A DNA stretch of 64,000 nucleotides from Zanthoxylum bungeanum (Eukaryota > Streptophyta > Magnoliopsida > Sapindales > Rutaceae). Numbering within the stretch: position 1 is the stretch's first letter; every line of letters starts with the position of its first letter. The notes beneath the pieces are model-generated. The model saw only the letters and a program-made list of their open reading frames with translations, ran no database searches and was not told the origin of the DNA. Shown in pieces: positions 1 through 64,000 of this stretch. Location: the NCBI GenBank assembly GCA_019454045.1, contig SKCR01007817.1, positions 62,001 through 126,000 of the forward strand, given 5' to 3'. Made by a program: the position numbers and the translations under genes.

Positions 1-448
1 CCAAACCGATATAGACAACTATAAGTCGCAATAAGGGTACATATTTTGTTTGACCGACGGAACATTGAGCTGGAAATCTTCCAAGAAAGATACTGTTGCC
101 GATTCAAGAACAAAAGTGAAATACATTGCTGCGACTGAGGCAGCAAAAGAAGCATTTTGGATTTATAAAATTCCTAAATGGATTATGAGTAGTTCTATTA
201 GCAGTTGAGCTGGGCTACAGCACAGGCTAAGAAACCACAGTCTCATCAATGATCCAAGTATGTACTTCGATGGTTTCATCTGATTCGTGAGATCATACAT
301 CGTGGCGATGTCAAGATTGAAAGATCATTTCAGATGATAACCTTGCAGATCCGCTGACGAAAGCGATATCTCAGCAAAAGTTTGAGTGACCCATATATAG
401 TTCAGGTCTTGGACACTTGAGTGATTGGCTATAGGCCAAGTGGGAGAT
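1..448 (+). pseudogene. Ty1/copia pol C-terminus (RNase H tail), broken
   Basis: This is the last part of a copia polyprotein whose body lies to the left of the window. The DNA aligns closely with 52785-53198 of the better preserved copia element further right, including the stretch encoding the end of RNase H and the DPLTKA-type tail (near 350). Several indels and stops break every frame, so nothing here could be translated whole. A purine-rich tract ending in GTGGGAGA lies directly before the LTR at 449 and matches the polypurine tract of the other copy. It is seen directly as the 3' end of a related element; the missing 5' portion cannot be judged. Confidence 0.85.
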
Positions 449-2362
449 TGTTGGACAATTATGACACATAGCATCACTATTTGTAAAAGACATGGTGTTT
501 TGTACAAATTAACTATGTGGCAAAGGAAATTGCTCTTTTATCATTTTCTAATTGGATTACTTGGATATATAAATAATAAAAGTCCATATGATTAGTACCA
601 GATTAATAAGATATGAGACATTATTAATCCACGAAAGGTTTAAGTATTAAATATCCCTAGTCGTAGTATTTTCGAGATTGGACATCGATAATGCGGAATA
701 GGCTAGTATTACACTTGTGCACGTTATGGAAGCTTAACGACATAGTTCCATATATTTAAGTATTGGATACTTATGTAAGTGTGATAGAAGGTTCTATTAG
801 CCGTTGGACCGGGAATAGCTTCGCTCTGGATAGACCCTTCAGAATCTCATTGGTTGTGTCTATGGGAATCCGAATCAGAGTAGGTGTATATGGTCTTAAC
901 CTGAGACTTGCATCGCTAATACTTGCGACAATCAGTATACTTTTGTTTTGGTCGTCCGGAGCTTTAACAGGTTCTGTGTACGCCTCTTCTGGGTATATTG
1001 AGAATCGTAGTGTATTGGGTGTGATGTCAAGATGGAAGTATTACTTCAGTCATATGGAGATGATGATCACGCAGGGATACTGAACTAGTACTCTTAAATG
1101 CTGCAGCTATCGGGATAATATAACTAGGTCATGATTATCCGATTACAGAGACTAGTTGGTAGTGATCCGATATATGATTCGTACAAGGTAGACACAATTC
1201 CAGCCCCAGGCCTAGCATGTGACATTGATACTGGATTGTATTACGCAATACATTGTATACTACGCCTCATAAAGATTATATATTCTTTGTTGAATATTTC
1301 TGGAGAATTGGGTAGGCACAGTGCTTTGCTAGAAGCCAACCATGTCTTGTAAATCGGTAAGAACGTGGTACTGGGTACGGACGTGTTAGGATAGTCCGAT
1401 GACCGTATTTACTGCCAACATATCCATGGATCTCTTGGGTCGCTTCCCAAATATTCACCAATGACATTTGACTCGAACAGAATTAATCTGGGATTAATTA
1501 TGAGAGAGAAAATTAATCTGGGATTAATTACGGCAAGAATTAATCTGGGATTAATTATGAAAGAGAAAATTAATCTGGGATTAATTGCGGTAAGAATTAA
1601 TCTGTGATTAATTCATCTATAAGAGAGAACGCGATTAATTTGGAATTAATCGGCAAAGTAAATTTAATAGTTAAATTTTATTTTACTATTTAATTTATTT
1701 AATTGGGCTAAATTAATATATTGGATATATTAAATTGAAATTGGATTTCAATACGGAATTAAAATTGGATTTTAATTCAAGCGAACGAATTATTTTAGAA
1801 TTAATTCGTAAGTGACTTTCGTAATAATTTTGCGAGGCATTATTATTTAATTAAATTGGATTTAATTACGTCGCGACGGAAAATTTGTTTAATCGGATTA
1901 AACGAACCCGGGCTCAAAATGTGTTGTGTGCATCACTAGTCATTTGTTGATGTAAGTGGTTGAATGCATTTAATGCATATTTCTTCCAACACACTTAAGT
2001 TTTGTTTTTGGAAAATATAAAAGATTAAGTGGTTCTTGGAAAACACACAAGTATTGTTAGACATTACTATTCACATCTCTCTCTCTCTCTTCTCCACCCT
2101 CCATGGCCGATCACTTCCTCTCTTCCCTTTGAATTTTTTTTGCAAAAAATTCATCAAAGTTAGCACTTTGGGAGTCAAAAGAATGTGATAGGGAAACTCA
2201 CCCTTGAGTTTAGAATTCAAAAGAAAGCTTGGAGCTTCCAACAAATTTAAAGAAAGTTTTGAATCTCATCCAATCAATGTAAGTTTTTTCTGTAAACTTT
2301 CTTGAATTATTCACACTTGAATCATGTTTAGGATCCTTGGGCAAGTCTTAAAGACACTAACA
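449..2362 (+). repeat. Copia LTR (copy A, 3' LTR)
   Basis: It begins TGTTGGACAATTATGAC and ends near ...CTAACA, about 1.91 kb. It is homologous over its length to the LTR pair at 45149-47084 and 53200-55146, but more diverged. The start is sharp because it follows the polypurine tract; the end is placed by alignment with the conserved TTAGAAACTCAACA terminus of the other copies and may be off by a few bases. The block at about 1485-1620 contains repeated AATTAATCTGGGATTAATT units that are fewer in the other LTRs. Confidence 0.85.
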
Positions 2363-2529
2363 GCCCCCAAATCTCTCATCAAAATGGGCATTGTGATGGG
2401 AAAACCACCTGATCCTTCTCCCAAAATAGAAACGAGGGGTCACCGAAACTTAACGGGGAGAAGTAAGGGCCATAGCGCACCAGGGACTGAAGACCATCCT
2501 TGTTAACCACCTTGTTGATATGAATAGCC

Positions 2530-3455
2530 TCATTCCCCGTTGGGGCCATAAACTGATGCAAGAATTTGACCTTCTTTTTGGCAGTTCAGGGCAATGGGAA
2601 TGTATACAGCACCATAAGCTGGAAAGAGAAGAAAAAATAAAAACATAGTAGACCCTACAATGGCAAAAAATGCGTGAACTTTAGACTTAGAAACAACAAT
2701 TGACAAAATACCTTGGTTCATCGATAGTCGCAAAGGAAAGATGACATGGTCGACAAAGTCGGTATGTCTGTTGCCGGTCACCATTAGCATACCCTTAGAA
2801 GACCAATCCTTGTCTGAGGTAGGTAACATTGTGAACATAATTATTGGCTTTCGGGGCGTAAAGGTGTACATGTTTATGCCACCGGCGGACCCAGCCTTAG
2901 TCAGGTAGAAAAAATAGAAGAAATGGGGAATGATGAGGCATGATTCGTTGACCAAGGAAAAATAATGAAATCCATGACACACCTAAGGCGGTTCGGGGTT
3001 AGCTGCATTAGATGCAAGTTGCAAAGCACACAGATGTAGTGGAGTAGAGAATGAAGGGGTAACCAAAGAATCTGAAAGTGATACTCCCTTAGAACAACAC
3101 CACCACGAGGGACAATAGCGGGGTTAATTTCCCAGTGGGATGCGCTTTTAGGGAGATTCTGTAAGTAGACGTCTTGAGGAACGTCAGTGTCCTCCATAAG
3201 GGTGCTTAATCTTGTCATCAGAAGAAGATAAAGAGGCCATGGTAGCAGAAGAGTTGTGAGCTCGGATTTGGAAGAGAAACTACTGGATGGAAACATTTTC
3301 GCAAGAGAATGGACCGTAAGGGTTTTAAATTTGAAACTTTGAACTAATGAAAGTTGACATAGACTATCAAATCGATATTTATGTGATATGACCGTTGACA
3401 TTCCAATGAGGTAAGCAATAAGCCTATGGCACCAAAAAGTCCACTTGAGGCCCAA
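2530..3455 (-). pseudogene. Remnant of a putative gypsy-type transposon protein (Transposase_28-like)
   Basis: Two overlapping antisense frames (3455-2901 and 2982-2530) read as one protein broken by a frameshift near 2940. Characteristic pieces are PRGGVVLRE, a PLHSLLHYI segment followed by QLTPNRLRCVMDFIIF, and further on FTPRKPI...LPTSDKDWSSKGMLMV. These match the pattern I know from the plant family annotated as putative gypsy-type transposon / Transposase_28 (PRGG, hydrophobic PLHPF, QLTPN, LPTSNKGW blocks). The protein is normally the N-terminal part of a larger retroelement product. No RT or integrase lies next to it, so this is a truncated relic. Family assignment is from motif memory, not a search. 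Confidence 0.55.
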
Positions 3456-4186
3456 CTTTGAATTGATTTGTTCCTACCATTTCTTCAAAATGAAGCAAAC
3501 AAAATGGGGAACTGTTTGGAGAGAAATCTGGAGCATGACACATGGCCAAACACACACTAAAGGGGATCCAGAGCTATCGTCCGGATCTGATTTTAATATA
3601 TTCTCAAAGTCTGATTACAGGACCTCCTACAGAATCTAGTTTCGAAGGCCCGTCTCCAGGATTTGATCCAGAAGCTTCTTTTAGGGTCTAAAGCCAGGAC
3701 CTTCATTCAGAACCTGGATTTTAGGACCCTTTAACAGGGTCTCCGCCTCAGACCCACCACCAGAAAGGTAAGCAAAGATCATGCGAGGATTAAACTCGAG
3801 ATATCAGCTCCTTGATGACACGAATCTTCTAAATAAGGAATTAGACAACCAATTAACTACTTTCTGTTTTTTTAAGCTGGACACTCATCTAGAATATGGG
3901 AGTTCCGAGATTTTAGGGAGTGAACTAGTTAGTGGGAAACGTGAATAGAGTGTAACCGCTGTCGATTTATTTTTCTTGTAATGAGATATTATAAATAGTG
4001 CAAGAAACCACATAGGAAGGGATCGATCTTTTGAGATTCAAGCAATAGCATAACATTCTTTACCAACTTCTATATTTTTCTTTTAATATTATTATTTGTA
4101 AAGTTCTACTGCACAAACATATTTTAATGACCAAAATGATTAATTCAAACCTAGAACTTTCATCATCATGATCAAGATAGTGGCAT

Positions 4187-4209
4187 AATATATATATATA
4201 TATATATAT
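4187..4209. repeat. (TA)n microsatellite
   Basis: Uninterrupted alternating TA in AT-rich intergenic sequence. Confidence 0.9.
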
Positions 4210-4287
4210 TTTACTTGGATGCATTTTCATAATGCTTTATTTCAGATTTATTTCAAAAGGCTTATTTCAGATTTATATTTTTGAAAG

Positions 4288-4291
<4 letters not shown>

Positions 4292-4319
<28 letters not shown>
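4292..4319. repeat. Poly-T run, 28 bases
   Basis: Single homopolymer of T (poly-A on the minus strand). It could be the tail of a minus-strand retroposon, but no LINE or SINE body was recognised next to it. Confidence 0.9.
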
Positions 4320-4325
<6 letters not shown>

Positions 4326-4847
4326 GGGGAAACATTCTTCAGTTGTGATGCTTGAATCCGTAGCAATATAAACTACGTTAGATTCACTTTGCGTAGCATT
4401 ATGTGACGCACTGAAAAGAAATACTAATTACCTATAATTTAAATTTGTCCACAAGGGTAAAAGGGAAAACAAAGTAGGTCAACATATAATTAAATTATGA
4501 TATTTTTTAAGAAATTAGGACTAAATACAAAACTAATTAGGAGTTTGTCTTTTATAATAATATGTGGTGGTAGATTGAACTAAATAAACATATTTTTTCT
4601 ATTAAAATAAATCAATGAGGATGATTGAATAGATATGGAAAATAGTTTAAAACAAATGTCATACAACGTAAGGAATAATCATATAAATATTATCAAAATC
4701 GAAATGTTTGTGTAATATGTTGTGAAACTCTTCATATATGGCTTGCATCGAATGCATGTGAAAGTTTAATACAAAGCCAGCATATGTACCGGGTAAAGAA
4801 GACATAATCAGATTTCAGCCTATCTTTTCATCTATCATAATGTTCTG

Positions 4848-5123
4848 TCATTCCAAATATCGGATCTGGTCAATCATGTTCAAAACATGAATGCTAACCG
4901 TTCTTTCATCTTTGAGCATAGCGTGAAACAATTCCTTAGACCTCTGATATATCTGAATTTCTTGATTTGCGTCGAACAGCTCATTGAGTGTTCTCATAAT
5001 GCTCCAATTATCATTTGGTACATCTATGTATTGTCGAAGCAAATCAGGAAAATTTTCGACAGACATTAGATTGAGTGTAACATACCTTAATCTTTCTGAC
5101 TCAAATATGAGGCGATTGTTCAT
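4848..5123 (-). pseudogene. Copia Gag (UBN2-like) fragment
   Basis: A 91-codon antisense frame contains the pattern LNELFDANQEIQIYQRSKELF followed by HVLNMIDQIRYLE. This is the middle of copia Gag: the RNA-capsid region where 'LF' and 'HV..MI' blocks are conserved, comparable to LQKKLFRSRM...HHVSQMIAEIEQL in the copia element at 49278-50256. N-terminal and zinc-knuckle parts are missing, and no LTR or pol lies nearby in the same orientation. It is an isolated truncated relic. Confidence 0.6.
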
Positions 5124-5635
5124 CTCCTACTCTAAGTAGTTCGAGGCTCCTTTCAATTTATTGGAATCAAAAAGTCGCGCTAAGGGATTTGCGGCAGCTT
5201 CTTACAAGACAACAATCAAGATTGGTTCAATAAGGACCGAAATACAAATACCATAAACTTGAATAAGTTATAATAGGAAATTAATAAAATTGATAAAGTA
5301 AAAAATGAGACCAGAGAAATCAAAAACTTGAGTGCATATAATATTTATAAAAATAAAGAGGCCAAAAGAAAAAAAATAATTATACGCCGAAATTTATAAA
5401 ATTTTATTCTAGACCGTTATTTTTCATTTTTTTTTTATGTCTAGGTGGCAAGGCAGTAAGGGCAAATTACCGCCCTCACTTCTTAAAATTTGAACTTGAA
5501 TAGTCAAAAAAAAAAAAAAAAAAAACCGTACTGCTTCTTTAAAATTTGTCTAAAGACAGACGAAAGTACAGGTTAATATTATAGTAACTATTGTTTTTTC
5601 TGTTGAACAATTTTTCAACATGCCCTTCCATAAAG
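5124..5635. other. Non-coding spacer
   Basis: No gene seen. It holds a 20-base A run at 5506-5525. Its right edge is the TAATA target duplication of the gypsy element that starts at 5641. Confidence 0.6.
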
Positions 5636-5640
5636 TAATA

Positions 5641-6623
5641 TGTTGATGGTGGTTTTCTAGCCCGTTCAAATATCAAGGAGTGGCAGAAGGGGCGAATTCT
5701 CGAAAGGACTGGATTTGTTGATGATGAGGCAGGTTGGTATGCCGACCCGACTTAATGAAGTGATGGATTTGGGGATATTTGAAAATTTATAGAAACCGAC
5801 ACGAGGGGCTTTATCATCAGAGCCCGACCCGGTTGAAAAAGTTGAGCAGAGCTTTGAGGAGTATCATCCACCTCGGGAACCCGACCCGCTTGTGTGACTA
5901 CAGGTCGACCTGTGCAGAGGTTATATGACGTATGCCCTAAGACGAGAAGATGTCATTCTAGAAGGCTAATGATGACGAGGTAAAGGCAATGGTTATCATT
6001 GGAAGTAGCCACTGCCAGCAGTCATAGGCCAGTGCAGTGGCAGGGAGGTGGCAGAGCAGAGTCGCCATAGACCGGGACAGTGACAGTGAAATGGGCTAAT
6101 CTGATTGGCCAATTTGTGGATAGTTGAGGAAAGTTATGGCGACAATAATAGCAAAATGACAGGGGTTGACGTCATTGGCGGTGGAATAATGAATTTGGAA
6201 GCATATATAAATCGATTGAAAATTCAGATTCAAGGGTTATAAAATTTCGCATCCCACAACTTGTAAAGAGCTAAGAGCTTAAAAACTAGTGATAGAGAAG
6301 AAAAGGTGGTCGATTATCTGACCTAGTGAGTGAATTGTATCGGGCTAGTGTAAGACCCGATGTGTATTAACACAAAGAAAATATATTTTCCCATTGTAGC
6401 ACGGGTCGGTCTTGACCCCGAGCGAGAAATAATACACTCACTTTCTCCCATGGACGTAGATTAGAACCACTATTTGTCGAACCATGTAAACTCTGTGTTT
6501 ATATTATTTGTCTGCTAAGTTTGAATTGGTTCCCCACTAACCAAACAAATTCACAGTTAAATGAGATTTATTCGAGGGATTAATTTCTCATATTTCCCTT
6601 AGAATGAAAAACGAACGTCAACA
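5641..6623 (+). repeat. 5' LTR of the gypsy element
   Basis: Starts TGTTGATGG and ends GAACGTCAACA. It aligns end to end with 14148-15128. Shared landmarks include GGTTGGTATGCCGACC, CACCTCGGGAACCCGACCCG and TATATAAA followed by the ACTTGTAAAGAGCTAA leader. Confidence 0.92.
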
Positions 6624-6625
6624 GT

Positions 6626-6643
6626 TGGCGCCGTCTATGGGGA
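6626..6643 (+). other. Primer binding site, tRNA-Asp-like (degenerate)
   Basis: TGGCGCCGTCTATGGGGA lies two bases after the LTR. The first nine bases match the complement of the plant tRNA-Asp 3' end (as in TGGCGCCGTTGCCGGGGA); the rest deviates. Confidence 0.75.
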
Positions 6644-6723
6644 TTAATATAAAAAAATAGAAAACACACTAAGACGATGGTATGAGACAGAACTCATAGA
6701 GTTCTGGAGGCCTCAACGGCGGA

Positions 6724-7960
6724 ATGATAGAAGAGAACCTAGGGTTGGAAAGGGAGAAAGCCCGGAAGGAAAGAGAGGCAACTCAGGCTTTCATGGAAAC
6801 CATGATGAGGAAGATTGAGAGGTTGGAGAGAAAGGCAGAAGAACAGAGACAAGCGGGGCCCATTAAAAAGAGAGAAGAGATTGCTAGTGGGAAGAGAGTA
6901 GCTAGAGTGGAACGGGATTGAGAAACAAGGAGAAAGAGCGCTCATAAGTTGAGATCGGTGGTTGTGGCCAGTGCATCACCAATAGAAGAGCCTCATTAGG
7001 GATATGATGACATGCAAACTTCGGAGTCATCCAGTGACAGCCCCTATTTTAGGGAGAGTAACCAAGGGCATCACTAGGAACGGGGGAGTAGAACTCCAAG
7101 GGGCAAAAGATATCACGTGCGGAGAAGTGTGTACGTTGAAGCCTTCGGCCGAGGGCATGAGAACACTGAGAGCCACTTGAGGGACTGGTTCCAAAATGAG
7201 ATGAAGAAGTATGAGATAAACAATCGAAGATGTGCTCAGGATGATCAAGATATGGAGACAGCGTCTCCTTTCACTAAGGAGGTGTTGGAATTGGTGATCC
7301 CGATGAGGTTCTCCATATCTGCGATTGACATCTACAAGGGTATTAAAAACCCCAAGTCCTATGTTGAAAGATTCATCTTACTAATTGAGGTCCAAGGCAT
7401 GGTCATGGAAGCAGTCTGCAAGATTTTCCCGTTGACCTTGAGAGGACCAGCCAGCTTATGATTCAGAAACTTAACACCGAGGAGTCTCAATAGCTTCTTC
7501 TAGTTGAGGAGATCATTTGTGCGCCACTTTAAAGGGCATGCGTGTCAAGGAAGATGGTCATGTCGTTAAGGAAGATGAAACAACATGATGTTGAGCCGTT
7601 GAAAAGTTTCATCAACAGATACCACGGCTTGGTACTAAAGGTCGAAGCTTACGAGTCCCCATAAGCGTTATAGATTTTTAAAAATGCCTTAAAGGTTAAG
7701 AGATTGCAGTCCCACCTTAGGATTCAGGAAGTTCCAGACTATACAACAGTTTTGGAACAAGCTAAGAGGTTTGTGTTGTTAGAGGATGAGGAGAAGATAA
7801 CCCGATGAGCTCAGGAAAAGAAAGGGTCGAGGCAAGAAATCCGTCGAGATGGTGACGGCGGATGGAGGGAATCGGGCCTGATAAGGCAGGAGTTCAGGCC
7901 CATAACTCAGGGTAACGATACCGATAAGAGGCTTGCAATCCAAGTTGCGTATGTTACGAG
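6724..7960 (+). pseudogene. Ty3/gypsy Gag, degenerate
   Basis: The first intact stretch (6724-6921) is a highly charged helix (MIEENLGLEREKARKERE...) likely to form a coiled coil, as is usual at the Gag N-terminus of Tat/Retand-type gypsy elements. A second stretch (7117-7461) contains the capsid pattern RFSISAID...KNPKSYVERF and FPLTLRGPAS, the retrotrans_gag core. Beyond 7461 the reading continues in broken frames (LKRLQSHLR-like, then an RRD-rich tail) to about 7960. Multiple stops and frameshifts are present, so it is not functional. Confidence 0.75.
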
Positions 7961-8335
7961 GGCTCGGCTTACACGGCCCTCAACACGCCATTACTTTAGA
8001 TAGCTCGGGAAATACAAGACTAATAGCTGCTGACAAAGTCCGACCCGAGAAGGTTTCTGGTATAGAAGAGAGACAACAGATCGTATTGCTCTCATGATAA
8101 TATAAGGGGAAATGCTACAAAGAGCTGCAGATATTTGCAGGAGAAAATGTAATACATGGTAAGAAATAGATACCTTCAGGAATATATCGACCACGATGCC
8201 ATGAAAGCGAGGCAGCGCCAGTAGAATAGGTTATTAGGTCGGGTGCCTATCACCTGAAGCAGTTGGATGACACCCGGCTCAGAAAGCCATGGAACATGGA
8301 GGTTTAACGGGAGCGTTGTCGATACAGCTTCTCTT
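7961..8335 (+). pseudogene. Gypsy pol 3' end (post-integrase tail)
   Basis: Around 8240-8320 the plus strand reads, across stops, GAYHLKQLDDTRLRKPWNMEV. This matches the conserved end of gypsy pol (GAY.L..LDG....WN...L). Everything between Gag and this tail is absent, so the element lost most of pol by internal deletion. A segment near 7964-7999 (CTTACACGGCCCTCAACACG...) is repeated at 9826-9859. Recognition depends on one short motif in a degraded sequence. Confidence 0.5.
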
Positions 8336-9857
8336 GAAATGACCCATAAAGATTTGTAAGATGGGCAATAGATCCTTGAAATGCAAGTAAAATTTTTCCG
8401 TTCTTTATAAATTGCTCGCACTTTTACTCGTTTGCTATTTATTGATACAGAAAGACTTGCTTGATATTTCCTGAAAATACTCATGATCGGCATAGATAAA
8501 AGGTGCAATGAGATTTATGGAACACAAGTACCCATGTGGCATACAATCAACAAGTGTCGCGGGCCGAAACGTCAGTAACCAATGACTTGCACCTCCCAAG
8601 CGTCAGTAAAAAAGTGAAAAATGATTTGCAGAAAGCGCGCACCCCCGTTGAACACCAACCCTAGTGTCATTATCAAACACCCTAGGCCGGAACGTGAGTA
8701 CCCGATTTTTTTCACATTCGAAGACCGAAGATATTGAAGAATTATGTGGCGATTGGCTTCTCGAGTATCCATAGCATACTTGGCGGAGGGTCGATGTGGC
8801 GTTTATGTAGGAAACACTTTCCTTACGTAGCGGAAACGTCTTAGACACACGGATCGGACTTGAAAAAATTTTATGCCCTTCCCACCAAGTGGTCGAATCT
8901 GACCAGCAGCAGCACTGAAATTTTGTTTTTGTTTTGGACAAAAATTCAGCCCCGAAACAGTCCCCAAATAGAAATACAAAAACTAGACTGTTTTGAACAC
9001 AAGATGTGCACAAAACACAACCAAACCAGTCCCAAATTTACGTTATCTACAATGATGATTTCAGGTCTAATTTTTCAAATAAAAACAGCCCAAGACATCC
9101 CAAAAGACCCCTATGTGTTTCCCAAAAATTCCGGATTGATATGAGATCAAACCGAGCCCCGAAATACCCAAAAAAGTACTCGATAGTGAGCAGAAAATCA
9201 CTCCACTGCCGTGAGTCTGAGGAGGAGAAAATAAGATGAATAAATATTGGTTCAACACCATAAAGTCTTTCGAGCTATGTCTCACAAAAAACGGAAAGTA
9301 GTGTGGGCTACACTCACAAGTTAAATCCCTAAACTATTTAGAGATTAATGTCATACGACAACTTTTTTTCTTTTGATTTTTGTTTTTCTTTTATTTTCTC
9401 AACAACTTGAGAGGATTTAGAGAAGGAGAAGATGGAGGCTAGGGTTAGAGAATGAGTGATTTCCAAAAAGAAAATCCAATTTTCTTTTATATCAAGGATA
9501 ATTAATTTCCAAAATTACAAAAATAAAAAGGTGTAATTACTTTTCATAAAGTGTAATTACTAAAACCATTCAAAAGCTTTCCAAAAACTATTTTTGGAAT
9601 CTCAAAAATCATATCTATATTTATTAAATTATATAAATAATATAATTTAATAATATACAATTAATAATCATCAAATAATTATTTTAAAACTATATACTAA
9701 CTTTTTAATATATAGTATCAAGTGTGACATATCAATATTATTAATCATATTAATAATATTTATACATATGTGAGTATATAATTGGACTATCCAATTATAC
9801 TACATCTGCTATAATATATCGAGCTTACACGGCCCTCAACACTCCATTACTTTAGAG
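8336..9857. other. Unassigned interior sequence
   Basis: No gene recognised. 8336-8760 resembles the 3' untranslated part of the gypsy element. 9360-9820 is very AT-rich. A near-copy of 7964-7999 occurs at its right end (9826-9859), so 8000-9825 is bracketed by a direct repeat. Short open frames here have no recognisable domain. Confidence 0.4.
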
Positions 9858-10519
9858 GTTCAAATTTTTCGCTACATGGATTGAAGATGTTAAAAAAAAA
9901 GAGAAAGATATCTGAAATCCGAGTAATTAAGTCTGTAAGGGTGTTTTAACACCTAGTGCCCTAAAGCCAACTGGCTTGGGAGTCACTGGCCCAAAGCTCG
10001 CTACATGGATTGAAGATATTGTAAATAAAAAAAATCAGAAAACATTCCATTGCTAAAAATGTGTGAATTTTGATATAACTTTAGGACAAAAATATTTCTC
10101 TCTTTTCAACTAAATTTATGAATATTGTGGGCACAATGAGATGATTAATACCTTGTCGGTTGTGTATATGGAGAATGGTATAAATAATCGGAGAATTTAC
10201 TTATTTGGTAATATAGAAAGAAATAAAACAACTATTAACTTGGATAAGAAGTTTCACTTGTTTAGTCACTAACTTGTTTATTCTCTTTTCTTTTGTCTTT
10301 TTACTTTTGTGTGTATTAGATTGACGTTTGTGGGTATCGTCACTGTAAGCCCTCATGAGACTACAACTCGTCCACTAGGGACACTTAGGGGTTTAAAGGC
10401 TTGTTGCATACGCTAAATACAACCGTGATTCCTACAAAAGTGGCTTAGTTTAAAGTTGTGTATTGTATTTTATTTTGTTATTTTACTCGAGGACTAGCAA
10501 AATATTAGGTTTGGGGGTG

Positions 10520-12337
10520 TGATAAGCGGAAAATATATCAATATTTACTGTCCATTTGACTTAATATTTTGTATAGTTTCTTGAGGTTTTTGAATATTTT
10601 GATGTGATTTGAGTATTTTATAGATAAATAAGGTTTCAGGACTCACTAGAATCAAATTGGGGCCAAAACAGCGAAAACCAGACAAAAACGGCAAAATCAT
10701 CATTTTGGCGTCGCGACCGCTAATGTGCACCGGACACGTGTCAAAATCATAGAAACTTGCTAACATGCGCCTGCCATGTGTCAACATCACATCATTCTTG
10801 CTAACGTGCGCCGGACACGTGTCATCATCACATGCTACCGACAATACACATCATTACTGACATCAGCGTTGCGACGTGCATAACCTTACGCATCGCGACG
10901 CCGAGCCAATAATTCTGTCGACAGCCACGTGTCATCATCTCCGTAAAGCAAATGCCACGTGTCACCAATCAACGGCGAGTTGCGATGCATAATGTTCCAC
11001 GTGTCGCGACGCGCAGGACCAAACTTTGGCTATAAATTGAGGCCGAAATCAGAAGGAAAATTCAAACATTCTTCTGTGTATTTCCTTAAGAATACTAAGA
11101 AGATTGTATCTTGTTTGGTTATTTACAGTTTTCTGTATTTAATTTTTTTATTTTATGCAATAGTTCTTTCTTTACTTTACTTTTCAGTCTTTATTTTTAA
11201 GTATGATGAGGTAACTCCCCTCTGCTGGGGGTGAAATGTTAAACTTTTATTACTAATATTTAAATTAATCTCCCTTAATTATAATATATAAACTATTTTA
11301 AAACCTGATTTAATGGGATACCGCCTTTATAATCGGTTGGATTTAATTAAATTGATTTTAACCTGACTAAATTGGATATCGCCTTTATGGTCGGTTGGAA
11401 TTAATCATAAATCTGACTTAATCAGGATACCGCCTATATGGACGGTTGGTAATGTCATGTAAAATTTATATATTATAATAAGAGAGATATCTAAAATAGA
11501 AGTAATAAAAGTGGATCCTCTAACCTCAGTATTTTCTTTATTGCTTTATTTACCTTTTTAATTTCAAGCTTTACTTTATGTCATTTACTTTATTATGTCT
11601 TTACTAGTCATAGATATGTGTTGTAACTAAATACCATATCTGGAGTTGTGATGAATTCCAATATCACCGGTTTATAATGGGTTATTTTACGTTTTGGGTA
11701 ATATAAAGGTTTATTTATTGAGCCTTAAGCTTAATGCTTATTGTTAACCGGCCATTAATAAGATGATTTGGTAAACTTAAAATGAACTTGGAAAAAGGAT
11801 TTTAGGTTTCAGCCTAGACTCAATAGCTCACGATCTCACCTAGGGGCAAGAGACTCTGAGGTAGATTTCCTTACAGGATAGAAATATACCTGTCGGGCGG
11901 GGGTAGCCATAATTGGAACCTAATCTTAAGTAATTCAGGTAATTTGGTTGACATAGGAATATGATTAATTGGGTTATACTGTGTGTTTGCATCTGACCAT
12001 CGGAAGAGGCTTTTACTTAAATTTGTGTTCCAGGCTAATAAACCGATGTATTGCAAAAACATGAGATAACTACTTCATCTTTAAAAGATATTGGAATGAT
12101 TCACAACCCTAGATAGTTTAATAATATTGAATTTCCATTTCATTTACTTTCACACTGTTTCATTTACTTGTTTTAGCTTTAAATCACCATACAATCAAAC
12201 AACCAATCTATTAGATACTCGTAAATATTTGACTTCATAAATTAATAGCTTAGGTATTAAGTCCTTGTGGGATAGATACATTTTATACTACTTGAGCGAT
12301 ACGTGCGCTTGCGTTACATGAGTGATTTCACCGATCA
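10520..12337 (+). repeat. Athila-like LTR
   Basis: About 1.8 kb, TG...CA bounded. It shares with the LTRs at 31326, 37373 and 30981/39506 the same architecture: TTGACTTAATATTTTGTATAG near the start, CACGTG array, TCGCGACG palindromes, TATAAATTGAGGCC, three GGATACCGCCT...GGTTGG units (11330-11450), and the terminal GATACGTGCGCTTGCGTTAC. Confidence 0.8.
10735..11038 (+). promoter_or_regulatory. LTR U3 promoter: five G-boxes and a TATA box
   Basis: CACGTG occurs at 10735, 10816, 10926, 10956 and 10998, mostly as GACACGTGTC or CCACGTGTC. TATAAATT lies at 11031-11038 and a TCGCGACGCG palindrome between the last G-box and the TATA. CACGTGTC/CACGTGGC is the classic plant G-box/ABRE core bound by bZIP and bHLH factors. 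That this LTR responds to them is inference. Confidence 0.6.
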
Positions 12338-13265
12338 TATAACATGTGTTAATATTGGTTTTGAGATTAAAAATTAATTTTGGATGTTTTTGAAGTGTTT
12401 AGGGAGAACCAGAAGTGATTAGGGTAAAATACCCTAATTTCTTCAGCTCACTGGAAAGTGAGCTGAAGCTTTGAAAGAAACGAATTAAAAAAAAGAGGCT
12501 GTCTAGCGCTACAGTGCGCGCGCGCGAAAATTTTATTTTCGTTCGTTCTGGAGCTTCCGGACTCCGATTCAGTCCCGATTTTTTTCTATACACTCATAAT
12601 GGAATATAATATTTCATTAAATAATTTAAATTACACCCATACTTAATATCTATGGGTTAGACCCATTTCTGCTGACCAATCCGACTCTAGGGGTTCCACA
12701 ACTGCCCCAACAAAGGCTTCCACCAATTTCTCCACCAAACATGCCACCAAACATGGCACCAAACATGGCACCAAATCCTCCACCAAACATGCAAGAATTG
12801 TCATTTTCCATTTTTTTTGTTTTTGATAATGACTTTAATAATTATACATAACACACTTTCAGTTTATTCATCAATTTCGGTCATGAATATTTCATAATTA
12901 GAAATTCTTATGAACATCAAAGTTGTATATCTTTGAGTCTTCTTTAATTTGGAACTTGAATCACCTCAATCCGATATCGGAATAAACAGTTATGGCCATA
13001 ATACGATAATTGCGCAAAGTTGAACTTTCCGAAATTGTACTTCGTTAGGACGTCATTTCAAGTTTCCAATCTCCAAAATCAAAATTTCAAATCCATTTTT
13101 GTCCTTATTTGTTCCAAATTTCATCCTGATTGATTCCATTAAGTCCCAATTTTATTTTATCTGTAAAATAAACTAAAACACATAAAAACATTCATAAAAT
13201 TTGAGAAATTATACAAAATATTAAGTTAAATGGGCGGTAAATATTGATATATTTTCCTATTATTA
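12338..13265 (-). repeat. Inverted LTR-like fragment
   Basis: The right end (13180-13262), read on the minus strand, matches the first 80 or so bases of the LTR at 10520 (GGAAAATATATCAATATTTAC, then TTAACTTAATATTTTGTATAA). It therefore lies head-to-head with that LTR. The remainder (12338-13170) is not clearly alignable to the other Athila LTRs and may be from a related family. It includes a short minisatellite at 12729-12792 and a GCGCGCGCG run near 12518. Confidence 0.45.
12729..12792. repeat. CCACCAAACATG minisatellite
   Basis: About five imperfect copies of a 12-base unit (CCACCAAACATG / CACCAAACATGG). Confidence 0.75.
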
Positions 13266-14147
13266 CCCGGGTTCAACATCTTATATGGCTCGGTTGTAGC
13301 CACAACTATTGATTGTCAGCTTTCTGAGGAGTTCGTTGGTTGAAGCACTAAGAAAACTGAGGTCAGTTCTACTATGAGGTAATTATTAAACAACAATTGC
13401 CATTGGGTCGAAATTGGTCTCATCGAGCCATTATGATAGCTTCGGGATAAGCGTAGGAATGATGATGAGGAACCCAAACTCAACTTTTCGGCTAAGTGCC
13501 AACTAAAGCTTACTCAGGTCGACTCGAAGGATGTGATAACAGCCTCGGGGCATCAGAATGGGATGATGGCTTAAGGGCATCATAACGGTTTGCAGTTGGT
13601 CTTATCGATTTGCAGTTGATTGAATATTGGACCACAATGCTAAAGATAATCGAGAATTATAGTGGTCATCATCAGTGAAGGGTCTCTTTCAAGGATTAGA
13701 AATTTTCCAAGTGTAGGAAAGAACCCTACGACATTGGGATGAGGTGTGTAGTCTCGTCGGGGCATCTCGATGGCGGTTATGGACATATCGTTGGTCTTGT
13801 TGGGATGTGTTCTTCAGAACGGGTCAGCTCATTAGTGTGCTCAGGCACCAATAGCCACTATGAAAGAAAAGTTCTCATTGGATCAGTTGGTGATGGTACA
13901 AACATGATCATTGGCCTTTGATCTATTAAGAAAATTAAGATGAGGAAAGAAAAAAAATTCTCTGAACTCTTCGTGGCTTAAGGGGTGAGCAAAGTATTGA
14001 GTATGCGAGCAAATTTTAAAGTATAATGGAGTGACGTGATTGATTTTGGCTTCATACTCAAATGGGTAGAATTTTCTAAGTTTTGAGAATTGCTTAAGGG
14101 CATTAGGTCGATCTGCACCACCATCTTTTATGAAGTTAAGGGAAAGA
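13266..14147 (+). other. Gypsy element interior before the 3' LTR
   Basis: No gene seen. It is the remaining 3' untranslated interior of the 5641-15128 element. It ends in a purine-rich AAGTTAAGGGAAAGA directly before the LTR at 14148, the probable polypurine tract. Confidence 0.5.
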
Positions 14148-15128
14148 TGTTGATGATGGTGTTTTAGCCCTGAGGAAGGGCAAAATGGGAGAATTCTCAC
14201 AAAGACTGAGTTTGTTGTTGATAAAACAGGTTGGTATGCCGACCTGACCTAATGAAGAAGTGATGGATTTGGGGGTATTTGAATATTTATGGAAACCGAC
14301 CCGATGGGTCTTTATCACTAGAGTCTGACCTGGTTGAAAGAGTTGGACAAAGCTTTGAAGAGTATCAGCCACCTCGGGAACCCGACCCGCCAGTGTGACT
14401 GCAGATCGACCCGTACTGAGTTCATATGGAATATGTCCTAAGATGTGAAGATGCCCTTCTAGAGGGCGAATTATGACAAGAGAAAGACAATGATTCTCAT
14501 TAGAAGTAGCATCTGCCAGCCGCCATAGGGCCGTGCAGTGGCAATGAGGTGGTAGAACAAAGTAGTCATAGGCCAGTGCAATGACAGTGAAATGGGCTAA
14601 TCTAATTGGCTGAATTATTGGTAGTTGAGGAATGTTATGGAAATAATGATGCCAAGATGACATGGCCTGCCTTCTTTGGCGATGGAATAGTGAATTTGGA
14701 AGCCTATATAAAGGGTTTGAAGATTTAAATTCAAGGGTTAGCAAATTTTAGATCCCACAACTTGTAAAGAGCTAAAAAGCTTAAAAAATCAGTGATAGAG
14801 AGAGAAATTTGGCCGGTTACCAAACCTAATGAGTGAATTGTACTAGGCTAGTGTAAGACCTAATGTGTATTAACACAAAAAGAGTTCATTTCCTCGATAT
14901 AGTTCGGGTCAGTCTTGACCCCGAGTGAGAAATAAAATAAATCTCCTTTCTCCTGTGGATGTAGGTTGGAGACACTCTCCGCTGAACCATGTAAATTTTG
15001 TGTTTATCTTACTTGCCAGGTATGTTTGCTTTAGTTCCCTACTAACCAAACAATCTCACTATTGATGAAGATTTATTCGTTGGATTAATTTCACATATTG
15101 TATTTCAAACGAAAAACAACCATCAATA
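14148..15128 (+). repeat. 3' LTR of the gypsy element
   Basis: Aligns with 5641-6623; begins TGTTGATGATGG. The last dinucleotide is TA where the other LTR has CA. It is followed immediately by the TAATA duplication. Confidence 0.92.
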
Positions 15129-15239
15129 TAATAATTTCGAAGGTATGCCCATCAGGCAAATCTTTTTAATCGATCTATTATTTACTTCTATTTTCTCAAG
15201 TTTATAAAAGGTAATAAGATTCGCCACGTTGGATACGAT

Positions 15240-15572
15240 CAGTGTTTTAAAAACTGGACCGGTTCTGTCGATCGGACCGTTCGAACAGTGAATCGACCGT
15301 GAGTTTGGTCTGATTAATCAATAAAAATCGGATAGTAAAAAAACCTATCAAATCTGATAAAAATCGGTCAAAACTGGTGAAAAGGATCGGTTCAAATTTT
15401 TTATTTTAATTTTTAAAACCAAAAACCAAAAATTAATATTTTTTATAATTTTTAATTAAATAAAATTATTTATGACGTAAGCCAGTTCTACAGATTTTTC
15501 ATAACGGTTTAACCGATCGAACCACTGATTCATTGAACATTTTGAATCATCGGTCTGATTATGAAAACATTG
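15240..15572. mobile_element. hAT-like MITE
   Basis: A 333-bp element starts CAGTGTTTTAAAAACTGGACCG and ends so that its complement reads CAATGTTTTCATAATCAGACC. The termini are inverted and follow the CARNG rule of hAT ends. Flanking 8-mers are GATACGAT (15232-15239) and GATGCAAT (15573-15580), 6 of 8 identical, the right length for a hAT target duplication. The interior is non-coding and rich in GAACCG/CGGTC phrases. Confidence 0.7.
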
Positions 15573-15597
15573 GATGCAATACAATGACTAAGTGTAT

Positions 15598-16013
15598 GTT
15601 TGATATGGTTTCTAGTAGAGGTAAAAATAAAATAGTATTTTTAATTCTAAAAGCTATTTTCAAAGATTTTAGTGATGTTTGGTTGCATTTTAAGTAGAGT
15701 TTTTGAGAATTAAAAAAGTTATTTTGCCTATACTAGTAAAAGCTCAAAATTTGAGTTTTTGGGAGTAGAGTTTGATTTTTTTATTTTTTAAATGGTTAAA
15801 CTGTATATTATTCTTATTTAATTTAACAATATAATTTCATTTCTTTCACAACATAACTTAAAAAACTTATCCAATAAAATCATTTTCTAATTTTCAATAA
15901 AACCTCTCATTCACAGTCAAACACTTAAATTTTTTTCAAAAACTTTACTTCTAAAAACTCTACTAGTAAAAATTTTATTTGAAAAAAAATCTATTTAAAA
16001 AGATATATCAAAC
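15598..16013. mobile_element. MITE-like inverted repeat element
   Basis: GTTTGATAT at 15598-15606 faces ATATCAAAC at 16005-16013. Further inside, CTAGTAGAGGTAAAAATAAAA faces ACTCTACTAGTAAAAATTTTA. The interior is non-coding and AT-rich. The inverted termini are degenerate and I could not define a target duplication. Confidence 0.5.
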
Positions 16014-17119
16014 CAACCCAAAGGAGTGAAACCAATAGTCAAAGCTAACAAAATTCCCACTAAACTGCCTTAGCTTCCTTCCGCGAATTTCACAACTCCC
16101 ATTTGAATTTCTTAATCAGTGTTGCAATACTAAATTAATCCTCCAAGATGCTTAATTTTTCTTTTTAAAAAAAATGACTTTCTCTCTCTGAATTCTTCTT
16201 ATTCGTGGATTGACTTACAATTTTGAGGGTTGCTCAGTCAACATAATTGACAAATAGAATAGAACCATGACAAAACGGCACCTAAAGGTGCCGTTTCTAG
16301 TCGATTAAAAGCTCAATTAAAAATTAATAGAAGAAAAAAGTTGCACAAATTTTTATACTAAAAAGAACAAAATTGAACTACATTAATGATACATGTACAG
16401 AAAAGTGTACAAAAATTTACATAAAACATTAATATATATATATATCTTATTATAAAATTAAAAATATTTCACTACTTGACAAAAATAATTCATATTATAG
16501 TGCTTTTGTGTAATTTTATTCACATTTTTTTTTACATACATCATTTTTATTAAACTAATATAATGGCCTACAGTAAAAAGCAAAATGAGCTCATAATATT
16601 ATATATGTACAGAAATCAAATCCTAATATTTCTCTCACCATAATTGGCAAACGATTTGATTTCTATACATAATTTTTTAATAATAATAAATCATGTACCA
16701 ATGGCATTTAAGTAAAAACACCATAAATGGAAGATCGTGAATATCAAGCATAAAAAATGAGTTAAAAGATCAAGGATTAATTAAGATGAAGTTCAACAAC
16801 ATTCAAGATTAAAGAAAAATATCTTATGGTATATATTTTTTTATAATTTTATGCTTGTTTAGTAAAATTATACATGATAAGTAACCAAATGCTTAATTGA
16901 TATTTTCATACGCATAACTTATAAAATTACTTGTTTTAATAAATAATTTTAAAGATTGATTTTGATATTACAAGAATTATCTTTACAAGTTTCTTTAACT
17001 ATAAAAATACATTTTATTTTAATGAAAAATTTCTTATTTGATTTCAAAATATTTTTATTTAAATTGTAACAACATCTTTGAGTTAAGTAGGGACTAAAAT
17101 GGGAATTTTTAAAACTTAT
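16014..17119. other. AT-rich non-coding stretch
   Basis: No gene or recognisable element, apart from the hairpin at 16273-16296 and a short TA run near 16433. Confidence 0.6.
16273..16296. repeat. Perfect 10-bp inverted repeat
   Basis: AAACGGCACC, loop TAAA, then GGTGCCGTTT. GC-rich stem in AT-rich surroundings. Confidence 0.85.
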
Positions 17120-17280
17120 GAGAAGTTTGATCGACCAAAGAATGATCTATCAGTCACTATCCTTGGCAGAAACTTGTATATTTTTACCAAAAAATTTGGT
17201 TGATCGAACTTCCTAATTTGGTTAATCGAGGTCGGATTTGGTCGACCGAAGTATAGAGTTCGGTCGACCGAACTTCATAT
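17120..17280. repeat. Degenerate TTCGGTCGACCGAA-type repeats
   Basis: Five or more versions of GGTCGACCGAA / TTGGTTGATCGAA in about 160 bp, alternating in orientation, with a complete palindrome near 17258-17271. No element boundaries were found. Confidence 0.6.
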
Positions 17281-17583
17281 TTAGGACTGTTACTTTTCAA
17301 CGGTCATATCACATGTGAGCTTCCGATATCGATCGAACCATTTTGATTATTAGGAGTTGTAGTTTTATTCTCCACTTTGATTTATAATCAAAACATTTGG
17401 GTTATATTTGATCTCGTAAAGAAGAATTGTAAGGTTTGATCCACACCTAGAAATTGGATTGGGTTACTTCGAGTCCTATAACAAAGAATGTAACGATTTG
17501 ATTGACACTCGTGAAGTTCCACCGTTTTTAGTGAATCCTCAAGAAACTAGACCATAGCTAATAAGAATAAGAATTTTAGTTTT

Positions 17584-17609
17584 ATATATATATATATATA
17601 TATATATAA
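17584..17609. repeat. (TA)n microsatellite
   Basis: 13 uninterrupted TA units. Confidence 0.9.
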
Positions 17610-19064
17610 CATTAAACCAAACTAAATCACTTTACGAATTTAATCAAATCACAAAATCGCTTTACTAATTTAATAAAATCACAATAAAAATCAGACTAAA
17701 TACTTTTTCTTTGCAAAAATTCTTATTACTTAGGGTCCAATTTCTTTTTACTTAGTGTGTATATAAATTGGTGTGGCACATTGAGTGTTAAAAAAAATAC
17801 AATATTTAAAAACTGAACAACTTAAAAATATTTAATTTTTATAGATACTAGATGACGACCCACGAGATATTCGAGACTCATTATTATAAGCAATAGATGT
17901 AATAGATTAATCTTTTTATTTATGAATAGATTATAATTCATATTAATTTTTCATGTAATTTTCTTAAAATAATACATGGAATTGTGTGCTTACATTATTT
18001 GTCAGTGCAACTTAATTGAAATTTAAAAATAATATTGTAATATTTCGGTAACATATTTAAAAATATCAATCGAACAGATTTTGTTTTTGTAAAAAATATT
18101 TTATGGGGCTTGAAATAAATATCTGAATAAAAATCAAAATTAGATTCGATTTTGTTGGTGTTGAAATTGTAACAAGGTAAATGGGCTGACTTAATCCAAT
18201 ATTGAAGAATTTTCACTTACCAAATAAATTTTTTTTGTAAGTTAGAAAACTTAATATCAAAAAATAAATGAAACGTATAGCAATGAATGTGAAAGGACAC
18301 ACATGCATAGGTGGACACCCTTAGGACTAAGAGAGATGATGTGGACAAGCTAAATAAAAAAAAAAGGATTTTCAGTTTTTATATATTAACATAACTAGAT
18401 ATAAATGATTTTAATTTCATAATTTATTAATAAAATTAATTATAGAGATTACGTGTCACATATTTTTTTTTAATGGATTTCTTATTTTAATAGTTTATTA
18501 TTTTAATAAATTAAATTATTAATTAAATAAATTATTAATTTTCTTATTTTAATAATAGATTACGTATTTATATTGTAATAGGTTTCTTATTTTAATAATT
18601 TATTATTTTGAAATTTAATAATAAAAAAATTAATTGTAAAGATACTTTAATTTTATAATTTAATAATAAAAATTAATTATATATATTATGTTAGTTGTAG
18701 AGATTAGGTGACACGTGACGTGACGAGGAAGCTTAAATTTAAAAAATTAATTATAGATATATTTTAATTTTATAATTTAATAATATAAATTTAATTGCAA
18801 AGATTAAATGACTCATATATTTTTCAAATACGAGATTATTATATGTTTTATTAATATAATAGATTTTTTTTAAAAAAAAAATTTATAATCTAATAACAAT
18901 AAATTAATGTATTAAATAATTAATTAAATTAATAGGTTTCTTACTTTAATAATATATTTTTTTTATAAATTAATGTATTAAATAATTAATTAAATTAATA
19001 GGTTTCTTACTTTAATAATATATTTTTTTATATTGTGATAAGTTTCTTATTTTAATAATTAGCT
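17610..19064. other. AT-rich filler with local tandem repeats
   Basis: No gene. Variants of TTTCTTATTTTAATAATT and TTAATTATAGAGATTA recur from 18420 on. A 65-bp unit is tandemly duplicated at 18902-19031. The AT-rich block stops abruptly at about 19064, where Athila LTR sequence begins. Confidence 0.55.
18902..19031. repeat. 65-bp tandem duplication
   Basis: The segment beginning AAATTAATGTATTAAATAAT at 18902 is repeated almost exactly at 18967; both copies end in TTTAATAATATATTTTTT. Confidence 0.8.
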
Positions 19065-20066
19065 CGGTGGGAAAAACCAGACTTGGAAAATGGCAAAAAT
19101 AGAATTTCAGCAGGCGCGTCATGACACGCAAGGCCTTAGCGTCGCGACGCGCCAATGAAGACAAAGACACCGCGGGCACCCCCTTTCGCTTCGCAATGCG
19201 CAGGACTTCAGCGTCGCGACGCCCTGACCTTTCTCAGCCTATAAATTGAAGCTTCCGGTAGAAGAAATTTTCATGTTTTCTTTCCGAATTCCTTTATAGA
19301 TTTTGGAGAGAGAGTGTCTTGTGTGTTTATTTATTTAAAGCTTGCTGTAATGTCTTTTTCTTTCAGTAATAAGATTACGAGTATGTTTAATTAAAAAATG
19401 AGTAGCTAATTTCTTTTCGCTGGGGTAATGGGTGAAACTTTTATAATGAAAACTTAGATCAATCTCGCCTACATTATTAATAAATAAATTATAATCTAAT
19501 GATTAAAACTCGATTTAGATCTAGATTAATTATTGACAAAATTAGCTATCGCCTATATGGCTGGTTTTATCTTGCTACCACCTATATGTCTAGTTTTATA
19601 CGATTTTGGCATAATTGAGTACCTTGGCAGGACTTGTTATAGACAAATGGTATCACCGCCTTTATGGCTAGTTTTATATGTTTTTGGCATATTTAGTACC
19701 TTGGAATGACTAGTTATCGACAGAAATGACTACCGCCTTTATGGCTAGTTCTATATATTGGCATAATTAATTCATGAGATAAATTAATTGGGTAATAATG
19801 ACAATTTATATATTATAATTAAGCGAGATTTCTATATTTGAAATATTAAAAGTGGATCCCCTAACTCCAATATTTCATTTTATTATTGTATTTTCACTTA
19901 AAAGTTTCTAACAACTTCAACAAATCAAACCTTTTTCTTTTCGCTCTATTTATCATTCTATTTTACTAAATCTATTCCATGTGGATCGACCCCGGACTTA
20001 CCAGGTTATTTTATTACTTTGATACTCTTATACGTGGGAGTAAAAGACCACTTTTTGAGCGTGTCA
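19065..20066 (+). repeat. Athila-like LTR, 5' truncated
   Basis: It ends ...GTGTCA six bases before the primer site. It contains TCGCGACGCG palindromes (about 19140 and 19212), TATAAATTGAAGC at 19240 and several copies of ACCGCCT(T/A)TATGGCTAGTT (19555-19755). The usual TGATAAG start and the G-box region are missing: the sequence begins abruptly at about 19065 against AT-rich DNA. Confidence 0.75.
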
Positions 20067-20072
20067 AGTTTT

Positions 20073-20090
20073 TGGCGCCATTGCCGAGGA
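20073..20090 (+). other. Primer binding site, tRNA-Asp
   Basis: TGGCGCCATTGCCGAGGA differs at two positions from the exact complement of the plant tRNA-Asp 3' end. Confidence 0.85.
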
Positions 20091-20307
20091 ATTATTATTT
20101 AGTAGATAGAATAATTTTTCTTTTTCTTTTTCTTTAATTTATTTTCATTTTTTGTAGTATATTTTTTTATATTGTCATTTATTTCATTTTTGTAAATATT
20201 GTATTTGTTTTTTGTTTTATTTTTGTTTAGGTTGCATGAGACACTGTTCTCGATCATCCAACAGAAGACTAAACAGAGAATCTCCATCACATTCATCGTT
20301 CATAAAA

Positions 20308-21172
20308 ATGGCCGAGAACCAAATTGAAAATCCAGTTGAAAATCCATTTGCCTGAGTTGAAAACCCAGTTAATCAGGATGAAAACGAGTCTCAGCACGGA
20401 GATCCTAATCATCCTATGACACTCAGACAATTCATGAATCCCACTTAGACAGTATCACCATCTTGCATTGTTTTTCCTCCAGATACAACACGTTTAAATT
20501 TTAAATCAGGTATCATCCATCTTTTACCCACATTCTACGGTCTAGAATCAGAGAATCCTTATCAGCACTTAAGGGAGTTTGAAGAGGTATGTAACACTTA
20601 CACAGACCAAAATTGTAGTATGAATATAATTCATTTAAAGTTTTTTCCCTTTTCTTTAAAGGATAAAGCTAAAATTTGGCTACAAAACCTTAGGTCAGGA
20701 TCAATTAGAACATGAGATGATTTACAAGAACAGTTTCTTAAAAAATTATTCCCCCCTCATAGAACAAATTCCTTTAAGAGGAGAATTACAACCTTCACTC
20801 AAGAGTCGGGGGAAATACTTTACCAATATTGGGAGAGGTTTAAAGAAATATTAAATGTTTGTCCACATCACGGGTTTGAAACATGGATGGTGGTCGCCTA
20901 TTTCTTTGAGGGGTTAACACCCCAAGGTAGACAAGTAGTGGAGATGATGTGTAATGGTGAGTTTATGGATAAAGATCCCGAAGATGCACTAGATTACTTA
21001 GAACACATAGTAGAGAATGCACAATAATGGACACAATATGAACCTATGAGTCGTCTGCAAAACCACAATCATCTAGTAGAGGTATGTTTAACCTTAGAGA
21101 AGACCATGACCTTACTGCCAAGTATGCATCTATATCTAAAAAAATTTGAGGCTTTAGAAGCAGGGAAGATTG
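20308..21172 (+). pseudogene. Athila-like Gag, N-terminal and capsid part
   Basis: A single frame runs 288 codons from the ATG at 20308 with no frameshift but four in-frame stops: TGA 20353, TAG 20446, TGA 20713 and TAA 21025. The N-terminus repeats NPVENP-type phrases. From about residue 65 it follows the Athila capsid pattern: LLPTFYGLESENPYQHLREF, KDKAKIWLQNL, DLQEQFLKKLFPPHRTN, then ETWMVVAYFFEGL. Reading frames that keep length but collect stops suggest decay by point mutation after insertion. It is cut at 21172 by the copia-type insertion, and the zinc-knuckle part is lost. Confidence 0.8.
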
Positions 21173-23833
21173 TGTTGGGGTCAAATCAAAGAGGCGCAGC
21201 AGAAGAAGCGTTGTTCGGGCGAAATCGTAGTTTAAAAATTTTAAACTTACGATTAAATTATTTAATATCCAATATTAATAATTCATTCATATTTCACCTA
21301 AACATATTTATTAGATATCATATAACGACATAAATAATATAGAAACACCGCGAAACTTTTGCGAAACCGTTTTTCCGTAAAATAGCATAAAACGCATTTC
21401 CGGCCGAACTGACCGACCAATGCTCATGGGGATTTCCTAGGTCAGCCCCAAAAATATTTGGACAGTTCGTGGGCTGCCCGAACAGTGCCTAGTTCACTAT
21501 TTGGGCAGCCGTTACCCGGTAATGCCGTTTTTCATCGTTTTCGCATATTTTCACTCCGAAATAATTTCCGATAAATATTTTTCTTGGGCAATTAAAATCA
21601 ACCAATTTATTCTAATTACTGAATAAATAAAAACTGAATTTTTATATGAAAAATCAGATTTATCATTAATTGCTATGAGGGGTTAACACCCCAAAATATT
21701 TTTCTTTGTAAATTAATCATTTTGGTCCTTAAATTGTCAAATACATATTTAATTGATTCCAAATAAATCCCAAGATAATTTATACAATTTCCAACATAAA
21801 CCAAAAACTTTTCCAGAATTCCGAAACTGTCCAGATTTTGTATTAATTGTAATTTGGCCCAATTTGTTCAAAACACTTCAAGATCAAATCCAATCAATCC
21901 CAAATTTGATATACATCAAATATACATCAACTTATATCATATATATGAAAAGCCCCAAAATTTGAATGGGTTAAGAACTATAATTTCACAAATGACTCAA
22001 ATTGGACAATTTACATTAAATTGACAAAATTCAACACTTTAATCATCCAATTACCACACCAATCAAGTCTCACCATCATGAAATTAATCAAGAACAATTC
22101 TAGGTTAATTATGAATAGTTAATCAACACTAGAATGTCAACTTTAAATTCTAATTAATCAATTAAGCATAATTACACCTAATTAGCTTAATTAATTAAAC
22201 ATACATTCTAATCACATCCAACAAGCTTTAAACACATATAATTCCATGTTTTGCCTTTGTTTTCTTTCTTTCTTCCACCATTTTCTCTCAACTCTATTTG
22301 TAAAATATTTGTGTAACTTGTCTAAGTGTTAAAATTGAAACAAAACAATTTTGTTAAAATAATTACACTATGGCCGAAATTATGAACCAAAAATCAAATA
22401 ACAATTATTTAATTTTGTTGCATTTTAATTGGAACAAGTTTTGCTTTAATAAAGTAACAATTTTCTTTAATAAAGCAAACTAAAAAAGTGTTCCAATAAT
22501 ATCAAGCCATATAAAAGCAAAATCATTACAAAAGATATTTATTTTATTACTTAATTTAATTATTTAATAATTAAATAAAAATATCTTAAATATATGTATT
22601 ATATTTACATTAAATATCTCAAATACATATATTAATGATATATGCCAAATATCACAATTTGATATTTTATTAATGTGTATTTAATAAAATCAAGTATTAA
22701 ATACAAATACGCATTAATTCGGAAATGACCGTTAAGTTCCGATTGCATGTATTTTTCGTTTAACCATTAAACGAGTTATAAATAATCAATATTATACATA
22801 ACAGTTGCCCTAGTGCTCTACGGGTATATTTCATTTGTGAGACTCTCTAGATTCAGACATATCCGTCACGAAATCCAATTTCGTGTCCATAATTCACTCA
22901 CCCGTAAATTATGATGACCACAGATAAACTCACTGAATCATACAGGTCGAGGTCATTGCATACGTATAATCCCTCCATCACAAGTATCCGGATTATCCCA
23001 GAGATATATATATAAACGTCAAATCTCTATAGGAATAATCCCGTCAACGTATCTATTAGCAATTTCTAAATAACATTCGGAACTCACTTCCGAAGTATAC
23101 TATGGCCATAGATTTAACAGATTGCTAATCACTGATGGACTACCTATGCTCTGTACAAAAAACTGATGGATCCTTTCTTGATACTCACAGGATATCATGA
23201 GCATGAGTCCACACCCAACGAACAAGCGGAGGTCTGATCTAATTAGATCGGTGGCGTGACTGCCATCTAAGTGTGGAGGATAACTCATATATCCACAGTG
23301 GTATCTCAAGTCAAAGAATCACTATGCTACTCAACCCGAGAAGATTCCTATTGACGTTGGTGTATCATCTATTAGGAAATCTTCGGTGAGTTGTTCAGTG
23401 TTTATCAAATAAACACCTACACGTCTATACGAGTCTCCCAAGACTCATTGATCATTGGGATAAACCATCGGACCAAGTCTGATATACGACATGTACTGGT
23501 CTTAGCGGATTTTACTAACCGACTTGTGTTAGTAAATCTTGATCAGGAACTTAATTTAAGGATATACAACTTATAGTGACACTTCCCAATGTCAATTACA
23601 AACTATGTTGTAACTGCGCACTACGTTGTAAATCCCGGGGTCTTTGTCTAATATATATACATATCACTAAACCAGATTTAGTTTCAATCTAATCAATCTA
23701 ATCGAAATTAGATCGAATACATATATAAAAGGCAATAGGTGCTACCATTTAAATTAGTAATATTATGGAAAAGGTATTGCTCGTATTCATGAATCAGACA
23801 TAAATACGATCCGGATTGGCGCTCAGAGCACCA
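21173..23833 (-). repeat. 3' LTR of the minus-strand copia-type element
   Basis: The first 560 bases match 28008-28535. The inner end is placed at ...GCTCAGAGCACCA, giving a minus-strand start TGGTGCTCTGAGC next to the polypurine tract. Its length of about 2.66 kb depends on that placement. Confidence 0.55.
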
Positions 23834-26800
23834 ACCCTAATAATTTATCCCACTTGCTCTAGTGTTATTCCATGGTATCATATACACATCCCAATGTGTA
23901 TCACATACTCATGGCCCTCAAGAACTCACCTAGTGCTCCAGAGGTAGGCAACAACAAGTAAGCCCACTATGACAGATTGAGTTTGTCCAACAAACACAAT
24001 CATTTTCCTTAGCATGCATCATTCATATTTTTGTAGAAACTAAATTCTACATCAATATGACTCAGATGTCATATCAACAATGTGCTTCAGCTACTAAGTT
24101 GTCTAAGTATTTACGGATCAAATCTAAAATACTATGTAGACAACGGCAAACACAACACTAATAACAAACTTTTAATCTACGAGGTCACTATGCAACTTCA
24201 TAAGTCAATACTTCATAAGTTGCAACTAATTCCACTCGTACAGTAGAATCATTCGTGACACTCTCACTGCATCTTTTCTGACTCTTTTTGACGTAGACTG
24301 TCTAACGTCATAATTAGACTCAAAATTAATCTGACCCTAATGGTTGCGAACTTTATTCTCCATTAATTAGAAACTCGTTCTTAATATCTCAAAGTTAATA
24401 AAGAACATGTTTCAAGACACATCTTATGGTCTATAGGATATCAAAATAACTCATAACAGTTACGATTAAATTGATATCTCTTATCGTACTCAATATAGTA
24501 TTCATTATGCCATCATCCTATAATGCATAAGATTGATTAGACATTCTAGTCAACATCTCTTTCGAAAAAAGAATCATCATTTACGAAAGATGAATACTAT
24601 ATATAAGACACACACTAACTGTCAAACAGTTATACTAACTGTCATACAGATAGTCTTGTTGCGTCCTTTATTAGATCATATCTAATGTACGATTAATAGG
24701 AGTATCTCACAAGTCTCTTTGTTTTATATCTTATATAAAACTTTATATCGAATATAATGGAGACACCTATTCCCAATGCTTTCACGGAGAAAATAAGACT
24801 CAGGTAAATATTTTACCTCATTATTACCTTAATAATGATAATGTCATTATGATGTAAAATACTAGAAAGAAATTTGTACGCTCCCACTAACCTTTCTATC
24901 TTATATGTATTCTCTATGCTTTGATAAAATCAGATAATCTGATAGATATCAAAATTAGAAAACACAAATTTCCAGAAAGCTCATCCGAGTCTACAATAGG
25001 CTCTATAAGCTAATATACTAAATTATAATCTTAGCATAATACAAACTCTAGGGCCATTCCAAAAAGAACTCTTCAAACTAAGAAATCACAATGGATCTTA
25101 TATTTGAAGAAACCATTCAGAAACGCCACTTTGTATTCTTTAGCTAAAATGTACAATTTAATATCATCATTAACCAATAGATCTTCAATTATTCAATCAG
25201 TGCGACTAGAGACAAGTTTCCTCAGAATCTACAATAGATTGCTGAGTATAACTTTTCTCACTGTCATACTATAAAGGTCAAACCTTTAATAAGCTCACTG
25301 TGCTTTCACTACTTAAACCATTTGCACATTTTATGAACGATTCATAATGAAAGCTCAATCAAGTTCCAAACTTGATCGTAGTAAGCTATGAACAATCTTA
25401 GATCTATGGTTTAATGTTAATTTCCAGAATGGATATCAAATATCATTCCCACTATAAGTTATAGGATAATTTTCTTCGATAAGAAAACAACATAACCATT
25501 GAGTATCAAATACTTTGCGAATGATTCTGACATCCTATAACACTTATATGGAAGTAATAAAAGGGTATTATCATCTTATTAAGTATGTAGTTCCATTTAT
25601 AGTTTATCACGATATTTGACTTCAATAAGTCAAGTCTTTTCTATAATAGTCAACATCCAATGTTACACACTGAGTAATAAATAATTTTATTACTCGAGAT
25701 CGTAGAAAATATATTTTATCGAATAGAATATAATATTCTATTAAATAAAATAAATGATAAACTTCTATCGTACATCCGAGGCGAAAGTAATATCAATTAT
25801 ATAAGAATTATACAAAAGATAGATTCAAATCTCAAACATTTCAAGATTCGAATTTTCTATTTATACACATCATATACGTAACTGTAGAAACTAATGGAAC
25901 ATTAATTAAAATAATGAATTAGTGTTACTGGAGCATAACCCCAAGAGAATTGAAACTAATTCAGTAACTCTCAATATCAAATGAATCAAACCATATATAA
26001 GATTCGATTATTCCCACTTACCAATTCCATCAAGATGGAATCATAGAAGAATTATATTGAGTAAGAATCGTATTTATTCAGTATCCTTAGAACATATTGC
26101 CATAAATTCATATGTTTGATCGTATCAAACATCTTAAGATATTGTTCATGTGTCTTTGAACAATTCAAAGACACATGATGAATTTTAAAGATACAATTTT
26201 CAAAACTTCAGATTGAATATCTTTGAACCAGTCAAGATGTTCTATCCGCATTTCATCAGAAACACGTAACTAAGTCACGACAGTTTATTGACTAAGTTAC
26301 GAAGTAATGAAAACTACCTTAAGCAATTTACAATTCATTAAATTCAATACATCCAATGTATCAATTTAATAAATTTTCTGGTCCAATGACAGTCATTGGT
26401 TAAATGAGATTTAGTCATCTTCCCGAATACAATATTCGTTAAATGGATAAGGATATGCGGTGTGATCTAATATCAGACCATCATTTACCATATGGTATAA
26501 GCATCCAATACTTAAGTGATAAAATGTCATAAAATAATGTTCTAAGTTATTTACTTAACCGAATATTTTTCTTAATGTTAATATATTCGTTAATGACAGT
26601 ACTAGTCATTTTAAAATATGTAACAACTATTTACAAAGAACAAGTAACTATCAAATAGTCGCAAGTTCTGATATCAAATATCGAAACAATCATTTAACAA
26701 TATTTTAAATAACTAGACGGGAGATCTGATATCCAATATCTACAGTTGTCGTATTGTGAAAATCAATATTTTCTATACACAACTATACACATCTTATTTC

Positions 26801-26881
26801 TTTAGCTTTATTATTTACTTTCAAATTATTTACAACATTTGCAAATAATCGAAAAACAAATAGTGCCTCACACGTGACCTT

Positions 26882-27149
26882 TGAATGTCACTAAAGCCAA
26901 GAAACGTCATTATTAGAAAAACAAATACCTAATGGGGTTTTCTTAATGCTAGTGAAGAATCTCGAGACATGAACCAATTCATGTCAATCTTTACTGTATA
27001 AGAAACTATTCTGTCTGAATGTCACTAAAGCCAAGAAACGTCATTATTAGATAAACAAATACCTAATGGGGTTTTCTTAATGCTAGTGAAGAATCTCGAG
27101 ACATGAACCAATTCATGTCAATCTTTACTGTATAAGAAACTATTCTGTC
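26882..27149. repeat. 134-bp tandem duplication
   Basis: 26882-27015 is repeated at 27016-27149. I see one difference (GAAAAAC versus GATAAAC). Near identity in a decayed element points to a recent duplication or an assembly effect. Confidence 0.92.
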
Positions 27150-27991
27150 TAGAATGATGATATCATTATCTATTATAATCCAGAACATATTCTAGAAATT
27201 TGCAACCATAATTGAAGTCAGAAAACATATATAATATGCATGCAGTGGATAAAAGTTTAATTATATCTAAAAATAGAATAAGGAAAATACATAAGCGACA
27301 ATTTTAATAATATTACACAATACATCGGTTATGGATTTTTAACCTAGCAGTGCCTCCCACTACTTTACATAATACCGTAATCCCCAACGGAAATGAGAAT
27401 TCAATAATTAAATTGAATTCCATAATGAGAAGTGGACCCCATGAATATATTTCGACTCACAGCTTTCGTACGTTCTCGCCTACGTATATTCATTAGGTAG
27501 ACAACTCATTGTCAATCACACTCACTGTGACTCATGGGTTCGGTCCTGATCGTTTCTCATTATGACAGCTTTGGCACGTTCACAAGGAGGTGTATCAAGG
27601 TTAAACTTGCCAATGACAAACTCAAGCTACCGATGTAGTCATGACAGCTTTGGCACGTTCAAGATTTCCACTTTCACTTGAATTTGTCTTTTATCATAGA
27701 AGTTCTACCGGCGTAAATGAACTACCTTCAACCATAACTGCACAACTTTGGCACGTTATAGCCATAACATCATGAAAACATTTACATCCGTATTGACAAG
27801 GCGGACGAAGAAACAAGTATTCCTAATACTAGTCACTTTCTTAAAACCTTATTTAAACGGGGATTTTCCAACAAAAGATGTTTTTACTTTATTTAATCAA
27901 ATTAAATAAACACATGCATGTATTAAATAATGATTAAATTAAACATTGAATTTTAAAGGGTTAATCATATCGGGTGTCCAGGATCAGACTC

Positions 27992-28003
27992 GCTCTGATA
28001 CCA
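27992..28003 (-). other. Primer binding site, tRNA-iMet
   Basis: GCTCTGATACCA on the plus strand equals TGGTATCAGAGC on the minus strand, four bases inside the LTR that begins at 28008. Confidence 0.85.
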
Positions 28004-28007
28004 TTTT

Positions 28008-28535
28008 TGTTGGGGTCAAATCAGCAGAAGAAGCGCTGTTCGGGTGAAATCGTAGTTTAAAAATTTTAAACTTACGAATAAATTATTTAGTATCCAATAT
28101 TAATAATTCATTCATATTAAACCTAAACATATTTATTAGATATCATATAACGACATAAAAAATATAGAAACACCGCGACACTTTTACGAAATCATTTTTC
28201 CATAAAATAGCATAAAATGCATTTCCGGCCGAACCGACCGACCAATGCTCATAGGGACTGCCCAGGTCAGCCCCAAGAACTTTTGGACAGTTCGTGGGCT
28301 GCCTGAACAGTGTCCAATTCACTGTTTGGGCAGCCGTTACCCGGTAACGCTATTTTTCACCTTTTTCGCGTATTTTCACTCCGAAACAATTTCCAATAAA
28401 TATTTTTCTTGGGCATTTAAAATAAACCAATTTATTCTAATTACTCAATAAATAAAAACTGAATTTTTATCTGAAAAATCAAATTTATCATTAATTGCTA
28501 TGAGACCCATACACTTTACAAATTAATCATTTTGG
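28008..28535 (-). repeat. Truncated 5' LTR of the minus-strand copia-type element
   Basis: Aligns with 21173 to about 21733, then stops inside the LTR at ...AATTAATCATTTTGG, where Athila pol sequence begins. Loss of the rest of the LTR, the target duplication and the middle of the host gag is explained by one deletion across this junction. Confidence 0.75.
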
Positions 28536-30980
28536 AAATCAAAATATTGAACATGCTTTGCTAGACGCCATCCAACAGATACCATCTTATGCCAAATTTC
28601 TGAAAGATCTAGGCACCGTTAAGAGAAAACATCAAGTAAGAAATAAAGCTTTTCTAGCTGAACATGTAAGTTCCAATCTCTCAACCAATAATGCATTAAA
28701 ATATAAAGACCCTGGCTATCCAACTATTTCTTGTATTATTGGAAATCAAAATATTGAACATGATTTGCTTGATCTTGGAGCCAGTATCAATTTGCTTCCA
28801 TTTTTGGTTTACCAACAACTTAATATTGGTGAGATAAAACCAACCTCAACTACTTTTTTACTTGCCGATAGATCAGTTAAGGTACCAAAAGGAATTGTGA
28901 AAGATGTGTTATTGCAAGTCAATAAATTCATATAACATGTGGATTTTATTGTTTTAGAAACACAACCTGTGGCAGACAGTTATAAGCCAGTCCCTGTAAT
29001 ACTTGGTCACCTATTTTTAGCAACAGCTAACAATTTAATTAATTGCAGGAATGGAATCATGAATATTTCTTTTAGCAATATGACAGTGGAGCTAAATATT
29101 TTTAACATGTGCAAACAACCACATGATGAGGACAATGAAATCGAAAGCATAGAATCAATTGAGCCAATTATGGATGAACATATTCAGGGGAGTTTATCTG
29201 ATCCTATAGAAATTTATACTGCTAATTTTATTGAGTCAAGTGCACAAATAGATTCGGATATTACTAATAATTTTCTACTTGACTCTACACATGTATTGGA
29301 AGACGAATGAGAAAAATTTTTTTTGGAAGAACTGGGAACACTAGAAGAAGGAAAGCACGAGGAAGAACCCAAATTGGAGCTAAAAGCTTTGCCAGAAGGA
29401 TTGAAATACGTATTTTTACAAGATAAACAAACTTACCCTGTGGTAATTTCTTCTCTTCTTACAAACGATAAAGAAGGTAAACTTATAAATGTGTTGAAAG
29501 AACATAAACTGGCAATTGGATGGACTTTAAAAGACATAAAATGTATTAATCCATTAATCTGCACAAACCGAAAACATTTAGAGGATAATGCTAGGACATA
29601 TCGTCAACCCCAAAGAAGATTAAACCCTCACATGAAGGAAGTAGTAAAAACTGAGCTCCTTAAACTTCTTGATGTAGGCATTATCTACTATATCTCTGAT
29701 AGTAAGTGGGTAAGTCCTACACATATTGTACACAAAAAGTCTGGAATTACTGTTGTAAAAAATGATAAAGGAGAAGTAATACCAAGTCGTATTACATCTA
29801 GTTGGCGTATGTGCATTGATTATAGAAAACTAAATGACGCAACTAGAAAAGATCATTTTCCTTTACCATTTCTTGACCAAATTTTGGAAAGAGTATATGG
29901 AAATCCATACTATTATTTTCTTGATGGTTACTCGGGTTATTATCAGATTCACATTGCTTTAGAAGACCAGGAAAAGACACATTCACATGCCCTTTTGAAA
30001 TATTTGCATTTAGGAAATGCCTTTTGGACTTTGTAATGCACCTACAACATTCTAACGATGCATGTTAAGCATATTCAGTGACATGGTTGAACACTGTTTA
30101 GAGGTCTTTATCGATGATATAACTGTTTTTGGAAATTCATTTGATAATTGCTTGAATAACTTGGAAAATGTTTTGAAAAGATGTGAAGAAAAAAGACTTG
30201 TGTTAAATTGGGAAAAATATCATTTCATGACTAATTCAGCAATTGTTTTGGGACATGTTGTATCATCTAAAGGTATTGAGGTTGACAAGGCAAAAATAAA
30301 AGTAATCTCTAAATTTCCATCACCAAAAACAGTTAGGGAAATACGTTCTTTCTTATGACATGCATGATTTTATACGAGGTTCATTAAAAACTTTAGTACC
30401 ATATCCAGAACCTTATGTAACCTCCTATTAAAAGATGCAATATTTGAATAGACAGAAGAATGTAAAAAATCATTCGAAAAAATTATCAGTCTTTTGACTT
30501 CTGCTCCATTATGCAATCCTCTGATTGGTCCTTGCCTTTTGAGCTAATGTGTGATGCTAGTGATTTTGCAGTTGGTGCAGTGCTAGGACTGAGAAAAGAA
30601 GGTAAGCTGTATGTAATATATTACGTAAGCAAAACCTTAAACAGTGCACAAATAAATTACACTACCACAGAAAAAGAACTACTTGTTGTAATATTTGCAT
30701 TGGATAAATTTTGATCATATTTAATTATTTCTTAAACCATTATCTATTCTGATCATGCTGCTGTTAGATATTTGATGTCTAAACATGATGCAAAGACAAT
30801 ATTAATAGGGTGGATTTTGTTGCTTCAAGAATTTAATCTCACAATCAAAGACAAGAAAGGAGCAGAGAACGTGGTTGCAGAACATTTATCAAGACTCACA
30901 AATGAGTAACTAATTGATACAACTCCCATCAATGAGTCATTTCCGATGAGTTTTTATTCTCTGTAAACACAATGCCGTAG
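28536..30980 (+). pseudogene. Athila-like pol: protease, RT, RNase H (broken)
   Basis: From about 28558 the frame reads LLDAIQQIPSYAKFLKDL (end of Gag/start of Pol), then the aspartic protease core DLLDLGASINLLPF near 28770. An acidic linker follows (29100-29310), then RT: WRMCIDYRKLNDATRKDHFP, FLDGYSGYYQI, and the catalytic FIDDITVFG near 30110. RNase H follows: MCDASDFAVGAVLG at about 30545 and NYTTTEKELLVVIFAL. 28558-30036 share one frame with stops at about 28936 and 29308. A frameshift occurs at about 30036-30062, with more stops at 30357 and 30712. It is interrupted at 30980 by a solo LTR, and the reading resumes at 40863. Confidence 0.85.
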
Positions 30981-31325
30981 TGATCGGTGATAAACACACA
31001 TGTAACGCAAGCGCACGTATCACTCAAGTAATATAAAATATATTGATACCACGAGGACTTAATACATATGCTATCAATTTATGAAGCTAAATGTCTACGA
31101 GTATCTAATTGATTTGATTTTTGGTTGGAAGGTGATTTTTATTTAAAACAAGTAAATAAAACAAAACAATGGTAGATTTTAAGTTTTAAACAATAATTTG
31201 AAAATATCCAGGGTTGTGAATCCTACCAATATCTTTCTAAGGATGAGTTGATTACCTTATGCTTGTGTAATATGTCAGTTTATTAACTTGGAACACGAAG
31301 TTATGCAAAAGCCTCTTCCGATGGT

Positions 31326-33494
31326 TGACCGGCGTAAACACACACGTATAACGCAAGCGCACGTATCGTTCAAGTAGTATAAAAATATCGATCCCACGAG
31401 GACTTAATTCCTACTGTTGTTATTAATTATTGAATCTATTTATTTACAAATATCTAATTAAATGGAGAAGAGAATGATTGTTTGATTGGTTGAATGTGGT
31501 TTTGCACAATAAATAAATAAATAAAAAGACAAAAGAAAATACTAAGGAAAATAACAAAAGACACAAAGATCTAGGGTTGTGATTTCTTTTAATATCATTT
31601 TAAAGATGAAGTGGTTATCTTAAAGTTGGGCAATATATTGATTTATTAACTTGGAACACTAAATTATGTGTAAGCCTCTGTCGATGGTCAGACAAAAATA
31701 CCCAGTTTAACCTAATTGAACCATATGTCTATGTCAACCAAATTATCTAGATTCATTAAGATTAAATTCCAATAAAGGCTACCCCCGCCCGACAGGTATA
31801 TTCCTATCCTGTAAGGAAATCTATTAAGGGGTTATCTATCCTTAAGGAAGATCGTGGGCTATTGAGTCTAAGGCTGAAACCTAAAATCCATATGTCTAGT
31901 TCATTTTAGATTTACCAGATCAATTTTATTAATGGCCAGTTAATGAAAAAGCATTAAGATTAAGACTCAATAAATAAATCTTTATAATATCCAAACTATA
32001 ATCTAACCCTTTATAAACCGGTGATATTAAAAGTCATCAAAACCCCAGATAACTAACACATAACTAGGGCTAGTAAAAAAGTAAAAGACATAAAGTAAAA
32101 ATGCTGAAAAGTAAAAGACATAAAGTAAAAGCTGAAAAGTAAATTACAATAAAATAAAATGTTAAGGTAAAAGGAATTACTTTTACTATTACTAATTTAG
32201 ATATCTCCCATAAAATAATATATAAACTTGTGATAATATTACCAACCGACCAATCTGGCGGTATCCTGATTAAGTCAAATTAAGTCCAACCAGCCATTAA
32301 GGTGGTAATATTTGTCCATAAACCAGCCATAAAGGTGGAACCAAAATTAAATTACCAACCGACCAATCTGGCGGTATCCTTTATTAGTCAGGTTTAAACC
32401 AGATTAAAATGAAATTACCAACCGACCAATATAGCGGTATCCTTTTTAAGTCAAATTTTAAATAGTGAATATATTATTTTAAGGGAGATTAATTTAAATA
32501 GCAACAGTAAAAGAATTACCTTTCACCCTAGCTGGGGAAGTTACCTCCTCATGGTGAATAGTAAAAACTGTAAAAAGTAAAAAGTAAAATTAAATTACTA
32601 TTATTACAAAACGTAATTAAAATTATTTACAAAACTAAAAATTAAAAAAAAACTAATAACTAAAAGAAACTAGAGAGAGAAAATATCTCTTTACATCAAA
32701 GAGAAGGGAGAGAATGGTACAACTAAAACTGAAATTTTGAGCTGAATTTATAGGCCCCGGTAAGCCTCCAACGTCGCGACGCCAAGGCCTTTGGCGTCGC
32801 TACGCCAGCTTCTGTCGACGTGGCTTGCTAAGGCTTTGACATGTGGCAATTCGGATAAGAAGATAAGGCGACACGTGGCGAGGCGGCTAAGAGCTCAATT
32901 ATTATGCTGATGTGGCGATGATGTGGCGCTGACGTGGCAAGGCGGCTGAGATCAATTATTGACACCGTAGGATTGCGACACGTGTCACGGCTTGATTGGC
33001 TGATGATGACGTGGCATGTTGACTCGGTTGACCTGCTGACGTGGATGATGACATGGCAAGATGCGTGGCAGAGTTGACTCATTGACCGGATGATGTGGCG
33101 ACACGTAGGATGACACGTGGCACATGTGGAAATAGTAATTGTCGGCACCGTAGGATGATGACACGTGGCACGACGCACGTTAGCAGATCGGTTGTGATGG
33201 TGACACGTGGCACGGCGCACGTTAGCAAAGTCAAACTTCTCAAATTCTGACCCGTTGACCCGGCGCACATTAGCATGACTTGGTGCAAGTTAGGCGTTGC
33301 GACGCGGGAAATTACCAAAATGCCCTTTTCTTCTAATTTTCACTGTTTTGGCCCAAATCACCTCCAAAATGTCCTGAAACTTTATTTATCTACAAAATAA
33401 CACAAAACACATCAAAATATTCACAAAACTCAAGAAACTATACAAAATATTAAGTTAAATGAGTGGGAAATAGTGATAGATTTACCACTCATCA
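31326..33494 (-). repeat. 3' LTR of the LOG-bearing element
   Basis: 2,169 bp; plus-strand limits TGACCGG...ACTCATCA. Nearly colinear with 37373-39500. One extra copy of the CCAGCCAT-AAGGTGG unit near 32290-32340 is the clearest indel between the two. Confidence 0.93.
32745..33209 (-). promoter_or_regulatory. LTR U3 promoter: TATA box and five G-boxes
   Basis: On the minus strand TATAAATT is at 32752-32745. CACGTG occurs upstream of it at 32872, 32979, 33114, 33162 and 33204, mostly as GCCACGTGTC. An inverted pair CGTCGCGACGCCAA / TTGGCGTCGCTACG lies at 32772-32807, between the array and the TATA. The motifs are seen directly; factor binding is inferred from the known G-box/ABRE core. Confidence 0.65.
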
Positions 33495-34810
33495 CACCCC
33501 CAAACCTAACATTTTTCTAGTCCTCGAGCAAAACATAATATAAAATAAAATAAATAAATTAACTAAGCCACTTTCGTAGGGATCACAGTTGCATTTAGCG
33601 TATGCAACAAGCCTTTAAACCCCTAGGTGTCCATAGTGGACGAGTTGTAGTCTCGTGAGGGTTTACATCAATGATACCCACAAACATTTTACAAAAGTAA
33701 AAAGGTATTAAAACTAATACACACAAAAGCAAAAAGACAAGCGAAAAGAGAATAAAGATGTTAGTGACTAATCAGGTGAAACTTCTACTCCAAGTTACTA
33801 GTTATTTTGTTTCATTCTAAATTACTGAATAAATAAATTCTCCGATTATTTTTACCATTCTCCATATACACAGCCAACAAAATATTAAACAACTCATTTT
33901 TGCCCACAACAGTCACAAGTGCAGTTGATAAGAGAGTAATATTTTTGTCCTAAAGTTTTATCAGAATTCACACCTTTTTGCAGCAATGGAATAATTTTTT
34001 CTCATTTTTCTGATTTTTTCTTTGATTTTTCTTTTCTATTTTTTATTTATATACAATATCTTCCATCTATGTAACGAGTGTTAGGTCGGTGGCTCCCAAA
34101 CCAGTTGGCTTTAGGGCACCAGGTGTTAAGACACCCCTACAGACTTAATTACTCAGACTTCAGATATATATATATTTGCAGCATCTTTGATCCATGTAGC
34201 GAGCTTTGGGCTAGTGACTCCCAAACCAGTTGGCTTTAGGGCACTAGGTGTTAAAACACCCTTACAAACTTAATAACTCGGATCTCAGATTTTTTTTTTT
34301 ACTCCATCACTTTTTGAGATGCTTCCTCTGATTAAACTAGAGCACTGAATATTACAAACTTTTCAATTTTAGCTCATGTCTGTATGTTACTATATATGTT
34401 GATAATACCTGCCAACTGAGCATATGAAGATCCATTTTAGTCCGTTTTATGGAGAATTAACAAATTAAATAATTCAAAAGGAAATAAACAAAAATTAACT
34501 TAATTCGAAAATAGGCTTGAGATACGTCTCAGGAGTGGAAACTCCTTACTCTGCTATCTCTTACCAATTTCACCTTTTTAGTCAAAACAAAAAAATACAA
34601 AAACACAAAATATTTTTGTAATTTTTTGAAAATTTTTCAATTTTTTTGTATTTTTCGAAAAATTTTGGACTAAAAATAAAAATAACACACAAACTAAAAA
34701 CAAGGTACTAATAAACTAATTTCCTCCCCCAAACCTAAATGAGACATTGTCCCCAATGTCTTAAACAGTAAAAGAAGGTCGTACCTGGTTAGCTGAAAAT
34801 CTACAGGAAA
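33495..34810 (-). other. 3' UTR of the LOG-bearing element
   Basis: No gene. Two polypurine-like tracts (minus AGGTTTGGGGG) lie at 33497-33510, abutting the LTR, and at 34723-34736, 70 bp after the LOG stop. Between them is a tandem pair of a 125-bp unit (34071-34290). A related sequence in plus orientation is at 9858-10519. Confidence 0.7.
34071..34290 (-). repeat. 125-bp tandem repeat, two copies
   Basis: Copies start at 34071 and 34196. Both contain CCCAAACCAGTTGGCTTTAG and a small GGTGTTAA-ACACC hairpin. A diverged version is seen at about 9915-10010 in opposite orientation. Confidence 0.85.
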
Positions 34811-35464
34811 TTAAAGGTTAAAATCCAGATTAATCCGACGCCTCTTACCACGATCGTCCTCGGACCAATTTATCTTTGAAAGGATAGGGTCAACTCGTGG
34901 TTCATAGGCTATGAGTTGGTCAATTAGATCCGGGGCAGTTCTGGCAGTGAAGAAGAGTTCTTTCAAAGGTTTTGACATAAACCCATTTCTCCGAGCATCA
35001 TCAAGAAACACACAAAGAAAATCATAAAATCCATCAACGTTGAACAGTCCAATTGGTTTCTGGTGTATGTTCAGGTTCGCCCAAGATAGAACTATAAAAA
35101 TTTCCTCCAATGTGCCCAAGCCACCTGGCAAAGCAATAAAAGCATTAACACGGTTAATCATTTCCACTAGTCGTTCAGACATACCTGGCACAATCAGTTC
35201 CTCTCCGTTTGATGGTTCAATAAGATTTGCCTCTGCTAAGGGTTTTGGGATGATTCCCAAAACGTGACTGCCTCCTTCCTGTACAACCTTTGAAACGATC
35301 CCCATAAGTCCAAGATTTCCTCCGCCATATATTAAGTGCATATTTCTTGCAGCTAAGACTCGACCCAATTCCTGTGCTGCTTCTACGTATTATGGTTTAG
35401 TACCAACACTACTACCGCAAAACACACAGATGTTTTCAACTCGTCTTCTTGAAGTGGCTTCCAT
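34811..35464 (-). pseudogene. LOG-like: LOG-family cytokinin riboside 5'-monophosphate phosphoribohydrolase, one premature stop
   Basis: LOG enzymes release active cytokinin bases from cytokinin riboside monophosphates in the cytosol. The minus frame runs 217 codons from the ATG at 35464-35462 to the stop at 34811, the usual length of plant LOG proteins. The N-terminus has ICVFCGSSVGTKP (residues 12-24), followed by an in-frame TAA at codon 25 (35392-35390), then YVEAAQELGRVLAARN. HLIYGGGNLGLMG lies at about 43-55. The family signature PGGLGTLEE is at 113-121 with its glutamates intact. In the usual RK..M motif the arginine (residue 98, SERLVEM) is present but the lysine is leucine. There is no intron, whereas plant LOG genes normally have several, so a retrocopy is likely. 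It lies inside the element, same strand, between ORF-X and the 3' UTR. The single stop is the only clear lesion; a shorter product from a later start would lack the N-terminal nucleotide-binding segment. Confidence 0.88.
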
Positions 35465-35699
35465 GTTTTACTCTGGATGTCTTCAAAAGTGCAATGGCGG
35501 GCTGAATTTATAGTACCTGAAAAAAGGTGAGTAATAATAGCACTAGTATCTTCCAGAGGAGGTTTGTTTGCTAAACAACAAAATGAATCGTGAAAGGTCA
35601 AAAAGTATGGATCCTGTCTACGAAAATAAAGATAATTACAACTGAAAAGCTAATCAAAGCAATAATTAAGGCAACAGAATTGTGTACGCAATACGCCAT

Positions 35700-35830
35700 T
35701 CGCTTAGTATAAATTCATTATGATGCGTCTTAAGAATTCATTCTTTACTCAGCCATCGCAAATGAATTAGCTCTCTTCTTTCTGATTTCCAAACACCATT
35801 CCTTCTGTCTTAAAATGCTCTATTTGTGCT
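35700..35830 (-). pseudogene. ORF-X remnant
   Basis: Read on the minus strand, the segment GGAATGGTGTTTGGAAATCA through GCGATGGCTGAGTAAAGAAT aligns with the 3' end of ORF-X at 42630-42699 of the older element, with a one-base indel and several stops. Only the C-terminal part is recognisable. It shows that both Athila-like elements carry the same order, ORF-X then LOG. No function can be given. Confidence 0.55.
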
Positions 35831-35993
35831 TTTCCCTACAAAAAAAAATAACACACAAAATTAAAAACTCTACAACATGTATACATAAATATGAAAACAA
35901 AAATTACAACAAAGTGCATGGGTTGCCTCCCTGCTAGCGCTAAATTTTTCGTCTTCAGCCAGACGTGACTGAAATCTATCTGTCAATGAGGTT

Positions 35994-37235
35994 TCAATGT
36001 CGTTTTGGATGTCTGATTAAAGACAATCTCGTAGCGTTGCTTTTGAAGGGTTTCTTCCAACGGTAAAGTGGCAAAAAGAATTTTATCTCATTCAGTGCTC
36101 GTGCCGCCTTTTTAATCTTTGTCGCTCTAGTGATTCCTCCAAAGAAAGAAAGAAAATCAGGAGGTGTCGTATGATGCTTGACTTGGAATGGAAGTTCCAT
36201 TCTGTCAAGCTTCTGGTTGATATCTTTGATTTGTACTCCCCGATACAGCGATGTTTCTCCTGAATGCTCTGGATCTTTATTAAGGTCAGACATTTGCTCT
36301 TCCATTTGCTCTATTTCTTGCTCCATATTTTCTTCACATATGTATTTTAGGATCTCAGTATTTAATTCTTCATCTGTCATCTGTGAAATGCATGCTCCCG
36401 AAGTATCAATGTGAAGATGTAAAGATGTGTCTGACATTAGGTCTTCATCCTCTGATCTGAGTGAAATGATTGGCTCAGGTAGATCTTCTTCAAACATTTG
36501 AGCAATGGAAGCTCCAAGATCTTCATTTTGAGGATATAAAGTTTCATCTTCCCTTGTTGTTGCAGTTGGTACAAATAGCTCATCTTCTTCATCCTCGTCA
36601 GAGTCAGAAGAATAATAAAAATCAAATTGAGACTTTGTTGGTTCAGGCTCCTGAATTGATACCTCAGATTCTTGATACTGCTCAGCCTCGTCCTCTGTTA
36701 TGATGTCATGATGAATCTCAGGATATTGAAAGGCTTCTTCAACATTATTTGAATTTGCTCCGTGAGATATGTGATTCAGGTTCTCTGTTAATTGTCTAAC
36801 TTGATATGTCATTCTTTGTATAGACGCTGCTTGACTCTGAATTTGTGCATCAAATTGAGCTTCCCGTTTCTCGAACCAATCTTTGAGTATGTGAAGCAAC
36901 TGATCTTCCTCTGATAGTTCTAGTTGTTGATGAAGATCATAGGTAGATGGTGGATGAGATGGAAAATATGACGGTTCTTCGTACCTTGAATGATTCTGAT
37001 AATTCTGCCACTCTGAAAAGTATATGCATTGATCACTCGGGTGGTTACCATCACAAATCACACATCTCCCCATTTCGTTCTAATGAGCAAATATAGTAAA
37101 ATTGCTTGGTTCTTGCATCCAGTGATAGTCATTGGGCTGGAGAACAGGCCTCAGAAAACCGGACTGTTGCTCCCAGATGTGGGGTGTATCTTCTTGTAAG
37201 GCTCGTAATCTTTCAATCTCCCAATATTGTTCCAT
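35994..37235 (-). pseudogene. Gag-like protein with zinc knuckle (Athila-type, shortened)
   Basis: From an ATG at 37235, 42 codons (MEQYWEIERLRALQ...) run in frame to a TAG (codon 43), then a 359-codon open frame (37073-35994) starts with MGRCVICDGNHPSDQC. That is a CX2CX3HX4C knuckle, one residue shorter between C and H than the classical form. Next comes a helix-rich stretch (EEDQLLHILKDWFEKREAQFDAQIQSQ), then a long acidic region rich in D/E and S. The C-terminus is basic (KKPFKSNATRLSLIRH). Athila Gag normally has a capsid domain before the knuckle; that is missing here. The protein probably comes from the second half of Gag joined to linker sequence by deletion. A small nucleocapsid-like role is possible but inferred. 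Confidence 0.6.
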
Positions 37236-37348
37236 TTTTTTTATCACCTGAAAACAAAAGAAAGAAATAAAAATTACAGATAAAAATAAAGAAAATTAGA
37301 TACAAGTAAATTAGATAGCTTCAAAATTAATAACTCAAGAAAAATAAG

Positions 37349-37366
37349 TCCCCGGCAACGGCGCCA
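37349..37366 (-). other. Primer binding site, tRNA-Asp (exact)
   Basis: Plus strand TCCCCGGCAACGGCGCCA, that is minus TGGCGCCGTTGCCGGGGA, equals the complement of the plant tRNA-Asp 3' end over 18 bases. It is six bases from the LTR. Confidence 0.93.
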
Positions 37367-37372
37367 AAAACT

Positions 37373-39500
37373 TAACCGGCGTAAACACACACGTATAACG
37401 CAAGCGCACGTATCGTTCAAGTAGTATAAAAATATCGATCCCACGATACTTAATTCCTACTGTTGTTATTAATTATTGAATCTATTTATTTACAAATATC
37501 TAATTAAATGGAGAAGAGAATGATTGTTTGATTGGTTGAATGTGGTTTTGCAGAATAAATAAATAAAAAGACAAAAGAATATACTAAGGAAAATAACAAA
37601 AGACACAAAGATCTAGGGTTGTGATTTCTTTTAATATCATTTTAAAGATGAAGTGGTTATCTTAAAGTTGGGTAATATATTGATTTATTAACCTGGAACA
37701 CTAAATTATGTGTAAGCCTATGTCGATGGTCAGACACAAATACCCAGTTTAACCTAATTGAACCATATGTCTATGTCAACCAAATTATCTGGATTCATTA
37801 AGATTAAGTTCCAATAAAGGCTACCCCCGCCCGACAGGTATATTCCTATCCTGTAAGGAAATCTATTAAAGGGTTATATATCCTTAAGGAAGATCGTGGG
37901 CTATTGAGTCTAAGGCTGAAACCTAAAATCCCTATGTCTAGTTCATTTTAGATTTACCAGATCAATTTTATTAATGGCCAGTTAATGAAAAAGCATTAAG
38001 ATTAAGACTCAATAAATAAATCTTTATAATATCCAAACTATAATCTAACCCCTTATAAACCGGTGATATTAAAAGTCATCAAAACCCCAGATAACTAACA
38101 CATAACTAGGGCTAGTAAAAAAGTAAAAGACATAAAGTAAAAATGCTGAAAAGTAAAAGACATAAAGTAAAAGCTGAAAAGTAAATTACAATAAAATAAA
38201 ATACTAAGGTAAAATGAATTACTTTTACTACTACTAATTTAGATATCTCCCATAAAATAATATATAAACTTGTGATAATATTACCAACCGACCAATCTGG
38301 CGGTATCCTGATTAAGTCAAATTAAGTCCAACCAGCCATAAAGGTGGAACCAAAATTAAATTACCAACCGACCAATCTGGCGCTATCCTTTATTAGTCAG
38401 GTTTAAACCAGATTAAAATGAAATTACCAACCGACCAATATAGCGGTATCCTTTTTAAGTCAAATTTTAAATAGTGAATATATTATTTTTAAGGGAGATT
38501 AATCTAAATAGCAACAGTAACAGAATTACCTTTCACCCTAGCTGGGGAAGTTACCTCCTCACGGTGAATAGTAAAAATTGTAAAAAGTAAAAAGTAAAAA
38601 TTAAATTACTATTATTACAAAACGTAATTAAAATTATTTACAAAACTAAAAATTAAAAAAACTAAAAACTAAAAGAAACTAGAGAGAGAAACTCTCACTT
38701 TACATCAAAGAGAAGAGAGAGAGTGGTACAACTAAAACTGAAATTTCGAGCTGAATTTATAGGCCCCGGTAAGCCTCCAGCGTCGCGACGCCAAGGCCTT
38801 TGGCGTCGCTACGCCATCTTCTATCGACGTGGCTTGCTGCTTTGACACGTGGCAATTCAGATAAGAAGATAAGGCGACACGTGGCGAGGCGGCTAAGAGC
38901 TCAATTATTATGCTGATGTGGCGATGACATGGCAAGGCGACTGAGATCAATATTCGGCACCGTAGGATTGCGACACGTGTCACGGCGTGATTGGCTGATG
39001 ATGACGTGGCATGTTGACTCGGTTGACCTGCTGACGTGGCAAGAAGCGTGGCAGAGTTGACTCGTTGACCGGATGATGTGGCGACACGTAGGATGACACG
39101 TGGCACACGTGAAAATATTAATTGTCGGCACCGTAGGATGATGACACTTGGCACGGCGCACGTTAGCAGATTAACTGTGATGGTGACACGTGGCACGACG
39201 CACGTTAGCAAAGTCAAATTTCTCAAATTCTGACCCGTTGACCCGGTGCACATTAGCATGACTTGGTGCACGTTAGGCGTCGCGACGCCAAGGGTTTGGG
39301 ATCCGCGACGCGGGAAATTACCAAAATGCCATTTTCGTCCAATTTTCACTGTTTTGGCCCAAATCACCTCCAGAATGTCCTGAAACTTTATTTATCTACA
39401 AAATAACACAAAACACATCAAAATATTCACAAAACTCAAGAAACTATACAAAATATTAAGTTAAATGAGTGGGAAATAGTGATAGATTTACCACTCATCA
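37373..39500 (-). repeat. 5' LTR of the LOG-bearing element
   Basis: 2,128 bp, pairing with 31326-33494. The innermost dinucleotide is TA on the plus strand where the other LTR has TG, a point change. Confidence 0.93.
38754..39192 (-). promoter_or_regulatory. LTR U3 promoter driving the LOG-bearing element
   Basis: TATAAATT on the minus strand at 38761-38754. CACGTG occurs upstream at 38846, 38878, 38974, 39097, 39106 and 39187. This is the 5' LTR, so transcription of the element, including ORF-X and LOG, would start here. Confidence 0.65.
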
Positions 39501-40862
39501 ATGGTCAAATGCAAATACCCAAAGTAACCCAATTAACTATATTCCTATGTTAATTAAGAAACTCTGAATTCATTAAGTTTAAGTTCCAATTATAGCTACC
39601 CACGCCCGATAGGTATATTCCTATTCTGGAAGGAAATCTCTACGGTGAGTATGAGATCGTGAGCTATTGAGTCTACGGCTAAACCTAAAATCCCTTTTCC
39701 AAGTTCATTTTAAGTTTACCTAATCAATCTTATTAGTGGCCAATTAACAAGAAGCATTAAGAACTAGACTCAATAAATAAACCAATACATTACACAAGAC
39801 ATAAGAAAAGTCAACTGATTAAATCATTGATATTGGTTTTCATCACAACTCTAGACAACGTATTTAGTTACGACACATATCTAGAACTACTAAAGACATA
39901 AATAATAAAACATTATAAAACATATTTGAAAATTAAAAAGGTAAAAGATACAACAATGAAATAAAATATTGGGGTTTGGGGATCCATTTTTATTATTTCA
40001 AATCTAGAAATCTCCCTTATTATAATATATAAATTTGTATTATATTACCAACCGACCATAAATGCGGTATCCTGATTAAGTCAGATTTTAATTAATTCCA
40101 ACCAACCATAAAGGTGGTATCCAATTAAGTCAGGTTAAAATTAATTTAATTAAGTCCAATCGACCATAAAGGCGGTATCCAATTTAGTCAGGTTTTAAGA
40201 TAATTTATATATTATAATTTAAGGGAGATTAATCTAAATTATTATAATAAAAGTTTCACATTTACCCCAGCAGAAAGAAGTTACCTACTCATACTCTTAA
40301 GTAAAACAATGAAATATTTATTACTTAAAATAAAAATTAAATACAAGAAAACTGAAATTAAACAAACAAGATACTCTCTTCTTAGTATTCTAAGGAAACT
40401 CCCCAGAAGAAAGTATGATTTTTCCTTCTGAATCAGACCTCTATTTATAGGCTCCAAAATTGATCCGCATCGCGACGTGTGCTACAGTAGATGCCGGCTG
40501 TCGGTAAATCAATAATTATACTGATGTCATGATGACATGGTGATGACGCAAGTGATAACGTGTTGATGACATGTGACGTCAAGATGATGCGGTGATGACG
40601 CACATGATGATGCGTGTCGGCAGCTGAATTATTGGCCCGGCATCGCGACGCATTGAGTCTTGCGCATTGCGATACGTGTACAATAAATTTCCAATTTTTC
40701 CATTTTTCATACGTTTTAGCCCCGATTTGATTCTAGCAAGTCTCGATATTTTTTTATCTACAAAATAACACAAAATATATCAAAATATTCACAATACTAG
40801 AGAAATCAGACAAAATATTAAGTAAAAGAGGTGGTAAATATTAATATATTTTTCGTTTATCA

Positions 40863-42154
40863 CTTGGTATGCTAATATTGTCAATTTTCTTGCAACATGA
40901 AAGATACCTCCAAACTGGAGCCAGCAAGATAAGAGGAAATCTTTGGCCGAAGTCAAAATATTCTATTGGGATTATCCATATCTGTTTAAGTGTTGACCTG
41001 ATCAGATTTTCAGACGATTCATATCGGACAGTGAGATAAGCGATGTTATTCAGTTTTGTCATTCAGAAGCATGTGGAGGTCATTTTTCATCTAAGAAAAC
41101 TGTTGCAAAAATCTTACAGTGTGGATTTTATTGGTCCACCATTTTTAAAGATACGCACACTTTCTGCAAAACTTATGAAAACTTTCAAAAGTTGGGATCC
41201 ATTTTAAAAAGAAACATGATGTCTTTAAATCTCATCCTTGTTGTCGAAATCTTTGATTGTTGGGGGATATATTTCATCGGCCCATTTCCACCATCACTTG
41301 GATTCTTATATATTTTAGTTGTAGTCGATTATGTCTCAAAATGGGTCAAGACAATTCCTTATCGGAACAATGATCACACAACTGTGATAAAATTTCTATA
41401 AGAAAATATTTTAAGTCGATTTGGAATCCCTCGGGCCATTATAAGTGATGGAAGTAAATAATTTTGTTACAGACCATTTGAGTCCTTAATGAAAAAGTAT
41501 GGAGTCACACACAAAGTTTCCACCTCCTATCACCCTCAGATAAACGGTCAAGTTGAATTAGCGAATAGGGAAATTAAATAAATTTTAGAAAAAATGGTTA
41601 ACCCAAATCGCAAAGATTGGTCTCTTCGACTAACTGGTGCACTTTGGGCATACTGAATAGCTTTCAAAACGTCTTTGGGAATGCCACCCTATCGTATAGT
41701 TTATGGAAAACATTGTCATTTACCTGTAGAACTTGAGCATAAAGCATATTGGGCTATTAAAATATTCAATTCAAACCTTGAAAATGTCGGTCATGAACGT
41801 AAATTGTAATTAAATGAACTTGAAGAGTTAAAGAATGATTCATATGAGAATACAAAAATTATTAAAGCTAAAACTAAGGCCTTTCATGATAGTCTAATTT
41901 CATAAAAAATATTTGAAGTTGGTCAAAAGGTTTTGCTATATAATTCCCGTCTTCATTTATAACCTGGAAAATTAAAATCCAAATGGAGTGGCCCATTTAT
42001 TGTGAAACACGTTTATCCATATGGGGCTATTAACATTAAGAATCCTATGGATGGTGATAAATTTAAAGTGAATGGACAACGTCTGAAACCATTTTTGTTG
42101 TGTTCAAATTTTCGTGAATCTTTTTTCCTATCAAACCCAGTGTACTGTAATTGA
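40863..42154 (+). pseudogene. Athila-like integrase, end of pol
   Basis: It continues the pol interrupted at 30980. Readable motifs are a zinc-binding region (HSEACGGHFSSKKTVAKIL at about 41060), the core start GIYFIGPFPPS...YILVVVDYVSKWV near 41270, then [26 protein letters not shown] near 41510 carrying the glutamate of the DDE triad. Further on are [26 protein letters not shown] and the C-terminal [17 protein letters not shown]. The reading is almost colinear, with stops near 41399, 41458, 41578, 41655, 41807, 41903 and 41959. The terminal stop is at 42152-42154. Inactive. Confidence 0.8.
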
Positions 42155-42414
42155 TGTAATTTCTTGTCTGTTTAATATTTTTTCTAATTTTCTCTTGAGT
42201 TTTACAGTATTTTTATCTTTTCTCTTTTTAATCTCACACCCCGGTTAAGCAGCGGATAACAGTACTCCGTAACTCAAAGTCGGTTATTTTAGTCTCCTAA
42301 AATTACTGATACCCTACAAACTTAGGCATGGAAGAAACTCTCACAAATCTCCACAAAGATTTTACTTCTCTTCCCCAAAATGCTATGATATAAATTTACA
42401 AAGCATGCACATAA

Positions 42415-42699
42415 ATGATGAGGCTTCTTATGATTCATGGTATTTCTGGTGATATTCGTTGGGTAATTGAAGTAAAAGTTTGCTTGACAGATGAGTCATC
42501 TGAATCTTTCATTTCTTACATGTCTGGTTTAGGGAAAAACACCTATGCTAAAAAACGAAGAGCTAAACCATTAGGTGTTTGTTATAAATATGCACGATGT
42601 ACTTGCAACACTCGTTGTCGTTCTTTAGGAATGATGTCTGATAATCGCAAAGATAAAATTCAATTCATTAGAGATGGCTTGAGTAAGGAGTCTTTGTAA
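42415..42699 (+). CDS. ORF-X, unknown protein downstream of pol
   Basis: A 94-codon open frame lies 260 bp after the end of pol in the old Athila-like element. It is basic and cysteine-bearing (GVCYKYARCTCNTRCRSLG), without a signal peptide or clear membrane segment. I do not recognise the family. A degraded counterpart lies just upstream of LOG in the other element (35700-35830), so it is part of a shared 3' module. Its position fits the third ORF (often called env-like) of Athila elements, but no envelope-like features are visible. It may be a fragment of a longer frame: related low-quality reading continues towards 42860. Confidence 0.4.
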   Translation: MMRLLMIHGISGDIRWVIEVKVCLTDESSESFISYMSGLGKNTYAKKRRAKPLGVCYKYARCTCNTRCRSLGMMSDNRKDKIQFIRDGLSKESL

Positions 42700-43179
42700 A
42701 GAGTCTTTAGATGATATATCATTGACTCTTGAGACGTATCCTAGTGGATATGTTCATCATGAGATTCACAAGTTACATACACAATTTCAAAAAGAAAGAT
42801 AACAATACAGTCTCGGGAATCTGAGTTTAAAAGACCCTGTTGGCTAATTTATAAGAAAATTGGATGGGAAGCCTATCCCCGACCCATAGAGGGCATTCAA
42901 GCCGTTATTGGACGTAAATCCAAAAGAAGATGTAAGCCACAATCACAACTACCAGTACATATTATTTTAAATTATTGCTTTGATTTCCTTTACTTTTTTA
43001 TTGTTTTGATTTTCTTTTTGCCGACAGTATCTAACCTTTTTTGTTCACGATCTATTTTCCTAATAATTTTCATTTTGCAGGTATTAGTGCATTTATTACT
43101 CACCCTTTTAAGGATCTATAAATTCAGCTAGGTAAGAGAGATAACACAAAAGGAGACAACTTCAAAATGACGATTCACT

Positions 43180-43440
43180 AATATCTGTGTGTTTTGTGGA
43201 ACTAGCTCTGGAACTAAATCAGAATTTGTTGAAGCTACGTGAGAATTGGGTAGAGTCATGGCAAATAGAAACATGCACTTATTATATGGCGGTGGCAATC
43301 TTGGATTGATGGGATGTATTTCAAAGGTTGTACAAGAAGATGACAGTTAAGTTTTGGTGATCATTCCAAAACCCTTAACAGATGACAACATCATTGGAAA
43401 ATCAAATGGAGAAGAATGTATTATCCCATGTATGTTGGAA
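43180..43440 (+). pseudogene. LOG-like: LOG-family fragment, 3'-truncated
   Basis: The frame reads ICVFCGTSSGTKSEFVEAT, stop, ELGRVMANRNMHLLYGGGNLGLMG, then KVVQEDDS, stop, VLVIIPKPLTDDNI and EECIIPCMLE. This is colinear with residues 11-95 of the LOG copy at 34811-35464, with two in-frame stops. The upstream ATG (43167) is out of frame. The PGGxGTxxE active-site half is missing: homology ends at about 43440, where unrelated sequence begins. The non-coding sequence just upstream (GGTATTAGTGCATTTATTACTC..., TATAAATTCAGC) also matches the other element, so both descend from one capture event. A TTTTGCAG at 43074-43081 resembles a splice acceptor. Confidence 0.8.
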
Positions 43441-44103
43441 AATCAAACTCAATTTTTGGAGACGAACAACTTTCGTGTTGAACACTTTTCGAAATTTGCA
43501 CCAGAAGAGCTTCAAAATATGAATTTTCGAGAAAACCCCATGAGAGGAACCTGATTGCAAATTTACGGGGTCAAAACGTAATTTTTCGAAACTTTTCTAT
43601 ATATACCCAATCTTTTCTGAAATCACGAAAATGGCATAAGAAACCAAAATATCCCTACTCGACCCCTTCCCCTCAAAAGGCGAACTGAGTTTTCTTGGCT
43701 CGTCGGCCGGCCTGTTGACCTAGGGGGTTGTGCCTAGCCAACCCCCGTCTAAAGGTGGTCAGCGGCGGCTCTGAAACCACCGAAAACGGTGGGAAATGGA
43801 AGAAATATCCACGCACATCGATTTATCGATCCCGGTTTCTCGTTTCGTTTCACGACCCGAGCCACCCACCAAATCAATGCTCTCGGAGAGTACTAGAAGT
43901 TGGCGGTGACAAATTTTCCGTTTCGTACACGACTGCACGTGAAACAAGGAAATAAGATTTAGATTAATAGTAACCCATGGTAAACAGTAGCTCCGATCGA
44001 AATTCCATCGACTCTTGCACGTTCGTGTGATCGTTTGGAGTCCGTATATGCCCTCAAAATCTCGGTAAGACTTTCCGGTAAAAACTCGCTAATTTCACGT
44101 TTA
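43441..44103. other. Unassigned sequence
   Basis: Relatively GC-rich compared with its surroundings. Two short opposed open frames (43728-43955 and 43947-43759) show no domain. A CTATATATACC box is at about 43596. It could be part of another retroelement LTR or leader. It joins the LOG fragment on the left and the antisense copia RT on the right without visible duplications. Confidence 0.4.
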
Positions 44104-45148
44104 TCACTTAATGTTCGGATGTTTCCAGTAGCTTCGTAGAGTAGCGTAATGATATAAATTGAGTTTTTTGAGTATTAGTATATTGAATATGTGCATTTGG
44201 TAGAATCTGAGTGAAAACAGAACGAGTTTGGTTGATCCCAAACACGAAGCATAAGGCTGATTAGATATTCTAATCTTTTCATCTTCTGTTTGCGAACACA
44301 TTTTCTTCGTAAGATGAATGCCATGTCTGGACGGTATATTTGTCGTCTTACAGTTAGTAAAATTATACCGTTCTAAGATCTTATCTATGTACGTCGATTG
44401 GGATAACCTAATAAGCTTATTTTCTCTATCTCTATAGATCTTTATACCCAAGATATAAGAAGCTTCACCTAGGTCCTTCATGGAGAAATTCTTACAGAGG
44501 TAAGCTTTGACGCGTTGCATCATTCCTATATCATTCCCAATGATTAGGATGTCATCAACATAGAGAACCAAAAATACTATCATACTCCCACTAGCATTCT
44601 GGTATACACAAGATTCTTCTATATTCTTGAGAAAATCAGACAATCTAATAATCTCGTCGAATCGAAGATTCCAACTTCGCGAAGCTTGGTTAAGTCCATA
44701 AATGGACTTCTTACGCTTACAAACCATGTCTGAGGTTTCACTGGATACAAAACCCTCCTGCTGTTCCATATAGATTTCTTTGCCAAGAAACCCATTAAGA
44801 AAAGCTGTTTTGACATCTATTTGCCAAATCTCATAATCATGGTAGCATCAATAGACAATAAAATCCTTATAGACTTTAGCATCGCAACTGGTGAAAAGGT
44901 TTTATCGTAGTCGACATCAGGTCGCTGCATGTAACCTTTAACTACCAGTCTGGCCTTAAAGGTTTCAACCTTTCCGTCAGGCCGACGCTTCCTCATGTAA
45001 ACACATTTACTGTCGATAGGAACAATTCCCTCAGGAAGCGGAACCAAGTCCCAAACTTGATTCTGATGCATAGAGTTTAACTCTGATTTCATGGCCTATT
45101 GCCACTTCGCGGAGTCGATGTCCAACATCGCTTCTCTATAGGTATAAG
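44104..45148 (-). pseudogene. Antisense copia pol, RT part (split by the 45149-55146 insertion)
   Basis: Minus frames give MKSELNSMHQNQVWDLVPLP, VYMRKRRPDGKVETFKARLV, YDKTFSPVAMLKSIRILLSI, then SIYGLNQASRSWNLRFDEII and the catalytic YVDDILIIGND, followed by MKDLGEASYILGIKIYRDR. This is the Ty1/copia RT. The frame breaks near 44810 and near 44280, and the homology runs out at about 44104 before RNase H. Its upstream half (integrase) lies beyond the nested element at 55147-56213. In-frame stops and shifts make it inactive. Confidence 0.88.
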
Positions 45149-47084
45149 TGTTGGACAATTATGACCCATAGCGTCACTATTTGTAAAAGTCATTGTGGTT
45201 TTTGTACAAATTAACTATGTGACAATGGAAATTGCATTTTATCATTTTGTAATTAGATTACTTGTATATATAAATGATAAAAGTCCTTATGATTAGTTCC
45301 AGATTATAAGATATGAGACAATATCAATCCATAAAGGTTTAATCATTAAATATCCCTAGTCATAGTATTATCGAGACTGGACATCGATAATGCGGAATAG
45401 ACTAGTATTGCACTTGTGCGTGTTATGGAAGCGTAACAACATAGTTCTCATATATTTAAATACTTATGCAAGTGTGATAAGAGGTTGTGTTTACCGATGG
45501 TACGGAAACAGCTTCGCTCTGGATAGACCCCGCGGAATCCCATTGGTAGTATGGCTATGTGTCTATGGGAATCCGATTCAGGGTAGGTGTATTTGGTCTT
45601 ACCTGGGACTTGCATCGCTAGTACTTGTGACAATCAATATGCTTTGGTTTTGGTCGTCCGGGACTTTAACAGGTTCTGTGTACGCCTCTTCTAGGTTTAT
45701 TGAATATCGTAGTGTATTGGGTGTGATGTCAAGACAGAAGTATCACTTCAGTCACATGGAGATGATGATCACGCAGGGATACATAACCGATTCTCTATTA
45801 TGTTGCAACTATCGGGATAATATGACAATGTCATGATTATCCGATTATAGAGACTAGTTGCTAGTGATCCGATATATGCTACGTACGGGGCAGACACTAT
45901 TCCAGCCCCATGCCTTGCATGTGACATCTGATACTGGATCGCAATACGCAATACTACGTATACTACGCCTGTTATAGATTACATATTCCTTAAAGAATAT
46001 TTCTGGAGAATTAGGTAGGCACGGTGCTTTGCTAGAAGCCAACCATGTCTCGTAAATCGGTAAGAATGTAGTACAATGTACGCATGTGTTCGGATAGTTC
46101 GACGACCGGATTTACTGCCAACATATCGAGGGATCACATGGGTCGCTTCTCGAAGATTCACCGATGACGTATGGCTCGAACATAATTAATCTAGGATTAA
46201 TTATAAGAGAGAAAATTAATCTAGGTTTAATTACGGGGAGAATTATCTGGGATAAAATTCAATTAAAAGAGAGAGAACGATTAATTCGGAATTAATCGAT
46301 AAAATAATATATTCGATATATTAAATGAAATTAGATTTCATAACGGAATTAAAATTGGATTTTAATTCGGGCGAATGAATTAATTTAGAATTAATTCGCG
46401 AGCGACTTTAATAGTAATTTTGCTAGGCATAATTATTTAATTAAATTTGATTTAATTATGTCGCAACGGAAAATTCGTTAAATCGGAATTAACAAACTGG
46501 AGCCCAGAATGTGTTTGCGGGCCCACTCGGATTTTGAATTCAAGTGGGGCCCACAAGTCACATCACTAGTCACATCACCTAGTCACTTTAATCAACTTTT
46601 AGTTGATGGAATTTGGTGGGTGGTTGATAACTTGTTTAACACACAAGTGTGAAGTGTGATGGACTTTTACCAACATTTGGTATATCATTATTTTGGTTTT
46701 TTGAAAATCAAATACAACACTTTCACTCAACTCTCCTATCTCTCTCATCACCGAAAATTGCCTCTCCCTCTCCTAGTATTTGGCTTGGCCGAATACTACC
46801 AAGAACACAAGGAAGAATTGTTTCAATTTTTCAAGCGCTAGCACACTCAATGAATCATACTTAGGTGTTAGGGAAACCATTCCCATTGAGCTTGGAATCA
46901 AAGATAAAGCTTAGAGCTTGATACACAACTTTGGAGGAGCTTGGAACAACTTCAAAGAGAGCAAAATTTTTGTTCTCTACACATCCTATAACCGATCAAA
47001 GTGATATATTTCCGCTATACTTCTTTACGTATTCACATGATTTTTTGCTTGAAATGATCATGGTTTGACCTTAGAAACTCAACA
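45149..47084 (+). repeat. 5' LTR of the copia element
   Basis: 1,936 bp, TGTTGGACAATTATGACCC...TTAGAAACTCAACA. TATATATAAAT at 45265-45275 is a candidate TATA box. Confidence 0.93.
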
Positions 47085-47085
47085 A

Positions 47086-47097
47086 TGGTATCAGAGC
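47086..47097 (+). other. Primer binding site, tRNA-iMet
   Basis: TGGTATCAGAGC, one base after the LTR: the standard plant copia primer site. Confidence 0.95.
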
Positions 47098-49277
47098 CTA
47101 TTTTGAGCATGAAATGAACTTAGGGTTCTTAATCTAAAATTTGGGTATTTTTGATTTGAGCATGATTTGATCAAATTTTTTGTTTGAGTATGCTTAGATT
47201 ATGTTAACTTAGAGTTATGCATGATCAATTTGATGAAAAATTAATTGGATTAATTTTCCCCAAAAACATTAGCTTGGCCGAATGTCGTAGAACCCTAGGT
47301 CATGGTGATTTTTTGTTTTTTAAACCATTGGATGTGTTTAAAATTCTTGGATATATTGATTTGTGATTTAATTGGATTGAAATCAAAATCGAATATAAAA
47401 ATCTCTTAATTGCCGTGACCATAAGAGCATGTAAATGAGTTGATTTTGTTTCAATAATGTTGGACATGTATTGAATATAATAAAACATGATTAATTATGT
47501 AAATTGGTATTTTGGAAATGTTGATTTGAATAATTAATTATTTCTATACACTTTAATTAATTAAATCATGATATTTGGAATATTAGAATTTAATTAGTTA
47601 GGCTTAATTTGTAATTGGGCTAAAATTGTTGTATTTGGGCCTAATGGGCTTGGTTGGGCCAAGTTGGTATAAGACAATTGGATTGGATCGAAATTGGGCC
47701 TAAACTATTCCATTAAGTCCAAATATAATAAATGGGCCTTTTAAAATTTAATTGGGCCTATTGGGCCAAAATTAATTTTGTGGCAAAGGGTGATTCCTTT
47801 TTGGGCTTTGGTTGCCAAAGTCCATGCCTTAATAAATTAATTGAAAGCCCATTGGACTTTAATTAAATTGACATTGGATGTTAATTGGGCTTTGAGACAT
47901 ATTAAGATTAGATTTAGAATCTAAGTCGTAAAGGCACATTAATAAAGTGTAATTATTTAATTTGAAATTAAATAAGGAATTAGTATTGAATACAAATTAA
48001 ATCGGATTTAAAATTGTAGTTCGATATAATTCAAGAATTCGTACTTTGAGTACTCATTCTTAAACGAGTTGGACTCGCGCAAATCAAGTCGTTGTTTGAA
48101 CATTAGATGATCACTTTATTCAAAGATTAATTACTTGGATTAGATTGATTGAATAACACGTTTTGTGTGAATACATGGATGTGTTGTATGAATAATGTAT
48201 ACCAGATGGATATTAGATGGGTGAGGGCAATTTTGGAAATTTTTGTAATAAATTTAGAATTTATTAAATTGGACCTGCGTGTCCAGCCTTTATCTCTCGA
48301 TTCTTTGTAATTCTCTTCTCACCAATTCCCCTCAATGTAATGAGGTTTCTTTGATTTATTATGTAATTGGGTAGAAGTTAGAATAGTGCTAGCCGGGGAG
48401 AGGAAATGGAGTGATTTGTTCTAGGAACAATTTGTGAGATATCCATCCGCATATCATTATTAATTTATTTATCGCGCCTTATTATGCTTTTAGAATGCAT
48501 GCTTAAGGGTGTATGATGAGACCTAATCAAAGATAATTAATTGGTTGCCAATTACGCGAAAAACCCTCAACAAATATTAATTGTTTTCCTTCCATTGAGT
48601 GATTCATTCTCAAGATCCAAGATTGGCACTGGTTTGTTGGCCAAAGTCAATACCTTTGTCCATCGCGGACGTGTTTGAATCATGAAGGCTTTGTTCCATA
48701 TCGTACGTCTTGCCCAAGTTGTGATTTGTTGGCCAAAGTCAAGATCACTTCTTGTTCATCGACATCGATTACGAAGCTTTCCAAAGTCAATGGGTCCTGC
48801 TTAACTGGAATCATTAAACTTGTTGAGCCAAAGCCAAGGCTTAGTTGATTCAGAGGAAAATGTTAGGAAAATATATTGGATATATTGGCATATATATTGT
48901 ATATATGTTTCGGACTTGGAGGTCCACCTACCGGATCTAGGAATTGGATGAGATCCAATTGATCTTATAGATCTACCTAGTTAAATATCATACAACTTGT
49001 TTGCCAAAGTCAAGGTTGTGTGTTATTTAACGGGATCCTAGCTCACTAGGAAACTAGGTTTCCCGAGTACTCAATAGAGAGTTATAGGCTCGCCGAAAAA
49101 TAGTGGGAGGCCAGTATTGAATTTGCAATTTCGTTCAAATACTTGGCATTACACGCTTTCAAATTATTTCGTCAATTATATATTTATTAGTTGGACAAAT
49201 ATTTTACTATTTTTCTTGTAACAGTTGGACTGTACCTAAATATCGTTAATTGAATAGTTTGACTATTGCAATTAAGA
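47098..49277 (+). other. Long leader between primer site and gag
   Basis: 2.2 kb without a gene. 47580-47900 is rich in TTGGGCC/TGGGCTT phrases. 48625-49015 contains five copies of a GCCAAAGTCAA-like motif. Confidence 0.6.
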
Positions 49278-50256
49278 TGACTGGAAAGATCGGGGTTAGA
49301 GACATTATCATGGGCGAAAATGTCTTTAATGGCGCGAACTTTCCTGATTGGGATATGAACCTCAGGATTGTCCTGGGGGCTGAGAGGTGCTCTATACGAT
49401 AGAGAGACCCCTCGGGCCTAAGCCCGGAAATGAGCAGCCGCTTGAGCTTGAGCTTTGGAAGACTCATAGCGATGACAACTCAACTGCTCAGTCCGTCATG
49501 CTCGCTGCGATGACCCCTCAATTTCGTCGCCAAAATAAGGGATTAGATCCATATACTATGATGGAAAAATTAAAAGACCTTCATCGATCTAACATTAGAT
49601 TGCAAATGTATGAATTGCAGAAAAAGCTCTTTCGCTCACGAATGTCAGAGGGTACATCTGTTGAGCACCATGTGTCACAGATGATTGCTGAAATTGAACA
49701 GCTGGGTCAGCTAGGCATAACCTTTGAGGCTGAGACTTTTATAGATTTGATCTTGCAGTCTCTTCCTGACAGTTGGAGCGGGTTCATCATGAACTACAAT
49801 ATGATGAACCAAGACCATACTCTTGGAGAGCTGATGGCAATGCTGCGTGAAGCAGAAAAAGAGCTATTGAAGGGAAAAAAGCGTGAGGCGCACTTCGCTT
49901 CAACATCTCAGTCTCCTAAGGCTTGGCCGAAGGCAACTGGAGGTGTAAAGAATAAGAAGAAGAAGAAGAAGAATGGCAAGGCCAAATCGTCAAAGTCTTA
50001 TGGGAAGGCTAAGGAAAAATCCCAAGACGTATGCCTGCAGTATGGCAAACAGGGTCACTGGAAGCGTGACTGTTGTGAGTACAAGGCGCACATGAAGGAA
50101 ATCAAAGCGGGCAAGACACCGGCTTCAGGTTTGTTTGTTATAAAAATAAACATGTCTACTTCTAGTTTTAAAAATTGGATTTTTGATTCTGGTTGTGGTA
50201 CTCATATATGTACTGATGTGCAGGATCTGCGGATTAGCAGGAGACTGGCCTCATGA
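49278..50256 (+). pseudogene. Copia Gag and protease start
   Basis: Gag starts at the ATG at 49278 (MTGKIGVRDII...NGANFPDWDMNLRIVLGAE). A one-base shift near 49390 moves to the next frame, which runs on to 50256. Motifs: WKTHSDDNSTAQSVMLAAM, LHRSNIRLQMYELQKKLF, HHVSQMIAEIEQL (UBN2 core), a lysine-rich linker, then the zinc knuckle CLQYGKQGHWKRDC, in which the second cysteine is tyrosine. The knuckle is followed by the protease motif WIFDSGCGTHIC (catalytic DSG). The frame is lost again after 50250. The cysteine loss would weaken RNA packaging even if frame were restored. Confidence 0.85.
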
Positions 50257-53185
50257 GAGATTGACCTCTGCGTTGGAAATGGGACTCGAGTCACCGTTTT
50301 GGCCGATGGGACTTATATTTTGGAACTGGCATCGGGGCATGTACTTAATCTTTCAGGCTGTTATTATGTACCTAGTTTGACTAGGAATATTATATATGTA
50401 TCTTTATTTGCCCAATATGGCTATACTTTTGTTTTTAGAAACACTGGGTGTTTTATGTATAAAATGATATGGAGATATGCAGTGCTGATGTGAATAATGG
50501 TCTTTATATTTTGAATTTAAATCAATCTCAAACATATAATATAACAAACAAAAGGCTTAAACTAAGTAACAAAGATGAAACTTATATGTGGCATTGTCGT
50601 CTGGGATACATTAACAAGACTCGTATATCCACACTTTCGAAGAGTGGGTACTTGGACGGATTTGATCCAAATTCATATGACGTCTACGAATCTTATTTAT
50701 TAAGTAAAATGCCTAAAACACCTTTTAGCGGTAAAGGTACACGTGCCACCGAATTGTTAGCCCTCGTTCATAGTGACCTATGTGGGCCCATGTCTAGCCA
50801 GGCTAGAGGTGGATATGAATACTTCGTAACCTTTACGGATGATGCATCACGTTATGGTTATATGTATCTTATGAGACACAAGTCGGAAACCTTTGAGAAA
50901 TTCAAAGAGTTTCGACACGAAGTTGAAAACAGACCGGCAAAAGTATTAAAACATTACGGTCGGACCGTGGTGGAGAATACTTAAGCAATGAGTTTCTTGA
51001 TTACTTGAAAGAGTATGGTATTCTTTCACAGTGGACTCCTCCCGGAACACCGCAATTAAACGGTGTGTCCGAACGGAGAAACCAAACTTTGTTGGACATG
51101 GTAAGGTCGATGATGAGTCGCATAGAGCTACCTATTTCCTTCTGGGGATATACATTAAACAGTGTAATACTTATTTTGAATAAGGTTCCGTCAAAGTCTG
51201 TTAAACAGACTCCGTACGAGATATGGACAGGAAAGAAACCGGGTTTCTCATTCCTGAAGATTTGGGGTTGCTGGGCATACGTCAAACGTTTGGAAGGTAC
51301 CAAAATTGAACCCAAATCAGATAAAGGCCTATTTGTAGGATATCCTAGGGAAACCAAAGGATATTACTTCTATCACCCACAAGAGAACAAAATATTTGTT
51401 GCTCTACATGCGGTTTTCCTTGAGAAGGAATTCCTAAATGCAGTGGTAAGTGGGAGGAAAGTAGAACTCGATGAAAATCGGAGTGATATTATTCCTGGCA
51501 CAAAATCCTTAATGGAATATGAACAGTTCATCAGGGATGAGACTGTACCACAATCTTCAAATACACAAGAACCGCGTAGATCAGAGAGAGTCAGAAATCA
51601 ACCTGAGAGGTATGGGTTTCTGATCTCACCTCATGTAGATTTTAATCTTATTGAGGAAGACGAACCAGCTACGTATGAGGAAGCGATACAAGGTATCGAC
51701 TCTGGTTTATGGAAAGATGCCATGAAGTCCGAAATGGATTCCATGTACACCAACCAAGTTTGGACACTGGTTGATGCACCAGAAGGCGTAAAGCCTATTT
51801 GTTGCAAGTGGGTCTTCAAGAAGAAGACCGACATGGATGGCAACATAAAAACGTACAAAGCTAGGCTTGTAGCGAGGGGGTATCGTCAATGACATGGTGT
51901 CGATTACGACGAAACTTTTTCACCTATTGCCATGATTAAATCCATTCGGATTGTGCTAGCTATTACTGCATATTTCGATTACGAAATATGGCAGATTGAC
52001 GTCAAAACTGTTTTCCTTAACGGAAACCTTTTGGAGGATGTTTATATGCAACAGCCTGACGGTTTTTTCCTACCTAAACATGCAGACAAGGTTTGCAAGT
52101 TAAATTGATCCATTTATGGATTGAAGCAAGCATCGCGTTCTTGGAACCAACATTTTGATGAGATCATAAAAGAATATGATTTTGTTCAAAACGAAGATGA
52201 TCCTTGTGTATATAAGAAGGTTAGTGGGAGCGCACTAACATTCATTGTCCTTTATGTCGATGATGTATTGCTTATAGGCAATGACATTCCCATGCTACAA
52301 TCGGTGAAAGCTTGGCTTTCATTAAAATTCTCCATGAAGGATCTGGGAGAAGCAGCCTTTATTCTAGGAATAAAGATCTACCGGGATAGATCTAGAAAGC
52401 TGCTTGGACTCTCTCATAGCACGTACAATTACAAAGTGTTGAAGTGATTCAACATGGAACAGTCTAAGAGGGGACTGTTGCCAGTGTCACATGACGTCAC
52501 TCTATCTGAGGACATGTGTCCTAAAACTCAAGATGAGAGAGACAATATGAGTCAGATCCCGTTCACTTCGGCAGTCGGATCGATCATGTATGCCATGATA
52601 TGTACGCGACTTGATGTCTCGTATGCTTTGAGCATGTGTAGTCGCTATCAGGCCGATCCAGGTGATGGTCACTGGATGGCGGTTAAGAATATCCTTAAGT
52701 ATCTTAGACGAACTAAATATGCTTTTTTAATCTATGGAGATGGAGAACTTGAGGTAACTGGGTATACCGATGCAAGTTTCCAAACCGATAAAGACGACTG
52801 TAAGTCGCAATCTGGGTACATATTTTATTTGAACAACGGAGCAGTCAGTTGGAAATCTTCCAAGAAAGAGACTGCTGCCGATTCAATAACAGAAGTGGAA
52901 TATATTGCTGCAGCTGAAGCAGCAAAAGAGGCAGTTTAGATCCGTAGATTCCGAATTAAATTAGGAGTAGTGCAGGCTAAGGAACCGCAGTCTCATCAAC
53001 TATCCAAGCATGTTCTTCGACGTTTCCATCTGATTCGTGAGATCATACATCGTGGAGATGTGAAGATCGAGAAGGTCGTATCAGAGGATAACATTGCAGA
53101 TCCGCTGACGAAAGCTATTCCTCGGCAAAGGTTTGAGCGACATGTACATAGTTCAGGTGTTAGATGCTTGAGTGACTGGCTATAG
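50183..53185 (+). pseudogene. Copia pol: protease end, integrase, RT, RNase H
   Basis: Domain order is intact. The GAG-pre-integrase region (WHCRLGYINKTRI...) has the zinc ligands changed: H to Y in GYIN, and the CxxC reads YESY. The integrase core has HSDLCGP; the SDRGGEY block lies across a frameshift near 50970-51005; NGVSERRNQTLLD carries the glutamate. RT has KWVFKKKTDMDGNIKTYKAR, YDETFSPIAMIKSIRIVLAI, SIYGLKQASRSWN and YVDDVLLIGND. RNase H has GYTDASFQTD and KETAADSITEVEYIAAAEA. The tail has ADPLTKAIPRQRF and ends at 53185. In-frame stops are at about 51889, 52106, 52444 and 52936. The missing residues make the enzyme set non-functional in this copy. Confidence 0.9.
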
Positions 53186-53187
53186 GC

Positions 53188-53199
53188 CAAGTGGGAGAT
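53188..53199 (+). other. Polypurine tract
   Basis: AAGTGGGAGAT directly before the 3' LTR, three bases after the pol stop. The same tract precedes the LTR at 449. Confidence 0.88.
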
Positions 53200-55146
53200 T
53201 GTTGGACAATTATGACCCATAGCGTCACTATTTGTAAAAGACATTGTGGTTTTTATACAAATTAACTATGTGACAATGGAAATTACATTTTATCATTTTG
53301 TAATTAGATTACTTGTATATATAAATGATAAAAGTCCTTATGATTAGTTCCGGATTATAAGATATGAGACAATATCAATCCATAAATGTTTAATCATTAA
53401 ATATCCCTAGTCGTAGTAATATCGAGAATGGACATCAATAATGCAGAATAGACTAGTATTGCACTTGTTCGTGTTATGGAAGCGTAACATCATAGTTCTA
53501 ATATATTTAAGTATTGGATACTTATGCAAGTGTGATAGGAGGTTTTGTTTACCGATGGTACAGAAACAGCTTCGCTTTGGATAAACCCCTCGGAATCCCA
53601 TTTGTAGTATGACTATGTGTCTATGGGAATCCGCTTCAGGGTGATGTATTTGGTCTTAACCTGAGACTTACATCGCTAGTACTTGCGACAATCAATACGC
53701 TTTGGTTTTGGTCGTTCAGGACTTTAACAGGTTATGTGTACGCCTCTTCTGGGTTTATTGAGAATCTTAGTGTGTTGGGTGTGATGTCAAGACGAAAGTA
53801 TCACTTCAGTCATATGGAGATGATGATCACGCAGGGATACATAATCGGTTCTCTATTATGTTGCAACTATCGGGATAATATGACAAGGTCATGATTATCC
53901 GATTATAGAGACTAGTTGCTAGTGATCCGATATATGCTTCGTATGGGGCATACACTATTCCAGCCCCAGGCCTTGCATGTGACATCTGATACTGGATCGC
54001 AATACGCAATACTACATATATTACACCTGTTATAGATTATATATTCCTTAAAGAATATTTCTAGAGAATTGGGTAGGCAAAATGCTTTGTTAGAAGCCAA
54101 CCATGTCTCGTACACCGATAAGAACGTAGTACAAGGTACGCACGTGTTCGGATAGTCCGACGATCAGATTTACTGCCAACATATCCAGAGATCTCATGGG
54201 TCGCTTCCCGAAGATTCACCGATGACGTATGACTCGAACATAATTAATCTAGGAATAATTATAAGAGAGAGAAAATTAATCTAGGATTAATTACGGTGAT
54301 AATTATTTGGGATAAAATTCAATTAAAAGAGAGCGAACGATTAATTCGGAATTAATCGATAAAATAATATATTCAATATATTAAATGAAATTAGATTTCA
54401 TAACGGAATTAAAATTATATTTTAATTCGAGCGAACGAATTAATTTAGAATTAATTCGCGAGCGACTTTAATAGTAATTTTGCTATGCATAATTATTTAA
54501 TTAAATTTGATTTAATTACGTCGCAACGAAAAAATCATTAAATCGCAATTAACGAACTCGAGCCCGGAATGTATTTTCGGGCCAACTCGAATTTTGAATT
54601 CAAGTAGGGCCCACAAGTCACATCACTGGTCACATCACCTAGTCACTTTAATCAACTTTTAGTTGATGGAATTTGGTGGGTGGTTGATAACTTGTTTAAC
54701 ACACAAGTGTGAAGTGTGATGGACTTTTACCAAACATTTGGTATATCATTATTTTGGTTTATTGAAAATCAAATACAACACTTTCACTCAACTCTCCTCT
54801 CTCTCTCACCACCGAAAATTGCCTCTCCCTCTCTTAGTATTTGGCTTGGCCGAATATTACCAAGAACACAAGGAAGAATTGTTGCAATTTTTCAAGTGCT
54901 AGCACACTCAATGAATCATACTTAGGTGTTAGGGAAACCATTCCCATTGAGCTTGGAATCAAAGATAAAGCTTGGAGCTTGATACACAACTTTGGAGGAG
55001 CTTGGAACAACTTCAAAGAGAGCAAAATTTTTGTTCTCTACACATCCTATAACCGATCAAAGTGAGTATATTTACGTTATATTTCTTTACGTATTCACAT
55101 TATTTTATGCTTGAAATGATCTTGGTTTGACCTTAGAAACTCAACA
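53200..55146 (+). repeat. 3' LTR of the copia element
   Basis: 1,947 bp, colinear with 45149-47084 with scattered single-base changes and small indels. Confidence 0.93.
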
Positions 55147-56213
55147 GTAAGGGTAAGTCTCTTCGACTAAGAGAACATCCAGACTCATTTCTTGTATCAA
55201 ATACAAGCGTTCAGGAGGTCTAGACACCCTTTGAGACCTACAGAGTGTGTGTGTGTTGAAGGATCTCCATCTATTTAAACGTCAGGTTCCTGCACTGGTT
55301 CATTGGTTTCAGGTTGTACTTCATCAAGTTCAACCTGACTATGATTACCTCATTCAGAAAAAAATTATTCCTATAGAAATTTTGTGAAGCAAGCTACGAA
55401 CTCATTTCGATGCTCGGTATCATAGAACAAATATCCTTTCGTATTTGAAGGATATCTAACAAACCTAAACTTGTATCCTCGAGGCAAAAACTTATCTTGC
55501 TGAGCCATCCTGACATAGGCAGGACAGTCCCAAATCTTAACATAATTAAGATTCGGTTTCTTACCAGTCCATATCTCATATGGAGTTGTAGGAACAACCT
55601 TGGATGGAATCTTATTCAAAATATGAGAAGCAGTTAAAAGAGCATAACCCCATAAATAATAGGGTAAATCTGTAAAACTCAACATCGATCAAACAATATC
55701 TAATAAAGTCTGATTTCTCATTTCGGACACTCCATTGTGTTGTGGAGTACCCGGAGGAGTATATTTAAATAATCGGTGAACTCACCACTCATATATTCAC
55801 CACCTCGATCAGATCGAAGACATTTAATATATTTACCAGTCTGTTTTTCTACTTCATTTCGGAATTCCTTGAACTTTTCAATGGTTTCTGATTTCTGTTT
55901 CATCAGATAAACATAACCATATCGTGACAAATCATCGGTAAAGGTAAGGAAGTAGGAAAAACCACTGTGAGTAGTTTGACTCATGGGACCACATACATCA
56001 AAATGTATTAGTTCCAATAAGTCAGTGGCTTGGTGTCCTATACCCGAAAATGGGACTTTGGTCATCTTACCCCGAATACAAGATTCACAAGTTGGGTAAG
56101 GTTCAATGGTGAGATCCTGTATCAAACCATTCCTAACCAACTGGGTTAGCTGTAGGCACTGTATTTTTGCATGTAAGTCCATATGATGAGTCTCATTTGG
56201 AGGCACTACCTTT
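55147..56213 (-). pseudogene. Antisense copia pol, integrase part (other half of 44104-45148)
   Basis: Minus frame from about 56206: a CX2C (TCESCIRGKM) of the integrase zinc region, HFDVCGPMSQTT, FTDDLSRYGYVYLMKQKSE, then SDRGGEYMSGEF with the second catalytic aspartate. After a frameshift near 55700 comes the conserved LPYYLWGYALLTASHILNKIPSK and TPYEIWTGKKPNLNYVKIWDCPAYV. Homology ends at about 56213, where the Tat/Ogre-like LTR region begins. Joined to the RT at 44104-45148 it forms one 2.1-kb antisense pol fragment. Confidence 0.88.
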
Positions 56214-57740
56214 TAAGTAGCGGAAGTCGCAGGAAACGGACGTCGGAAGGGGAAAAGTCAGAAATCAGTATCTTGTTGGATTAATTCGTTTGTTTATGCT
56301 TCGGGTTTGCTTATTGGACTTCCATTTTAAAACACACCCTTAGCCCACACATCACTAAGACACACACCAAGCCCATCTCACCCAAACCCAATCCAAAAAT
56401 AATTAAAACATTTAAAATACATGTCACAAATTAAATTAAATTAAATTAAAACCAATTAAATTGAAATTAAATTAAATTAAAATCTAATTAAATTAAATTC
56501 CTAATTTAAATAAATCACTTCCAAAATTAAATAAATCACTCACATAATTTAAAGACATTCCCACCTAAAATATAAATATCATTTCCTTTAATAAATTAAT
56601 TAAAATACACACATATTTTAATTGATTTTTGTTTCCTTTTAAAATCTCACACACAGAGAAAACCCTAATACCCTACTATAAAATATAACACAAACTAAAC
56701 CCTACGGGGGAGACTCTCACGGCAAAAACACACTCAAACAAATAAACTCTTAACCTCTCTCTCTCAGAACAAACACAAGAAAACCCTAATACCTCATCAG
56801 CCACCTCATGCCTCTCATCAAGCCACGCCTTACACAAACAGTACATTCCTCACTCATTGCCGAGAACAAACCACACCAAACACACCTTGCTCGATAACAC
56901 AACCCCCTTCACGCTTAGCCACACGTCTTCTGCCCCTTTCACTATCGCATATTACCCTCACAACACACAGCCCTCACTGCACGCCTAAACAGCCGCACAA
57001 AGCCCCCAAAAACTGCCAGTAACTGCCGAGAAAAACCCTACCCTGCACTGCCCAGTTCAGCCACATATCACTGCCCAAACTGCACGCACACAGCCCCTTT
57101 AAAACTACCCAGTTTGCCACAGATTTAACCCTTGAAAACGCCCCCAAACAGCCCCAAAACTGCACTTTAAAACCCTTAAAATTACCGTAAAACAATAGCC
57201 TTTTTTACCGCAAAACAGTAGCCTTTTACCGGAAACAGTGACTGAAAACAGCAGCAAAACAGCAGTGAAACGGAGTGAAAACAGTAGCCCGAGCAGTGAA
57301 AACAGCGAGGAAAGTTGAACCAGTGAACCGGAGGAGATGTGGAGCATCAACCTTTCCGACGACTGTGTACCGTACTTCCGAGAGACGATTTAAAAGGTTA
57401 GACCTGATGGCATTTTTCTTATTTATTTTTATTCATCTTTTAATTGTTTTATTTATTTTCTTCGCATGAGAGTCGCTTGTGAATGCATGTTGTGGCCTTT
57501 GAATGGATGGGAAAATGTGTCGTCTCTCGTGGTATATAGGACGGAAACCCAGACGTAAATTTCGTAGCCGAATCCGAATGGACGGTAGTGCGGTCTGTAC
57601 TTGGGATACAACTTCACGTACCACTTGAGCAAACGGCACATGTTTCACTTTGCTTTTGTATCTTGTTCGTTTATTATTCGCATTTTATTATTCCGCCATT
57701 TAATTTCCGTGTGATTATTTGTTTGTGTATTGATGATATA

Positions 57741-58440
57741 ATGCGCATGGGCTTAGTATGTCGGCCTAAAGGTTCTCTATTTGAGGGAAGAAAAGTCCAA
57801 AAGGCTACCTTTACGACAATACTTTGCCGCGCCGGACAAAGTGTGTTGGATTGAACGTGAGATATGTTCAATCGAGTACACGAAGTCCTACATTGTTGTC
57901 TTTATTTTATATGCATTGTAATGTAATGCGCATGGGCTAACTATGGTGGATTAAAGGTCATCGATTCGAGGGAAAATGCCTAAAGGGCTACCTTTACCAC
58001 GATGTTTTGCCGCGCCTTTTATCATGTCATTCACCCTTTGCATATCATTGTTCTATTTACGCATGTATTGCCTTCTAGTGCGCATGGGCTAACTAGGGTG
58101 GATTAAAGGTCCTCTATTCGAGGGAAAATGCCTTCAGGGCTACCTTTACCACGATGTTTTACCGTGCCGGATGAAGTATGTTTGATTGAATGTGAGATAT
58201 GTTTAATCGGACATACGGAGTTCCACATCATTGTTTTATTCATTTGTATGCATTACATTCTAGTGCGCATGGGCTAACTAGGGTGGATTAAAGGTCCTCT
58301 ATTCGAGGGAAAATGCCTAGAGGCTACCTTTACCATGATGTTTTGCCGCGCCGGATGAGGTATACTCGATTGAATGGGAATGAGTTCAATCGGTCACACG
58401 AGGTCCTACATTGTGCATCTGTGTATGTGTTTGCATCGTC
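57741..58440 (+). repeat. Tandem array, 152-185 bp unit, four copies
   Basis: Copies start at 57741, 57926, 58079 and 58263. Each has GCGCATGGGCTAACTAGGGT, GAGGGAAAATGCC, GGCTACCTTTACCACGATG and TTTGCCGCGCC. The second copy lacks about 33 bp. Confidence 0.88.
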
Positions 58441-58447
58441 TATCATG

Positions 58448-58786
58448 CATCAGGTCCTGTCCCATTCGAACGCGTTCTCGAACGCTATACGGACGCGAAC
58501 CTTCTGTTTCATATTCGAACGCGTTTACGAACACTACTCGAACGCGCATGCATTTTGTTTCATCGGGTATTGTCCCGTTCGAACGCGTTCCCAAACGCTA
58601 TACAAATACGAACCTTCTATTTACCGTTCAAACACGTTTATGAACGCTACTCGAACGCGCATGCATTTTGTTTCATCAGGTCTTGTCTCGTTCGAACGCG
58701 TTCTCAAACGCTATATGAACGTGAACCTTCTGTTTACCATTCGAACACGTTTACGAATGCTACACGAACGCACATACACTGAACTG
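58448..58786 (+). repeat. Tandem array, 113-bp unit, three copies
   Basis: Copies start at 58448, 58561 and 58674. Each unit holds several ATTCGAACGCGTT phrases and a GCATGCATTTTGTTTCATC end. The open frames over it are just translations of the repeat. Confidence 0.88.
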
Positions 58787-59452
58787 ATTCCTTTTCATCA
58801 CATTTCATGCATAATTGCTTCTTGGGTGATTCCTCTTGTATCATGTAATTAATCACACCATTCCATTATTGATACTTTTACTGTTATCATCTATTTGTAT
58901 TCCCATATTTATCTAATTGATGTGTCCGTGAGATGGTGTTCAAGCATGATTAGGTTGTTATTATGTTACTTGGTTCTCAAGCATAATTTAGCTGTTAGTA
59001 CGTTATTCCTCTATGCATGGTTTGGTTATCTTCTTTCGCAGTAGGCATTCAATTTACATTCATGATTAGGTTGTTATTTATTTTTCGTGTTTGATGATTC
59101 ATCATGTTCATGAGATTATTGTGTGATATCGTATGCTTGCCGTTATGATGATTTATTTTATACATGCGAACTTAGGAGTAGATTATCCTTGGAAATATAT
59201 GTTGCTAGATTCGATTAAATTATTGCACAAATCATATCATTACAAGTGGCATAAGTAAGGGACCATTTCGAACCCAACGGTTTGAGGTCTTCCCTTGCGA
59301 GGGGTGAGTGCGGCCTTAAATCATTTTCCCGGTTCACCCCGGGTGGCGACTCCATGTTATTTCTCCGGTTTAGTTCCCCCGCGGGCTACTCCGTACTCCC
59401 AACCGGGCCACGTGCCTGGAACAACGTCGTCCAATTTTTGTGTCCTACAGTC

Positions 59453-59470
59453 TGGTGACTCCACTGGGGA
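59453..59470 (+). other. Primer binding site, Tat/Ogre type
   Basis: TGGTGACTCCACTGGGGA, three bases after the LTR end. It resembles the TGGCGACTC..CTGGGGA sites of Ogre/Tat elements, which I recall as tRNA-Arg complementary. Confidence 0.7.
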
Positions 59471-60415
59471 TAGAGAATTGGCCCCGAAATAATGTCTTGT
59501 AGTGGGTTGAAGGGGTTTAATCAAAGGCATTGTTAAGGCTAGGTGATGGTTTTGTGTCTTCCTTCATTCACTACCTTTCTATAAGGAAAAGCTGTGAAGG
59601 CACATAGGTAATCATTACCCGTAGCTCGTTGTGACAGACTAATTTGGAGGACTTGTTGTTTATTCCTGTCACCAAGACGATAAGAGCCTAAGAGACTTGG
59701 GTATTTAAGAGAGTTCGCTCCACCCTCTCTCTGGGGAATCTACAATGTGAAATCCATTTGACAGTTAGTCACACCATAACTCGTTGGCACGTAACTTAAG
59801 GTATAAAAAAGGTGCACTCACTTGGTCGCTCGAACCCTTGAGTGGGGAGTCCTAGTTGTGGGCAATCCTTCGCCAGTTGGAGCCTTCGTTCGTACTCCCG
59901 TAAACCCACATGTAGACCATAGTTGTATGACCAATAGAAATTATTTCCTTGTGCTTGTGTTTAGGGACCATCATCATTTGGATTCAGTTGGACTCCTTGT
60001 CAGAAATGCGAACTTGTTGGGCCATTTAAACTGGGATGAGTTCGTATCTTATGATAATTGGGCTAAAATTTTCTAAAATGCCGATGGGCCACTCTGTAGA
60101 AAGTGTTTCTTTATGCTTATGCTTAGGACCATCATCATTTGGACTCAGTTAGACTTCTTGTCAGAAATGCGAACTTGTTGAGCCATTTAAACTGGGATGA
60201 GTTCGTATCTTATGACAATTGGGCTAAAAGTTTCTAAAATACCGATGGGCCATTTTGTGTTTGGGCTTCTTATCATTTGAAGTTATTTAGCCATCTTATC
60301 GCAAAAGTGTAGACCTGTTGGTCCTTTTCAACTGGGAAAAGTTTGCACCTCGCGATAATGTGATTGAATGCTTTAAAATGACAAAAGGCCAACTTTTATA
60401 CATCGCACGCATCCC
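59471..60415 (+). other. Leader with 161-bp repeat
   Basis: No gene. A unit with GACCATCATCATTTGGA...CAGAAATGCGAACTTGTTG...AACTGGGATGAGTTCGTATC starts at 59966 and again at 60127. A third, diverged copy runs at about 60270-60390. Confidence 0.8.
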
Positions 60416-61195
60416 ATGCACCTCATGCATACACGCATCATGCTAACCCCTTGTGTTCAAAAAGCCACCATAAATTCTCTTTGGGTTAGGGAAGGAGGAA
60501 GACTCACCAAAAGGTCGATAGCAAACATGAGCGGATCAGAGAATAAGGTATCCCATATGGATCAATTGGAGACCAAAGTAGCCGAAATTACTGAGTTGTT
60601 GCAAGTTCTGACCAATGTTGTGACCAGTTTGACCGTACCCCGTGTAGCCAATAATAGAAAATTATGCAACCAGAATGGAAAGGCCATTAGGGAACCTTCA
60701 TGGACCAAGCCCACTCCCTCTGAGGTTGCCCCCATCAGAAACAGACGATTCTCCAATCTTGGTAGACCTTTGTCAGAGGTGTTTAAAGAGCTGAAAAGGC
60801 AAGGACTGCTAAGTCCCTTAAAGCCTAAACCACTTCCAGACCCTATACCACCCAACCTTAACCTGAGCCTAAATTGTGACTTCCATCGGAGGAGAGGCCA
60901 CAAAACCGCCAACTGTACCCGCCTTAGGCATGAGATCCAGAACCTCATAGACTCCCATAAAATACCTGACCTGGAAAAAGAGCAACCTAACACACAGAGA
61001 AAACCCCTACCTAACTATCACTCCGTCCCACCGCCTACCTACATGATTAAATTCGGCCTATCTAACAACATCGTCTTCCAAACTCACGACCACCAAGCTT
61101 CTCGCCTAAGGATATGGGGCAACAATAGTAAAGATGAGATAGAGCCGAAAAGGGAAAGTAAATGGGAAAAGAACTACTGTACTTGGAGAATCTGA
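60416..61195 (+). pseudogene. Tat/Ogre-like Gag, C-terminal part
   Basis: A 259-codon open frame. The first 40 residues look like read-through of leader sequence. From about residue 110 it has RRFSNLGRPLSEVFKELKRQ, GLLSPLKPKPLPDPIPPNL, then CDFHRRRGHKTANCTRLRHE followed by IQNLIDSHKI. This is a CX2HX4HX4C nucleocapsid-type motif with its usual C-terminal helix in Tat/Ogre Gag. The capsid part that should precede it is missing, and pol does not follow, so the frame is a deletion product even though it is open. Confidence 0.7.
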
Positions 61196-61479
61196 TGGTC
61201 GAAGGAAGCAAGAAGACGGGGGAAGACGAAGTTGCAAATTATGGGGATGTTTGTTTTCCTGATCTCATTCAATTGTGATGTCACATCCATTAATCATAAG
61301 ACATTGATTTTGTCTACTTGTTCGAACTTTTTTCTTAAGAAAAATGAAGACGTCCATTTTGCTTACTTGCCTGAGTCTATTCCTTTCAATCTGCAACATG
61401 AGTATATTTGACAAAAGCATTCAACCCTGATACTATGATACTCAGCGATGTTTAGAACATGGGGAATCCTCAGAGGAAT

Positions 61480-61603
61480 CAAGTAGAAAAGATAGGATAG
61501 CCATTCAGAAATCAGGAAACGAGGAAGTGAGACTTCCAGATTTAGATGGGAATGAGTTCACCAAGCCGATCAACGTAGACAGATTGAAACATTATTTTGC
61601 TTG
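61480..61603 (+). pseudogene. Tat/Ogre-like pol C-terminus
   Basis: The end of the reading is VRLPDLDGNEFTKPINVDRLKHYFA, stop at 61601-61603. This resembles the last residues of Ogre/Tat pol (DLDG.EF..P.NV..LK.YY). Only this tail remains. Confidence 0.5.
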
Positions 61604-62799
61604 AGGAAGAGAAGACCGAGCAGTCACCATGGGAATTGGTGGAAGACCTAACCTAACGGGATAAGGAATTCATCCAAGCATGCATGCATACACGTAACGC
61701 AGTTGCATTCTTTTTATGTTTTGTTTTCTTTGTATTCACAGGTTTCAACGGAGAAAAAGAGAAAGCGGCAAATGCAAGCCAACCAGAAGCAGCAACAGTA
61801 CAATGTCATCGGTTTTAGGAGTTAATCATGGGGTTGAGGCCCACATCAGTCTCAGGAATGAATCACAATCAATATCAGTTTCAGGAATGAATCACCGAGT
61901 TGAGGCCCATATCAGTATAGGTTTCAGGAATGGATCCCAGGGGGTGAAGCCCACATTATCAGCGGTTGAAAGGCAGAATTTCGAGAGAGAGAAGTACTTG
62001 ACGGTTAGGCATATATCCGGTGATGACATTGTTTGTTGTAGGGAGAAACCTTAGAAACGATAAGTGCGAGATGTACTCTCATCCGATATTCTGAATAGTT
62101 GATCTCAGCTAGACTCGTAAGCACTTGATCACGGGATCTTGGTGGTGGAAGCCTGAGTAGTCGGCAAGATGACTAGCTGAAGAGATGATGGATCAGTGAA
62201 TGATCGTTTGCCTAGATGTCTATCATGGTTTACTTATGCTATGATATATGATATGGTTGGAAAAAAAGAAAGGTCTCTGAAAAGAAAAGAAAAAAATAGA
62301 CCGCCTATAACCGATAAGCGTGAAGCTATCCATGGGCGAGTATTAGGACCACCATGAGGAGAAATGCTACCTTAAAGGGTAGGTGTGTCGAAAAAAGAGA
62401 AAGAAAGAAAAAAAAAAAGAAAAAAAAAGGAAAAAGAAAAAAAAAGTTCAAAATGAAGAGAAATAGACAAGAGAAAAAAAGAAGAAAACCATATCATGTT
62501 GAGTACGAGAAAGTAATCACAGAGTGTGATCAAGACATCTAGGTTGGTTAGACCCGCTGATCCGGTTCTCCGAGATAAAATCATCGAGTTGGCTTACTTA
62601 AGGGTGAAGCTGCGAAAGAGCCTTAACACACACACACTTGGAGTTTAGTTCAGATCATTCACTCAGAAGGTCGGATTTGAGTTGTATCAGGTACTTTGAA
62701 GGTTCTCTGGTTTCGACACGGAGCATCCGTTGAGGACAAATATGTTTATCTATCAGGATTATCTTGAGAGGCAGTACAGTATGTTGAAATGAACCATCA
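61604..62799 (+). other. 3' UTR, upstream part
   Basis: No gene. Early, irregular copies of the GAGGCCCACATCAGT phrase occur at 61833-61950. A purine-only tract (AAAGAAAAAAAAAAAG...) is at about 62391-62450; the lysine-rich open frame over it is compositional. Confidence 0.6.
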
Positions 62800-63935
62800 C
62801 ATTATCAGTATCAGTCTTGCCAGGTATGACACTCTGGGGGCGAGGCCCACATCATTATCAGTATCAGTCTTGTCAGGTATGGCACTCTCCGGGTATGGCA
62901 CTCTCCGGGTATGGAGACGCATCAACGTTAGTATCAGATTCACCGGGTATGGAGACACACCCGCATCAGTTTGGGGGCGAGGCCCATATCAGTATCGGTT
63001 TGGGGGCGAGCCCACATCAGTATCAGTTTTGGGATGCGTCCCAAGGTTGAGGCCCACATCAGTATCAGCTTGGGGGCGAGGCCCAAATCAGCATCAGTTT
63101 AGGGGCAAGGCCCACGTCAGTATCAGTTTGGGGCGAGGCCCACGTCAGTATCAATTTAGGGTCGAGGCCCACATCAATATCAGTTTTGGGGATGAGTCCC
63201 AGGGTTGAGGCCCACATCAGCGTCAGTTTGGGGATGAGTCCCAGGGTCGAGACCCACATCAGCATCAGTTTTGGGATGAGTCCCAAGGCTGAGGCCCATA
63301 TCAGTATCAGTTTGGGGATGAGTCCCATAGTCGAGGTGCACATCAGTATCAGTTTTGGGGATGAGTCCCAGGGTCGAGGCCCACATCAATTTCAGTTTTG
63401 GGGATGAGTCCTAGGGTCGTGACCCACGTCATCAGCAGTTTTGGGGATGCGTCCCAGAGTCATGACCCACATCATCGGCAGTTTTAGGGATGCGTCCCAG
63501 GGTCGTGACCCACATCATCGGCAGTTTTGGGGATGCGTCCCAGGTTCGTGACCCACATCATCGGCAATTTTAGGGATGCGTCCCAGGGTCGTGACCCACA
63601 TCATCAGCAGTTTTGGGGATGCGTCCCAGGGTCGTGACCCACATTATCAATGTTATCGGGATGCGTCCCAGGGTCGAGGCCTCCGTTGTCGGTTACAGTT
63701 ATCGGGATGCATCCCAGGGTCGTTTGCCCCCTACATCATCAGTTTTGGGGATGCATCCCAAGGTCATGACCCATATTGTCAGCGGTATTGGGATGCGTCC
63801 CAGGGTTGAGGCTCCCGTTGTCGGTTGCAGTTATCAGGATGCGTCCTAGGGTCGTTGGCCCCATACATCATCAGTTTTGGGGATGCGTCCCAGGGTCGTG
63901 ACCCATATTGTCAGCGGTATTGGGATGCTTCCCAG
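62800..63935 (+). repeat. Minisatellite array in the 3' UTR, 43-bp core unit
   Basis: Two forms succeed one another. At 62820-63180 a short unit reads GGGGCGAGGCCCACATCAGT. From about 63185 a longer unit reads GGGGATGAGTCCCAGGGTCGAGGCC and then GGATGCGTCCCAGGGTCGTG. In 63440-63660 the phase is very regular, with starts at 63446, 63489, 63532, 63575, 63618 and 63660 (43 bp). From 63660 on, higher-order units appear, with GTTGTCGGTTACAGTTATC inserts. All open frames across it are repeat translations. Confidence 0.9.
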
Positions 63936-64000
63936 CACTACAAGAAAAAAGGCCTTTACTGACACTAAGGTTAGTGACACTAGGCTAAAAGTGTCAGAAA
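63936..64000. mobile_element. CACTA (En/Spm-like) transposon end
   Basis: CACTACAAGAAAAAAGG is the canonical plant CACTA terminus. It is followed by subterminal motifs repeating GACACTAAGG / GTGACACTAGG / AAAGTGTCAG in both orientations. The three bases before it (CAG, 63933-63935) would be one half of the 3-bp target duplication. The element runs off the window. Confidence 0.85.

Follow-up and report, generated by a model that had tools for sequence, protein, structure and literature searches.

The closest described relatives of the elements analysed here are Gypsy consensuses that contain YgdH, the domain of LOG proteins. Such consensuses are reported from Citrus sinensis and C. clementina and, with the filter off, from Populus trichocarpa (PMC9289625, which cites Steinbauerova 2011). 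As in the elements A and B described below, a LOG-family domain is there an extra domain of Ty3/gypsy. Unlike the present analysis, the parts of that account available to us describe neither the structure of the gene nor selection on it, and no tail, promoter or neighbour of the NABP type. The sequence-only reading of this locus knew of no described Athila-type element with a LOG gene; novelty in kind is not supported, LOG/YgdH in Gypsy elements being published already (PMC9289625). The LOG gene of these elements is thus of a known kind, and what may be new is its tail, a promoter-like copy before it and its NABP-like neighbour. Among the matches listed from the open-access literature, with subscription papers mostly outside it, no title dealt with element-borne LOGs that have this kind of tail, and none with a carlavirus-like ORF in LTR elements.

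A parallel is offered by an orchid Gypsy lineage with an AlkB-type RNA demethylase, likewise a host-type enzyme, as described in the portion of PMC9289625 available to us. The enzyme is a different one and has in vitro activity there, whereas the LOG described here is known from sequence. The general plan is like that of Athila elements with extra ORFs, which, in the accessible parts of two accounts (PMC6317226, PMC7264820), resemble element B in the order gag, RT, RH, INT, in an Asp-type primer site and in extra ORFs after pol. Unlike Athila, the scanned pieces gave no match to PF03078 (Athila ORF-1).

Element A and Its LOG Gene

The window is the whole 64-kb stretch of DNA that was analysed. 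Element A and the LTR into which it inserted comprise the following features.

31326..39500, minus strand: element A, a non-autonomous LTR retrotransposon carrying LOG, about 8.2 kb, with an LTR pair and the TSD ATGGT
37373..39500, minus strand: 5′ LTR of A, 93% identical to the 3′ LTR in a gapped alignment, K2P 0.030
37349..37366, minus strand: primer binding site of A, 18/18 to TGGCGCCGTTGCCGGGGA, after the 5′ LTR
35994..37235, minus strand: ORF X, a CCHC-knuckle frame interrupted close to its start by one in-frame stop, 5 protein-database relatives
35742..35803, minus strand: what is likely left of the end of B's NABP-like ORF
35501..35513, minus strand: TATA-like CTATAAATTCAGC before the LOG of A, identical to copies in both LTRs of A
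34811..35464, minus strand: the 217-codon LOG frame of A and its stop, interrupted by one TAA, at codon 25
33495..33510, minus strand: polypurine-type tract, preceding the 3′ LTR, read from the sequence
31326..33494, minus strand: 3′ LTR of A, pair of the 5′ LTR
30981..31325, minus strand: one part of LTR O, an LTR related to those of A, into which A inserted
39501..40863, minus strand: other part of LTR O

An LTR pair, a 5-bp TSD, a primer binding site and a polypurine tract together mark A as an LTR retrotransposon. The duplication noted in the sequence-only reading is present on both flanks, as ATGGT on the plus strand and ACCAT on the minus strand. The 3′ LTR is bounded by TG..CA and the 5′ LTR by TG..TA. 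The two LTRs have diverged by a K2P of 0.030 over 2103 aligned sites; under two plant rates, A would be about 1.2 to 2.2 million years old. The primer site, for which 100 shuffles gave a mean of 0.00 matches, is of the tRNA-Asp type. Since no gag-PR-RT-RH-INT frames were seen in A, either among the open frames of the window or with Pfam, A is considered non-autonomous. The Athila label of A comes from this primer site and from its coding relative in this window, element B, rather than from an RT of its own. Upstream of LOG lies ORF X, for which a gag remnant was considered as an identity because of its CCHC knuckle; ORF X matched no Pfam family at 0.001, and three ORF X relatives gave nothing above cut-off.

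The LOG of A is a single frame without introns, read from 35464 to 34811, on the same strand as the element that encloses it. The part that follows the TAA, 185 residues, matches PF03641 (Pfam, E 3.5e-34) and TIGR00730 (NCBIfam, E 5.4e-38). The intronless 217-codon LOG-family frame with a TAA at codon 25, and its place inside an LTR element, were read correctly from the letters. The NCBIfam equivalog NF058542 scored 91.6 bits, its cut-off of 300 lying far above. The best solved-structure match of the same 185 residues is Arabidopsis At2g37210 (2a33; 3.6e-47). The active-site motifs of LOG proteins, GGGxxGLMG, Arg and PGGxGTxxE, are present in the window copy. Its frame is broken by the TAA, and relatives with whole frames exist.

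A Second LOG-Bearing Element in the Window

The arrangement was to be dismissed as a one-off insertion if this locus proved to be its only instance. A second LOG-bearing element, B, is present in the same window, at 20073-43458 on the plus strand. B is older than A, and its gag, RT, RNase H and integrase are in pieces.

20073..20090, plus strand: primer binding site of B, 2 mismatches
20449..21027, plus strand: gag of B, PF03732 at 1.8e-11 on 20716-21024 and at 0.022, under cut-off, on 20449-20712
28504..30711, plus strand: RT and RNase H region of B, domain matches from 29311, with protease expected before them and unscored by Pfam
40868..42151, plus strand: integrase region of B, start at about 40868 read by eye, LTR O and the A inside it lying between RNase H and this region
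42415..42699, plus strand: 94-aa Cys/Arg-rich ORF of B, Carlavirus NABP-like (PF01623), between integrase and LOG
43116..43128, plus strand: exact copy of CTATAAATTCAGC before the LOG of B
43150..43458, plus strand: LOG relic of B, truncated after about its first 102 codons, which include stops; at most 77% to P0007 by tblastn

The primer site of B is also of the Asp type. In the RT and RNase H region, PF00078 matches at 2.7e-8 on 30056-30355 and at 1.8e-5, under cut-off, on 29311-30033, and PF17919 matches the RNase H region at 4.2e-19. In the integrase region, PF17921 matches at 1.8e-8 on 40997-41398 and rve reaches 0.023, under cut-off. The order of these pieces is gag, RT, RH and INT, with the protease unscored by Pfam. 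From the order, the strand and the intervening insertions, we infer that the pieces belong to one element. It is split by a repeat-flanked insertion (repeats 21170-21679 and 28005-28504) and by LTR O (30981-31325 and 39501-40863) with A nested in it. No additional RNase H was seen between RH and INT of B, a junction that LTR O splits; such an additional RNase H is given as a mark of Tat in the accessible part of PMC6317226. The LOG of B sits 3′ of the integrase. Extra ORFs of such elements are often placed downstream of the integrase.

The first of the two insertions, 21170-28504 (plus strand), lies in the gag-protease region of B and has direct repeats of about 500 bases at its ends, 90% identical. 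It holds no frame of at least 120 aa. Within it, at 26882-27149, are two tandem copies of a 134-base unit with 99% identity.

A third element, C (9869-12337, plus strand), is a relative of A of which a 3′ internal end and an LTR are present. No LOG was found in C, which, however, ceases to resemble A at 9869, short of the place where a LOG would be expected.

Probable Common Descent and Selection

A and B share a homologous stretch of about 170 bases (score 74; at most 33 in 1000 shuffles), which in A ends about 36 bases 5′ of the ATG. A common LOG-bearing ancestor is therefore the most likely origin of both LOGs. The segment 35742-35803 of A aligns at the DNA level with the end of the NABP-like ORF of B (score 44; maximum of 300 shuffles 33), as a deletion derivative with a retained LOG would be expected to show.

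Comparison of the two LOGs gave dS 0.82, dN 0.20 and dN/dS 0.24 (0.13-0.44 in 500 bootstraps). This ratio comes from one pair of sequences, the only two DNA copies compared, and from 90 of their 94 shared codons, four being dropped for stops (one in A, three in B). Decay of both copies would push the ratio up. The value suggests that the LOG protein was kept by selection while inside the elements. A resident, selected LOG in an Athila-like lineage is thus well supported by the sequences of two elements. The proposal that LOG belongs to a retrotransposon family is borne out by the second element with its homologous flank, by the dN/dS of 0.24 and by many relatives whose contexts were unseen; we regard it as very probable that LOG is a resident conserved gene of the element lineage.

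Relatives of the LOG Protein

Relatives were taken as the best 120 of 2352 protein matches, and they are known from protein sequences, their genomic context unseen. The first six of these 120 are 83-87% identical to the LOG of A, 87% being the highest value, and 69 of the 120 are exactly 217 aa long. Among the matches listed, proteins of Populus, Xanthoceras, Reevesia and Diplodiscus stand at 49-56%, and these may be host genes.

A tree was made of A, B, the 96 of the 120 relatives that have 200-255 aa, and 21 host LOG3-type proteins. The host comparison set is of the LOG1/3 type; the 21 host rows are every fourth of the 82 with 205-225 aa out of 120 host proteins. The host rows and all the others form the two sides of a 100/100 branch, with A pairing with P0001 and B with P0007.

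Depending on the position, 87 to 96 of the 96 relative rows retain the GGGxxGLMG glycines, Arg98 and the PGGxGTxEE residues. Positions 50, 96, 99, 100, 101 and 116, which lie near the active-site motifs, are the same in 80 to 82 of the 82 host rows; in the relatives, they are mostly changed or no longer fixed. At position 98, Arg is replaced by Gln in 8 of the 96 and by Leu in 1. Given these changes, the enzyme of the relatives may be altered.

An AlphaFold2 model of the intact relative P0001 has a mean pLDDT of 82.7 and aligns structurally with 2a33 at E 1.1e-20 and TMt 0.93, with 47% identity. The Rossmann fold of PF03641/TIGR00730 is accordingly found in the window copy by profile and in the P0001 model by structure. 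At2g37210 is thus alike in fold and main motifs and close in length (215 aa versus 217), while the basic and LxLxL tail of the relatives replaces the host C-terminus. We consider it likely that the intact relatives are active enzymes.

Two relatives, P0011 and P0013, have N-terminal extensions whose best matches in the window fall, weakly, in the upstream flank of LOG: P0013 at 0.036 in A and 0.094 in B, and P0011 at 0.075 in B and 0.53 in A. These matches are no more than a hint. A scan of viral contigs (IMG/VR) found no relatives of the LOG alignment.

The C-Terminal Tail

The strict pattern LxLxL occurs in the last 12 residues of 88 of the best 120 relatives, and the relaxed pattern [LI]x[LI]xL in 96. 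Neither occurs in any of 120 host LOG1/3-type proteins. Trp and basic residues are present in the tails of 107 relatives, 85 of which have the strict and 93 the relaxed pattern; shuffling these 107 basic tails yields strict LxLxL in 17%. Among 28 representatives with less than 80% identity, 20 have the strict pattern. Five relatives that adjoin the host side of the tree (P0039, P0041, P0042, P0113 and P0117) have the basic part without LxLxL.

By entropy among 217 columns, columns 213, 215 and 217 rank 80, 53 and 67, whereas columns 214 and 216 rank 176 and 200, among the most variable. This alternation of conserved and variable columns is the pattern of a short linear motif. Column 211, where a longer motif would have its first Leu, ranks 152 and is more variable than most, which counts against the longer motif. 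The tail of the P0001 model has a pLDDT below 50, as a flexible tail would give. LxLxL is described as an EAR repression motif (PMC6283911, PMC9956375, from the available parts of both), and the relatives carry this EAR consensus. The degenerate tail of A, KRRRINLDFNL, departs from LxLxL. It is tempting to propose that the tail binds TOPLESS-type corepressors, although we offer this only tentatively.

The Promoter-Like Copy and the NABP-Like ORF

The 13-base word CTATAAATTCAGC has four exact occurrences in 64 kb, one in each LTR of A and one before each LOG; 0.11 are expected with one mismatch allowed, for a word that was picked after the sequence had been read. Alignment of the LTR with the region upstream of LOG scores 33 in A and 28 in B, against shuffle maxima of 27 and 26 (2000 shuffles each). 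In A, TATAAA lies 48 bases before the ATG. From this placement, we infer that the LTR-type TATA copy could act as a promoter for LOG.

The 94-aa ORF of B matches PF01623 (Carla_C4) at 7.1e-5, with 23.1 bits against a cut-off of 20.9, over 36 residues. The core of the ORF thus resembles the carlavirus nucleic-acid-binding protein (NABP) above the cut-off, over these 36 residues only. PF05515 reached 0.014, under cut-off, and NCBIfam gave no match. None of ten control forms of the ORF (1 reversed, 9 shuffled) passed any cut-off, the best E being 0.0023, and the IMG/VR scan of viral contigs found no relatives. The ORF is likely related to the carlavirus NABP, the match being short, and it may be a virus-like accessory gene that encodes a nucleic-acid-binding protein in a retrotransposon.

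Possible Role of LOG in the Elements

Our best explanation, which we hold to be probable as a whole, is that an Athila-like (Ty3/gypsy) lineage has long harboured LOG as an accessory gene. A spliced plant LOG transcript would have been captured once by an element, and A would be a deletion derivative in which LOG was retained. LOG would be expressed from the element, perhaps by an internal promoter, the LTR TATA-like copy before both LOGs. In a cell with an active element, the enzyme would convert cytokinin nucleotides to free cytokinin and so hold that cell in a dividing state, favouring expression and inheritance of new copies. Through the basic and LxLxL tail, a part of the protein in the relatives would reach TOPLESS-type corepressors in the nucleus. 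Of these steps, the benefit to the element through cytokinin is a suggestion that we consider somewhat short of even. Against the explanation stand the broken LOG of the window and the relic state of B.

LOG may instead have been a passive passenger, a cDNA captured by chance and useless to the element. Gene capture by plant LTR elements has been reported, and the stop in the LOG of A and the three stops in 94 codons of B speak for this reading. A passenger fits poorly with a dN/dS of 0.24 between A and B, although part of that divergence postdates decay, with the retention of LOG in A, which lacks gag-pol, and with the 217-aa length shared by 69 of the best 120 relatives, contexts unseen; we judge it improbable. 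Still less does the locus look like a host LOG gene hit by LTR insertions and associated with them by position alone. The window is indeed a nest of insertions; one intronless frame within one LTR pair and TSD, and a homologous flank in a second element on the opposite strand, make that reading improbable in the extreme. It is the second element and the dN/dS that place both a one-off insertion and a host gene so low.

A different function is conceivable for a resident LOG, namely, that its fold is a scaffold and the tail recruits TOPLESS-type corepressors, enzyme activity being secondary or lost in some lineages. The relaxed tail in 96 of the best 120 relatives against 0 of 120 host LOG1/3-type proteins, the conserved columns 213, 215 and 217 between highly variable ones, the low pLDDT of the tail, and the changes of Arg98 (9 of 96) and of six other host-fixed or nearly fixed positions would all suit such a nuclear adaptor. 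On the other side, nearly all rows retain the glycine and PGGxGTxEE motifs, variability at column 211 exceeds that of most columns, the tail of the window copy has NLDFNL instead, and binding is a prediction; we think a primary adaptor role unlikely. A resident accessory gene whose product would act as an enzyme is our preferred reading. A broader picture, which we put forward as rather doubtful, is that of a lineage with a virus-like accessory set beside pol: a LOG with a basic and EAR tail, acting on cytokinin and corepressors, an LTR-derived core promoter and a relative of the carlavirus NABP.

The locus is a concrete case on which one can test whether a retrotransposon has retained a host hormone enzyme through selection while remodelling it. 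Should both enzyme and tail be functional, elements of this kind could influence the condition of the cells they replicate in. The case bears on why many plant Gypsy elements retain extra genes after pol.

Other Features of the Window

No Rfam family matched the 64-kb window at gathering scores. A probable Copia-type element lies at 45149-55146 (plus strand), with direct repeats at 45149-47084 and 53200-55146 that are 94% identical and a gag-like frame (PF14223) between them. Further downstream, 57715-58852 and 62965-63935 show overlapping self-matches like those of imperfect tandem repeats, with open frames across both.
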